Positions 1 to 64,000 of a stretch of DNA of 64,000 nt are shown here, piece by piece. The stretch is taken from assembly GCA_963681505.1 (NCBI GenBank), contig OY811992.1:3757889-3821888 (forward strand). The letters run 5' to 3'. The notes below the pieces were generated by a model. It made no database searches, had not been told where the DNA came from, and saw only the letters and a program-made list of their open reading frames with translations. The DNA is from Eunapius fragilis (taxonomy: Eukaryota > Porifera > Demospongiae > Spongillida > Spongillidae). Position numbers and translations under genes: made by a program. The stretch's first letter is position 1, and every line of letters begins with the position of its first letter.

Positions 1-627
1 CTTTAGTTGAGTAGTCTCGTCCCCAGATACACATAACGTAACGATTATGGCCGTATACGTGTACCAAGATTTTGTTCCGCTGCACCTGTGATTGCAGCGT
101 TGAAGCGGGTTCATTATTACTCACACGTAGCATGCTAGCAGCTGATGTGGCCACGCAACATTAACCTCACTACTGTACAACGAAATAATATAATGATAAT
201 TATAATACACACGCATGCATAGCGCATTTGACCAGTTAATAACGGGATATTTGATGTAATAAAGGTCAAATTCCCCCCCCCCCACCCCATCCCTCTCAAC
301 TCCCCGGGGGTGGGGGTTTCACGTAACAATGATAGACGCATAAGTTATACGTATCGTACTGTACTCTGTATGGATGTAAGGGAATTATTTGCAGGTGTTC
401 CCTTTTGTGACAGTTGATAGCTAGAAAGCCAACATGTCTACGTCTCACTATTGCAAGAATACACGTGGGGAGTGTTTGGCCCCTTAATCTGGGGGGGTGT
501 TTGGCCCCCTGATTTGGGGGAGTGTGTTTGGCCCCTTGATTTATGTGCTGGAACAGAATGTAGCAATTCATATCACATCACACTGCATTATACACACATC
601 ACTGCACATGTGTTCTGAAAAAAAAAA
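1..627. other. Non-coding sequence downstream of HACD3
   Basis: No gene seen. Bases 1-70 resemble one end of the fold-back element at 57788-57935 (shared CTCGT.CCCAGA core and similar following bases). A C-run lies near 273-284. Around 450-540 there are three loosely repeated GGGGG-TGTTTGGCCCC segments. The stretch 596-630 should be the HACD3 3' UTR; it contains no obvious AATAAA close to the stop on the minus strand. Confidence 0.5.
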
Positions 628-3600
628 TTAAAATACTTTAATTTTCTTTAACTTCTTTTGTCTCTCCCGGAACATGTGAGGAAGCAGCATTGAGGCACCC
701 ACTGGAAATGATGGGATGGAAGAAGTGTGGTGATAGGTAGGAGGGATTGTGGTGATGGAGGGAGTGTGGTGATGGAGGGAGTGTGGTGATGGAGGGAGTG
801 TGGTGATGTAAGGAGTGTGGTGGTGGAGGGAGTGTGGTGGTGGAGGGATTGTGGTGATGGAGGGAGTGTGGTGATGGAGGGAGTGTGGTGATGGAGGGAG
901 TGTGGTGATGGAGGGAGTGTGGTGATGGAGGGAGTGTGGTGATGGAAGGAGTGTGGTGATGGAGGGAGTGAGTGCAAAAGGAAAGATTGCAGTCAGATCG
1001 CGGTTGCGGTTAGATCAGCTTTATATATGCCATTATTAGCAGTAATTTCAAACTATCCAATAGTTGAATGCCCATATGTAGATCAAACAATTCATATCAC
1101 TGCTACACAGCTAACACACAATACAGCACACCACAACTGAGATTGTCTTTCAGTAGACTGATATCAATGGTTATACTAGAACCAGAAAGCTTTACTTATG
1201 TAACCATTGTACTAGGATGAGCACAAGGCTGAAAGGATGATTAACACATAATGTGTTAATCAGTCATGCGCTATTAGGTCATGCTCTCGAACATTCTGTA
1301 GTGCATGTATATCTATTGTTTGGTGTGCGTGTATTGAGGAGTCTCAGTCTCACGAGTCGCTCGTTCGTGTTTGTTGTGTTTCAGTGCTCTGTATTTCTGC
1401 AGTTGTAATAACGTTACATTGGTGGCAGTGGTGGGATATGGCATTGGGAATCCAAGGCTTGGCCCTACCTGAGGGAATCCAAGGCTTGGCCCTACCTGAG
1501 GGAATCCAAGGCTTGGCCCTACCTGAGGGAATCCAAGGCTTGGCCCTACCTGAGGGAATCCAAGGCTTGGCCCTACCTGAGGGAATCCAAGGCTTGGCCC
1601 TACCTGAGGGAATCCAAGGCTTGGCCCTACCTGAGGGAATCCAAGGCTTGGCCCTACCTGAAATCAATGCGGACAGTGCAGAAGAGTACGACCGGTCGTG
1701 GAAGCGACTTGAACTTATCGCAGTGGCCAATAAGTGGGAAAATGGCAAGGATTTGGTTGTTCTTCCAGCCCTATTGAGGGGAAAGCTTCTTGATGCCTAT
1801 ACGTCCCTTTCGGATGCGGAGGAAGTTGACCTCAACACTCTCAAGAGGTCCCTTGCAGAGAGGGCAGGGTTGGTAAAGGATCCTCTTGTGTCGGCGAAGA
1901 AGTTCAGAGAGCGACGTCAGGAGCATCGGGAATCAGTGAGGGACTTTGAGCTATCTCTCCGGAAGCTGTTTGCGGAGGCCTACCTGAATGAGGATGTGAA
2001 CTCATCTAGCGTGTTTTTGTCACGTTTTATCACGGGGTTACGTTCTGATATAGCCAGACAGGTCCTGTTGTACGGTACTCCAACGAAAATAGAGGATACC
2101 GTAAGGAACGCCATCCGCATCGAGATGGCCCAGGGATTTGACGAAAGCCAGCAACAGGTCCAAGCAGTGACAGCTGGGGGGCACGGATGACATGAGAGAG
2201 ATATTGGATAAAGTGATGAGTAGGATGGAAGCCTTGGAGTTGCGTCTTCAAGGACCGAAGGCAACTAAAACTCGAGGATATCAGCCACCTCGGTGTTACC
2301 GTTGTAACGAAGAAGGGCACTTCCGGTGCAACTGTCCTCTTCAAAAGAATATGGATGACTCTGAAGCCTCGCAACGGGCGTAATGGGTACGTTATTGCAA
2401 CAGTGCTTCTGTGCGGGTGCATGGAACACTGGGAGGGCAGAATGTAAGCTTCCTTATTGATTCGGGTGCTGCTGTGTCAGTAATTAGCTATGGTATTAGC
2501 GCCCGGGCTGGCGTACGTGAAGATGCACCTCTCACTGTTGGAGCGAACGGCGTCCCTTTGGACGTACTTGGAACAGTAAATCTTTTGGCAGTTGTTGGAA
2601 CAATTAGTGTAAAGCATTCTTTTGTAGTTGCCAGAACGCTTACCGTCGAGTGTCTTTTGGGCATTGATTTCCTTTCCCGTTACGGTGCAATCATTGACTG
2701 TGCTGAAAATAAACTAACGTTCTCACGCAGGCCGCAGGGGACTACGCAAGGGGATGAGAAGATGGGGCATGGTGATAACATAACGTTATCGGTGAGCGTG
2801 GCTCAGACCACTAGCCCGGTCACAATCACTGGTCAAGGGAAGGTTAGAGAGTTGTGGTGGGATGGAAGGAAACGAAGGGCTATTGGAACCCACAAGCACT
2901 CAAAAGGGGTTGTTAATGGCACGTAGCTTTAGTACAGTCGGAGAAAATAACGAAGTACCTGTCCAAATGATCAACGTTGGTCACGAGGAAATTACGATTT
3001 ACAAGGGTACACGACTGGGATTGTTCAGCCTAGGTCACCACGTAATGAACGTTGTAGGCGAACGCGCAGAAACAGTAGCACAGAACGATCGTCTGCCTGC
3101 TATTGATCTGACACAGACCGATATTACAACCGGAGGAGAAGCTGGAGCTGGAGAAGTTCCTGTATGACTTCTTTGTATATGATGACGGGCCTCTTGGAAG
3201 AACCTCAGTAGTGAAGCACTCAATAAAAACTAGAGGACAACCCATTAGAGAACCTTTGCGGTGAATACCTCATTCACTTCAAGGTATAGTGGCCACGGAG
3301 GTACAAAAGATGCTAAAGCAAGGTGTGATCAGGAAAAGTAAAAGTCCATGGTCATCTCCGATTGTTATGGTGCGGAAGAGGGATGGTTCGTGGAGATTTT
3401 GTATCGACTTCAGGAAGCTAAACGAAGTTACACACAGGGATGGGTATCCTCTACCACGCATTGACGAAACCCTTGAGGCCTTGTCAGGGGCTCAGCTGTT
3501 CACGACTCTTGACCTTGCATCAGGCTACTGGCAAGTGGAGATTGAGGAAGGTGACAAGGAAAAGACTGCTTTCACGACGCGCAATGGGCATTTTGAATTC

Positions 3601-6600
3601 AATGTCATGCCATTGGCTTAACAAATGCCCCTGCAACGTTCGAAAGGCTGATGGAGTGCGTTCTCGCTGGACTTACTTTCGAGGAATGCTTGATCTACCT
3701 GGATGACATTGTGGTATTCAGTACTACTTTTGATCAGCACCTCAAGCGATTAAAAGCTGTTTTCCAGCGCTTGAGAGAAGCAGGTATGAAATTAAAGGCA
3801 AGCAAATGTCACTTCGCCAAAACAGAGGTAAAGTATTTAGGCCACATTGTATCGAAGCAGGGAATTAGAGCTGACCCAGACAAATTGAATGCAATGGCAA
3901 ACTATCTGGTGCCAGCGGATTTAAAACAACTACGACAATTCCTTGGTCTCACAAACTACTATCGGCGTTTCATAAAGGGCTATTCAAACATCGCGGAACC
4001 ACTACACAAACTAACAAGAAAAAATGGAGAAGGCTATAGGTGGAGCAAAGAATGCCAGGAGGCATTCGAACAGTTGAAGCTGCAGCTTGTGAGGCCACCT
4101 ATACTGGCATACCCACAATTCAACCATCCGTTTATAGTTGCGACGGATGTGTCGGGTATGGCTCTTGGAGCCGTGTTAAGCCAAAACATTGATGGAAACG
4201 AGAAGGTTATTGGAGCAGGCAACTGAATAAAGCCAGGCGGAACTATTCGACGATTGAGCGGGAAGCATTAGGTGCAGTTTCGGCAATCAAGGAGTTTTTC
4301 CCCTACCTCTATGGCCGGCCCTTTACGTTACTTACCGACCATAGCCCGTTGACCTCATTACGAGGTTTGAAGGATACGGGAGGCCAACTTACGCGATGGT
4401 TCCTTTACCTGCAGGAATTCGACATGGCCATTAAGTACAAGTCAGGGAAGAGTAACACCAATGCTGACGTCATGTCGTGCAGCTGGACATCGAGTGAATC
4501 TCAGAGGACATCTCCAGAGAAAGAAGATTTGGTGTTTGCAAATGGTATATCTGCCCTGGGTGGAGCGGACACTATGAAACGGGAGCAAGCAGTGGATGAG
4601 TTTACGGCTAGGCTCATTCAGTCCATCATACATGGTAAGCAATCTTTAGGTGAGTTAGAACGAGGGAGCAGGTTTCTCATGGCAGACGGCGTCCTTTGCC
4701 GTCAGTCTACAAATTCCCCTAACCCCAGATTGCAGATTGTAGCGCCCAAGAGCTTGCGAGGGTTGAACTTTGACCAGCTGCATGTCAAGTCAGGGCATCT
4801 AGGTGTTTACAAGACCTTTCAAAAGGTACGAGAACGCTTCTTCTGGCCTGGTTATGAACGTGATATCCGTGAAGAGGTGGAGAAATGTGAGGCATTTCAA
4901 CGCCGTAACCATCTAGTACCACAACCACGAGCCCCTCTAGGGACCATCAACAGCAACTACCCGTTTCAGAAAATCTCATGGGATATTATGGGTCCTTTGC
5001 CTACCACACTTAAAGGGAACAAATACATTCTTGTTATAACAGACCTTTTTACGAAGTGGACAGAAGCTTTCCCTCTAATTACAACTGACAGTAATACCTT
5101 AGCCACAGTTCTTATAGATGAAATAGTGTGTAGATTTGGGGTGCCGGAGGCTATTCACAGTGATCAAGGCTCTAATTTTGTTAGCAAAGTCATCCAGGCC
5201 CTATGCAGTGAACTAGGTGTCAAGCTCTCCCAGACGACCGCATACCATCCAGAGGGAAATTGTCAGGTGGAACATTTCAACCGTACGCTAGAGGGAATGC
5301 TGTCTAAAGTTATTTCGGATCATCAAAGGGATTGGGATGACTACTTGCAAAAGGTATTATTTGCGTACAGAACTGCCATCCACGAGTCCACTGGGTTTGC
5401 TCCTTTCACGGTCATGTATAGTCGTTCACCAAGCCTGCCAATTGATGTGATTTTGGGCTCATCCAAGACTGAAACCAGACAATTACCAGAATACGTCCAG
5501 AAAACACAGACCTATCTAAGAACATTGTTCGCGGAAGTGCGCAAGCGACTTAAAGCTGCACATTCGAGAAGCAGACAAGAATTCTGTTGAGTTGTTCTGT
5601 GTGGGCAATAGAGTGTGGCTTTACGTTCCAGCCATCAAACAGGGCCAGAGCAGAAAATTCTCTTCCCTGTGGAGAGGCCCATACACTATTATCGAAAAAT
5701 AAGTGCTGTTAATTTTCGGATCCAGCTGATTGGTGGCCAGCTGAAGCAGGTTGTGCATAAGAACCGCCTAAAACTGTGTCGAACTGACCCTCCAGGAGCC
5801 ATTGATCAGAAACAACTCGTTGACCCCTTGACCAGTCAAGAAGGCAATGCTGGTTTTGTAACTGTTGGGACCGACGTAGATCATAGGGACCATGATGTAC
5901 TCGAAGACCCGAACGTTGGAGAGGAAGAGGTTATTGCTGGAGTGGATGACGATCAAGATGGTACGGAGAATGCGAGAGAAGGACCAGCAAGACGCTACCC
6001 AAATAGAGGTAGACGGCAACCAGACAGATACCAGACTGGATTTTCGTAACTTGTATAACTTGCGAGGACGCAAGTATCCTAAGGGGGAAGTTGCATAACC
6101 ATTGTACTAGGATGAGCACAAGGCTGAACAGGATGATTAACACATAATGTGTTAATCAGTCATGCGCTATTAGGTCATGCTCTCGAACATTCTGTAGTGC
6201 ATGTATATATATTGTTTGGTGTGCGTGTATTGAGGAGTCTCAGTCTCACGAGTCGCTCGTTCGTGTTTGTTGTGTTTCAGTGCTCTGTATTTCTGCAGTT
6301 GTAATAACATTACAATTAGACACACAGTGTTATATCAAGTTTATGAAGGCCTCGCAACCATAAATATTCAAGTTAGCACATAATTTTAATAACTACTTGT
6401 GATCATATGATCTACATCGGATTGATTATTACTAATTTCAATAGTGAATTTTAACGGCTTATTAAGTTTGTTCATATCCAGTAATTTCTCAAGGGTTAGA
6501 GAAACTTAAATCAGTTATCTTAAATAACTTCAATAGTGTGTTATTAAAATGCAAAGTATCTTGATTGTGTGGTGATTAATAACAAATGTTATGATTGGCT

Positions 6601-9600
6601 GATTTAATAGTTCCAACTGAAAAATGGCATTCTTAGTACAGCATATTATTAATTCATGTTAACTAACATTTGTTGATTTTAAAAGCACTTAAAAATGGGT
6701 TTGCACTAGTATTATTTGTCTAAAAAGTGCAATGTATAGCTTATTTACTATTATAACCATTAAAACTTGGTCAATTCATCCTTGGACATCCGGTAAACAA
6801 TATATTATAGATACAGCTGATCAGTTTTATTTTATAAACTCCCACACTGTGCACATTAAGACTTCAGAAAAGATTAAAAACACATTGTAATGACTTATTT
6901 ATCATGTAAAAAACATCATGTACTTATGTACATGTAGCATGCTTGCAATTAATACCATGCTTAAGCTAACGCAACAGAATAACCAATTATACGTGAAGGC
7001 ACGTGTACATTTTTACACTGCCACTCCCCCTGCAGAGACCTTGTGGGTTCCTGCCCCACCTCCCTCTTGAATTTACAACTGAGGCAACCATGTAAAAAAA
7101 TATGTGTGTTCTATTTGTTTCCATATCCTTCAACCTATTCGCGAGATATCATTGGGTCAGTACATAAATGGTTAGAAGCTGCCATTTGGTCCTTTATGAC
7201 TTCCACATAATTCTTACAATACCATATGTGCCATATGACGTATACCCCTCCATTAGTACTGACGTAACCCCTCCATTAGTACTGACGTAACCCCTCCATT
7301 AGTACTGACGTAACCCCTCCATCAGTACTGACGTAACCCCTCCATTAGTACTGACGTAACCCCTCCATTAGTACTGACGTAACCCCTCCATTAGTACTGA
7401 TGTAACCCCTCCATTAGTACTGACGTAACCCCTCCATTAGTACTGACGTAACCCCTCCATTAGTACTGACGTAACCCCTCCATTAGTACTGACGTAACCC
7501 CTCCATTAGTACTGATGTAACCCCTCCATTAGTACTGATGTAACCCCTCCATTAGTACTGACGTAACCCCTCCATCAGTACTGACGTAACCCCTCCATTA
7601 GTACTGACGTAACCCCTCCAATAGTACTGACGTAACCCCTCCATCAGTACTGACGTAACCCCTCCATTAGTACTGACGTAACCCCTCCATTAGTACTGAC
7701 GTATACCCCTCCATTAGTACTGACATACTTGGTATTGCCACCAACACGTATAGCCAAAGAAACGTTGCATAATGGAAAGAGATGTTCAATGGATTTGGGA
7801 GTGGTAAGGAGAATGGTGCATTGGTATCATAGTACGGTGGGATGCTCAGCCAGACCACCATTGCTGTAAGGGAAGAGGTACAAATGTCAACATGAAAGAA
7901 CAATGTATCACAATCAAGGAAAATGAAATTAGGTAGAAGTTAATTACTACTACGGTAAAGTACCACTTATAAGCCCTTCCTCTGCCCCCAATGCAACAAA
8001 AAAGGCTAGTGTTTCAACGTGCATATCTCCGTAACCGAGAATGTTTCTGTATACTTAGTTTTCAAAAGCATGTAGGGGGTATCATTTTACTTCCTGAAAG
8101 GTTCGCTGAAACATTCACTGTTATGGAGATATGATCATCTAAACATGAGCTGTTATTTTTTTGATGGGGGTGGATGGAGGGAAGGGGGGGGGGTGGGGTG
8201 GGGGGGGGGGCTAATAAGTGATACTTTACAGTAATAATAAAGAATTATAACAAAAAATTCAAACATCAATATATTTAGCACTTTATTAAGTCATTGAAAT
8301 AACTAGTTATAAAGTCAATAATATACATTATACAGTACATACATAGATCAATTATAACTTGCAAGCTAGCATAGCTTATTACAAATCCTGATTTCACAAT
8401 GCAGCTTGATGTACCTTAATTAATCACAGAGCCAGCAGTAATTAATCACAGAGCCAGCAGTAATTTGCCTTCGCAAGCAAAATTAAACTTGCACTCAATT
8501 TTCCTTGATTGCGCCTACCCTTTAATAAATTATTACCAATTTGTGGGCTGCAGTGTTGTCATTTACAGTATTCAGCTTACAGCAAGGCACAATGCAAGCT
8601 GACTATGGCTATACAAACTATAATCGCTGGTTAACTTAGTATAAAGCCCACATAATTTTGTTTGTACCAAGTTATGCCTTTAAGTTACACCAGCAGTTGT
8701 AGTTTATGTTGCCATAGTGACATGGAAAAGCATACATCACATACACATCATCACATCATCTGGTCACACCATCACCATCCACTGGTCACACCATGACCAT
8801 GCACTGGTCACACCATCACCCGCATCCCCACATAGGTCACACCATCCCAACGTACATAAACCTTTACACTACACTTCCGGGTTACTCATCACCACACTTA
8901 AACCATCACCTTCATCTCACATAGGCCACATCATCACCTCACATTAAGATCACAACTATACACATGTTCTCTTTGTGACCACACGAGCAATCCACAAGGA
9001 GCAGATTGCATCATGATGTGTGTACACACTGTGACGACATACAATCACCACACAATTGTATTTCTCTCTGATGGTCATAAGGTCTCCTTTCAAAGGCAAC
9101 ATTTTGAAGCACCGACAACCCCACACACAGAAAAGCTTTTTCTCTGAATCATTTTGATATACAGTATAATATTTATTAACCAAACTGACCAATATTTACT
9201 TGATGCACCCCCCCCCCCCCCCCCTCAGAACACAATGATGGGGTTGAGGGGTGTGTGTGCATGGGGGGTGAAAGATAACATTACCTTCAGCCAGGAATCC
9301 CAATGGATAGAGTGGTATCCAGACGGTGTATCGCAGCCATGTCAGGACCTGGATCTCCACGTTCACAACAGACAAGGCATAATATGGATACCTTCGGACG
9401 AGGGCACGCACAGAAGACTGACATGGGAACGCTGCCTGTCCCCATAGTACACACCCCTAACTCCTTGTCACTGCCTGTCCCCATGGTGCACACCCCTAAC
9501 TCCTTGTCACTGCCTGTCCCCATAGTGCATACCCCTAACTCCTTGTCACTGCCTGTCCCCATGGTGCACACCCCTAACCCCTTGTCACTGCCTGTCCCCA

Positions 9601-12046
9601 TGGTGCACACCCCTAACTCCTTGTCACTGCCTGTCCCCATGGTGCACACCCCTAACTCCTTGTCGCTGCCTGTCCCCATGGTGCACACCCCTAACTCCTT
9701 GTCACTGCCTGTCCCCATAGTGCATACCCCTAACTCCTTGTCACTGCCTGTCCCCATAGTGCATACCCCTAACTCCTTGTCACTGCCTGTCCCCATGGTG
9801 CACACCCCTAACTCCTTGTCGCTGCCTGTCCCCATGGTGCACACCCCTAACTCCTTGTCACTGCCTGTCCCCATGGTGCACACCCCTAACCCCTTGTCAC
9901 TTCCTGTCCCCATAGTACACACCCCTAACTCCTTGTCATGCATGTGGTTACGTGAGGTGACGACATGAGTACGCTGGTTGACAGGAAATTGTCTGCATAT
10001 GCACACCCCTCCTTCCCTAACCCAGCTCCCCCACACTCCATCCCCTCACACACACACCATCCCCACCCTCCACCCCATCCATCCTCCATCATCTCCTCAC
10101 ACCCAGCTTCCCCACCCTCCACCCCTCACCCACACACCCCCATCCTCTCACAACCAACTATCATACCTGACTAATTCTATAAGAGACCATACAAGGAACA
10201 GAACCCACACAACTGGATGTTGGTGCAGCTTTTCATTTGAGGCTAGCACGACAAAGAGAACCATCCCGCGACCAGCTACCTGGGGATGAGGAGGGAAAGG
10301 GGGCACAGTTACATCACCCAATAAGGAGTCCCCACCTTGGTACTGAAGTCCCCAGTCCTGCATAGACAATTATGTACAGTCCCCAGTCCTGCATAAACAA
10401 TTATGTAGTCCCCAGTCCTGCATAAACAATTATGTAGTCCCCAGTCCTGCATAAACAATTATGTACAGTCCCCAGTCCTGCATAAACACTTATGTACAGT
10501 CCCCAGTCCTGCATAAACAATTATGTACAGTCCCCAGTCCTGCATAAACAATTATGTACAGTCCCCAGTCCTGCATGTGGGTACCATATATTTGCTAAAG
10601 GGGATGGCTCGACGATCCAATCATTTTGAAGTGTTCATTGCAACCATTTCAACTGCTGAAATATTCCTCAACGTACAGCAAAGAGATATTTGCTGAAGTT
10701 TGTATGCTTCCAGCTAACACACACATGCACACACATACATCCACACACACACACATTCATACCTGCATAAGGGTTGGCATGACTGCACCTCTGACCAGTC
10801 CTACAGCAGAATGGATGACTTCCAGAAATGCCAAAATCTGACACATGGAAATGATAGGTCCCGCCCTCTCATAGGCCATCTGCACACCATCTTCAAGAAG
10901 AAGTAGAAAGAAAATTTATACCATTGCCACCAAGTGATTCATAATATCACCATCACAACTTCTAAGTGATTCATCACCACCTCCATGAGGGATATAACAC
11001 CTGATTCATAACACATCATCACCACCTCCATGAGGGATATAACACCTGATTCATAACACATCATCACCACCTCCATGAGGGATATAACACCTGATTCATA
11101 ACATATCATCACCACCTCCATGAGGGATATAACACCTGATTCATAACACATCATGACCACCTCCACCTCAAAGTGACGATACACTCATAGTGGTCAGACC
11201 ACATGGTAGTGACTTTTAAGTAGCAAAGCTACAACGGAACATTTCACCCGAAGTTTGCTTTCCTATGCTTTCCATATTGCTGATCAGTTAGGATTCCCTA
11301 TCTGTTAGGGTTCCCTATCAGTTAGGGTTCCCTATCAGTTAGGGTTCCCTATCAGTTAGGGTTCCCTATCAGTTAGGGTTCCCTATCAGATAAACATACA
11401 CAAAGCCCTTGGAGAGAGTACAAAGATTTGCCCGCCATGTAGTGTTAAGCAAATGGAACCTAGGTTATGAACCAATTGAAGATAGCGTGAGTTATAAACC
11501 AATGAACTAAGGTTCGGTGCTTCCTGATATATAGAATTTTTTGTAGCCAATTTGGCTAATTTGTCATTTTTGTAGTAGCCAATTTTATTTTGCAGTAGCC
11601 AATAATTGAATCAACCTTTCAGAAATGAAAACAATATTGTGAGCCTGCCACTTCTAAACCGCAACGTACACGTGCACTGTAAGTAAGCTTGCATAAATGA
11701 TATTCATACTAATTAATCGCTAAAACGGCGAATCCAAGATGCTTAATAGATTGCCAAACAAGCATTTCTATTGCCAATGGCGAATTTGGCGAGTGTGTCG
11801 GGAAGCACTGCAGGTTAGCCCTGGTAATGTTACCATCATGACCCACTAACTATACACACCACCTATACAACCAGAGGTAGCAGAACGGCTCAGGTGGTGG
11901 GTGGACTGGTCTCATTTTAGTACAATAATAGTCCAATCACTGGTACTGTCCCATCCATGATTATTGAAAAAAATTATATATATATATATATTAAATATAA
12001 TCATCTGAATTGGTCACAGCCAACAAAACGTTCAGAATAGATCCAA

Positions 12047-12096
<50 letters not shown>

Positions 12097-15000
12097 ATAC
12101 CGACCCAGACGACTTACCATATCCTTGAAAAAGGCACTTTCCCAGCACCCACACAACAGCGCAGAACCCCACCCACTGCACAATATTGTACCCCATCAGA
12201 TACACCTTCCGGGCCACACCCGCCCCTGCAAGGAGATGATCACAGGGATAAAACGGCTGCCTGGTCCCAAGCAACGACAACAAAGCATACATTTCATGTA
12301 CGTGTCAAATTTCTTCAGTTCTTTCTCTATGGCTTCCAACTGCTTTTTCTGATGCTCCTCCCTCAGCTGCCGGACAAAAATGAACCAATCAGAACAGAGC
12401 AAAGTGGTTAAAAGTGGGGCCCCTCTGCTTAGCGTGACCAACTACCATACCAACACTGTAAAAATGAACCAATCGGCATAGAGCAAAGTGGTTTATAGTG
12501 GGCCCTTTAATGTAACCGACTACCATAGCAACACAAAGTATGTAAAATGAACAGGTTTTAATTTCTATTCCTTCAATTCAACACATCAAAGCTACAGCAA
12601 GTTACCACATATCATATTTGTTATCAAAGTGGAAGTGATGTTCTAATGTTAACAGGACTTTTAAGTTTATTTGCACAAATATTGTGTCTAAGACTTGGGG
12701 CATTGCACCGACGCAAGGATCTGAGCCAAGCCACATCTAGCACAGGGGGCTGGCCCATGTCACATCTAGCACAGGGGGCTGGCCTATGTCACATCTAGCA
12801 CAGGGGGCTGGCCCATGTCACATCTAGCACAGGGGGCTGGCCCATGTCACATCTAGCACAGGGAGCTGGCCCATGTCACATCTAGCACAGGGGGCTGGCC
12901 CATGTCACATCTAGCACAGAGAGCTGGCCCATGTCACATCTAGCACAGGGAGCTGGTCCATGTCACATCTAGCACAGGGAGCTGGCCCATGTCACATCTA
13001 GCACAGGGAGCTGGCCCATGTCACATCTAGCACAGGGAGCTGGCCCATGTCACATCTAGCACAGGGAGCTGGCCCATGTCACATCTAGCACAGGGAGCTG
13101 GCCCGTGTCACATCTAGCACAGGGAGCTGGCCCATGTCACATCTAGCACAGGGAGCTGGCCCATGTCACATCTAGCACAGGGAGCTGGCCCATGTCACAT
13201 CTAGCACAGGGAGCTGGCCCATGTCACATCTAGCACAGGGAGCTGGCCCATGTCACATCTAGCACAGGGAGCTGGCCCATGTCACATCTAGCACAGGGAG
13301 CTGGCCCATGTCACATCTAGCACAGGGAGCTGGTCCATGTCACATCTAGCACAGGGAGCTGGCCCATGTCACATCTAGCACAGGGAGCTGGCCCATGTCA
13401 CATCTTGCACAGGGAGCTGGCCCATGTCACATCTAGCACAGGGAGCTGGCCCATGTCACATCTAGCACAGGGAGCTGGCCCATGTCACATCTAGCACAGG
13501 GGGCTGGCCCATGTCACATCTAGCAAAGGGAGCTGGCCCATGTCACATCTAGCACAGGGAGCTGGCCCAGCACAGGGGGCTGGCCCATGTCACATCTAGC
13601 ACAGGGGGCTGGCCCATGTCACATCTAGCACAGGGAGCTGGCCCATGTCACATCTAGCACAGGGAGCTGGCCCATGTCACATCTAGCACAGGGGGTTGGC
13701 CCATGTCACATCTAACACAGGGAGCTGGCCCATGTCACATCTAGCACAGGGAGCTGGCCTATGTCACATCTAGCACAGGGGGCTGGCCCATGTCACATCT
13801 AGCACAGTGAGCTGGCCCATGTCACATCTAGCACAGGGAGCTGGCCCATGTCACATCTAGCACAGGGGGCTGGCCCATGTCACATCTAGCACAGGGGGCT
13901 GGCCCATGTCACATCTAGCACAGGGAGCTGGCCCATGCCACATCTAGCACAGGGAGCTGGCCCATGTCACATCTAGCACAGGGAGCTGGCCCATGTCACA
14001 TCTAGCACAGGGAGCTGGCCCATGTCACATCTAGCACAGGGAGCTGGCCCATGTCACATCTAGCACAGGGAGCTGGTCCATGTCACATCTAGCACAGGGG
14101 GCTGGCCCATGTCACATCTTGCACAGGGAGCTGACCCATGTCACATCTAGCACAGGGAGCTGGCCTATGTCACATCTAGCACAGGGAGCTGGCCCATGTC
14201 ACATCTAGCACAGGGAGCTGGCCCATGTCACATCTAGCACAGGGAGCTGGCCCATGTCACATCTAGCACAGGGAGCTGGTCCATGTCACATCTAGCACAG
14301 GGAGCTGGCCCATGTCACATCTAGCACAGGGAGCTGGCCCATGTCACATCTTGCACAGGGGGCTGGCCCATGTCACATCTAGCACAGGGAGCTGGTCCAT
14401 GTCACATCTAAACACAGGGAGCTGGCCCATGTCACATCTAGCACAGGGGGCTGGCCCATGTCACATCTTGCACAGGGGGCTGGCCTATGTCACATCTAGC
14501 ACAGGGGGCTGGCCCATGTCACATCTAGCACAGGGAGCTGGCCCATGTCACATCTAGCACAGGGAGCTGGCCCATGTCACATCTAGCACAGGGAGCTGGC
14601 CTATGTCACATCTAGCACAGGGAGCTGGTCCATGTCACATCTAAACACAGGGAACTGGCCCATGTCACATCTAGCACAGGGAACTGGCCCTTTTACCACA
14701 CAGCACAAGGTAACCCAGGTAACCCAGGTAACCCTTCCATAGCTGACAAAACGGATCACCATCCTCCAGTGGCTAAACCAACCAAAGGAATGACCTAACC
14801 AAGCCGTCCTGAAAGAGTTACCACACAATAAATTGTCCTGCCATTGTTTACCAAACAGCCTAATTACTTACGATAATCTACACGTACTCATGCAAGCTGC
14901 AGATCACAACATTCCTTCATTGCAGTGGACAAAAGACCATCACTTGGAGATTTAGATTGTAACAGACAACAGTGAATAGCTAGCAGCACTGTAATGGAGC

Positions 15001-18000
15001 AGCAATCACTTCACGGCAGGTGAGGATAAATTAGCTGTCATGTGACCACTGCCCTAGTCATAAGCTATTTGGCCTACACATTGCTCCTACCCAGCAAACT
15101 TACGAGCTTCTTTGACTGTTCCTTCTCCTTCTCATCTTCTTCCTCAGAGCTCTCACTCTTCCAGCGATCAAAGTCCACCCGGAGCCAAGATGGCCGCTCC
15201 TGTGTGCGCTGTAGCCTTGGCCATTCCTTCGCTGTTTTAAACACCACACCCACACACACACGCAAGTAAATAAAAACATTCTCTGGTGAAATTCTCTAGT
15301 GACAAAGTTGGCAGGATATGGGATTGGAAGGCAACAGTGGTAAGGGAACAAGGTTGTGGGAAAAGGAATATGAGACAGTGCAGTGTGGGTTCCATTACAT
15401 TTACGTGTGCTAAATATAGGTCTTAGCCTCATTTTCATTTTCCCACAACCTTGTTCCCTTCCTTTTAATGCCACCATTGCCATTGAATCCTGTACCCCAC
15501 CAACCTTCTTGTTTTCACATCTTCAACAAAATATATTTTAACGAGCCCTGTTAGAGGATTAATTGGATAGGATATATTCTTTACACATCAAATATATTGT
15601 ATTACAACAATGTTAGTATTTTGTCAAACTTTCAACAACTAGGGTAATTTTTAAATGAGCCTTTAAATATACTGAACCCATAAAGCTCAGATACACTAAG
15701 GGTTAATGTAAGTATCCCTCCTATCCCTCCTATCGCTTCATGTTGTCTCAGATGATCGAAAGTGGATGAATTCAGCAAACGTAAGTGTTACAGCTGCGAA
15801 ATACGCATCACTTTGTCACAATGTTGTTGCTAGGCAGTGACATGATGATGTCACTATTAATAGCACGTTGTCACATGCTAGTGCCAGCCAGCAAGGCCTC
15901 CCGCAGCCTTAGTTATGTTACATGCTAGTGCCAGCCAGCAAGGCCTCCTTCAGCCTTAGTTATGTTACATGCTAGTGCCAGCCAGCAAGGCCTCCTTCAG
16001 CCTTAGTTATGTTACATGCTAGTGCCAGCCAGCAAGGCCTCCTGCAGCCTTAGTTATGTTACATGCTAGTGCCAGCCAGCAAGGCCTCCTTCAGCCTTAG
16101 TTATGTTACATGCTAGTGCCAGCCAGCAAGGCCTCCTTCAGCCTTAGTTATGTTACATGCTAGTGCCAGCCAGCAAGGCCTCCTTCAGCCTTAGTTATGT
16201 TGTATGAGGGCGTGCACTTGGTCTCCAGGTATCGGGCAACAGCGGTAATAGTGGTAAATTTTAGTTCTTCAGTTAACATATTTACTGGCTCCTCCATTTC
16301 TTGTAAGGTCCGACTCCTCCATTTCTTGTAAGGTCTGGTTTGTTTTATACAATACCACGTAATTAATTTTTAAATCTGCATTCACCTTATATTCAATGCA
16401 TAGGTTTTTTTTGCATGTCGCTACAACCCAAAGATCGACCATTTGTGCAAGTAACCTTGTCTATTCTGATTCGCATATGAAGTTCATTACGTATAGTGGT
16501 TTGCCGTAGATAACATAAGCTATAAATAGAAAAATTGCATTGTAGGCATGGTAACATTAGGTCTAGCTATAAGTAGCTGGCCATCACAAGGCCAAGTGTA
16601 CTGCAGGTATGTCAGACCCATGCAAGGCCAAGTGTACTGCAGGTATGTCAGACCCATGCAAGGCCAAGTGTACTGCAGATATATTAGACCCATGCAAGGC
16701 CAAGTGTACTGCAGGTATGTCAGACCCATGCAAGGCCAAGTGTACTGCAGGTATGTCAGACCCATACAAGGCCAAGTGTACTGCAGGTATATCAGACCCA
16801 TGCAAGGCCAAGTGTACTGCAGGTATGTCAGACCCATACAAGGCCAAGTGTACTGCAGGTATATCAGACCCATGCAAGGCCAAGTGTACTGCAGGTATAT
16901 CAGACCCATGCAAGGCCAAGTGTACTGCAGGTATATCAGACCCATGCAAGGCCAAGTGTACTGCAGGTATATCAGACCCATGAAGATAAAATGTAGTAAA
17001 TAAATTCTACAGCTATTGGCGCAAACAGCGTCATTTGATATTTTTGCTATGGTAAGTTATACGACAATAAAAGGAGGAGAAATATGGGACTGGGTATGAG
17101 TGCAGGCACCATGTATTTTACTTCTCTAAAAACCATTTGTTTTCCATTGGAGTTCAAGGAATGCAAAAAGTAGTTTGTATTTGAATTGTTGCTCTACAAA
17201 GGGCTAGACAATGAGCCTCACTTGATTTTCTTAATGATTTTAATGATACAGCACAAATCTTATTAATTACATCATACAATATGGGCCGCACTCTACAAAA
17301 GGGATTGAGCAGGAGTGCAACAACAAATAAATTAACGATGACCTTGGGAACTCATGCATAGAGGTAAATGTCCCCATCTAAAGGAGCAGCATTTTCTCCC
17401 ACTGCTCCCTCACCTACACCTATGCTTATATCCCTCAGGTCTCCTCCAGAAGGTACCACAAGTAAACACACATAGTATTGCAACATATTGTCACTTGAGT
17501 TGCAATAAGACAGAGATATTGTTGTATGTATGTGCTAATTAATGGCGGGTTGACAGCCAAACAAAAGAAGTTAATATAAATACAATCCCGACCTGCAATG
17601 CAGATCCCTCCCTTTTAGCCACGCCCAGGGAAGCATTAATTAGAAATGGCTGTGGTTTTATGTAGAACCATACATTTGGGAGAGGGTGTGGCATGAATAT
17701 TCAATGACAGGTCTACCATCAATGGACCTGTAACAACCATTAACTGACCTTCTTTCTTTAGCAGTCGAAACTCCACCTCCTTTGGGGAAAGTGTCATGCG
17801 ACAATTCTAAGGGGGGGGGGGGGGGAGGAGCAACATGATGATAATCTGACATCAGCCATCTTCCCCAACATGCAGCTGGCTGGCCACCCAACATGCTCAC
17901 AACTCACCTCTGTATTGACGGCATCATGGAACTCCAAATCAAACCCATACATATTCTGCCCTGATGCCCCAGTCCCCAGACCTGCAATAATTTTTAAAAG

Positions 18001-18256
18001 AAAACACTCACGCACACACACACACACACGTACACATGCACACAGAATATTTGCATACCAGATGTACAACCTAACTAACAAACGTTCGCTGTCACAATGC
18101 ATTTATGTATTGTTGAATATGAAGTTGGCTTACATTTGAAAGCAATAGACTTTTCCTTGATCGTAAAATCGGGTTTCTTGAAGATAAGTCATAAATTGTT
18201 AAGAAAACACACACGCACACACACACACGCACATACACACACATGTGCAACGTGTG

Positions 18257-18310
<54 letters not shown>

Positions 18311-18577
18311 GCATTTTATTTAATGCCCATTTGTGCACAAAACAGGTCATCACCAGCTTACGCCTTCAGGCCATATCTGTATTCGCAACGTTATTAGTTC
18401 TTCCCTTTGTGCCCAGAGCACTACAGGTGAAAGACACTTCCTTTCTCCGTCCATATAACGTGCGCGAAACCAACCACCCTCTTCCGCAGGCCTATATGTA
18501 TCGTTTTATTGCTAAATGATTGCACCTGGGCGGGGCTCGATGTATTGATGTTCTGGAGGGGGTGTGGGCTGCTGCAT
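628..18577 (-). CDS. HACD3: HACD3-like very-long-chain 3-hydroxyacyl-CoA dehydratase, 13 exons
   Basis: Third step of very-long-chain fatty acid elongation at the ER: removes water from 3-hydroxyacyl-CoA. My exons in transcript order: 18577-18526, 18420-18362, 18176-18134, 17981-17908, 17806-17749, 15231-15104, 12366-12291, 12225-12118, 10890-10763, 10279-10167, 9391-9285, 7863-7729, 701-628. They total 1155 nt, so 384 aa plus stop, with all phases matching; human HACD3 is 362 aa. The N-terminal p23/CS domain (VLWAQREELITLRI ... WPRLQ ... WLRVDFDRW) is followed by an acidic charged linker and the PTPLA multi-pass domain (YLMGYNIVQWVGF, VWSLIELVRYPYYAL, VLTWLRYTVWIPLYPLGFLAE). A lysine-rich C-terminus fits ER residence. 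The CS domain separates HACD3 from HACD1/2/4. Weakest calls are the donor of exon 7 (AAAT|GTATGC) and the exon 5 limits. The gene is inflated to 18 kb by minisatellites and an LTR element in its introns. Confidence 0.92.
735..972. repeat. 17-bp minisatellite, about 14 copies (HACD3 intron 12)
   Basis: Tandem units of the form GTGTGGTGATGGAGGGA, with a few substituted copies. The array lies just upstream of the final HACD3 exon on the minus strand, so on the transcript it is a CTCC/CACC-rich, pyrimidine-biased tract close to the 3' splice site. Confidence 0.9.
1199..1418 (+). repeat. Left LTR of the Ty3/gypsy element
   Basis: About 220 bp, starting TGTAACCATTGTACTAGG and ending GTTACA. Near-identical to 6092-6314. 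A clean target-site duplication could not be assigned by eye. Confidence 0.9.
1446..1663 (+). repeat. 27-bp tandem repeat, 8 copies, at the 5' end of gag
   Basis: Eight near-identical 27-bp units containing GGAATCCAAGGCTTGGCCCT. Twenty-seven is a multiple of three, so the array reads as a 9-residue peptide repeat (EGIQGLALP) in the gag frame. Copies are almost identical, so the expansion is recent. Confidence 0.92.
6092..6314 (+). repeat. Right LTR of the Ty3/gypsy element
   Basis: Copy of the left LTR with only a handful of differences over about 220 bp. Confidence 0.9.
6315..7246. other. AT-rich intron sequence (HACD3 intron 12)
   Basis: No gene or repeat recognised between the right LTR and the 23-bp minisatellite. 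Strongly AT-rich. Confidence 0.6.
7247..7718. repeat. 23-bp minisatellite, about 20 copies, starting at a HACD3 splice donor
   Basis: Tandem 23-bp units (plus-strand core CCATTAGTACTGACGTAA). On the gene strand each unit contains GTTACGTCAGTACTAATGG. The first, diverged unit overlaps the authentic 5' splice site after exon 12 (GTATGTCAGTACTAATGG), so the array appears to be an amplification of the donor region, including a TACTAAT branch-like sequence. Confidence 0.9.
7864..9284. other. HACD3 intron 11: diffuse repeats, no gene
   Basis: Contains a G-run near 8185-8210, a short duplicated AATTAATCACAGAGCCAGCAG at about 8417-8460, degenerate CATCACC/CACTGGTCACACC repeats at 8740-8940, and a C-run at 9207-9224. 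No coding exon recognised. Confidence 0.6.
9430..9941. repeat. 39-bp minisatellite, 13 copies (HACD3 intron 10)
   Basis: Units contain CACTGCCTGTCCCCATGGTG and CACACCCCTAACTCCTTGT. The 39-bp period is a multiple of three, so long open frames occur on both strands; these are artefacts of the repeat. The array is followed by a C/A-rich stretch (10010-10150). Confidence 0.92.
10328..10578. repeat. 28-31-bp minisatellite, 8 copies (HACD3 intron 9)
   Basis: Units contain CAGTCCCCAGTCCTGCATAA followed by ACAATTATGTA; some copies lack three bases. Confidence 0.9.
10966..11165. repeat. 45-bp minisatellite, about 4 copies (HACD3 intron 8)
   Basis: Units contain CCTCCATGAGGGATATAACA and CTGATTCATAACACATCA. 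Copies are nearly identical. Confidence 0.9.
11286..11391. repeat. 17-bp minisatellite, about 6 copies (HACD3 intron 8)
   Basis: Tandem AGTTAGGGTTCCCTATC. The GTTAGGG core is telomere-like by chance; the 17-bp unit is not a telomeric repeat. Confidence 0.9.
12046..12095. repeat. (CA)n microsatellite
   Basis: About 22 CA dinucleotides, just inside HACD3 intron 8 next to the exon 8 donor. Confidence 0.95.
12731..14690. repeat. 29-bp minisatellite, about 67 copies (HACD3 intron 6)
   Basis: The largest simple array in the window, about 2 kb. Units contain CATGTCACATCTAGCACAGG followed by GAGCTGGCC or GGGCTGGCC. Two main variants differ by A/G at one position and are interspersed; one truncated unit occurs near 13569. 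The 29-bp period moves through all frames. Confidence 0.95.
15264..15522. mobile_element. Fold-back MITE, family A, copy 1
   Basis: Imperfect palindrome with ends AAAAACATTCTCT and matching inverted end. Inner arms (AAGGGAACAAGGTTGTGGG and its inverse) pair around a loop near 15390. Lies in HACD3 intron 5. Confidence 0.75.
15865..16203. repeat. 47-bp minisatellite, 7 copies (HACD3 intron 5)
   Basis: Units contain ACATGCTAGTGCCAGCCAGC and AAGGCCTCCTTCAGCCTTAG. A few positions vary (CTTC/CTGC/CCGC). Confidence 0.92.
16588..16982. repeat. 36-bp minisatellite, 11 copies (HACD3 intron 5)
   Basis: Units contain GGCCAAGTGTACTGCAGGTA followed by TGTCAGACCCATGCAA. The 36-bp period leaves several frames open on both strands; I regard them as non-coding, since the array sits between HACD3 exons 5 and 6. 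Confidence 0.92.
16983..17748. other. HACD3 intron 5 remainder
   Basis: Unique AT-rich sequence; no exon recognised. Bases 17020-17100 weakly resemble family B elements (GACTGGGTA-like motif). Confidence 0.5.
17811..17824. repeat. G-run at the HACD3 exon 5 acceptor
   Basis: On the gene strand this is an uninterrupted C tract directly before TTAG|, serving as the polypyrimidine tract of the exon 5 3' splice site. Confidence 0.7.
18203..18307. repeat. CA-rich microsatellites (HACD3 intron 2)
   Basis: Two (CA)n blocks separated by about 30 bases; a similar but shorter CA block (18010-18030) lies in intron 3. Confidence 0.9.
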
Positions 18578-19234
18578 CTTGTCGTGCGCTGGAATGAACG
18601 CGGCAATCAGGTATGTCCCAGCATAGGCACGTGTCATGTCCCAGCATAGGCACGTGTCATGTACGTGTCAAATTTCTTCAGTTCTATTTATGTGGCTTCT
18701 ATCATTATTTAGAAGCCTTTCAAAATTGCTGTGCGATACGAAGATGACAGTGCTTTTATAAAGCTTTGCTAAAACACAGAAGTCAAATGTACACCTGTAT
18801 GATTGAGATCTGGGTCATATCACATGGCATAAGTGAAGCTGGAACCAACTAGTTATCACAATGCACACCACTTACTAGGCACGCGCTTAGGTAAAAGTAA
18901 AGACTTCGGGGGAGTGGCTATGGTTGATTGAAAGGTCTGCTATTCCCATTTCAAAACGTTTTCATTGTCCTGCATTTTTCAACAGCCATCATGTTACTGA
19001 TATATCCCTTATTTGAAGTGGACAAGTCACCATTACTTATATGTAATGCAATGGATATCAATGCTACAATGGAATTGAGCTGAATCTTGAACAGAGAATG
19101 TGTGTCAGATATACATCAAAATAGACACCATACATGTACGCACACATGTACGCACACCAGACACCACAAGCAGACATTGCACTTGTACGCACCCCATACA
19201 AACATAGAGGGAATGATCTACTGTCATCCTCATG

Positions 19235-19785
19235 TACCCTGAGGTTGTCGTCACATGTACCCTGCCTTCAGCACTGGTCAGGTTGTGTTCACATGTGCCC
19301 TGCCTTCAGCAGAGGTAACGGTCAGGTTGTGTTCACATGTACCCTGCCTTCAGCAGAGGTGAGGGGTCAGGTTGTGTTCACATGTGCCCTGCCTTCAGCA
19401 GAGGTGAGGGGTCAGGTTGTGTTCACATGTACCCGGCCTTTATCAGAGATGAGGGGCCAGGTTGTGTTCATATGTGCCCTGCCTTCAGCAGAGATGAGGG
19501 GTCAGGTTGTGTTCACATGTACCCTGCTTTCAGCACAGGTGAGGGTCAGATTGTGTTCACATGTGCCCGCCTGCCTTCAGCAGAGGTGAGGGGTCAGGTT
19601 GTGTTCACATGTGCCCTGCTTTAGCAGAGGTGAAGGGCCAGGTTGTGTTCACATGTGCCCTGCTTCAGCTGAGGTAAGGGTCAGGTTGTATTCACAACCC
19701 TGCCTTCAGCAGAGGTGAGGGGTCAGGTTGTGTTCACATGTGCCCTGCTTCAGCAGAGGTGAAGGGTCAGGTTGTGTTCACATAT
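19235..19785. repeat. 45-bp minisatellite, about 12 degenerate copies
   Basis: Units contain CAGGTTGTGTTCACATGTGC and CCTGCCTTCAGCAGAGGTGA. Less homogeneous than the HACD3 arrays. It sits inside the duplicated pseudogene region. Confidence 0.88.
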
Positions 19786-21349
19786 ATGACAATGGAATAC
19801 GGTTTGCCCTGTTTGAGAGCCAGCACATTGCATATAGAATGTTGTAGCCTCTACGCCAGGTAGAGAACACCAACGAGGTCATGTTCCACTTCTGATGTAG
19901 TACTATGGCTGACCCATGTTGTCTGACCACTGTGGCAAGGTCTTTGGAATAATAACTCGGGGGCATTTGTGTGATAATCCCATACATCAAATGAAGGCAT
20001 CCTGAGTTGTATTCCAAACACCGTGTGCTTTAATGTCAAGACAAGCCTCATTTGACACATCTGCTGAATGACTCACCAGATAAGGGCTATAGCGAGGTTA
20101 AGTAGCCACATTGTGGCAGACTTCTGTTATAGTTATTATAGTTGCTGTCACTCATTCTTTGACTTCGCTGTTTCAAACAGCAAACCCACTTAAAAACACA
20201 GGGCACATTCATATACAAGCACAGTGCCCAACACACTCACACACACAGCATGCACATAGTTGTCAGTTGTATATGATAAATAAATACAATCATGGAAGTA
20301 CACAATAATGGACCTCACTCTCCAATTCAAAGGCCTGTGGCTTATTGATCTGAGCAATGATGCTTTTGTTAGTGTTAGATTTTGGAGAACCAATCATATT
20401 GCCACCTATCACTACATTGCAGTCATTACATTTTGACATTCAAATAGAATGCCTAATTCCATACTATATTAAATGACGAGCCAAGCTCACAAGCCCATGC
20501 AAGGATGTTCTAAACAGAAACACATTCATAATTTCACAGCTCTGTGAATCAATGCTGCTAGCTTTACTTCTTTGGCTCTTGTTATATGACATGGCCACCT
20601 TAGTCTTTAAAGACAGCCAATGGCAATGCTCACAAAGGATTCATAAAGTATAGTAGCATGAACCTCACTCTCCACTCCCTCAACTTGTTCTTTGAGAGTC
20701 GTGTCCTCTCAGGCATCTTATAGTAACATTTACACATGCACGTGGCTCTGGTTTAGCACTACCTAATCTGCACTATAGGCAGATCAACAATGTGATGTGT
20801 TCCTACTTTGCTTGCAAACAAACACAGACCAGGTGCATTCTTGGCAGACTTAATCCCTTCAGGGGAATTAATTGGCTAGATTTGTGGCATGCAATTTGCA
20901 TGCCTTTCAGTAATGATGACAGCCATAAAAATCTACTGGTGACATAAATATTGCACAACACTCAGACTTAACAGAACAAAAACGTTTGATCTATATTTGT
21001 GCATAAAGTGACATAATTCATCAGTAGCTGTGATATGTATAGGGGGTGCTAAGGGGAAGACCATGCTATGTTTAGCCAGCTGACCTATGCCACACAAATT
21101 AACTATGTTTCACGTGCAGCCTCATTTGGAGGCAGTGATCATATGACAGTACTAAGGGGAAAAAAAATCCCGGCTTCAGTAATGGAATACCCCATGCCAC
21201 CTTCCCGCCATGATATGCATTCCAAAGGTACTTGCATTCACCTCTGTATTGATGACATCATACAACTAAATCAAATTATTCTGTCACACTGCTTCAGTCC
21301 CCAAGAAACAGACGGCGCAATTCCCTGGTGGAAACATTAAAAGGAAGCA

Positions 21350-21377
21350 CGCGCACACACATACACACACACACACA

Positions 21378-21412
<35 letters not shown>

Positions 21413-21415
21413 CGC
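21350..21415. repeat. (CA)n microsatellite
   Basis: Interrupted CA repeat at the position equivalent to those in HACD3 introns 2 and 3. Confidence 0.9.
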
Positions 21416-21929
21416 ATCAATACACACCGTCCCCACGCTCCCACATTACATAATCCGGCATGCTTTTTAAAGCATGAATGCATACATGATGTCAGTTCAT
21501 GTTAGTTGAAAACGAAGTTGGCTTATATTTGAAATTCAATGAACTTTCCTCTGATAATAAAATAGAGTTTCTACGAAGCATATTGCCATCACCAATAAGA
21601 AGGGCAGCAAAACCACAAAACATATTTGAGGACCAACTCGTAACTCGTAATCTGGTTCCCACAAAACATATCCAATAGTCCTTTTGTGCCCATGGGAGCA
21701 CAACCGGTGGAGAGACAATTCCCATAACGTACGTACAGCTGTCTCGTGCAACACTCCCCCTCCCGCATGCAAAACCTTTCTAGTCTAGTGCACGTGGTAT
21801 TCCGATTCCATGTTGATTGTATTCGAATTCATCCAGCGACTTATTGGTACTCAATTTACTATCAGCCCAATGCATCTCTCATGCATAAAAACATAGCCAC
21901 TCCTGCATGCATACCGCTGCATATTCAAA

Positions 21930-24901
21930 ATGGCAAGCTTTGTTTACGAAGCGGGCAGGTTCCAGGTGACAGAAGATATGAAAGCGAAGTTCGAAAGGGA
22001 CGGTTACATTATAATACGGTACGCACAGCTTCCGTATGACTCTTGCAGAGTCATACGGCAGCTGCAGACCTTCTCTTGCCCGACAGTCCTCCGCGCGTTA
22101 CTCCATGCATGCACATTTTGGCGCGAAAACAGGTCGGTCTTGAGCGGGGAGGAGCTGGCGCGCCTCAAAGACGCGCTGGAGAAGGACGGCGGGATAATGA
22201 AGCACTCGTACGTGGTGGGGGACGACAGTGGGAGGTGCAACCGAATGTGCCTGTGGAACCATCCCGGTGACGACATCACGGGGATGGTCGCCCGCAGCGA
22301 GAAGGTGGCCGGGACCATGGAGAAGGTCAGTTGAGGGCGGGCCCGCTAGTCTCGGTCACGCGGACATGTGTATAGGGTGGAAGTAAGGCTTTTAATTATG
22401 ACGTAATGTACTAGCAAAAAGTAAGAAGTACATGTATACTGTAATGTTTTCGACCCACCTCGTCGGTCCCTGTGGTAAGGTTTAATGCGAACTGAAAAGG
22501 GTACCGGTACATGTACTAGGCACAACCGCTGTACACTAGGATTGAAATTAAATGCATTTAGGTAATAGTTCATTTCCCACGGTGCGCAAGTGCGTGTCTG
22601 GCATCTCCGCGCACTAGCCAGCTGCCTTCGTGCACGTCCGTGGCACTCCAGCGTGGAACTGGCATGATCACACTTCCCTTCCCACCCCCCCCCCCCCCCC
22701 CCCTTCACTACCCCCCCCGCGTTAGCTGCTGGGAGGAGAGGTGTACCACTACCATACCAAGCTGATGATGAAGGAGGCACGAACTGGAGGAGCATTTGTC
22801 TGGCATCAAGATTACGGGTAAGCTAGGAAATCATATTTGTAATGTAAAGGTCATTGGGGGATGGTACAGTCCAGCTGCATTAAGTGAACATTGGGGGTCA
22901 TTGGGGGATGGTACAGTCCAGCTGCATTAAGTGAACATTGGGGGTCATTGGGGGATGGTACAGTCCAGCTGCATTAAGTGAACATTGGGGAAAAAGGTGA
23001 CGTAAATTGTTGTACTCCAGGTCGATTGTGCTAAGTGGTGGTGGAAAGGAGGAGAGGGTAAGTGGAGTAAGATATTGAGAGGGATAGAAGTAGAGAAAGG
23101 TGTGGGAGGATATAGTGGGGAGATGTGGGAGAGGGAGGAGAGAGGAGAGGGGTGGGAGACAGGAGGGAGGAGAGAGAGGAGGGAGAAAAGAGAGAGATCA
23201 AGCTGCAATGATAGCGTCTGACCCCCCCCCCCCACACACACACACAGATACTGGTACAAGAATGGATGCTTATTCCCTCATATGGGAACAGTGTTCATTG
23301 CCATTGATCAGAGTGACAAACAAAATGGCTGCCTCAAGGTAAGCCAGGTCACCAACTATGAGGTCTCCATCCCTGCGTTCTAGTATGATCCAGGATTTGT
23401 GTGTGTGTGGGGAGGGGGGAGGGGGAGGGGCACAGGTTGGGGAGGGGGGAAGGGGAGGGGCACAGGTTGGGGAGGGGGGAGGGGGGGGGGCACAGGTTGG
23501 GGAGGGGTCCCTGCCCACCGCAGCTAGGGGGTATGGGGGAGCACCGTACGCTCCCCCACTGGGGTCCTGGCCGGGGGGCCCCAGAAGCTTTGCAATTTTG
23601 GTGTTTCGGCAGGACAGGGTAGAGCAGGACACAAGATAATGGCTGGGGGAGCAAGGTTGTGTTATACGATAACACTTAGGAGGCTTACCACCATATGTAC
23701 TAACACTTAGGAGGCTTATCACCATATGTATTAATGCACTCTTTATGCAGGTTCTTGAAGGCTCGCATGCAGCTGGGAGAATTGACCATATCATGGTTGG
23801 GGGTCAGACAGGAGCTGATGTGAAGCAGGTTGAGCGTCTGCAGAAGGTAAGTCCTTTTGCCACAAAATCCTGTTAACTGGCCACTACCCCCTATGACCAC
23901 GCCCACCTAGGAGCCTCTCTCCCTATGACCACGCCCACCTAGGAGCCTCTCCTCCCTATGACCACGCCCACCTAGGAGCCTCTCCTCCTGGGATAATGTG
24001 CCCTCCAACCATTCCAATGCGTACAAACATCTAACCTCATCCCCAGGCCATTTAAGTTGGGGGGCCTGGTAGTGTTAGTGCACATGTGTTAGCCCATTAA
24101 CCCCTGAAGGTATTCTAGGCGATCGTAATTTTGTCTGTTAAAAATTTTCTTAACTTGCTTGAGTGAGGATGTATACGGAAGACTTCTTGTCTGCAGCCAT
24201 GGCTTAGGCTTATTCTCTTTTGTGTAATTGCCAATAAAGCCTCACACTCAGGGCCAAGCAGGAAGGGGCTCTCCCCGCAATGGGATGGGATGTCTTTGCG
24301 TGGTTTCCTACTGAGTCAGGGAATAACAGGTTGCCACGGCGTCGTGTCCCGTGCCCCCCAAACTAGAGAGTCCGGGTCAGTTTGTGCAGCTTAAGCCATT
24401 GGACCTGGCTTTGTCGTTAAACTGGAGCACATGTAATTATAAACCTGGCCGTTTATACAATGATCCGGTTCATTTTAGATGTTGTAAAAAATGGACTGGG
24501 GATGAGGCTCTTGTTGTGGGAATGAGTTAGCATACATTACAATTACCCAAAATCTGGGTAATGGCCTAGTGTATGCACGTTAAAATCTGCATTAAAATCC
24601 TGGCAACTGTTTACCAGGCAACTAGTTGACCTTAATATTTTTTTAAAGGCCTGGGGAAGAGGTTAGCAAGCATCATCTTGATATTGGGTAGTGTGCACCC
24701 ACCACAGACCACACCCACCACAGACCACACCCACCACAGACCACACCACATGGAGATATAAGTTGTATGTGTGTGGCATTAGTGATGGTGTACATTAAAT
24801 TTAGTGATGGTGTGATGTTAGTGATGGTGTGGTGCTAGTGATGGTGTGACATTAGTGATCGTGTGACATTACACCATAGATATTTGTATCAAATATCTAT
24901 G

Positions 24902-24962
<61 letters not shown>

Positions 24963-25368
24963 ACACACACACATACACTGCTAACCAAAAAGGTGCTCCC
25001 GCTGGTTGAAGTGGAGCTGGCGCCCGGGGACGCTGTGTATTTCCACTGCAACCTCCTCCACCGCAGCGATGCCAACCACAGTGACCGCAGGAGGTGGGCG
25101 TTCCTCATCGCCTACAACAGAGCCTCCAACAACCCAGTGGAACTACACCACCATCCTCAGTACACACCTCTGTCCAAGGTCTGACCCACCCCCAATACCA
25201 TTAAATTATTCAGCACATGAACCTCATTTGTTTCATAAACACGCATGCAATTTATTACTCCAGGTTCCCGACGAGGCTGTTCTAAGTTGCATCGAGAATG
25301 GCCTGTCAGGAAAAGACTTCATGAACCCCGCAGATGACAAAACGTCTGTCGGGCGTCTCGCTCCGTAA
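21930..25368 (+). CDS. PhyH-family Fe(II)/2-oxoglutarate dioxygenase, 7 exons
   Basis: Non-haem iron oxygenase that couples 2-oxoglutarate decarboxylation to hydroxylation of an organic substrate; the substrate cannot be told from sequence. Exons: 21930-22018, 22133-22325, 22726-22817, 23248-23338, 23751-23846, 24993-25178, 25264-25368; 852 nt, 283 aa, phases consistent. Iron-binding HxD lies in VWHQDYGYW (end of exon 3), the distal His in [11 protein letters not shown] and the 2OG-binding Arg in DRRRWAF (exon 6). No targeting signal is obvious at the N-terminus ([17 protein letters not shown]), unlike peroxisomal PHYH. Length fits stand-alone PhyH proteins. Acceptors of exons 3 and 4 follow long C and CA tracts. 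The stop lies only 89 bases before the NDUFA8 start on the same strand. Confidence 0.92.
22853..22991. repeat. 47-bp tandem repeat, 3 copies (PhyH intron 3)
   Basis: Units contain GGTCATTGGGGGATGGTACA and GTCCAGCTGCATTAAGTGAA; copies are nearly perfect. It is followed by G/A-rich sequence (23035-23210). Confidence 0.92.
23400..23515. repeat. G-rich tandem repeat, 3 copies (PhyH intron 4)
   Basis: Roughly 30-33-bp units containing GGGGCACAGGTTGGGGAGGG. A further 28-bp duplication with TAACACTTAGGAGGCTTA occurs at 23668-23730. Confidence 0.85.
23880..23990. repeat. About 32-bp tandem repeat, 3 copies (PhyH intron 5)
   Basis: Units contain CCTATGACCACGCCCACCTA. Later in the same intron are three short ACCACACCCACCACAG units (24700-24745) and a TTAGTGATGGTGTGAC array (24778-24870). 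Confidence 0.85.
24903..24975. repeat. (CA)n microsatellite (PhyH intron 5)
   Basis: Long CA repeat ending a few bases before the exon 6 acceptor. Confidence 0.95.
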
Positions 25369-25457
25369 AAATCATCTTTGGTGATGCACCAAATTTAAGA
25401 AATGTGTACCGTATATTCTAATTAGTCACTTATTTCTTTTCAAAAACGCTTTTAAAG

Positions 25458-25820
25458 ATGGCTTCTCCGGTAGCCGATATTTCCATGCAAGATCTAAATG
25501 TCGAAGAAGTGAACGTAACTTCTGCCGTTCTCGTGGCGTCAGCCCACCACTATGGAAATTTCTGCAGGAAGCAGAACGATACCTTTATGGATTGTCGGAC
25601 CGAGGGCAAGGACCCGAGGAAGTGTTTGAACGAGGGGAAGGAGGTGACCCAGTGCGCATTAGAGTTCTTCAAGAAGGTAAAAGGGTCCTGCAACGAGTCT
25701 TTCACGGAATTCTGGACGTGTTTGGACTATAACAATCAGGACTTTGAGGCCTGCAGGAAAAAGCAGAAGGTATTCGATGGCTGCATGGCCGAGAAACTGG
25801 GCCTGAAGAAAACCAGCTGA
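25458..25820 (+). CDS. NDUFA8: NADH dehydrogenase (complex I) accessory subunit NDUFA8
   Basis: Small structural subunit of mitochondrial complex I, located on the intermembrane-space side. 120 aa, one exon. It aligns along its length with the N-terminal two thirds of human NDUFA8: SSAVL..AHHYG near the start, then CRKQNDTFMDCR, KDPRKCL and EGKEVTQCAL, then FTEFWTCLDY and FEACRKKQKVFDGC. Cysteines are spaced as two CHCH (CX9C) pairs, consistent with import through the MIA40 disulfide relay. It ends shortly after the second CHCH motif, lacking the C-terminal tail of vertebrate proteins (about 170 aa). Start chosen at 25458 by alignment; AAGATGG is a reasonable context. Confidence 0.93.
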   Translation: MASPVADISMQDLNVEEVNVTSAVLVASAHHYGNFCRKQNDTFMDCRTEGKDPRKCLNEGKEVTQCALEFFKKVKGSCNESFTEFWTCLDYNNQDFEACRKKQKVFDGCMAEKLGLKKTS

Positions 25821-26124
25821 GCCATTAGCCCGCCATTTTAGTTTCAAAGCATTCCCAGCACAGTTCGCATCATTTATGAAATTTTTGCTGGTTGCGTCTG
25901 AGCCTTACAGAGGTGTGGCATATATATTGTTTACTTCTTGTTTAGGTATGATTGTAAAAAAAAAAACACCAGTACAGTAATTGGCGTTGCATTTTAACTG
26001 CGCCACTTGAACAAGTGGACAGAAATGGTTTCCTTGGCTTATCTTAAGACCAGTTATAATTGTGTGGTGTGTATGTGTGTGTGTGTGTGCTTTAGTTTGC
26101 ATACATAGAATGGCTTTTGTCCAC

Positions 26125-27762
26125 TCAGTAGTGCTTCAGCCAGACGCTGTCGGGGATGCTGGTGTCGTTGCTCCTCACGTACTCCCACAGGAGAGCCGAA
26201 CTGTTGGCCACCGTGATCCTGCCGTACCCAAAGCTGGGGTCAAAGTGCTCAGACCACGGGGCGTAGAACGTGGGGGCGTCATCCAGCGTGTTCCCGGCCG
26301 ACCCTATCACGATATGCACCGTGCCCTGGGAGGGGGAGGAGGAGGAGGAGGAGGAGGAGGGGTCGCACGCCCCCCTGTACACGGAGCACGTCCTCTCGTA
26401 GCTGTGGTAGTGACCCCACAGGGCCATGTCCACCCGGTACAGGTGTATGAGGTCCTCCAGCTCCTGCTGCATCATCAGGGTCACCACGTAGTCGCTAAAG
26501 TACTCCTCACTCGAGTACATTGGACGGTGACCCACAAGGATGAGCCAAGGGGTGGAGCTCCTGTCTACCGACTTGAGGTCGCTCTCCAGCCAACCGTACT
26601 GGGCGGAGCCTCTGGTGAAGTTGTGCTCTGTGCTCATGACCGTAAAGTGCACCATCCCGTACTCGAAGCTGTACCACCAGGGCTGGTAGCCCGAGAGGTC
26701 GGGCATGTGGAAGCGGTTGTAGAACGGGACCCCGCACTCCCCTCCCGAATCGTCGCCGTAGTTACCCCACCAGGGGTGGAACCCGTTGCCGGAGGCGTGG
26801 CTGGGGTCCTTGTCCCCGCCCACCGTGTGATCCTGCTCGTGGTTGCCGATGCTCACCATGTAAGGGGCCCTGGAGGCGTAGGGCTCGATGAGAGACATCC
26901 ACGCGTCCCAGATGTAAGACTGGCCCAGCGCGTAGGAGAGGTCCCCCTGGTGCACGACGAGGGAGACGTTGTTCTCTTCCACCTCGCGCAGGACCATGGC
27001 GGCTACCTTGGTGGCGCCCGGTGCGGGAGAGAGACCCATGTCCCCGTACGTGATGAACGAGAAGGGCTGTTTGCTGGACGTGTCCAGGCTGGTGGTAAAA
27101 GTAGTGACGTCGCTGAATACGATACCCCCGCCGTACTGGTAGAAGTATTTTGTGCCCGTGGTGAGGCCGGTGAGGAGAACGTCGTGGAGGTAGCCGGGGT
27201 CGACGAATGTTTCGGACGTGTTGGCGGGAGGCCCGCACATGTCCGTGTAGCTGTACGTGTGGGTAGATCCAACGGCGGCGTGCACGAGGGAGTCCGGGGC
27301 TAGTCCGTACCTCACGACGGGGACGTCCTGGCTGCCCGAGGTCCACTGGACGCGCATCTCGGTCGGGTTCCCGGTGAGCGCCAGGTGGCACTGTAAGGGG
27401 GCGCCCCCTCCGCCTTCGAACGTGATGACGTCGCTGCGCGCCACGAGTTCGGTGAAAGAGTAATATCGAAGCTCGCAGGAGGTCCTCGCGTTGTAGAGGG
27501 GTACGGACATGCTCCAGTAACCGTCTTCGTAGGTCGCCGAGTTGACTACCGGCCAGCGCTGGAGAAACAGGTGTCCGTGTCTCTCTGGAGGGCAGTACAG
27601 ACCCACCCAGTCGTCCTCCCTGGGCGACCCAGGGGTCCAGCTGATAACCACTTGTTGTCCGTTCTTCACTCGCGACGGAGGTTCCACTTCCAGTCTTTTT
27701 ACATGAGCAGCACCAGCTGCCGCAATGAGACATGCTATTATTAGCACTGACGAAGCCATCAT
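26125..27762 (-). CDS. Secreted purple acid phosphatase (ACP7-type), intronless
   Basis: Dinuclear-metal phosphomonoesterase, secreted or lysosomal. 545 aa in one exon. Residues 1-18 are a signal peptide (SSVLIIACLIAAAGA). A fibronectin-III-like N-terminal domain (about 25-225) precedes the metallophosphatase domain. Metal-ligand motifs in order: YGDMG (239-243), GDLSY (273-277), GNHE (306-309), GHRPM (411-415), GHYHSYER (450-457). Several NxS/T glycosylation sites. A Ser-rich insert (GGA/GGAG repeat on the plus strand, about 26326-26360) lies in the C-terminal part. Length and motif order fit animal ACP7 and plant-type high-molecular-weight PAPs. Two adjacent ATG codons start the frame. The ORF is conspicuously GC-rich and lacks introns, unlike HACD3, PhyH and the NIDO gene. 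Confidence 0.93.
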   Translation of the reverse strand: MMASSVLIIACLIAAAGAAHVKRLEVEPPSRVKNGQQVVISWTPGSPREDDWVGLYCPPERHGHLFLQRWPVVNSATYEDGYWSMSVPLYNARTSCELRYYSFTELVARSDVITFEGGGGAPLQCHLALTGNPTEMRVQWTSGSQDVPVVRYGLAPDSLVHAAVGSTHTYSYTDMCGPPANTSETFVDPGYLHDVLLTGLTTGTKYFYQYGGGIVFSDVTTFTTSLDTSSKQPFSFITYGDMGLSPAPGATKVAAMVLREVEENNVSLVVHQGDLSYALGQSYIWDAWMSLIEPYASRAPYMVSIGNHEQDHTVGGDKDPSHASGNGFHPWWGNYGDDSGGECGVPFYNRFHMPDLSGYQPWWYSFEYGMVHFTVMSTEHNFTRGSAQYGWLESDLKSVDRSSTPWLILVGHRPMYSSEEYFSDYVVTLMMQQELEDLIHLYRVDMALWGHYHSYERTCSVYRGACDPSSSSSSSSPSQGTVHIVIGSAGNTLDDAPTFYAPWSEHFDPSFGYGRITVANSSALLWEYVRSNDTSIPDSVWLKHY

Positions 27763-28217
27763 AATAGGCCTATCTCGAAGCCCTTGGTATGTATAATATT
27801 ATTCATACACTGCGCACCTGAAGGGGGTTTACCTCACCACTGATAAAAGTCTTGCCAAAAACAACAACAACAACAAAAAAAAAACATCCACGGTACAATT
27901 TTTGTATGCACAGAAGGTTATGGTGCGCGTACCGGACCGGTTTAGTAGGTTTACGTACACAAGATCTGTTCCAGGTTTGTAGCTGTATTACCCTGCAAAA
28001 TATTCACAGTGAGATCAGCCGACTATGTTGCATTGTTTGTCAATTCGACCGTAGCTGCATTGCCCTAGCTGTTTGAAGTTCACAGATACATGTAGACGCT
28101 ACAACGTGTGCCAAAAATAGCATTTAATTCATTTCCGGTGCCACGCCTTATTGCAACAGGCGCTTAGGCAATTGCTCTATTTAGATTTATTTGACCGTTT
28201 GTTTGGTGGGAGGTAGA
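27763..28217. promoter_or_regulatory. Divergent intergenic region between PAP and DUF4419 genes
   Basis: About 450 bp separate the two start codons, so the genes may share a bidirectional promoter. An A-run lies at 27868-27888 (AACAACAACAACAAAAAAAA). TATAATATTATTCATA (27791-27806) lies close to the PAP start. No specific factor sites can be supported. Confidence 0.4.
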
Positions 28218-29327
28218 ATGACGACTTTCCAAGTCCACGACGTAGTCCAAGCCAGAAAGGCTCTCCCGAGGGGTAACCTGAAGCAGATAGTACACGAGCG
28301 TTGTGGAAGCGTACGGTTAGAGTGCTTCTCTCATTTCAAGCACGTCCCCTTCGAGTGCTCGGGGGACTGGAGACCCCTCAACAACGCCTTCATTGCCGCC
28401 GTTCACGCGGCATTTTCACAGCACTACCCGCTGGTACTGACTCCCGACGTCATATGGCTGTGCATAGTACAGGGGCTCGCCCACCACGTAAGCGCTCACT
28501 CGGAGAAGCTGAGACGACACTTCGTTGCGCACGAAGACAACCAACCCATGACCATCAAGCGCGACGATTTCATCAAAGGCTCTCCGATCAACAACTGGCC
28601 AGAGGCCTTCGAAGCGTTCTCCGAAGAGGTGAGACGGCACGTAGGCGAAGAGACCCACGATCGCCTCTCCCCAAACTTTTCCACCACGGGACCAGTCGAG
28701 AGGGCAGCTGCCCAGGTGGTCCTCATGGACTGCTTCAGGCAGTACTTCTGCTACAAGATGGTCTGCATATGCGGCATACCCTCGATCACACTCAAGGGGA
28801 CCCCCGAGGACTGGACCCTTCTGAGGAGGAAGGTAGTGGAGCTGATTGGGAGGAGCGAGATGGAATGGTGGGTGGACGCTCTGGAGCCGATCCTGGACCA
28901 GTTCGTTGAGGCAGCCTCGGGGAGGGTGGACAGAAAGTTCTGGTCGTCCATATACAAGTTGGAGGAAGCGTACGGGGAGTCATACATCAACGGCTGGATC
29001 GTTGCACTCTTCCCGTACCTTCACACCTCTGGGGGGAAGTCCCACACGCGCAACCATCACCTCGAGCAATGGGTGGACGGCAACTACTCGGGACACCTCA
29101 CGAGCAGCCGGTTTCCTCCGGGAGTCGTGTCCGTCCCATTCAAGTGGCAGGTGTTGGAGACCGTCTACCCGATGCACCTGTACGTAGGGTTCATGGCCGC
29201 CACTCAGGACCCCAAGACCCTCGCCATTCACGCTGAGATCGGTTGGGCGGTGTCTGACGCCAAGGACGTGGAAGCCGCCCAACATGAGCTGAGCAAAAGT
29301 AGGAGGAAGCGTCAGCGCGTGTCTTAG
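28218..29327 (+). CDS. DUF4419-domain protein, intronless
   Basis: Function unknown; DUF4419 proteins occur in fungi, bacteria and scattered animals. 369 aa from the ATG at 28218. Supporting signatures: FIAAVHAAFSQHYPLVLTPD followed by VIWLCIVQGLAHHV, then FVAHE, then a middle block (DCFRQYFCYKMVCICGIPSI, LEGTP-like GTPEDW, WWVDALEPILDQF), a GWI..LFPY segment, and a C-terminal SVPFKW/LYVGFMAATQDP block. Predicted soluble, no signal peptide. The C-terminus is basic (KSRRKRQRVS), resembling a nuclear-localisation stretch, but this is only suggestive. Like its neighbour it is GC-rich and single-exon. Confidence 0.85.
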   Translation: MTTFQVHDVVQARKALPRGNLKQIVHERCGSVRLECFSHFKHVPFECSGDWRPLNNAFIAAVHAAFSQHYPLVLTPDVIWLCIVQGLAHHVSAHSEKLRRHFVAHEDNQPMTIKRDDFIKGSPINNWPEAFEAFSEEVRRHVGEETHDRLSPNFSTTGPVERAAAQVVLMDCFRQYFCYKMVCICGIPSITLKGTPEDWTLLRRKVVELIGRSEMEWWVDALEPILDQFVEAASGRVDRKFWSSIYKLEEAYGESYINGWIVALFPYLHTSGGKSHTRNHHLEQWVDGNYSGHLTSSRFPPGVVSVPFKWQVLETVYPMHLYVGFMAATQDPKTLAIHAEIGWAVSDAKDVEAAQHELSKSRRKRQRVS

Positions 29328-30930
29328 AAGTCGGACATGTGCACGCGTATGTGTGTTGTGTGTGTTTTTGTCGTATTCTTAAGTGTCTGTCCTTATAAGG
29401 GCATGCAAATCAGTTCTTTTTTTTTAAACCCGAGGGGGAAAAAAACGTTTATTTTTGGGCCAAGAGTTCATTACCTTTGTAAACAAAGTCTATCATTGTA
29501 TACATGTACAGAGCCACATGAGTGTGGTGTGTATGTGATTGTGCATGCGTACATTATGATGGTTCAGTAACTGCCAGTTAACGTTTTTAGGTAAATTACC
29601 ACATCCCTTTAAAAAAAGACTACTTCACCTGGAACTGCCGCTTGCGATCTTGGGGCGTATAAGCAGTGAATTTCATCACGCAGGTTGATACGAAAGAACA
29701 GTTTCTACAGTTCCAGATAAATGTAGTTATTTTTCCTGAAAAAAAAAAAAAAACAAAGCAGATGTGCCAATTAACTCAAAAACGGGCCGTTACCGTAACG
29801 TAGCGGGCCTTTTGGTTGAGTGGAATATGCAGGCCTTGGGTGTGAAAATTTCACCTCATGTTTCTCTCTCACGTGCGCTCATTTATGCTCCGCAAGTATC
29901 TAATCGTTAAACCAGCAGCCAAAACTGATCTCTAGTGATATTATTGGTATGGCCCGGTTTGGAGCCAACCAGCAGCCATTAGAGTGCAGTTGGAGCCTTT
30001 TCCTGTGGGGGTGGAGTGGCTGGAGCAATCTATAGGCCTACACACAATGTATTGTTGGCAATTGAAGGGATTTCATACCCTGTACGGCTGTGTATGCTAA
30101 TTGAGGTCAGATCAATGCAAGCAGTGCAGAACGAATGGTGTCATTTCAATTACAGTAATGAGTAACACGATTGTCAATGTACTTAATGAACTGGACTGTA
30201 TGTGTGCTTCTACTGGTTATCAATGTATAATGTATGCATGTATAAATTATCATTTAAAACGATCAAAGGCTAGATACATCATATCATGCATACTGTATTT
30301 AATACATCATATGATATGTGTATCTAATACATCATACCACGTATCCTAATACAATACTAATATTTAACTCTTCAAGTCACTAAATCATGCATTGCAACTG
30401 GTGAGGATGGCGGTGGTGTTGGCTCTCACCAGGAGGGCTGTAAATTTCTGTCAGTAGCTATTGTAAAACTTGGGCTTGCTAGCTAGGGTGGTGAGTTGAG
30501 AGGCAAGCTGGGAGCATGCTTCAGTATCTCCTTTCCGCATTGCACCAGTGACAAGGGGACAACAAAACCAGACTAGTAGTTAATGCCAAGTGGCACACAT
30601 TGACCCCATGTTTCCTCTCTTTGGTGGCTAGGGTGCAGAATCTGACTTCCATCAAAGTAAGGGAAGAGTACAGAGTATTTTTTTATGCAGGCATGAAGCC
30701 AGGTGAGAGAAGGTGTGGGTGGCTATGTTATCTCAAGCACCAAAGGATTCCACAACAACCGGCAAACATGCCAGCTCAAGGAGGAACATTTTGGGTCATT
30801 ACTGAGTGTCCTTCAGTGGATGTGTTGCTGCTGTTGCTGAATATGCTTCTTGCTTTAAGATGACAGATCTAAAGTCGCAGCAGGCTTGCCAATAACTCTC
30901 AATTATACAATAATGACGTTAGCAGGTCTC
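29328..30930. other. Intergenic sequence with no recognised gene
   Basis: Contains the DUF4419 3' UTR and AT-rich sequence. An A-run lies at 29739-29753. Several ATACATCAT/ATGATATG repeats are clustered at 30270-30350. The frame at 30600-30860 resembles nothing I recognise. Confidence 0.5.
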
Positions 30931-31109
30931 ATGAAGTGGACCCCAACCACTTTCCAACCTCAGCTGCGGTTTGAGCAAGGCTAGTTTGTAATTTGTAAAT
31001 ACTGTATCCAGGAGGCCACTGTGTCTACAAATGACGTCTGTGTAGCAGCAATTGTAGCTGTATACAGGAAACACAATGGAAACACACAGGACACACACAG
31101 GAAATGATG

Positions 31110-31350
31110 CCAAATATACAGAGTTAGGCTGCGCTGCATCCGTTTAGCAGTACGAATGTATAGAGCTTGGGGTGCAGAAGCAATGCAAGCTCTTTCACAA
31201 ATGGGCCCACACCTTGCCGTAAAAGAGCAGCAGCCCCAAATTCATAGGTGTTATGTGATCTATGGCCAACTTGGTTTAACTTTGAGTAGAGCCAATGCTA
31301 GGGCTATCCTTAGCAGGTCACAGACATCTCCACATGTAGATAGCTAGCTG
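31110..31350 (+). mobile_element. LINE fragment: C-terminal end of an RLE-type retrotransposon protein
   Basis: Conceptual peptide with AWGAEAMQALSQMGPHLAVK and YGQLGLTLSRANARAILSRS matches the extreme C-terminus of animal LINE proteins that carry a restriction-like endonuclease. No RT domain is nearby. Decayed. Confidence 0.6.
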
Positions 31351-32029
31351 TGTATGCCATGTGTTCATGTGCATGTAACTTGCCTGGATGTACCCTTAGC
31401 CCTAAAAAACAAAAATGAAAGCACTTAAATACAAAAAGGGTCTGCATAGTAGGAAGTGATCTTCTGATGGATGGAGCATTGCCCCGACTTTGGACAGCCA
31501 CCGAAAGGACGCTCTGTAACACTGGGACATCATCAGTTGTGGCTTGACTGAAATGATGTCATAACAAGAAGAAAACCCTCGCACAAGTGAGCCACACGCA
31601 CACTCTGATACCACTGACACTTGCTAATATATAAAAACAATTGCTCTGACATGTTTAAAATAGCACTAATCTAATTATGAGACTGGTGAACAATTTAACC
31701 AACAAATATGGAGCAAGGAGTATGTGATACCACCAAACAAATATTTACGTATGCTTGTTTTGCACTTCCATTATCCAATATCAATTGTGGAACAATAAAT
31801 TGGAATACAATAATTAGGACACTTCATGTACATGTCTACGGAAAAGTCAAGTCAAACCAACATATAATTATTCATGATGATATTACTATTCACAATACTA
31901 CTTGATTTAGGTGAGCAGATTCTGAGGGTGCAACTATTTTGGCATTTTTCTTCATACCTAGGCTCAATTAGCTCAGACTTGGTGTCCAGTCATTATGTCA
32001 TAGATGCTATTAACCTATTTAACCTCTAG

Positions 32030-32330
32030 GTTTCTGCAAAGGATACAGTATCCATCCCATTGCAAATCGAGTCCAATTCAGTGTACTATACGACTCTGGC
32101 AGCCTTGCAGATCAGGTTCATATGCTCTCCATTTCTTCTGTGCATGCCCCCTCATGGTTACAAGTAGTCCCCTCCCCAGGTTGGGGTTTGACATGGCTCC
32201 CAATGAAATGCAGTGGGCCATCAAATGGTGGCTTGGTCTGCCTCTAACATCAAAAGGAGGGGTATGTGCTTACTGTCCTGATAAAGCTCTGGATGCACAG
32301 GTGCTTGCAAAAGAGGCTTAAAAAAAAAAA
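32030..32330 (+). mobile_element. LINE fragment: linker between RT and endonuclease of an RLE-type LINE
   Basis: Contains LGFDMAPNEMQWAIKWWLGL and CAYCPDKALDA, the segment that in this LINE class lies before the CCHC finger. At least one frameshift occurs just before it (HAPSWLQVVPSPG lies in a neighbouring frame). It ends in an A-run (32321-32334). It lies downstream of the fragment at 31110-31350 on the same strand although it belongs upstream in the protein, so the two are separate or rearranged insertions. Confidence 0.6.
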
Positions 32331-32334
32331 AAAG

Positions 32335-33200
32335 GCCTGCACTGCCTTCCAATGACGCTTGAGTGTTAAAAGTGCAACCTCGGATAAATGTGACCCAGCC
32401 AAGGTGTTTACGTTTAATGACGAACGCACACAACATAGATTGCACTCCTACAATTATTTTGCGGTTTCGGAATCCTTGTTTGTCTGTAGGTCGTGAATAT
32501 TGTTAGGTTGGTTGCTCAGTACTGTAGGCGGCGAAAGGGGAACTGCAAAAAATAGGTAAGTAGTATTTTACTAGCATTCCATGAAATAGTTCACCTTCCA
32601 TTTGAAAAAATAAATAAATAGAAGGAAACGGGAAAAAAAAAACCCTGGGGTGGTGGGAAAGTCCAACGCCTAACATTCGGATAGTTAATTATGTCCCTCT
32701 CAGCATATGTATAGCGCGTGCATTTGATGCATATGAAAACTAAGTCTAGAACATATGTATGTACCTGGTGCAAGCAAAGACGTGGTAGTTCGCATGTATT
32801 TCTATTGGACTTTGGCAGCACTAACGCCATCAAACGTGGCTAGGCGGCCATTTTGTGGAGGTGGGGGCTCAACACAATTCGCTCCGCGTGACTTGATTCC
32901 ACTACAGCCCATATATAGCTGCAGCATTAAAATAATTCAATTATCAATGTTCGTTGGGAATATCTATGTGTAACAAGGCCTCTTGTGAATCTGCAGTACA
33001 GAGGCACTGCAGGTAGCTGAATTATCTTACCTCTTTTCGCATGTGTACATGTAAGACCTCAGTCTCCACAGGGAATTCCATATATAAGGCCACCCTCCTA
33101 GCTTGGACGTGTGTGCTAACATACCCGGTTTTAAACATACACGCAATTAAAATTTTCTGTGACCTGTTTGAGCATCGGAACCTGCGGAAGCAGCTTCCAT
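32335..33200. other. Intergenic sequence with no recognised gene
   Basis: No exon, repeat or RNA gene recognised. AT-rich. Confidence 0.5.
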
Positions 33201-33204
33201 GTAG

Positions 33205-33432
33205 GATTGATGTCGGATAATGGTCATTAAAAAACGTGACTCGTGTCTGGAGGGACGACCGTGAATCGAATCATTTCCCTCTTTGTCGCTATCGAACGAT
33301 AGAACAAATAGGCCTAGAACAATTTAGCGTTGGTTTTGTGTCATACAGCGCGTGCTTTTAGAAAACAAAAATACTCGTGCTCACGTCTCGTACCCGGTCC
33401 AACTGTTCTTCTTCTTCCTCCTCCTCATCATC
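33205..33432. mobile_element. Non-autonomous repeat, family B, copy 1
   Basis: Shares GGTCATTAAAAAACGTGACTCG near one end and ACAAAAATACTCGT, then CTCGTACCCGGTCC and a TTCTTCTTC tail near the other, with copies at 40250-40505 (inverted), 46935-47045 and 57400-57665. Confidence 0.6.
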
Positions 33433-33931
33433 ATCCTCATTTTAGGGGTCAGAAACATGTATGACGCATCGGGCGAAATACAAAAGCGAGTAGTACTCAA
33501 TTTGGTATATATGGCTTGATAAACAAATAAAATGTCGTACCCTGGCCATATTCTTTCTTTTCTGGATAGCCTCGTAGCTGTCGCAGTCATAGTCCTTTTC
33601 TGGATTGGCCTTGTAGCTCTGCCTTATATATATTGTGCTTGCCTTGTTAAACAGATGATTTTTAATAACCAAAATGGTCTTGTGCGTAAAGCTTATAGGT
33701 GTGACTTACCGTATGTAGGTGAATAGCATTAGCATAGTAAATGTATGAGCATGACAGCTACGAGTCTGATATTGTTGCAGTCCAATTGGACACCATGTCA
33801 TCTGTTCATATTTAGTACAAATTACTTAGTTTCAAGTTTGTGTTTGGTTAAATTGCAGGAGGGAGGGGTGCGAACACCACAAAATTAAATGATCTTATTT
33901 CAAAATAGTCATGAAGAAATTAAAAACTGAT

Positions 33932-34168
33932 GATAAAAACATTCTCTATGAGAACGTTGGTGGCATATTGGATTGAAAGGCAATAGTAATAGTGGAGAAA
34001 TGTAATAGTCATACATTTCGCACACAAACAGGATGTCCTACAATTATTAGGACTATTAAATTTCTCCTTCTTATTAGACCCTTGTTTCTTTCCCTTTTAC
34101 ACCACTACTGCCTTCCAATCCTATATGCCACCAACTTTCTCATAGAGAATGTATTCATTACTTCTACC
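33932..34168. mobile_element. Fold-back MITE, family A, copy 2
   Basis: Palindromic element with ends ATAAAAACATTCTCTATGAG and inverse; carries the family GTTGGTGGCATAT inner motif. More diverged arms than copies 3 and 5. Confidence 0.8.
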
Positions 34169-34826
34169 TTTAGTCTTGCAACATTCTTGTCAGTTCATTT
34201 TGTACCTAAACATTTTATCTATATAGTTGCATACAAAAATCATTAAAAATAAATTATGACTATCCAAAAAATGCAATTCTGACCAAAACTATATAGGAAG
34301 CTAATCATACCCCTAACATCTTCGGGATGCATATTCTCTGGGCTGGGACAACCTTCACAATTCCGATAGCCATTTTCCTCTCCTTGCAACTGTTTGTTTA
34401 TTTAGGATGACAAGGAGTACTGCTGTCTAAACACTCTCATGCCTAAGCTACCATAATCAAAACAAGTTTATTCACTTAGACATCGCCCATTGCTACAAAT
34501 AGTCATTTCTAGAGGAAACCATTTTCTGAGCTGATGAAAATATAGGTATCAAATTTAAAGGTTCCATGCCAATGACAGTCTAATGCCACCGTCACACCTT
34601 ATATTCACATGTGCACACACATACACACAAACACACATGCACACATAAACACACACGCACCCGCACACACAAACACACTCACTGCAATGTGGAGACATAT
34701 AGCATACCACATTGGGACAGCGCTATGGAGGGCCAGTCCATACCCCATCTAATTATAAGTAGTACTGCATTGAATAGTGGAAATTCCGCTACGCGTTAAA
34801 AATCAATATCATTAATACCTTTATTA
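34169..34826. other. Upstream region of the beta-helix membrane protein gene
   Basis: AT-rich, with a CA-rich block at 34612-34680. No exon recognised; an upstream exon of the next gene could lie here but cannot be supported. Confidence 0.4.
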
Positions 34827-37800
34827 ATGCATTATTACCACCTCATTGGTATTTTATGTGCCCATATGTATGTGTGTTCAGTACGTTACTGTGGGCCAAC
34901 AGGTGGTATCGATTTCATGTGTGGATTAAGCTACTTTCAAAGTTTGATGCTCTTGATGAGCATGCTGTTTTCTGGGTATCAGAGCTTATGCCAAGAAGGC
35001 CGTCTGTGGTATGTGGTGCCAGTTGGTGGATCATGCCCTCCTGACCACGCAGCCGCTTGTTTTGACATCAACATTTATGTTCAGAATGCCTCTGTATATT
35101 TTATATCCAACACTACATTTGTGTTCTTACTGGGGACTCACGTCTTGAAAGCTGATAATCTTGTTCAAATCCACGATGTAGAAAAATTATGTTTTATCAG
35201 TGCAGGTAACTTTACGAAGTCCACAATTGCTGATGATGTTGTAAGGTATGGATTTGACCCATATGAGGATGACAGCAGTGTCACGTATTTGGAATCATTA
35301 ACCACAATCACTTGCACTGGGGCATCAGGTTTCTTGTTCCACAATGCTACAGAACTGCACTTAGAAAACCTTACAATAACCAACTGTGGAGCAGTTTCAT
35401 CTTTGAAGACCAAACTCAGTGCAAGTCTTCACCTTGTAAACATCTCCAACCTTTTGATGGAGGGTGTGACCATCAAAAACAGCACAGGATATGGTTTCCT
35501 CGGGATTAATGTGTTGGGACAATCAGCAATAAGTAGATCATAATTTATTGCTAACAATCAAATGATAAAAGATGTATGCACCAAACAAGTAGTGCTTGTG
35601 AGGTGCAACAATGAGATCAATACAATTACATCTTATCTTTACAATGGCGCAGAGTTTAGTATGAGTAATGGAGGGAATCTTAATATTCAGTATGAGGGTT
35701 CAATAAGAACAAGTGACGAACACCAGCTATTTCTATCAGACCTGCTTTTCAGTTTGGGTATTAATGGATCATACACATCTGGAACAGGTTTAGTTTTGGT
35801 GTCAATACAGGGTTCTCCAGGTCATGTTAGAGCCAACATCTATCACACCACATCATACAGGAACCAAGGGTACTATGGGGCAAACTATTATTTTGAAGTA
35901 CTCTCTAGCTTGGATATTGAAATATTTGATGCTAACAGCAAGTTAGGTCTATCTACCTATGGCAGTGTGTATTATCACTTGTTCAAACTGCCTAATGTAC
36001 ATAGCAATACCACAGCACTGTTTTTGATCAACGCTTCAATATTTCAGTGTAACTATGCACAGCAGTATGCTGCTTCAATGAACATTCAGCTGTATGGTAG
36101 TTCTCTTCAATCAACAATTATTTTTGAAAATTCCACATTCTGGAATGACACGTCCTATAATGGAGTTTCTATATTCGTGGCTAGTGTTACTGATATTGCA
36201 ATGTACATTACCAATTGTACATTTAGGATATTGCAACTAAATGGCAATTATGGACAAATGTATATAGAAGGATTTTCGAAAAACCAGGTATTTGTGAGTA
36301 ACTCTTTAATTATGTACACTGTGTTGCTTTTAGAAGCAGCAGAAGTCTATGTTAGAAATAGTACCTTTAACTTTGCACTTGTAGGTGCTATTCGATCCAC
36401 TATGGTTTGCAGTGGTATTGTATATTTTCAAAATTCCTACACTCATCTCAGCGGAGGAGCAGTAGCACTCTATTCATCATCTGTACTTATTATAGATAAG
36501 TACGCAAGTGTAAACTTTGTAAACAATAATGCTACTAATGGAGGAGCCCTTTTTATTGACCAGTCATCCACAATAAACTTCACATCTCCATGCAATGTGA
36601 CATTTATTAACAATACCGCATACCTTAGTGGAGGAGCTATATATGTCCAAGAGGTTAACAGGCTTTTTGAAAAATCAAGATGTTTCTTTCAGTTCAATGA
36701 AACATCTAACACAGAGCAATATGATGTGAATGTGTACTTTGAAGGCAATCATGCAGATGAGGCAGGCAGTGTGCTGTACGGAGGTGCAATAGATAACTGC
36801 ATCTTGTATTGTAACAACATGTGCAATTCATCCTCTGGAAGTATCTTTGATATGATAACACATGTTGGAAATCATGATGATTCAGTTTCTATATATTCAT
36901 CTGATCCTATAATGATATGCTATTGCAATCTAAGTATGCCGCTAAATTGTTCTGACACTTTGAACAATTCAATAGTTATATATCCAGGAGAAGAGATTCC
37001 CCTGCCAATTATCACACTTGGCCAAAGAAATGGAGCTGCTCCTGGAATAATTTATATTTATTACAATGACGGAAGAGATGTAATCATTATTTCAGTACTG
37101 AGGAGTAAAAATCTGTGTGATGTATATAGTATTCCGTATAGAAAGGAAATTGGTTTGTACTACCAATTTATGACAATTCGTAGTTCACTCATCTTTCGTA
37201 GTGGAATTGATACCATTGCTCTGAACATCTCTGTTTTACCTTGTCCTATTGGGTTTGATATTGATAACACATTATTCAAGTGCATATGCAATGACCTTCT
37301 TCAGAGCCATGGTCTCACATGTGAAATCAAAGGTATGGTGCTTTCATGGCCATCAGGAGAAAAATGGATCGGTAATACCTCACATGGTGTTCTTGGAATT
37401 GTTGATGACTGCCCGTATGACTATTGCAGGGACACTGCGAACCTTAGTATACTTAATCCCAACTTGCATTGTAGTTTTAATCACTGTGGTGTGATGTGTG
37501 GTCAGTGCTGTGGTGGTCTTAGCATGAAATTTGGATCATCTCAGTGTGGAAATTGTGCAAACTACTACATGCTTCTTCTGATTCCCTTTGCCATCATGGG
37601 TGTGGTTATGGTGTATGTTCTAGCTGTGATCAACTTCACTGTCACTAGTGGGACAATTAACGGATTGATTCTGTATGCATTTGTCATCAAGCTCAATGCT
37701 CAAATTTTTTTCCTGCCATCTTGTGGTGGAGAGTACAAGGTTGTGAAGATCATTTCAGGTTTTGTAGCTTGGTTAAATTTTGACCTGGGAATTGAAACAT

Positions 37801-38744
37801 GCTTTTATGATGGTATGGGTAGCATTGGCAAAGTATGGCTGCAGTTTGTATTCCCCGGGTATGTGATTGCAATCATTGTGGTCATTGTTTTTGCCGGGAG
37901 TGTCTCAAATACTGTTTCTAGGCTGTGTCGGCGGTACCATATGATTTCTGTCATCGGAACCTTAGTACTACTTGTCTATTCCAAAATGCTGAGAGTCATT
38001 TTAAATATATTCACTTTCAGTCGTATCTACACTTCCACCACATCTTCACAGTTTGTTTGGTCGTATGATGGAAATGTGCCATACGTAGGCACAGACCACA
38101 TTGGCCTCTTTATTGTTGGTGTACTGGTCACCGTCGTATTTATTGTTCCATACACCTTGCTGCTATTACTGACACAATATTTGGTGAGGCTGTCACACTG
38201 GAGAATATTCCGCTGGATGAACAATATCAAACCACTTGTTGATTGCTATGAAGCTCCGTTCAAGGACCAGTACCGTTTCTGGACTGGTGCTATGCTTATT
38301 TATCGCATCGCATTAGGTATCATAACGACACTCTTTTCCCAAGAGCCAACCTTGATACTATTGGCAATTGTTGTGCTCCATGCAGCAATATTATTCTCAG
38401 GTTTTGCCATTTACAAAAGTTGGATCATCAGTGCACTAGAGAGTGTCCTTCATATTAGCCTCATCACCAACTCACTAATGCTGTTTATTCTGGTTCAAAG
38501 CAACTACCAGTGCCCGTCATTGGCCACGGCTATATTTGGATCAGTTGCATTCCTTTGTTTCCTGGGGATCCTTGCACACAGCATCTATGCATATGTGCAG
38601 TTGAATTGCAAAAGAGCTATTGGTCCAAGACCACAGAGCTTGAACTCTAATGGTGCGCCCACGGAGAACCATGGGGATGGAATGCAGCACGTGTATGTAA
38701 ATGATGATGAATATCGTGAACCATTGCTAGAAAGCATTAAGTAG
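34827..38744 (+). CDS. Beta-helix ectodomain, multi-pass membrane protein with an in-frame stop
   Basis: One reading frame of about 1305 codons, interrupted only by TAA at 35541-35543. The large extracellular part (to about codon 910) is full of NxS/T sites and parallel beta-helix repeats, some with the GGA(I/L/V)..FxNN pattern of polymorphic membrane protein repeats (NGGALFIDQSS, LSGGAIYV). A Cys-rich segment (CGVMCGQCCGGLSMKFGSSQ) leads into about 8-9 hydrophobic helices (from about 37560), with the signature WLNFDLGIETCFYDGM after the third and YDGNVPYVG later. I associate this architecture with large uncharacterised families in sponges and cnidarians; the role (adhesion or sensing) is unknown. 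The tail is short and acidic. Translation from 34827 gives a hydrophobic N-terminus that may be a signal peptide; an upstream exon is possible. Confidence 0.8.
35541..35543 (+). other. In-frame TAA within the beta-helix gene
   Basis: The frame is identical before (ending GQSAISRS) and after (FIANNQMIKD) this codon, and the repeat pattern continues across it. No plausible GT-AG intron removes it. It may be a null allele, the start of pseudogenisation, or an assembly error; the rest of the frame is intact over more than 1060 codons, so any loss is recent. Confidence 0.75.
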
Positions 38745-39137
38745 TGACTTAACCTGTATACACATGTATTTCCTTGTGTACTTGATAGATGTATAATGTG
38801 ATTTCTTTCCCTGTGTTGATAAATTACTATGTTGCGCATAAATGTATCCATTACACTCCCAATATGTGTGTGCATGTGTGTGTTAGTACGTGCACGTGTG
38901 AAGAGGGGGAGGGGGGGGGGGATAAATGAGAGAATCCGAGCTAAAAGACTGAGTCCATACAACATTAGCATATAATCTATATAAGCGGCACAAAAAAATA
39001 TTGTAGGGCGAAAATGGTACCATAAAAGATGCCGCGTCCACCATGTACCAATTAAAATTTGGCATGCATCTTTAACTTGATGTTAATTATTCAGATGATA
39101 AAAAATTATCATGCCGTCGGAAACTCATCTAATACAA
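38745..39137. other. 3' flank of the beta-helix gene
   Basis: Probable 3' UTR and spacer; GT-rich at 38864-38900, G-run at 38906-38922. No other feature. Confidence 0.5.
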
Positions 39138-39425
39138 GTAATAAAAACATTCTCTACACGAGAAGGTTGGTGGTATATAGGAATCAAAGGTGAGATGGTG
39201 GTGTAAAAAGCAAGGGAACAAGGCTTTTGATTGAAAAGGAAAAATGAAATAGACCTATATTAGCCGCATGTTGTCATATTTTAATGTGCGTGCTAATATA
39301 GGTCTATTTCATTTTTCCTTTTCAATCAAAAGCCTTGTTCCCTTGCTTTTTACACCACCATCTCACCTTTGATTCCTATATACCACCAACCTTCTCGTGT
39401 AGAGAATGTTTTTATTACTTGTTTC
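39138..39425. mobile_element. Fold-back MITE, family A, copy 3 (nearly perfect palindrome)
   Basis: Inverted repeats of about 130 bp from ACAAGTAATAAAAACATTCT to the mirror end, with a loop of about 30 bp (39270-39297). The arms match almost base for base (for example AAAGCAAGGGAACAAGGCTT and inverse), so this copy is recent and would form a strong hairpin in RNA. No coding capacity. Confidence 0.9.
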
Positions 39426-40249
39426 CTATATTTTTCTGGTGCATTTGGTATTGTACTTAGTTCTTGAAACGCATAGAATCAGGTAGCATAAACGTCAACT
39501 TGCGCGATCATGACAGGTTTATATTAGAATATGCAATTCTGTTGAGGTGTGTACCAAATATTACACTAGTCCCCAGACTATCTCCATTGAGGAGCAAAGG
39601 ATTGATAAAGGTTAAAAACGAAGCCATATAATACAAAGAATAAATGCACTCTAAGTAAACTGATCTCACGCTATAATCAGATAAACCATGCACCACAATA
39701 CATGACCAAATTGACGTAAGCAACTTTGGCGTTATACACACATTTCAAACAGCGCATATTACTGTAAAACGGAGAGACGCAGTATCTCTACCGCTGTAAC
39801 TAAACTATTCCTTCCATTTTAGCGATATACCATATGCATGCTTATAATTTATCGATCCAACATTTATCGATGCCGTATAAACGTACCTTTGGGTGGTCGT
39901 TTTGTTGTTCCTTTCGGTACCGCGCTTGACATACGCACGTTTGACAGATCTGGCAGCATCTGGATCTTTCCACTTTTATATGCTCGAGTGGAATCAGAAT
40001 TGTCCTCATGAGATTATATGGTAAAACCATCGAATTTGATAACGCTGGTTATATTATACTGGTGCGTCATGAACATTGTGATAGCTGATGTAATGTGCTA
40101 TTTGTAGATCAACACCAAATAAGGTACTACTCGCTTCAGCCAATTGCCTGATCGGTTAGGCGTCTAACAGATACCTGAAGATAACATGCGGACACATCCT
40201 GAAGCGATTGGTACACATGGCGTGCTTTACAAACGTTCCTGTCGTGAGT
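39426..40249. other. Intergenic sequence with no recognised gene
   Basis: AT-rich; no exon, repeat or RNA gene recognised. Confidence 0.5.
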
Positions 40250-40505
40250 TATACTCTCCGGAAGGAAGAAGAAGAAGAAGAAGAAGAAGACGACGACGAA
40301 GGAGAAATTTTAGGTGGGACTGGGTACGGACGATGGGGACGAGTATTTTTGTTCTCTAAAAGTACACCGTCTTATGACATATGTATAACGCAGAACTGTT
40401 CTCCTTTTTGATATTGCTCGATTGCCACTAAAAGCGAAGTGACCCGACTCTTGGCTGTCCCGCTAGACGCGAGTGACGTTTTTTTAATGACATTCATGAT
40501 ACTGC
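40250..40505 (-). mobile_element. Non-autonomous repeat, family B, copy 2 (inverted)
   Basis: Reverse complement carries GAATGTCATTAAAAAAACGT at one end and GAGAACAAAAATACTCGTCC / GTACCCAGTCCCACC at the other, matching family B. A GAA-rich tract (40262-40290) corresponds to the TTC tail of the other copies. It lies about 90 bp upstream of the next gene. Confidence 0.65.
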
Positions 40506-40597
40506 AGGATTCCTATATGGAACCTACTCGCGTAGGTTCCGATATGCATACGGCGCAATTCTAATTATAATTAAATATCGCTTCCTTATATGTTTCT

Positions 40598-43500
40598 ATG
40601 TACATTGGCGTGAGGATGTTGAAACGATGCCTTTTCGTGTGTTCCCTGGTAACTGCCCTGGCAAACCTTGGTGAGCCGTCTGCTGTGGTAACGCCTCGTT
40701 CCTTCTACCCACACGGATCTGAAGCCGGCGACGAATCGTTTTACAACGCGAACCATCTCAACTATTCTCCCCCAATTCTCTTGAAGATCTCATTTAGCAT
40801 TTACAATGTATCCTACAATGTTGCACACGTGAGTTATTAATCTATGTAGACATTAAACCTTGCCTTTTTAAAATTTCACTACGGAACCCATTGCCGGATA
40901 ATCTATTGCCTGTGAAATCAGCTAGATAGAACTAATACGCACATAGTTGGCCGGATACTTCATAATCACGTAGAATATAGCAATCAATTATAGGCAATTA
41001 CGCGGATGCAGTTAGAAGTTATACGGAAGCTCTAGAAAAATCCATGTACATTTGTGCAGACAACGCAATCGTGATTCTGTCACAAAATCGCTCTGCTTAT
41101 GCATCAATACAATTCAAAGGCTTGTTTTTTGTATCCTTATACAAGCTAAAACCAGTAAACATTCTGACGTATTCAGTCCCAACACAGGAAGAGTTCTCGT
41201 CCTTGGATTCCCAGGCTTAATAAAGTGGGTGTGTATGGGTCAAAATCCAAAGGTTGTGAACACGGAATTTTTCTCTCTGCAAGCATACTGAACGATTCCT
41301 TTTTTTTTTCTTCTGTTTGCCTTTGATGATGCAAGGCTTTATCATACATGCATGCATACAACATTTGGAGAGGTGGGAAGTAAAATAAACAAACAGGAAG
41401 ATGGGGTTGATATCATACACATGCACACTGATAACACACATGCAGGTCAGTCAATCAGGACACATATCGCTCTCGGCTCCATGCTCACCTCGCACGCCAG
41501 CTACTTTTATGTTTCCTTTCCGAGGATGCACCATTGTTGCTCCACTGTGGGCCACCAATGCAGACAGCTACACTGATTGGGCGTGGTATCGTGTGACCAA
41601 CAGTCCTGAACTGCTGGCTAGGTCTAGACTAGAAATTGAGAGTGCATCAAACGGAAGAGATGTATTCAACCCAGCTGTGTTGTTCATAACAACATGGCAG
41701 AGCAGCAGGTCTTCACACAAGGCCAGTGGTATTTTGTGTTGTTAATACTTCTAACATTGCTTTGGTTTGACCAACAGGACCCTATAGTTCAGTGCGTAAT
41801 GGCCACCAATGGAACACAATCGTATGTATTTTTCCTGTATGCTGACCAACTGATACACTGGAAACCATCAAAGAGGCGTGGCCAAGCCAAGAGACTTGAA
41901 GAAAATACAACAGTGGGCGGAGTCAACATTGGGGATGGTATTCACTATATTGGTACCCAAGGGAGCCATTTATTAACTGCAGCTAGTACCCAAGGGCTTT
42001 TGCACATGATATTCGGTAAGAAACTAGTTCTACTAAGAATTAACTCACCTACGCATAAGAATAAGCTCGCCTACCCATAGGTAACCGATCTCTTGTACCA
42101 ATTGCATTATGATCCATTGATTATGTTTGACCTTTGGAATATAGGAATCAATGTCACCTGGCCATTCAGAGCTCCAAATAATTTACAAGTCATTCATTTA
42201 TACAATGTAGTTTGTAAACCAAATGGTTATCACACTACCCTCCACTTCCCTGGCATTGCTAAACTAGCAGGTGACAATAAGCCAACTGCTTGTGCACGTG
42301 TCATCTCGCCTGTTTCAATAATACATTGTACATAGCTTGATGCGAGGGAGTGTTAGTATATAACATGCCACTGTGATTTATTGCCTAGGACTACAGATGC
42401 CTGATCAACATGCTGGAACGTCTCTGGCAGTACTTACTGGAACAGTTGCAGCAGTGGACAAGCACATATTGCATCACAGCAACATCAGAGGTAACAGCAT
42501 GGGAGTTGAATGGACATATTTCTATACTATTGGTGGACCTTACAAGAGTTATCTTTATATTTGGAAGCTTCAATCCCAGTTCAGAATTCTTCTATCAGAT
42601 ATGTGATGAATTGGTTCTCATTTTATTGTTTGCTACTTATAACTAGAAGTATCACTTCTTGATAAACCAACAGCCATGTTGTAACTACTCAACACGCAGC
42701 AATCAATACTATTTCTATTGTGTGATAAGGATTTAAACTTGTGATATAAGTAATCTTCACATTGATATATTTATTTAAAAATTTCTTACTTAATGCATAA
42801 TCTTTAATTGTGCATAATGTGATTATCCTGATATGAATAAGTAGTTCTGAATATACAAAATCAGACCTTGATATAAAAAGTTTCCCTTCCTTTTCCCCTC
42901 ACAGGGTCACCCATGCCACTCTGTGGAGTTTTGTATAACTACGATGAGGCCTTTCTGATTGCTAATGGTTTCATGAAGTGTTATGACCAACCTTACTCAG
43001 CCAACACAAAATCAGCAGATTTGGATGCCTGTAGTGGATCACCTGTAGTTTTTGTTGGGGCCAAAGGCTCCAACCTTACAACCAAATTCACCATTGGTGC
43101 ATTCGGTACTTCTAACATCTTCACACAGACTTCCTCAAATAGAACAGCTTATCTTGACCCCGGGGGAGCTTACTGGTATCGATTTCCAAACCACAGTTTT
43201 GGTTTTGCATCTTCATCTAGTGTGAATTTGAGTGCTTGTGATTACGGCCAAGGTCCAGATGACTGTGCCAGCCGTTTGTGTTGGCACCTGGACGAAAATA
43301 TTGGTGGATACCGTGCAGGATGTATGATAGGACTAAACAATAACAGCACATGGAGGAAGGCAATTTACAAGGGAAACATTTTGATCACATGTCTGACAGG
43401 TAACTTTATACACTTTGCATGTTGCTTCCAATACCTCAGTACTTGCATGCTTACGTGTGCATAAGTGGTTTTCAGCATCTAATCAATTCAGAGAAGGCAC

Positions 43501-44701
43501 ACTAGTTTGCTTCCATTTAGAGTGAAGGAAGTAACAAAACGGAAAGTGAGAAAATACTATATTATGTGTTGTGTTCCAGATAAATGTACCCCGGGGATAA
43601 GTGGATGCAGCCAAACATGCGTTGACACAAGTGCAGGCTACGAATGTGGCTGCTACAGTGGATACAGGCTTGATTCAAACAACAAGACATGTTGTGGTAG
43701 TTTCATGAGCATGTCTTTTTTTTTTGTATGTCCACAATTCATTATGCTTATGCATGTGCCTTCTATCCCACAGCCAAATCTCTATCAGGTTTAGCATTGC
43801 CTATTATTGTAATTTTTATGGACAGTTTGAAATCGTTTGATGCACACAAAAAAAATCAGTTCACATTATTTGATTTTCATGCTTAAAGTGCAATGCTAAC
43901 TTATGCTCATATTAACATAAATAGGGTTTTTCTCTCTACATATTACTACATGAATAATGCTAGAACATATATAAACTAACACACTGGAATCCTGTATGTT
44001 TATCCAATGTTTATCCTCCAGACATAGATGAATGTTCAATTGGCACCAGTGGGTGCAGTCAACTTTGCCACAACACAAATGGAAGTTTTACGTGCAGCTG
44101 CAAATCTGGTTACCAACTTGATTCTGATAATCAAACTTGTAAGTGAGCCATTACAATTAAGACCCCCTTCATGTAGTTAATAAATGAAGCATTCTTCCAT
44201 TGTAATGCCACAACAGTCAAAAGGACTGTTTCAACACAAAACATCTGACTCAAGGATCAACTGCTGTGGCATTGATTCACACACTAGTTTCATTCCAGGA
44301 TACACGTATGCATGACTATGTTTTATTTAACAGGTGTGATCATTTCACTGATAATCGCAGTTATTGGTGGCTCCAGTGCTGCGTGTGCAGTCACCATCAT
44401 CGTTTGCATAGCAGTGGTTTTTGGCACTGCCTGTCTGTATAAACATTTGAAAACAAAGCTAAGCCAAATAGCAAGGCATGTTATATGGTACACCAGGTAT
44501 TGAATATGGTAGTTAACAGTTACACTCTTCCACTTTGTTTGTGTGCGTAGGAAAAGGGACACATGGCACATTCCCATGACAGAGTGTGATGCATACAGGG
44601 TTTCTACTGGATACCAACGGTTTCCCTCCGAGTCTCAAGGCTCTTTCTGCAGCAGCAGTAGCAGCAGCCACTATATAAACGTGAACAATGATTATATATA
44701 G
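40598..44701 (+). CDS. NIDO- and EGF-domain single-pass receptor, 10 exons
   Basis: Exons: 40598-40828, 41446-41721, 41778-42015, 42145-42270, 42389-42490, 42905-43399, 43580-43696, 44022-44138, 44334-44487, 44551-44701; 2007 nt, 668 aa. Signal peptide ([14 protein letters not shown]); nidogen-type NIDO domain, about residues 35-250 ([11 protein letters not shown] ... GHISLS ... [11 protein letters not shown] ... LFITTWQ); a middle region of about 240 aa with several cysteines; EGF 1 ([13 protein letters not shown]...); EGF 2 with the calcium-binding start DIDEC; a TM helix ([12 protein letters not shown] and on); a cytoplasmic tail with tyrosines (HYINV, NDYI). Introns from exon 3 to the TM exon are phase 1, typical of shuffled EGF modules. 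The exon 2 donor fits only as GC (AAG|GCCAGT) in phase 0; an indel is the alternative. Probably cell adhesion or matrix recognition, by family. Confidence 0.85.
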
Positions 44702-46371
44702 GCATGTGATAGTGCTGTGTGCATAGTTAGATTATGCCAATATTCTCCCTTGTTGTATATATCATGTACAGACCTATCCTGTCATCTACAGGTTTATACT
44801 TGTGTCTGGACTATCTATATATAGAACCACACTGTGTACTGAACCATCATTACTAGGAAACCATGACACTGCTACTTCCCCTTATCATTATGTAACTACC
44901 TAACCCGTACCCTTACAAACCTAACTGCTTATGTAACTACCCCCCCCCCCACCCTTATGTAACTACCTAACCCTCACCCTTACATACCTAACTGCTTATG
45001 TAACTAACCCCCCCCCCCCCCCCCCCCTTCTCTTTACGTAACACCGTTCCCATTTGAGTCATCATCTGGTGGAATTGAACTTAAAGGGCACCACATGTAT
45101 TGATGCCAAACATCGATCCCTCAATTCTTGGAAGAGAAAGACCTCTCCTCCCCCCCGACCCCCTCCCCTCCAATCGTAACACAATCCACTCACATGTAAT
45201 TGGTTGCAATTGACTTACATGGTGCCATCCTGGCATAGTCTGGGTGAAATTAGGTGGAGATAAGGGTGGAGTTGTGTTGAATACCTTCAAAATGAACTTT
45301 CAAATAGTGAATATGCCAGTCCCAAACTACTCTGTCCTTAACACCTGTGTGTTTAGTTGCTTTGAAGCACGCAATAGTGTCACCAATTTGCATAGTGCTT
45401 TGGACAGTTTCAAAGACCAAGTGCAGGTTAAGGAATGAAGGTACATAAATGCTTCAGTGGATTGCAATGGCATTTGCATACAGACAACACACAATATTTC
45501 AGAGAAGCATCCATGTCTGGTTTGTGAGATACAGTGAACACATGCAACAGTCACCACAAGGGGAAGGTTTCCAGAGAGATCTTTGGAAACAATCCCCACA
45601 AACACACAAGCACAAACTAACAACAAACAGCCAGCCAACCCACCTAACCTACACATCATTAGTACAACACCGATAGAATTTACACCCACACACTCACCCA
45701 CACACACACATACACACACACACACCATTAGCTCTAAACATCAGCACACATGAAAACAGTGAACATAACAGTGAACACTACTAGTCCCACATACAGGGTC
45801 TTTGTAGAAAAAACTTTGTGGGGGATTTTAAATTTTTTTGCTAAGGCAACTCTGAGGGTTATTTCACTTATTGCCAAGAAGGGGCAACAATATGGCAAAT
45901 TCCCCTACCCACACCCAATACACCATGAACCCATATACACACCAAAGACATGCACTAACAACAAGAAAACATGCAGTTCCATTAAAACCCATAATTTAAC
46001 CATTCATGTAGTGTACATTGGTAAGAGTTCTGTACGCCTAGTCAGAGGTTATCTGGGTAGTGATCAATAGAATAGGCTAAGAACACTACAAGTTTATTGT
46101 TCCTACCCTCGTTTAGGTGGCTGTATTATGCATCAGCTAATTTCCATGACTCATATCTCAATTCAGGGGTTGGTAGGTTCACAAAATAATTACACTGAAA
46201 CCATGCAATTACAGTGTAAGTGCAAACCCACAATTACTATAATCAATTCAAGGTATATAAAGGTGGTTAGGGTGTAAGCTTAAGTGCAGGGTAAGTTCTG
46301 AATTTCCTCATCACTCTTCTCCTTTTGGAGGGAGGGATGGCACCTCTTGCTCCTTGGTAAGTGGAGCAAGA
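44702..46371. other. Intergenic sequence: short repeats, no recognised gene
   Basis: Contains C-runs at 44940-44951 and 45007-45026 within a duplicated TAACTACCTAACCC segment (44892-45005), and a CA-rich stretch at 45685-45725. No exon recognised. Confidence 0.5.
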
Positions 46372-46642
46372 GGTGGGGGTAGATATATAAGGGGTGGGGG
46401 GTAGATATATAAGGGGTGGGGGGTAGATATATAAGGGGTGGGGGGTAGATATATAAGGGGTGGGGGGTAGATATATAAGGGGTGGGGGGTAGATATATAA
46501 GGGGTGGGGGGTAGATATATAAGGGGTGGGGGGTAGATATATAAGGGGTGGGGGGTAGATATATAAGGGGTGGGGGGTAGATATATAAGGGGTGGGGGGT
46601 AGATTTATAAGGGGTGGGGGGTAGATATATAAGGGGTAGGGG
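46372..46642. repeat. 22-bp minisatellite, 12 copies
   Basis: Near-perfect units GGGGTGGGGGGTAGATATAT + AA. The alternation of G-runs and an AT hexamer could form G-quadruplexes. Confidence 0.95.
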
Positions 46643-46934
46643 TTGGGGTGGGGTAGATGGGATAGGGGATTGGTGTATTATCTCTTTAGGTGCCCACCAG
46701 AGAAAGTGGTACCAGAAATTTCAACAGACAATAAAGTTACTCGTGATTAGCATCGGGCACTTTTGAAAACCTCATGTTTATATCTCGCTATTGAATTTAG
46801 TTACTTGAAATCAATGTTGTTCCACTGCATATTCATATCTTGTGCTATCGTTCCACAATGTTAGGTTCCATGTAAGATTGTGCCATATCTGAATATCATT
46901 TAAAACATGTGACCCCGAGTTTGGCTCTTTCTTC

Positions 46935-47045
46935 CTATCGAACCAGAAAGTAAAGACGGTCATTATAATATTCCGTGTCTTCAGACCGTTTACTTTAAGA
47001 GAACAAAAAAAGCTCGTGATGTTCTCGTTCCCAGACCCATTCTTC
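46935..47045. mobile_element. Non-autonomous repeat, family B, copy 3 (partial)
   Basis: Shares TTTAAGAGAACAAAAAAAGC, CTCGT and CCCAGACC motifs with the other family B copies. Confidence 0.5.
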
Positions 47046-47117
47046 TACTAAAAGCGTTCCCACGTCAACATTTCACGTATAATTACAATGGGGTATCATT
47101 ATACAAAAATGATAGAA

Positions 47118-47420
47118 ACAAGATACAAAAACATTCCTGAGAAAATATAGGATTTGAACGCAATAGTGGTGTAAAAGGGAAGCAAACAAGGGATCAACAA
47201 TGATGCAAATTTTTTGAATAGTCCTACATTTAGCAATGTAAAATGTACGAGCTATACAATAAATCTCTTGTTCCTTTCCTTTTTACACCACCATTGCTTT
47301 CAAATCACCAACTTTCTCAGAGAGCATTGTATAAAAATGAAGGAAACAAGATATAAAAACATATCTCTCTAAGAAAGTTGGTGGTATATAGGATTTGAAG
47401 GCAATGGTGGATAATTTTAT
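47118..47420. mobile_element. Fold-back MITE, family A, copy 4 plus an adjoining partial copy
   Basis: 47118-47335 is a diverged palindromic copy (GGTGTAAAAGGGAAGCAAAC and inverse). 47350-47415 repeats the left end only (GAAAGTTGGTGGTATATAGG), ending in a TTTTATTTTATTTTATTTTT tract. Suggests nested or tandem insertion. Confidence 0.7.
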
Positions 47421-47934
47421 TTTATTTTATTTTTAAAATCATCCGTACAGTCATGTGTAATAGACTTTTTATACTTGCATATGTATGTGCTTTTATTCAT
47501 GTATTGATATTATGCTGTATTAGTATCTTTCCTAATACAATATATACATGAACTACGACTGAAAAATAATTACGCGACATTATAAGAGTACAACCTATCA
47601 CACAGCAACACTGCATAACTAAATCTACAATGCAATTCTACTCGATATAGCTCTGGAGTTAACCTTAACTAGTGCCATGTCAGATGACCTACAGATCCAT
47701 AACCACCCTGGACATGGACTGTTTGGTTCTGATGGAGAGCCTGCAGGCCAAACATGAGAAGTTGTGCTGTGCCCCATGCACCATACGCTTCAACTGCTAG
47801 AGGCGCACAATCTCCAAGTTTTACATGAACTATTATGACAAACAACGAACAAAAGCTTAAATATTCAGGGACAAAGTATCTGGAGTAGAAGGCTGCAGTG
47901 TTGGCTCTAACTTACGGTGGCCCGGTAGGTCGCG

Positions 47935-48185
47935 GGTACGAGCAGCGGTTTGAGAGCAAAAATGAGTACGAGCAACGGTCTGAGAGCAAAATTGCGTACG
48001 GTCTGAGAGCAAAATTGCGTACGGTCCGAGAGCAAAATTGCGTACGGTCCGAGAGCAAAATTGCGTACGGTCCAAGAGCAAAATTGCGTACGGTCTGAGA
48101 GCAAAATTGCGTACGGTCCAAGAGCAAAATTGCGTATGGTCCGAGAGCAAAAACGCGCAGGAGCTGAGAGCAAAAATGCGTACGA
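47935..48185. repeat. 23-bp minisatellite in the left arm (mirror at 50175-50400)
   Basis: About 8-10 units of GTACGGTCCGAGAGCAAAAT type, with variants (TCTGAGAGC, TCCAAGAGC). The same variants occur in mirrored order in the right arm, so the array predates the inverted duplication. Confidence 0.9.
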
Positions 48186-48369
48186 GCTGAGAGCAGTTGT
48201 TTACATTGGATTTAGGCATTACGCCATTTGTTTTTTTTCTTTAAAAAAATGGCTTCCAGATGCATTGTTAGCGTCATCCGTTTGTAACTTTTCCAAGGGC
48301 TGTTAACATTCTGAGGCAGCGCAAGGCAGCTATTATTTAGAGTGTAACTGTGTGTGGGCATGAGTGTCT

Positions 48370-48380
48370 TGTGTGTGTGT

Positions 48381-48420
<40 letters not shown>

Positions 48421-48484
48421 ATGCGTGCGGGCGTGTGTATATGTGTGTGTGTGTGCGCGCGCGTGCGTGCGTGCGCGTGTGTGC
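48370..48484. repeat. (GT)n microsatellite in the left arm (with 48605-48635)
   Basis: GT/GC alternating tract; mirrored as CA tracts at 49695-49765 and 49917-49997 in the right arm. Confidence 0.9.
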
Positions 48485-48603
48485 GATTCCTTTTACATCG
48501 TGATGTGTATCTCTTTATTTGTCATACACTGGTCAGAGCTTATTACGCATATAGAAAGCTGTGATCTCATCTTATTTACTTTGCAATAAGTCGGTTGTCT
48601 GAA

Positions 48604-48636
<33 letters not shown>

Positions 48637-48769
48637 GTTTTGTCTGCATCATGCATGTGTATGTTCTAGGCGTTAAAGAAGGGAAATTTTACTTTTAAAT
48701 CATGCATACTGTTTTGTCCCACTATTGATTGGGCCGAGGATCTTGTAACACTCAAGATTGAGATAATCA

Positions 48770-49250
48770 GCTTCAACCCAGAACTCTTCAACTTGCTGAC
48801 ATGTTGTCCCTCTCTCTCTCATTGCGTTGTTGCAGCTTTGATTGCCTCCCTGTCATTCTCAGGCTTGGGCAGTGCTGTTAACAGTAGGCAACGGCAGTGT
48901 TCAACACCAAGGTCTCCCTCTCCAATGCCATCTCTGCTCTGGACCCTCCCATTTCCCAGAGGGTCTTGTCAGGAATGATGATATAAGCTCAACATTTCCA
49001 CATCTTGTTGGAGTCTTCCTCCCCAGCCAACAGAGCTTACCTTCTGTCAGTAGCAGTTAGCTCCTCATGCTTCCTCTTGCATGGCTACCAGTGGTCACTT
49101 CCCCTGGTATGGGTTTGTACCTGGATTCCAATGAGTACCAGATGGCCATTGGTGGTGGCTTGAGTTGCATACTTCCGATTAGTCTATGTACCCATTCTAC
49201 CCCAATACTGCTCTCAACCCTTTTGGTCACCAAAAGGGGAAGGGACCACC
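48770..49250 (+). mobile_element. Decayed RLE-type LINE coding fragment at the centre of the inverted repeat
   Basis: Frames spell FNTKVSLSNAISALDPPISQ then, after frameshifts, GMGLYLDSNEYQMAI, the linker region of the same LINE class as the fragments at 31-32 kb. The reverse copy occupies 49233-49500 on the minus strand. Confidence 0.55.
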
Positions 49251-49695
49251 GGTAGCCAAGAGGAAGCATGAGTAGCTAACTGCTACTGACAGAAGGTAAG
49301 CTCTGTTGGAGACTCCAACGAGATGTGGAAATGTTGAGCTTATATCATTATCATTCCTGACAAGACCCTCTGAGGAATGGGAGAGTCCAGAGCAGACATG
49401 GCATTGGAGAGGGAGACCTTGGTGCTGAACACTGCCGTCGCCTACTGTTAACAGCACTGCCCAAGCCTGAGAATGACAGGGAGGCAATCAAAGCTGCAAC
49501 AACGCAATGAGAGAGAGAGTGAGGGACAACATGTCAGCAAGTTGAAGAGTTCTGGGTTGAAGCTGATTATCTCAATCTTGAGGGTTATTGGCCCAATTAA
49601 TAGTGGGAGAAAACAATAAATGAAAGTATGCATGATTTAAAAGTAAATTTCCCTTCTTTAACGCCTAGAACATACACATGCATGATGCAGACAAA

Positions 49696-49740
<45 letters not shown>

Positions 49741-49914
49741 CACACACACGCACGCACGCACGCACACTTCAGCCAGCCGACTTAGTGCACAGTACAGTAA
49801 ATAAGATAAGACCACAGCTGTCCGTGCTTTCGGTAAATCTCCCAAGACTGCTCTTAACTGTACCTGTGTATAACAAATACAGATACACATCACGATGTAA
49901 AAGGAATATTAATT

Positions 49915-49998
<84 letters not shown>

Positions 49999-50427
49999 GA
50001 CACTCATGCCCACACACAGTTACACTCTAAATAATAGCTGCCTTGCGCTGCCTCAGGATGTTAACAGCCCTTGGACAAACGGATGACGCTAACGATGCAT
50101 CTGGAAGCCATTTTTTTAAAGAAAAAAAAAACAAATGGCGTAATGCCTAAATCCAATGTAAACAACTGCTCTCAGCTCGTACGCATTTTTGCTCTCAGCT
50201 CCTGCGCGTTTTTGCTCTCGGACCGTACGCAATTTTGCTCTCGGACCGTACGCAATTTTGCTCTCAGACCGTACGCAATTTTGCTCTTGGACCGTACGCA
50301 ATTTTGCTCTCGGACCGTACGCAATTTTGCTCTCGGACCGTACGCAATTTTGCTCTCAGACCGTTGCTCGTACTCATTTTTGCTCTCAAACCGCTGCTCG
50401 TACCCGCGACCTACCGGGCCACCGTAC

Positions 50428-51130
50428 TAACTAGATTGAAGTTCAGCCTGCCATATAGGTTAGCTATAACTAGGACCACAGGCATGGCCCTGTTGTAAAT
50501 GGTTGCAAGGCGAGAGGCCAGAAGTGAAAATGACTCCATTGCTTCTGTCCCCCAAGCACAATATGCCTCAGTCACCATGGAGATGCAAAACCCTCCTTGC
50601 ATTTGCTCTATTTTTTTCTGCTTAGTAGCTCTGACAGCCTCCACTTAAGTAAAAATATTTGGAGTTATGCAGTGATGTCACAGACAGGTTGAAGGCTGCT
50701 GGCTTGCCCAAAGACCAGTTAGGTACAAGGATGTCTGCAGGGCGAGTGTGGCTATGATCTTTGGAGAGGTTACTCCCTGCCTCCACCTTAACATGCAAGT
50801 GGACCGTGTGACAGGTTTTAGCAAGTGTGCCCCTCAGTTCATTGTGGCAGGTTACAATATCACCACCACACTTGCACAGGTGAGTGCATGGTGGCCAGGG
50901 GATCAAGCACTCTCCCAGGAAAAATTGAACCATCTGAGGTGTCTAGACCAGGCCACTTGATGGCCACCTAAAACTCTGATGGCCCTTGCCACTAGAATAT
51001 TATATTTATAATAATAATTAAGCCACTGAAGGTAGAAAGCACAGGGCCAATGATGCCAAATGTGGAGAACTAGACTGGTTATGTAATCCCATAGTAGCAG
51101 GGACCTATGGTACTTGGGGAAATGATGCAA
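50428..51130 (-). mobile_element. Decayed LINE fragment: CCHC finger and restriction-like endonuclease end
   Basis: Minus-strand frames encode CKCGGDIVTCHNELRGTLAK, HTRPADILVPNWSLGKPAAF (endonuclease-like core), then after a frame change AWGTEAMESFSLLASRLATI and LYGRLNFNLVS. This is the C-terminal region of an RLE-type LINE. The RPAD Asp is kept; the second acidic position reads Asn (AAFNLSVTS), so this copy is inactive. Confidence 0.65.
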
Positions 51131-51705
51131 TTGAAGCCTTCTCTCAGCTGGTGTCTTGGCTTGCTATCCTCACATGCCATGACTGTCAGACGAGGCTATA
51201 CTAAATAAGGCTCGCTCAAAGAACAAGCGTAGGAAGGTAGAGAGGGAGTACTTGTAGGCTAGGGGTTATCTACGTGTAGAATAATTATGTAACTGTGTTT
51301 ATTGTAAATGATATAAATATGATTATTATACATCTCATGTGCTATGTTTCCCTGGGATCCCATGTTTGTCATGCAGGGTTTCGAGTGATTTAAATTCCCT
51401 CCTAAACACAAGAGAGTGAATTTGTGCAATTTGCCTGGGATAAAGTGAACTTGCTCATCCGAAATTTGCTCAAATACAAGTCCTAGTCAAACTATAGTCA
51501 CTACATAACTGGAAGCAGCTGCAGCAAGTCATTCTGTCCTTTCTCACAGTTGAGTGACTGGAATGGGTCTGTTAGAAGAGAGAATTAGGTGCACAAATAC
51601 AACCATGGTGGGTGAGTACATGGAAAGCTGGAAACACAAAAAATTAGCAAAACTGTTCAGTCAAACTTACCTTGTTGGCTTTGGTGGTCATGGTAAGGTG
51701 AGAAT
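51131..51705. other. Region downstream of the single-codon-exon gene
   Basis: On the minus strand this contains well-formed splice motifs (CAACAAG|GTAAGTTTG at 51666; TTCTCTCTTCTAACAG| at about 51567 followed by a 21-nt open segment and GTGAGA) and an AATAAA (plus TTTATT, 51298-51303). Further 3' exons of the gene at 51706-54714 could lie here; none is certain. Confidence 0.35.
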
Positions 51706-54700
51706 CTATGTCTGTTTTAAGAGAGATCCATAGACATGCTCTGATGATGAGTGGGGAGCAGTCTAGGGCATTTGAGGATGGTAGAGTAGCGCATTGCATA
51801 TCCACAATAGCAAGAAATTATTTAGTAGGGGTTTATGTGCATGGGATAATGCCATTGGTGGTAATACTTACGCATTGCATTTTCAGAATAGTATATCAAT
51901 GATGACAGGGAATGTTAAGGTGCAATGGAAAGCTCCTTTTTATTGATACTTACACACTGTATCACACATGATAGTATCCATGTAGACAAGCAATAAGTGT
52001 AGGCACATTAATATCCAATGGGAAATGTAGCATTGCTTATACTTACGCACTACATTTTCGGTAACAGTGTGCGTAGTGACAAGGAATAAGCAGGAGTGTT
52101 AAGGTGCAATGAGAATACAGCACCATTGATACTAACCAACTGCATCGTTCATAATAGTATCCAAGAGAACAATGTATATAGGGTGTGATAAAGGTGCAAT
52201 GGGAAATTCAGCAACATTGCTATTTACCTTCTGCATTGTCCGTATATAATCCACGGCAGAGATAAGTATGGGCAGTAAAAAAATCAAGATCATTGATACT
52301 TACAACCTGCATTGTACATAATGTCATGGTAAAGTACTATGGGAAACGTGACATCATTGATACTTACATACTGCATTGATCATAATAGCATCATAATGGA
52401 ATAAGTAAGGATAGTATAGTGAAATGGGAAATATACATCATTGATTCTTACACTCTGTTTTGTTCAGAATAGTATCCATGGTGACATGGGATGGGTGGGC
52501 GTTGTAAAGAGCAGCGGGGAAATACAACAACCTTGGTACTTACATGCTGCATTATTCATAATTGTAACCATAACAACAGAGTATAGGCAGCAACTTAAAC
52601 ACCATACGTCATCATCACTGATACTTACAGGCTGCATTGTCCATAATAGCATCCATGGGAACAAGGTATATGTGTGCGTGATCAAGTTGCAATGGGAAAT
52701 TCAGCATTAATGATACTTACAACCTGCATTGTTCATAATAATATCCATTGCAATAGGCAAGAAGTAGGCGTGGTACATTTCAATAGGAAATGCTAAATCA
52801 TTGATACTAACGATCTGCATTATTCATAATAGTATTTATGGTGACAAGACATAAGTATGCATGGTAAAATGCAATAGGAAATTATGCAACACCATTGATA
52901 TACTTACAGCCTGTGGCATTGTTCATAATAGTATTCATGACAAGATGAAGGCACGGTAAAGTGCAATAGGAAATACAATATCAATGATCATTACCGTCTG
53001 CAGCATTCATAATAGTAACCATGTCAACGTGGGATAATGGCAAAGTGCAATTGGATAATACGACATCACTTACAGACTACATGTTCACAGTAGTATCCAT
53101 AGGAATTAGAAATATGCTAAAATGCATTATCATTGATACTTACAACCTGAATTGTTCGTATAGTAGTATTCATGGTGATGTGGATTAAGCAGGCATTGTA
53201 ACGTGATGGAATTGGTTGGAACTTACAATCTACATTGTTCATGATCATATCCACGGTATTGGAACAGGTAGGCACGAAAAGGGTGTAATAGGAAATCCTA
53301 ACATCACCGTTACTTACGCTCTGCATTGTTCAGAATAGCATCCATAGTGGCATGGCCCCCAAAAATCAGACATGTTGCAGTTCAAATGTCATTGATACTT
53401 ACACACTGTATTGTCAGTAGAATGATAGTATCCATGGTAACGTGAAAAATAGATACGTTAAGGCACAATGGGAAATCCGACATCAATGATACTTACAGGC
53501 TGTGTTGCATCCAATTGTGATAAGGGATTAACAAGCATGATAAGGTGAAATGAGGAAATGCAACATTATTGATACTTACACGCTGCGCATTTCATTCATG
53601 GTGACAAGGAAGAAGTAGCAAGTTTAAGGTACAATGAGAAGATGCAACATCATTGATACTTACTGTCTGCATTGTTAGTACCAGTGATGGAGATTAGTAA
53701 TTTTATAGATGCGGTACTGAAAGGCATACATCACTTATACTTACGCACTGCATTTTTTATAATGGTATTCAGGGTGACAAGGAATACGTAGCCGGTCATA
53801 ATAGACAATGTAACATCATTGAGAACTTACTAGCTGCAGTCACCATTGTGGCAAGGAATAAGAAGTAGGCATATTAAGGTGCAATGAGGAAAGTAACATC
53901 CTTGATACTTACTCTCTGCATTGTTAGTAGTATTAATGGTGGCACATGCATAATCATAGGGCATGGTAAAGTTCCAATGGGAATTGCAACACCATTGATA
54001 CTTACAGGCTGCGATGTTCACAATAGTTTCCATGGCAATAAGGAATCAGCAGGCACGGTAACGAATGTAACATCATGATACTTACTTGCTGTATCGTTCA
54101 CAATATAGTATCCACGGAGACAAACAATATGTGGGCATGATAAAGGTGCAATGGGAATGCAACAGCATTGATCTTACTTTCTGCATTGTTTACGACAATG
54201 TCCATGGCACAAGAGGTAGGCAGGGTAAAGTGCAATGGAAAATGCCATATCAATAAAACGTACCCACTGCATGCAGTGTTCACAAATGTATCCATGGCAA
54301 CATGGAATTAGTGAATTGCGACGCGAGAAATCATTGATACTTACGCTCTACATTGTTCATAATAGTAAACCCATGACAACATGGAATAAGTGCCGTGCTA
54401 CGGGAATTGCAACATCATTGATACTTACACACTACATTGGATGCAAGGAATAACCGGTATACGGATTATAACCGAAGTACAATGCCGGGAAATTTAACGT
54501 CATTGATACTCACAAATACCGGAGCCTTTCCGTTGATATCGACCTCTTTGCTCATCTCATGATCAATTTCATCGTTCAGCTGCTACTTTACATAAGTCAG
54601 TTGTTGTAAATACCTCTATTTGACACTTATACGGTCGCAAACCTTGTATCTCTGGGGACTTGCGTCAGCGAATAGAGCCAGTAGGGCCACAAGAAGAGCC

Positions 54701-54714
54701 AGTTCCTTCAGCAT
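51706..54714 (-). CDS. Putative secreted cysteine-rich peptide gene built from single-codon exons
   Basis: No family recognised. Exon 1 (54714-54643) encodes a classic signal peptide (MLKELALLVALLALFADA) plus SPQRYK and ends at AAG|GTTTGC. Exon 2 (54582-54514; NAGNAG acceptor, possibly from 54579) encodes 22-23 residues (LNDEIDHEMSKEVDINGK and APVF) and ends at TTT|GTGAGT. Then come 31 candidate 3-nt exons (54431 down to 51872), each preceded by AG (30 of 31) and followed by GT (31 of 31). A candidate final exon (51762-51706) after CCCTAG| encodes 18 residues and a stop. All junctions are phase 0; full inclusion would give a precursor of about 95 aa. Read in order, the triplets give Cys at positions 1, 9, 13, 29, 30 and 31 and no stop. 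Most 3-nt exons are unproven; exons 1-2 are the firmest part. Alternative: a signal-peptide gene interrupted by an intronic satellite. Confidence 0.5.
51780..54513 (-). repeat. About 83-bp tandem array, 31 units, each an intron-like unit around a variable triplet
   Basis: Minus-strand consensus of a unit: GTAAGTATCAATGATG, then a diverged middle (TTGCATTTCCCATTGCAC, CCTACTTATTCCTTGTCACC), then CCATGGATACTATTATGAAC, AATGCAG and any three bases before the next GTAAGT. Spacing is 70-97 bp. Units are diverged in the middle, with indels, but the gap between AG and GT is three bases in all 31. Donor variants still keep GT (GTTAGT, GTAAAT, GTAATG, GTACGT). The only AG loss is in the last unit (51866). 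A degenerate 32nd unit without a donor lies at about 51785-51815. Confidence 0.9.
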
Positions 54715-54929
54715 TCTGTTGTTCTGTCGGCTGTCACAAGGGTATGAAATGCGACTGGAACAATTTGTTTAAATACACATGTCCAGACGGAAATTGCGGA
54801 CACGAGAATACGGAAATTGCGGACGCGAGAATACGGAAATTGCGGACATTAGAATATTCCGCAACGTACAGTGCTCCAAATGAAAAGCTGCCTAAACTGA
54901 ATTTTTCAATTTTTGGCTCATATCTTTTC

Positions 54930-56115
54930 AACCGATCATATTTAGAGCAGGGCAATTACATTTCCAAATTCAGCAAACACTTCTGTGTAAGAAACTGTGG
55001 TGTTAATCTAATTAGCACACGTAAACAAAGCTTGGCTACTTGTAAACAAATAACGGTCAAACGCTCATTTTTCAATCATAACTCCCACCAGGAATGTAAC
55101 AGTAAGTTCAAATTTATGTTGTAAGAACAACATTAGACCTCCTATATAAATGGTTGATTTGGCATCTTAAGTCCAACTGCTTGGGAAGATCGGTCCGGAT
55201 TTATGAAATTTTCGAGGACGTTCGCGGTTCGCTGAAATTCAGACGATTTTGTTCGACTTAAGAAATGATTTTTACATACTGTTACAAAGAAGTGGCAGGA
55301 GTATCTGTAATTATGTACGGCGTTTGCGAAGGTGCGCAATACGAGATTAAAAGCTAAAAGCTTTAGTTTCATCATTATTTAAGAAATCAGTGACGTTTTA
55401 TGACTTTGTTGACATAACCGTGCAACGTCATTTTTACGCGGCGCGCACTAAATGAATTGCAAATGCTTTCTGCAGTTCGAGTTCCCAGGTAGCATTTCGT
55501 TCTAATACTATGTACAAAAACAAACTATACATTCCTGTCAAACATCAGACTTGTTCTCTTTCAAAATGCTTCTTGTTGTGTTTGTAACTTTGTGTTCAGG
55601 AGATTTTCTTGACATGAGAAATGTGTGTAATCTATCATTTGCCTTTGCGCTGCTTGATCTTGTGCCTTTTCCAGTTGAAGTACTGGAGACTACTTCAAAA
55701 CTACTCGCTTGTTCTAACAAGGCTGACATGTCTCGCTTCCGTCGCTTAGCACAGTAGAACACTCGTAGGCCTAGTTTCCAAGGCATGGTCTGATTCTACG
55801 CTTGTTTGGCTCAGAAAAGAACTCGTAGACAAAGAAGCTTTCGACGACATAAATCCGGATCTAGTTGGACTTAAGATGCCAGATCAATCATATATATAGG
55901 AGATCTAATGTTGTACTTACAACATAAATTTGAACTTCTGTTACATTCCTGGTGGGAGTTTTGATTGAAAAATGAGCGTTTGACCGTTATTTGTTTACAA
56001 GTAACCAAGCTTTAATTGTTTACGTGTGCTAATTAGATTAACACCACAGTTTCTTACACAGAAGTGTTTGAATGTGAAAATGTAATTGCCCTGCTATAAA
56101 TATGATCGGTTGCCG
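54930..56115. mobile_element. Fold-back element with about 265-bp inverted arms
   Basis: Left arm 54930-55203, right arm 55848-56115 (for example CTTCTGTGTAAGAAACTGTG and GGAATGTAACAGTAAGTTCA with their inverses). The roughly 640-bp centre has open frames without recognisable transposase similarity. Probably a non-autonomous DNA transposon. Its left end lies about 215 bp upstream of the signal-peptide exon start at 54714. Confidence 0.8.
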
Positions 56116-56279
56116 GCATATTTATAAATAAAAAATGATTATCGAACCTAAAAAACTACATGCCGCTGTTACGTAAGAGGATCAGTATCTATATAGGTAT
56201 ACGCTGGAAAACCTATAACTGTACATGTGTTTGTTATAAATGCCGGCTACGCAGGCATGCGTGCATGTACATTGTCACG

Positions 56280-56402
56280 AAAAATTTGGTCCGGGGAATA
56301 AATCGGTCCGGCCGGACCAATTTTGGCGACCAAAAGTGATCCGGCCGGACCTAAAATGACACCAAAATTTGTCCGGCTAATCCAAAACTGGTCCGTGCAC
56401 AT
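56280..56402. repeat. GGTCCGGCCGGACC-type short palindromic repeats, copy 1
   Basis: Several imperfect copies of TCCGGCCGGACC joined by AATTTTGGCGACCAAAA-like spacers. The same motif set recurs at 63583-63735. Confidence 0.75.
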
Positions 56403-56689
56403 AAACATCTTAAACACGTGGAGATTAATCCTATTCTCTGTGAAAATGGCTTATTCAAGTGAAGAGTGAGATGCCAATAGTGGGAACCTAGTAGAAGAAT
56501 TAAGCATATGAGTACTTTGTAAGAAATGTGGACCCCGTGGGTGCAAGCGTAGCACGCAAGCGATGCATACAAAGAAAGGCTCAGAAATTTGATGCGAAAG
56601 GTACTTTAAGAAGAAGAAGGGCAAGATTTGTTCATTTCAATTTGGCTAATGCACACAACTGTGTTGTCCGCAAGTCATGGGTTGTGCTT

Positions 56690-57110
56690 TATTATAGAAG
56701 ATCGATTGGAGTTAAGAAAGTTAGAGCAGCGTCGTATTCTGCATGAATGTTATCCGGGCACATATGAGTGAAGCGAACTTTGAGCTGGATCATTGAACGG
56801 TTTATTTGGCCTGGAATGGTCAAAGATACGGTGAGGCATGCAACTGAACCATAGAATCTATTGAGAACTACCTTCATTAATTTAACTACAGGTTTCCATC
56901 TGCCAGCATGCGAACCGGAAAAGCCTTCATACTGCCCTAGAACTGCATGCACCCGGTCCAGTGAAGTCACCATGGAATCACATTGGCATTGATTTTGTTG
57001 GGCCACTTGCGAAGTCTAAGTCAGTACATCCTGACTGTGTGTGACTGCTTATCTAAATGGTAGCAGCAGTTCCACTTCCATCTAAACATGCAGTTGAAGT
57101 TAAAATGAAT
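56690..57110 (+). mobile_element. Fossil integrase fragment (LTR-retrotransposon or integrase-type element)
   Basis: Plus-strand frames contain a histidine/cysteine-finger-like region followed by the start of a retroviral-type integrase core (HIGIDFVGPL-like, then YILTVCDCLSKW-like). No LTRs or other domains are seen nearby. Broken at several places; old. Confidence 0.55.
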
Positions 57111-57184
57111 TGAACAAGCACCTAATTCCTCAGGGGAGTTGTGGGGGGCGGGACATGTCAGTGAACTCCATTAGAATGAGATGT

Positions 57185-57372
57185 TCTGAACTGCACACTG
57201 CGTAAAAAAAACGGGTTTACGCAAGCGGTAAACACGATGTAAACATGAGGTAAAGCTCAGGTTTACACATATTTACTTTTGTTTACAACGAAGTAAACCT
57301 GATGTTTACGCTATTGTGTATAGGTGGTAAAGGCTCAGTTTACGCGTGTTTACACATCGCAAATATGATGTC
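57185..57372. repeat. Cluster of GTAAAC/GTTTAC motifs
   Basis: About 14 copies of GTAAA or TTTAC in 180 bp, in both orientations (TTTACGCAAGCGGTAAACAC, GATGTTTACGC). Similar motifs flank the LINE segment at 61480-61575 and 62650-62770. It looks like a subterminal repeat region of a transposon. Confidence 0.6.
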
Positions 57373-57399
57373 AAATGTGGTATCGGAAGTTTCGTTAGA

Positions 57400-57665
57400 A
57401 ACTTCCATATAGGATTTGACCCCGACTATGAATGTCATTAAAAAAACGCGACCCGTCTGTAACAACACTCCCGACGATCGGATCGTGTAGCTTGTTTTAG
57501 CAATCGATCTAGAAGTCAAAAATGAGTAGTTTCGTTTTTGTTTCATGTCGCTGAACCGCGTGGTTGTTGAGAACAAGAGTGTACTGCCCGTCCTCGTACC
57601 CAGTCTCGGAACAAGGGGCGGGTCGTCTTCTCATTCTTCTTCTCCTTCTTCTTGGCAACGCATAA
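57400..57665. mobile_element. Non-autonomous repeat, family B, copy 4
   Basis: GAATGTCATTAAAAAAACGC near one end and CTCGTACCCAGTCTCGG near the other, with a TTCTTCTTCTCC tail; matches 33205-33432 and the inverse of 40250-40505. Confidence 0.65.
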
Positions 57666-57787
57666 CTCAGGACAGTAACATTTCTAAGCGATGAAAATTT
57701 CCCCAATAGCTTCAGAATCGGCTGGAGGACTCGCTTTTATATAATATAATACTTTGATAAACAATCGACTATCAGCCTCCTATGTCT

Positions 57788-57935
57788 TGTTAGTCTCGTA
57801 CCCAGACCGTCTATGACGTAAGCGATTATCGCTGTAAACAGTATAATCACTACGTCCATACGTATGGACGTAGTGATTATACTGTTTACAGCGATAATCG
57901 CTTACGTCATAGACGGTCTGGGTAAGAGACTAATG
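57788..57935. mobile_element. Near-perfect palindrome (fold-back MITE, family C)
   Basis: About 148 bp folding onto itself with no loop, centred on CCATACGTATGG at about 57862. Ends GTTAGTCTCGTACCCAGACC and GGTCTGGGTAAGAGACTAAT. Ends resemble those of family B and the window start (1-70). Confidence 0.88.
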
Positions 57936-57974
57936 TCTTGTATAATTAAATGGGTATGAAAAAAAATAAAGAAA

Positions 57975-58262
57975 ACAAGTAAATAAAAACATTCTCTACG
58001 AGAAAGTTGGTGGGATATAGGATTTGATTATGACATTGGTGGTGTAAAAAGCAAGGAAACAAGGTCTTATCAGAAGGGAAAATGTCATAGTCCTATATTT
58101 AGCACACAAACAACACATGCCCTAGAAATGTGCTAAATATAGGACTATGACATTTTCCCTTCTGATAAGACCTTGTTTCCTTGCTTTTTACACCACCAAT
58201 GTCATAATCAAATCCTACATCCCACCAACTTTCTCGTAGAGAATGTTTTTATTGACTTGTAG
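57975..58262. mobile_element. Fold-back MITE, family A, copy 5 (nearly perfect palindrome)
   Basis: Arms of about 130 bp with ends CAAGTAAATAAAAACATTCT and mirror GTTTTTATTGACTTG, loop around ACAAACAACACATGCCCTAG. Near-identical arms imply recent activity. Confidence 0.9.
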
Positions 58263-58456
58263 CTTTACACTCCCTCGTAAAAGTCAGATCTATATTTAGC
58301 ACTATTGAGTGTGACAGCTTTTATTTTTAGATCTACAGCTACCTAGATACTCTTAATTTTAATTCATCACTTCAAATTGGTTAGCGTTGCATGATGAATT
58401 GCAAAAACAAATAGCAGTATACAACACACAAGGAAATAAAAGTACACTATTGCAGC

Positions 58457-58790
58457 ATGGCGGAGGCTTGGGAGCTGAAGAAGGGTTCGCTCCGCGCCAC
58501 CGTTTGCGCCGCTCTGCTGGTGCGCCTTTGCTCAATTGTGAGAATGAACCCCCGTATCTACCTCTTCTCCTGATTCCTCTGTGGACAGATTATGTATTAT
58601 ACATGAAGTACATTATATGCATGTATATTTTACTAACTTTTGACGAGCTGGCGAAGTTTCTGTACAACATGGCATGCATGCAGGCATGGTGAACATTTTT
58701 TTAAAGGTTAAAAGCGGAGACCTATCCGTGATGCTTTTGTTCTTAGTCTCTGCATGCTTCACGTCGGCCACCAGCGCAGCATATTATCAG
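58457..58790 (+). CDS. First two exons of an unidentified membrane protein
   Basis: Exon 1 (58457-58537) starts in a good context (GCAGCATGGCG) and encodes MAEAWELKKGSLRATVCAAL plus LVRLCSI, ending ATT|GTGAGA. Exon 2 (58707-58790) follows TTTTTTTAAAG| and encodes VKSGDLSVMLLFLVSACFTS plus ATSAAYYQ, ending CAG|GTGCTG. Both are phase 0 and hydrophobic, suggesting two membrane segments. Later exons were not found in the window, and I do not recognise the family. The small in-phase intron supports a real gene, but the evidence is thin. Confidence 0.4.
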
Positions 58791-58799
58791 GTGCTGACA

Positions 58800-59430
58800 C
58801 TGCAGAGTATTTAATACATAAGAGATAACATATGATACATACTATAGTACTAGCTCAGCTGCATACCTTGCTCCCGTTGCACTTGATTGTCTTTCCGATC
58901 TTTCACGATACTGTGAATAAAGAACAAATCTTTTGGATTTCTCTTTTGAGAATCACAATGGTCAGAGGCTTACCAGCAAATCCGTGGCCACTTGGTCCTG
59001 AAGCGATTTTAATCACGTCGCTAGTAGTTGTACTTTGCCTGCGGCGGTCGGCAACAATTGAAACTTGAATGCTCTTATTACAATGATTTATTGCTTGCAA
59101 ACCTTTAACGACGACCAAGGAACGTACGTATAGAAGAACTCGAACGAACTGGAGTACGTGCTGGGAGCATATTGTGCTGCACTGTCTGAAATCACAAACT
59201 GAACTGCTGCCAACAGCTGCATGCCGGTATGAGTGTTTCGCGCGTACGCAGGTGTAAATATTGATTGGTCCGATTTTACCGCCTTGAATTAATAATTTGT
59301 GCATGACGTCGTGTTGTACTCTCGATGGCCTACCTCAGAGGGCAAGATAAGCAACAGAACCGGAAAACTAAACCCGATCGCTTTGTTGTAAGTGACTCGC
59401 GTGCAGTTTAGGAGAGGGGCTTTCTTTAAA
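58800..59430. other. Spacer with weak splice-like signals
   Basis: No gene supported. On the minus strand, DQVATDLL|GTAAGC (about 58971) and YRERSERQSSATGA (58880-58923) are flanked by splice motifs, but their continuity is unproven. Confidence 0.3.
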
Positions 59431-59439
59431 TCCTGCCCG

Positions 59440-59640
59440 CCGTTGCTCTCTGATCCTCAAGCTGTGGTGTTGTATTGGGCTGAGTTGTACTCCAATCCTA
59501 ATGTGGGTCGGAAACTGAGAACGAAGGATACATCTGATGGTTAGGTTCAGCGTCAGATCGGACTGCTATACCCCTAAGTGCGACGGAGATGGGACGCTGC
59601 TGCCTGTGCAGTGTTGGCTTGGGGTGTCACGCCAAGGTGT
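59440..59640 (+). other. Possible thyroglobulin type-1-like exon fragment
   Basis: The frame from about 59547 reads DCYTPKCDGDGTLLPVQCW, resembling the PxCDxDGxxxPVQC core of thyroglobulin type-1 domains. The expected CWCV..G does not follow. A preceding open segment (AVVLYWAELYSNPNVGRKLR) lies in another frame. Weak; may be a pseudo-exon. Confidence 0.3.
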
Positions 59641-59769
59641 GTGGCAAATAGTTCAACGGTATGTTTGGACCCATGTTCTGGCAGAAGGAGAGGTACCTCC
59701 AGACCCCTACCCCTTAAGTGGAGGAGCTAGATAGAGCCACAGCCATGGTAAGGGGCTTACATGTTTGTA

Positions 59770-60209
59770 CTGGTGATGTGATGTGTGTGTACATGTGTGT
59801 AGGGAGAGGGGAAATGTTATGTGCTGTAGAATAAGTATGTGTGTGTACACATGTACATGTGTGTGGGGAGAAGGGATGTGTGTATGTACATGTGCATGCA
59901 TGGGTAAAGGACTTTTAATAAGTATGTGTGTGTGTTTGTGTGTGTGTACATGTGCATGGGTAGAGGGGAATGGTTGCATGATACACTTTATGTACCGGTG
60001 AATAAGTATACATATTATGCAACCAATACCCCTCTCCCCATGCACACACACACATACACAACACACACATGTTTATCACACAGCCAATTTTTACACACAA
60101 GTAGTGCACACACACATATATCGAAGGTGATGAATGTGTGTGTGTGTGTACATGTGCATGGGTAAAGGGGAATTGGTTGCATTATACACTTTATGTACCG
60201 GTGTGTACA

Positions 60210-60241
<32 letters not shown>

Positions 60242-60830
60242 TGTGCATGTGTGTTATGTATACTGTACACATGTGTGTTGTGTGTGTTTGTGTGTGTGTA
60301 GTATGTGTGTTGTGTGTGTTGTCACGTGTGTGTGTTGTGTGTGTGTGTTGTGTGTGTGCATGTGTGTTATGTATACTGTGTGTGTTGTGTATGTGTTTGT
60401 GTGTGTGTGTGCTGTGTGTGTGTTGTATGTGTGTTGTGTGTGTTGTGTGTGTGCATGTGTATTATGTATACTGTGTGTATGTTGTGTGTGTGTGTTTCTG
60501 TGTGCATGTTGTGTGTTTGTGCGTGTGTGTGTTGTGGGTGTGTGTGTTGTGTGGTGTGTGTTGTGTGCGTGTTGTGTGTGTGTTGTGTGTGTGCATGTGT
60601 GTCATGTATACTGTGTGTGTGTTGTGTGTGCATGTGTCATGTATATATATACTGTGTGTGTTGTGTGTGTGTGTTGTGTGTGTGTGTGTTGTGTGTGCAT
60701 GTGTGTCATGTATACTGTGTTCATGTGTTGTGTGTGGGTAGTATGTGTGTTGTGTGTTTGTGTGTGTGTGTTGTGTGTGTATGTGTGTGTGCATGTGTGT
60801 GTACATGTGCATGGGGAGAGGTGAATGGGT
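59770..60830. repeat. TG-rich low-complexity region
   Basis: Long stretch of interrupted TG repeats with TGCATGTGTGTTATGTATAC motifs, including a CA-oriented stretch (60035-60120). A GTACATGTGCATGGG..AGAGG.GAATGG segment recurs at about 59945, 60148 and 60800. Cys/Val frames here are artefacts. Confidence 0.85.
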
Positions 60831-60859
60831 TGCATAATATTAAACAAGTGGAAAAGTAT

Positions 60860-61480
60860 CTACGGAGCCTTTGACCATGTGTATGTGTAATGTGTGAGAG
60901 GGGAATTGGTTGCAATTGCTAGATATTGTACATGTGTATAATACCGGTATAAAAGTATATGATTCATTTGCATTCTATCTCTATATACAGCATGTTTGCC
61001 AGCGGAGACTACACATATAGAGGCCTGTTCATCGTTGGAACTTCTATGTGAAAGTGTAGACATGTGTGCATTGCCAGACGATGTATATGTATCATATACA
61101 TGTATGTGTGTATGTCTACGCTGCGCGCATTGAGTTAATCTGCATGTAGCGCGCTGAACGCGGAGTGGACCCTACAATACAAAAGTAAGGGCGAAAGAGC
61201 ACTCAAGATATACGTTGGAGTGTCTGCGTCTCTCCGCTTATTGCAGTGCTACCTATATGCATTCACATCGCGATATCACCCCCTTTACTTTGTACAGAGT
61301 GTTGGGTGTAGCCCGACCTTCGCTACGCGAATCGAAGGTCGGGCAACGCCCAACTAAGAGTACTCCACGTAGACTCGTAGTAGCCTACTAGTACATGTAG
61401 TCGAAGAAGCAGTGAAAACAAGGGACCGGGTTTCGTTTTATATTTGGAAGCTAGCTAGGTCATATTTGCTTATCCAAGTA
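60860..61480. other. Intergenic sequence with no recognised gene
   Basis: Contains a short palindrome at 61311-61343 (GCCCGACCTTCGCTACGCGA and its inverse), possibly a hairpin. Nothing else recognised. Confidence 0.45.
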
Positions 61481-61568
61481 CCTTTACGTAAGCCGTAAAT
61501 GTATTGTAAATATTAGCGTAAAGCTATAAATGTTTATACGTCTGTGTAAATGCGAGCGTAAATATGAT

Positions 61569-61571
61569 GTT

Positions 61572-61604
<33 letters not shown>

Positions 61605-62770
61605 CCCCCATAATTTTATTATATTAGTAAGCAACTATACACATAAATGAAAAGGAAACAAAATATCAAAATTTATGGTTCAAGTAGAAGGGCTTCCCTT
61701 GACACCAGGTCAAGAGGAGGTTGTGTAGCAGACATATAATGGCCAAGGTGAGAGCGTGCCCCTCGAATGCACATAACTGAACTTCGCAGCAATGAATAGG
61801 CAAGGCGGCATCTCAACCACATGATGGTTAGGCTATAGGCCTGATTCCATTTGGCAGATAGCAGAGAGGCCAGACGCTTATAGCTTGTTGTGGCTTGAGG
61901 CCCAAGGCCACCAGTGCAAGAGAGAAAAAGTGGAGTGAAAGAGGCATGTTCAATTTCACGAATGCGTTGGTCATATTTCCTCTTTTTCTCGTTTTCATGG
62001 CTACGGTAGCATGCGGATAAAGGAGTCTTTTGATTTGAGGGGGCGTAAGGATTAAAAACCTTTACATCAAAAAATGCCCTTTCAAACCGACTCCCCCAAA
62101 ATCCATCTGCTGCAATATCCAATCGCGCACCATCCTGTATATTCGCTGAGAGTCCACTCATGACCTCACCTGTTATGGGTTGTAGATGAGGCTCTGTTGA
62201 TACATTGTGGCACACTTCTGACAAGAGAGCAGCTGTTAAGTCTCTGATTTCGTTGTGTCTGATTGATGGATACCCTCCCTTAGGGCATGACAGTACATGT
62301 TCAACAGAAAAGTGGGTGCCACAAGCACAATTTAGTGGAGCATTCACAGGACTCCAGCCGTAACGTAAAGCCAAAGCATCACGAAAGGCTCCCTTATGGA
62401 GCGCAAAGCCATATTCTTCAAGTGGTAGAACTGAAAGCCAGGTGGAGGCACCTTTTTCTTGGGAGAGGTCCATGGCATGTGCAAGAGAAGGTGGAAGAAT
62501 ATCCTTTAATGTCGAAGCTGCATTTAAATGGTGTTCTCGTTTGGATTTGTGGACTTCGGCTTTGGCAGAAAGTTGATCTTGAAGGATCTCATATCCATAT
62601 CTTTCATCCTGTTTTATGATATGGTCTACTAGAGGCTGTTTCACATTTGCAATAAATTTACGCATAGTGTTCAGACATAGCAAATTCATTATTTTGTCCA
62701 ATGAACTACAAACATATTTACATACATATTTACGCATTACGAGTAAAGTCAGTATATATTTACGCATGTA
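61569..62770 (-). mobile_element. 5'-truncated LINE with restriction-like endonuclease, poly(A) end at 61574
   Basis: A minus-strand reading frame of 364 codons is followed by a short 3' UTR and a poly(A) run (plus-strand T-run 61574-61604), the hallmark of target-primed reverse transcription. No RT domain is present upstream, so the copy is truncated at its 5' end around 62770. Flanks carry inverted GCGTAAATATG-like motifs (61558-61568 and the inverse near 62728). Confidence 0.7.
61673..62767 (-). CDS. C-terminal part of a LINE protein: CCHC finger plus PD-(D/E)xK endonuclease
   Basis: 364 codons, intact. Order: linker with LPPSLAHAMDLSQEKGASTW and GFALHKGAFRDALALRYGW; zinc finger CACGTHFSVEHVLSCPKGG; RHNEIRD; endonuclease core ARLDIAADGFWG ... 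FERAFFDVKVFNPYAP, where the Asp of RLDI and the DVK fit the D...(D/E)xK catalytic pattern of R2-type restriction-like endonucleases; then YDQRIREIEH and a helical C-terminus (WLRCRLAYSLLRSSVMCIRG). In full elements this follows the RT. The true N-terminal boundary is uncertain: the first 35 codons look like flanking TTTACGCAT repeats. Assignment to an R2/NeSL-like class is inference. Confidence 0.6.
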   Translation of the reverse strand: MRKYILTLLVMRKYVCKYVCSSLDKIMNLLCLNTMRKFIANVKQPLVDHIIKQDERYGYEILQDQLSAKAEVHKSKREHHLNAASTLKDILPPSLAHAMDLSQEKGASTWLSVLPLEEYGFALHKGAFRDALALRYGWSPVNAPLNCACGTHFSVEHVLSCPKGGYPSIRHNEIRDLTAALLSEVCHNVSTEPHLQPITGEVMSGLSANIQDGARLDIAADGFWGSRFERAFFDVKVFNPYAPSNQKTPLSACYRSHENEKKRKYDQRIREIEHASFTPLFLSCTGGLGPQATTSYKRLASLLSAKWNQAYSLTIMWLRCRLAYSLLRSSVMCIRGARSHLGHYMSATQPPLDLVSREALLLEP

Positions 62771-63580
62771 TTTGCTACATGTTTGCTGGCACTAGATATG
62801 GGATCACCTTACATATGACCCACAGGGTCACCATACATTCCTTCCCTACATATGGTTCCAGCAATATGCACAGGTAGTAAATAAGGAAATAAGAAATACA
62901 TGTCCATGTAAACAGGGTGCATGTTTATGCTTACACGTGAGGTGTTGGACGTGTACCAACATCTTCTTTCTAATGGACCGGAGGAAACAGCAGCACTCCT
63001 CACATGGTCGCGTGCAGGGATGTGGGGGGGCTCAGAGGGATGGGGATTCTTTATCACCATCTACTCACACCACCCCCTTTCCTCCTTTCCTTATACCTCC
63101 TCCTCCTCCCATGGGGAAGTCATTATAAAAGGACTATTCTTCTAGGCATGCAGTTGGAGTTATACATGCATTATTGTAGTGAATCATTATAATTCAAGGA
63201 TTCATCCTTTTGAATATAATTATATCATTGCTTATATATACATGTTTATTGATGGAATCAAAGGAATCAAATCTATAGAGTTACTGGGCATTGATCACAG
63301 ATTGACAACAGCTTCTCAACATAAGCATTGCAAATTCACCATTTATTGCATCACATGCAGCATGTGTTTTGCTTGTATATGCATGATGCATGTATTCACT
63401 GAGCATGCACAATGCATTTATAATTGATATAATTTATCACTCTCCCTTTATTACATGTGGCACCATGAGATAAACTTACAATTATAATATTGTAAATAGC
63501 AAGCCAAATACATTGTCCTCCAGCTGAAGAAAAAAAAAGCTAGGACAGACTTTGAGTGTATAGTTAACAACTATCTGAAT
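62771..63580. other. Intergenic sequence with no recognised gene
   Basis: AT-rich, with a pyrimidine-rich stretch at 63065-63115. Nothing recognised. Confidence 0.45.
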
Positions 63581-63582
63581 AG

Positions 63583-63735
63583 CGGACCGTTTATGGCAAG
63601 GCAGGACCATTTTTAGCGGACAAATATGGTCCGGGCTGACCAATTTTAGCGTCCAAAGGTGGTCCGGCCAGACCAATTTTGGCGACCAAAAATGGTCCGC
63701 CGGACCACTTTTAGGTAGGACCACTTTTGCCATGA
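63583..63735. repeat. GGTCCGGCCGGACC-type short palindromic repeats, copy 2
   Basis: About six GGTCCG/CGGACC motifs joined by AATTTTGGCGACCAAAAATG-like spacers, matching 56280-56402. Confidence 0.75.
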
Positions 63736-64000
63736 CATCATACCTTCTCGTACTATTTATACAATCCTGAATTCTTATAGCACCCTTAAAGTACATGGAA
63801 AAAGTCTATGGTGCCACTTTCATATCTGCGCTGGAGTAACAGCTAGGTATAAAAATTCGTATATTGGGATAGAGTATGTGACTACATGAATACATTATAA
63901 TATATCGATGCGTAATTTTCGATACTTGGTTTTGCAAACATGAGTTGCATGATATTGAATGTTACAAATTCAATTACAAGGTTCATAAATAATAATGAAT
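63736..64000. other. Window end, no recognised feature
   Basis: AT-rich sequence; nothing supported. Confidence 0.4.

Follow-up and report, generated by a model that had tools for sequence, protein, structure and literature searches.

The gene described here is very probably a member of a large sponge family of secreted-peptide genes which, judging from their sequences, are built from tandem exons of one codon each. It lies on the minus strand of a 64,000-nucleotide stretch of the Eunapius fragilis genome (the window). A sequence-only reading of this stretch had proposed that the body of the gene is a tandem series of one-codon exons, and this core claim is supported by the avoidance of stop codons, by exon lengths that are nearly always multiples of three, by stop exons found after the array in 11 of the 36 loci read, and by a codon-structured pattern of substitution in most pairs of the C22 group. 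In the layout that we propose, the conserved exon for the signal peptide would be followed by one or two propeptide exons and then by a tandem array with homologous introns, which in most C21 members and in the C11 member would end in a short in-phase stop exon. With all introns spliced out, the product would be a short mature peptide, often Cys- and Pro-rich, to which each exon contributes one residue and which may serve in defence or in signalling.

The array of the window decodes as C S W K Q P R L C T R P C S I V S T A I V P H S Y V K L C C C, with no stop among its 31 triplets, and its units are spaced 64-96 bases apart (mean ~85). The original count of 31 minus-strand units was reproduced in full: AG is found in 30/31, GT in 31/31 and the three-base gap in 31/31, and there are 22 different triplets. 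On the minus strand, the strict pattern AG-NNN-GTNA returns 30 rows, corresponding to 29 units plus an overlap inside a unit (53900, GAT). The units outside this pattern are TGG (54266-54264), whose donor reads GTACGT, and the last one, TGC, whose acceptor is AA instead of AG. Since the aligned paralogs carry AG at the latter position (Table 1), the mutated acceptor may represent early decay of the window copy.

Table 1. Features of the window gene and stop exons following the arrays of other loci.
Feature	Position or loci	Strand	Remarks
Candidate TATA-like element TATTTAAA	54768..54775	(-)	from sequence
Exon 1, 72 nt, phase 0	54643..54714	(-)	start codon and signal peptide MLKELALLVALLALFADASPQRYK
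Exon 2, 69 nt, phase 0	54514..54582	(-)	acidic propeptide QLNDEIDHEMSKEVDINGKAPVF, donor GTGAGTATCAATG
Exon array, 31 one-codon units	51872..54431	(-)	reads without stop; introns 61-93 nt
First bases, units 1-16	54431, 54347, 54266, 54180, 54088, 54008, 53915, 53833, 53747, 53666, 53582, 53499, 53405, 53320, 53229, 53146	(-)	
First bases, units 17-31	53076, 52997, 52910, 52814, 52723, 52631, 52546, 52454, 52370, 52306, 52230, 52139, 52049, 51956, 51874	(-)	
Last unit, TGC	51872..51874	(-)	acceptor AA in window copy, AG in 3/3 aligned paralogs (L009, L010, L012)
Conserved 3' stretch, coding end or 3' UTR	51460..51568	(-)	after acceptor TCTAACAG; aligned in 6/6 C22 copies
Candidate polyadenylation signal AATAAA	51298..51303	(-)	from sequence
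Stop exon AAA TGA after array	L016-L020, L025		C21 group
Stop exon AAA TAA after array	L022, L023, L026; L028		C21 group; C11 (L028)
Stop exon AAT TAA after array	L024		C21 group

The two exons proposed upstream of the array, the first with a signal peptide and the second in phase with it, are both conserved in paralogs: a sequence closely matching exon 1 precedes the arrays of L009-L011, and exon 2 is 77-86% identical in L009-L012. The exon proposed downstream (51706-51762, minus strand) had to be abandoned when six C22 copies (the window and L009-L013) were aligned, as it falls inside an insertion present only in the window and is absent from L009, L010, L011, L012 and L013 (5/5). The acceptor of the conserved 3' stretch reads TCTAAAAG in L013, and a stretch related to it, GACTTGCTGCAGCTGCT, was found downstream of L022 and L024. 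No in-phase stop exon was found for the window gene within 260 nt of its last called unit. At the other end, just upstream of the candidate TATA-like element, a 23-bp repeat (ACGGAAATTGCGGACACGAGAAT) occurs three times (54787-54856).

The family extends across the genome, which comprises 218.9 Mb in 24 contigs. A 2-kb piece of the array used as DNA query gave 130 matches on ten contigs. The pattern CAG-NNN-GTAAGTATCAAT matched 511 times, against none for its reversed control, and the exact pattern CAATGCAG-NNN-GTAAGTATCAATGAT matched 259 times with no match for the reversed pattern, so that the array pattern is not due to chance. The signal-peptide exon is common to the family, with 59 copies (E <= 1) on 13 contigs. 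We read 36 loci in detail, the window plus 35 stretches (L009-L043, which L001-L008 overlap). A signal exon is present in the fetched stretch of 30 of them and in that of six there is none; for L018 and L024 one sits just outside the stretch. A simple pattern was tried on sixteen loci for a complete parse, and in the four fully parsed (L016, L017, L020, L038) exons 1-3 rejoin to phase 0 without stops: the phase is 0 at the end of exon 1, 1 after exon 2 and 0 again after exon 3. In L036, intron 1 seems to be absent and the signal exon runs on into the propeptide. Several C22 copies (L012-L015) look decayed.

A search of viral contigs gave no relatives of the arrays, and in prokaryote genomes 75 stretches held one pattern match each, which we took as chance. 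Contiguous, that is already spliced, copies of two decoded peptides were not found in the genome in a search run without a positive control. Pfam gave no relatives for three decoded peptides, queries that are few and very short, and one equally very short peptide had no match beyond chance in the PDB (best E 2.3). In their layout the genes agree with sponge disulfide- or Pro-rich peptides, with a signal peptide, a propeptide and a predicted Cys/Pro-rich core in an animal genome; 81 Cys and 80 Pro stand among 543 called triplets.

Exon length was examined with an exon caller that uses separate donor and acceptor profiles and allows any length from 1 to 60, applied to the 30 loci with a signal exon. 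Exons of 3 nt make up 543 of the 592 calls, and 247 of 278 in the 15 loci that were kept out of training; the same caller made 12 calls antisense and 2 on shuffled sequence. Many of the calls of other lengths hold a nested AG that would give 3 nt, and the clear longer ones measure 6, 9 or 12 nt. Calls of 7 and 9 nt at the ends of C21 arrays correspond to the stop exon, some others to the tail of exon 2, and a few (e.g. 14, 38, 58-60 nt) look false. The lengths also come mostly in threes when a pattern is used in place of the caller: ATGCAG-N{0,3}-GTAAGTATCAATG matches 351 times in the genome (control 0), the gap being 3 in 100/100 among the matches listed, and the same pattern with N{4,20} matches seven times, six of them with a gap of 6, 9 or 12. 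A single frame-breaking gap, of 4 nt, was seen, at C13:3919643. In the diverged members L030, L031 and L034, one-codon exons are interspersed with longer ones of 6, 9 or 12 nt. Over the loci, the commonest length of the array introns is 88 nt (introns of 46-109 nt counted).

Stop codons are avoided in the units. None was found among the 543 called triplets, where the base composition of the three positions predicts 16.8, and the 511 genome-wide triplets include no TAA, no TAG and one TGA, which belongs to a three-unit relic ~2.5 kb beyond the array of L029. As the units are related by duplication, and the loci are likewise related, these counts cannot be treated as independent. Directly after the array, an in-phase stop exon is present in 10 of the 12 C21 loci and in the C11 locus L028. 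It was not found within the 260 nt searched in 25 of the 36 loci (window, L009-L015, L021, L027, L029-L043), and outside the C21 and C11 groups we looked for such an exon and found none.

These data bear on the reading of the arrays as a non-coding tandem repeat, a minisatellite or RNA element in which AG and GT stand in the consensus by chance and the triplet is a free spacer. The units are tandem and homologous, and a free spacer between conserved flanks might give the same picture, but such a repeat would explain neither the genome-wide avoidance of stops, nor gaps that, where they are not 3, are nearly all multiples of three, nor the in-phase stop exons and the common signal exon in phase, nor the faster change of codon positions 1 and 2 than of introns in the window group (see below). 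The arrays do not behave as a minisatellite, in the sense of a tandem repeat without coding constraint, and we consider this reading highly improbable. Another possibility is that the units are ratchet points from which a long intron is removed stepwise, the triplets being absent from the mRNA. Recursive splice sites pair an acceptor with a donor, as every unit does; theirs is a zero-length AG/GT, whereas 3 nt separate the two here, stops are avoided and codon positions differ in rate, and the stop exon, where found, comes after the array. Recursive splicing therefore has, in our estimate, a very slim chance of being the explanation, and we continue with one-codon exons as the preferred reading.

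The substitution profile in relatives, which the sequence-only reading had named as a way to refute it, was obtained among the C22 paralogs, and in it the AG/GT splice signals have changed less than the introns. Between the window and L009, its closest paralog, codon positions 1, 2 and 3 differ in 4/31, 5/31 and 2/31 units and introns at 92/2199 positions. Positions 1 and 2 together (9/62) thus differ at 3.5 times the intron rate (odds ratio 3.9, Fisher p 0.0014), while the splice signals (5/310; AG 1/62, GT 0/62, donor +3 to +8 4/186) lie below the introns (p 0.027). Over four C22 copies, codon positions 1 and 2 are variable at 14/50 sites vs 204/1737 in introns (p 0.0018), and splice signals at 7/240, less than introns (p 3.6e-6). 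Pairwise, positions 1 and 2 have diverged at least 1.7 times as much as introns in seven of the ten pairs among five C22 copies; a clear excess is absent in the other three, L010-L011 (3/50 vs 114/1876 in introns), L010-L012 and L011-L012. In the alignment behind these pairs, the match is poor at units 19, 20 and 25, and six units of L011 dropped out. Splice signals are kept and introns drift, and the positions that change amino acids outpace introns in most comparisons with the window or L009. The codon changes among C22 paralogs are mostly of one base and the introns have drifted apart, as ordinary mutation under selection would give. The introns provide a built-in, near-neutral yardstick beside each codon, making selection on single residues directly measurable.

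A different kind of change is seen within homogeneous arrays. Between units of L016, the divergence is 4.1% in introns and 54-64% at codon positions. When units 3-6 of this array are compared with units 16-19 (counted from 0), the following introns show 0/352 differences and identical diagnostic bases, and the codons read GGA AAG CGT GGA vs CCT AAG ATT GGT, with 6 of 12 codon bases changed; the changed codons, bar ATT, occur elsewhere in the L016 array. Over all genes, 63 within-gene pairs of units have at most four flank differences. The codon is the same in 39 of these pairs and different in 24, by one, two and three bases in 5, 11 and 8 cases respectively; 12 of the 24 come from L016. Between L022 and L024, eight of nine L024 units have matching introns (0-1 differences), and the two arrays differ by units inserted or lost. 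The homogeneous genes draw on a small repertoire: L016 has 6 codons in 23 units, L017 has 7 in 25 and L018 has 7 in 33; the two C22 genes counted have 16 codons in 26 units and 20 in 29. Same-locus nearest neighbours share their codon in 127/517 cases when chosen by the upstream intron (52.6 expected) and in 118/517 when chosen by the downstream intron (52.1 expected); a link between codon and flanking intron thus exists, yet most nearest neighbours differ in codon.

Whole-codon differences between near-identical introns suggest exon shuffling at the scale of the codon. We infer that crossovers or short conversion tracts within like introns carry copies of codons from unit to unit and that unequal exchange adds or removes residues. 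Unequal crossing over and short-tract gene conversion would in this way insert, delete, duplicate or swap single residues, leaving the frame unbroken since every unit is in phase 0 and has introns like those of its neighbours, and selection would then favour the changed residues. Codon differences in homogeneous arrays might instead come from targeted mutation of the codons, in place of recombination or of ordinary mutation and selection. The 19 pairs whose codons are 2-3 nt apart with 0-4 flank differences speak for it, but the small repertoire of L016 and L017 and the presence elsewhere in the array of the changed codons of the L016 block, bar ATT, are what copying predicts, and the C22 paralogs show mostly one-base changes, so that targeted mutation appears unlikely. 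Going beyond copying itself, the arrays could form a codon-scale diversity generator, with cassette codons moved within and between genes by conversion across near-identical introns, perhaps through a dedicated process, and with splicing that may combine or skip residues. We put this forward tentatively, as an idea that we are inclined to doubt; if it were true, one genome would encode far more peptides than genes.

Codon usage in the arrays is uneven. Among the 18 amino acids that have more than one codon, nine show a preferred codon that makes up at least 84% of cases (e.g. CCT in 76/80 Pro and TAT in 27/27 Tyr), and the other nine do not. Most one-codon exons of L032 have A as their last base (CCA for Pro), both A and T occur there in L033, and the rest of the family has mostly T; codon choice may be inherited by subfamily.

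The likeness of introns around unlike codons would also be accounted for if an ordinary mature-peptide exon had been invaded at codon boundaries by a mobile, introner-like intron, so that the codons would be what is left of the old sequence; such an origin would leave the splicing itself unchanged. Some subfamilies do retain exons of 2-4 codons, as this origin would predict. We searched for a 32-nt intron core and found 137 exact copies; among the 100 listed, 99 sit in array places known from the other searches, the remaining one being at C21:1413073, and within these listed copies the intron sequence is therefore not seen spread through other genes. Near-identical introns across many unrelated genes, which characterize introners, were thus not found among the core copies listed. 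Whole blocks of units have been duplicated, and no mechanism is known that would place an intron at every third base exactly. This origin consequently seems to us quite unlikely, and duplication and exchange of units within arrays is the reading that we retain.

On the intron side, the donor of the units reads GTAAGTAT, which we take to match the 5' end of U1 in full, and this could compensate for an exon side that varies freely (T occupies triplet position 3 in 245/358, and triplets mostly do not end in G). The acceptor side, TGAACAATGCAG, shows no long pyrimidine tract, and a stretch resembling a branch site lies near the AG. The introns are mostly shorter than 95 nt, and from these traits the units would appear fit for intron definition and stepwise joining. 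If transcripts confirm the one-codon exons, the smallest possible coding exon would be the standard building block of whole genes and not a rarity. It would pose a hard test for models of exon recognition, with 30-50 consecutive 3-nt exons joined without loss, and it would represent exon shuffling at the scale of one amino acid. It would also bring to light secreted animal peptides of a class likely to escape gene finders and ordinary read aligners.

Other features were noted in the window and in the genome. At 47913-50426 of the window there is an element-like stretch with inverted arms of ~250 nt (94-98% complementary), composed largely of 23-bp tandem repeats, which looks like a DNA transposon with repeat-built ends. 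Frames at 1252-6046 resemble by eye a Ty3/gypsy-type retroelement polyprotein, the first of them with eight perfect in-frame 27-bp repeats. Many nearly perfect minisatellites cluster at 740-17000, e.g. a 29-bp unit repeated ~67 times at 12732-14690, and a purple acid phosphatase gene and a DUF4419 gene lie at 26128-27798 and 28185-29324. Silicatein is the silica-forming enzyme of siliceous sponges. A papain-family locus elsewhere in the genome (L121, a gene fragment) has the active site CGASYAF, and its best PDB match is silicatein alpha 6zq3 (E 2.6e-13); the other four papain-type exons read have CGSCWAF in three cases and CGSCWAH in one. In L119, L120, L122 and L123, cathepsin-type exons start directly after a long CA-type microsatellite (HTHTHT before the exon).

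Several known systems resemble the array genes in part. Conotoxin precursors combine a conserved signal and a propeptide with a hypervariable, Cys-rich mature part under diversifying selection; the precursor logic of the array genes is similar, but the mature regions of conotoxins are encoded in ordinary exons. The nearest known kind by product is found among peptides made by sponges. Barrettide transcripts contain a signal peptide and introns (PMC8713285), and sponges make halichondamide A and proline-rich macrocyclic peptides (PMC11382151). Like the array peptides, these are secreted or ribosomal and often disulfide- or Pro-rich (PMC8713285, PMC11382151), whereas the barrettide signal peptide differs from that of the array family (PMC8713285), and the portions of text consulted report no one-codon exon structure for these sponge peptides (PMC8713285, PMC11382151). 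No account of genes made of serial one-codon exons was found in the literature searched, a weak absence given its thin coverage of subscription papers.

Single micro-exons of 3 nt are known, e.g. in Drosophila homothorax (PMC7392893). That exon is of one codon, like the sponge units, but stands alone in an ordinary gene, whereas the arrays have 10-50 in each gene body. By architecture, the nearest known kind is the micro-exon genes (MEG) of schistosomes, whose exons are mostly of 15 bp (range 6-81, given as 3-81 in the abstract) and whose introns span 0.1-5 kb (PMC10526429). In both, secreted, variable proteins are encoded by numerous very short exons, most of them phase-symmetric; the sponge arrays differ in having 3-nt exons in tandem with short, mutually homologous introns, and MEG are hosted by schistosomes (PMC10526429). 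Measured against MEG, the arrays thus have the many tiny phase-symmetric exons, and have neither the 15-bp exons, nor the introns of 0.1-5 kb, nor the schistosome host. The arrays could be viewed as an extreme variant of MEG if the common trait of many tiny symmetric exons were given more weight. Their unit size, their tandem homologous introns and a swapping of residues at the scale of the codon, all foreign to MEG, lead us to consider them, as far as their sequences indicate, a new kind.
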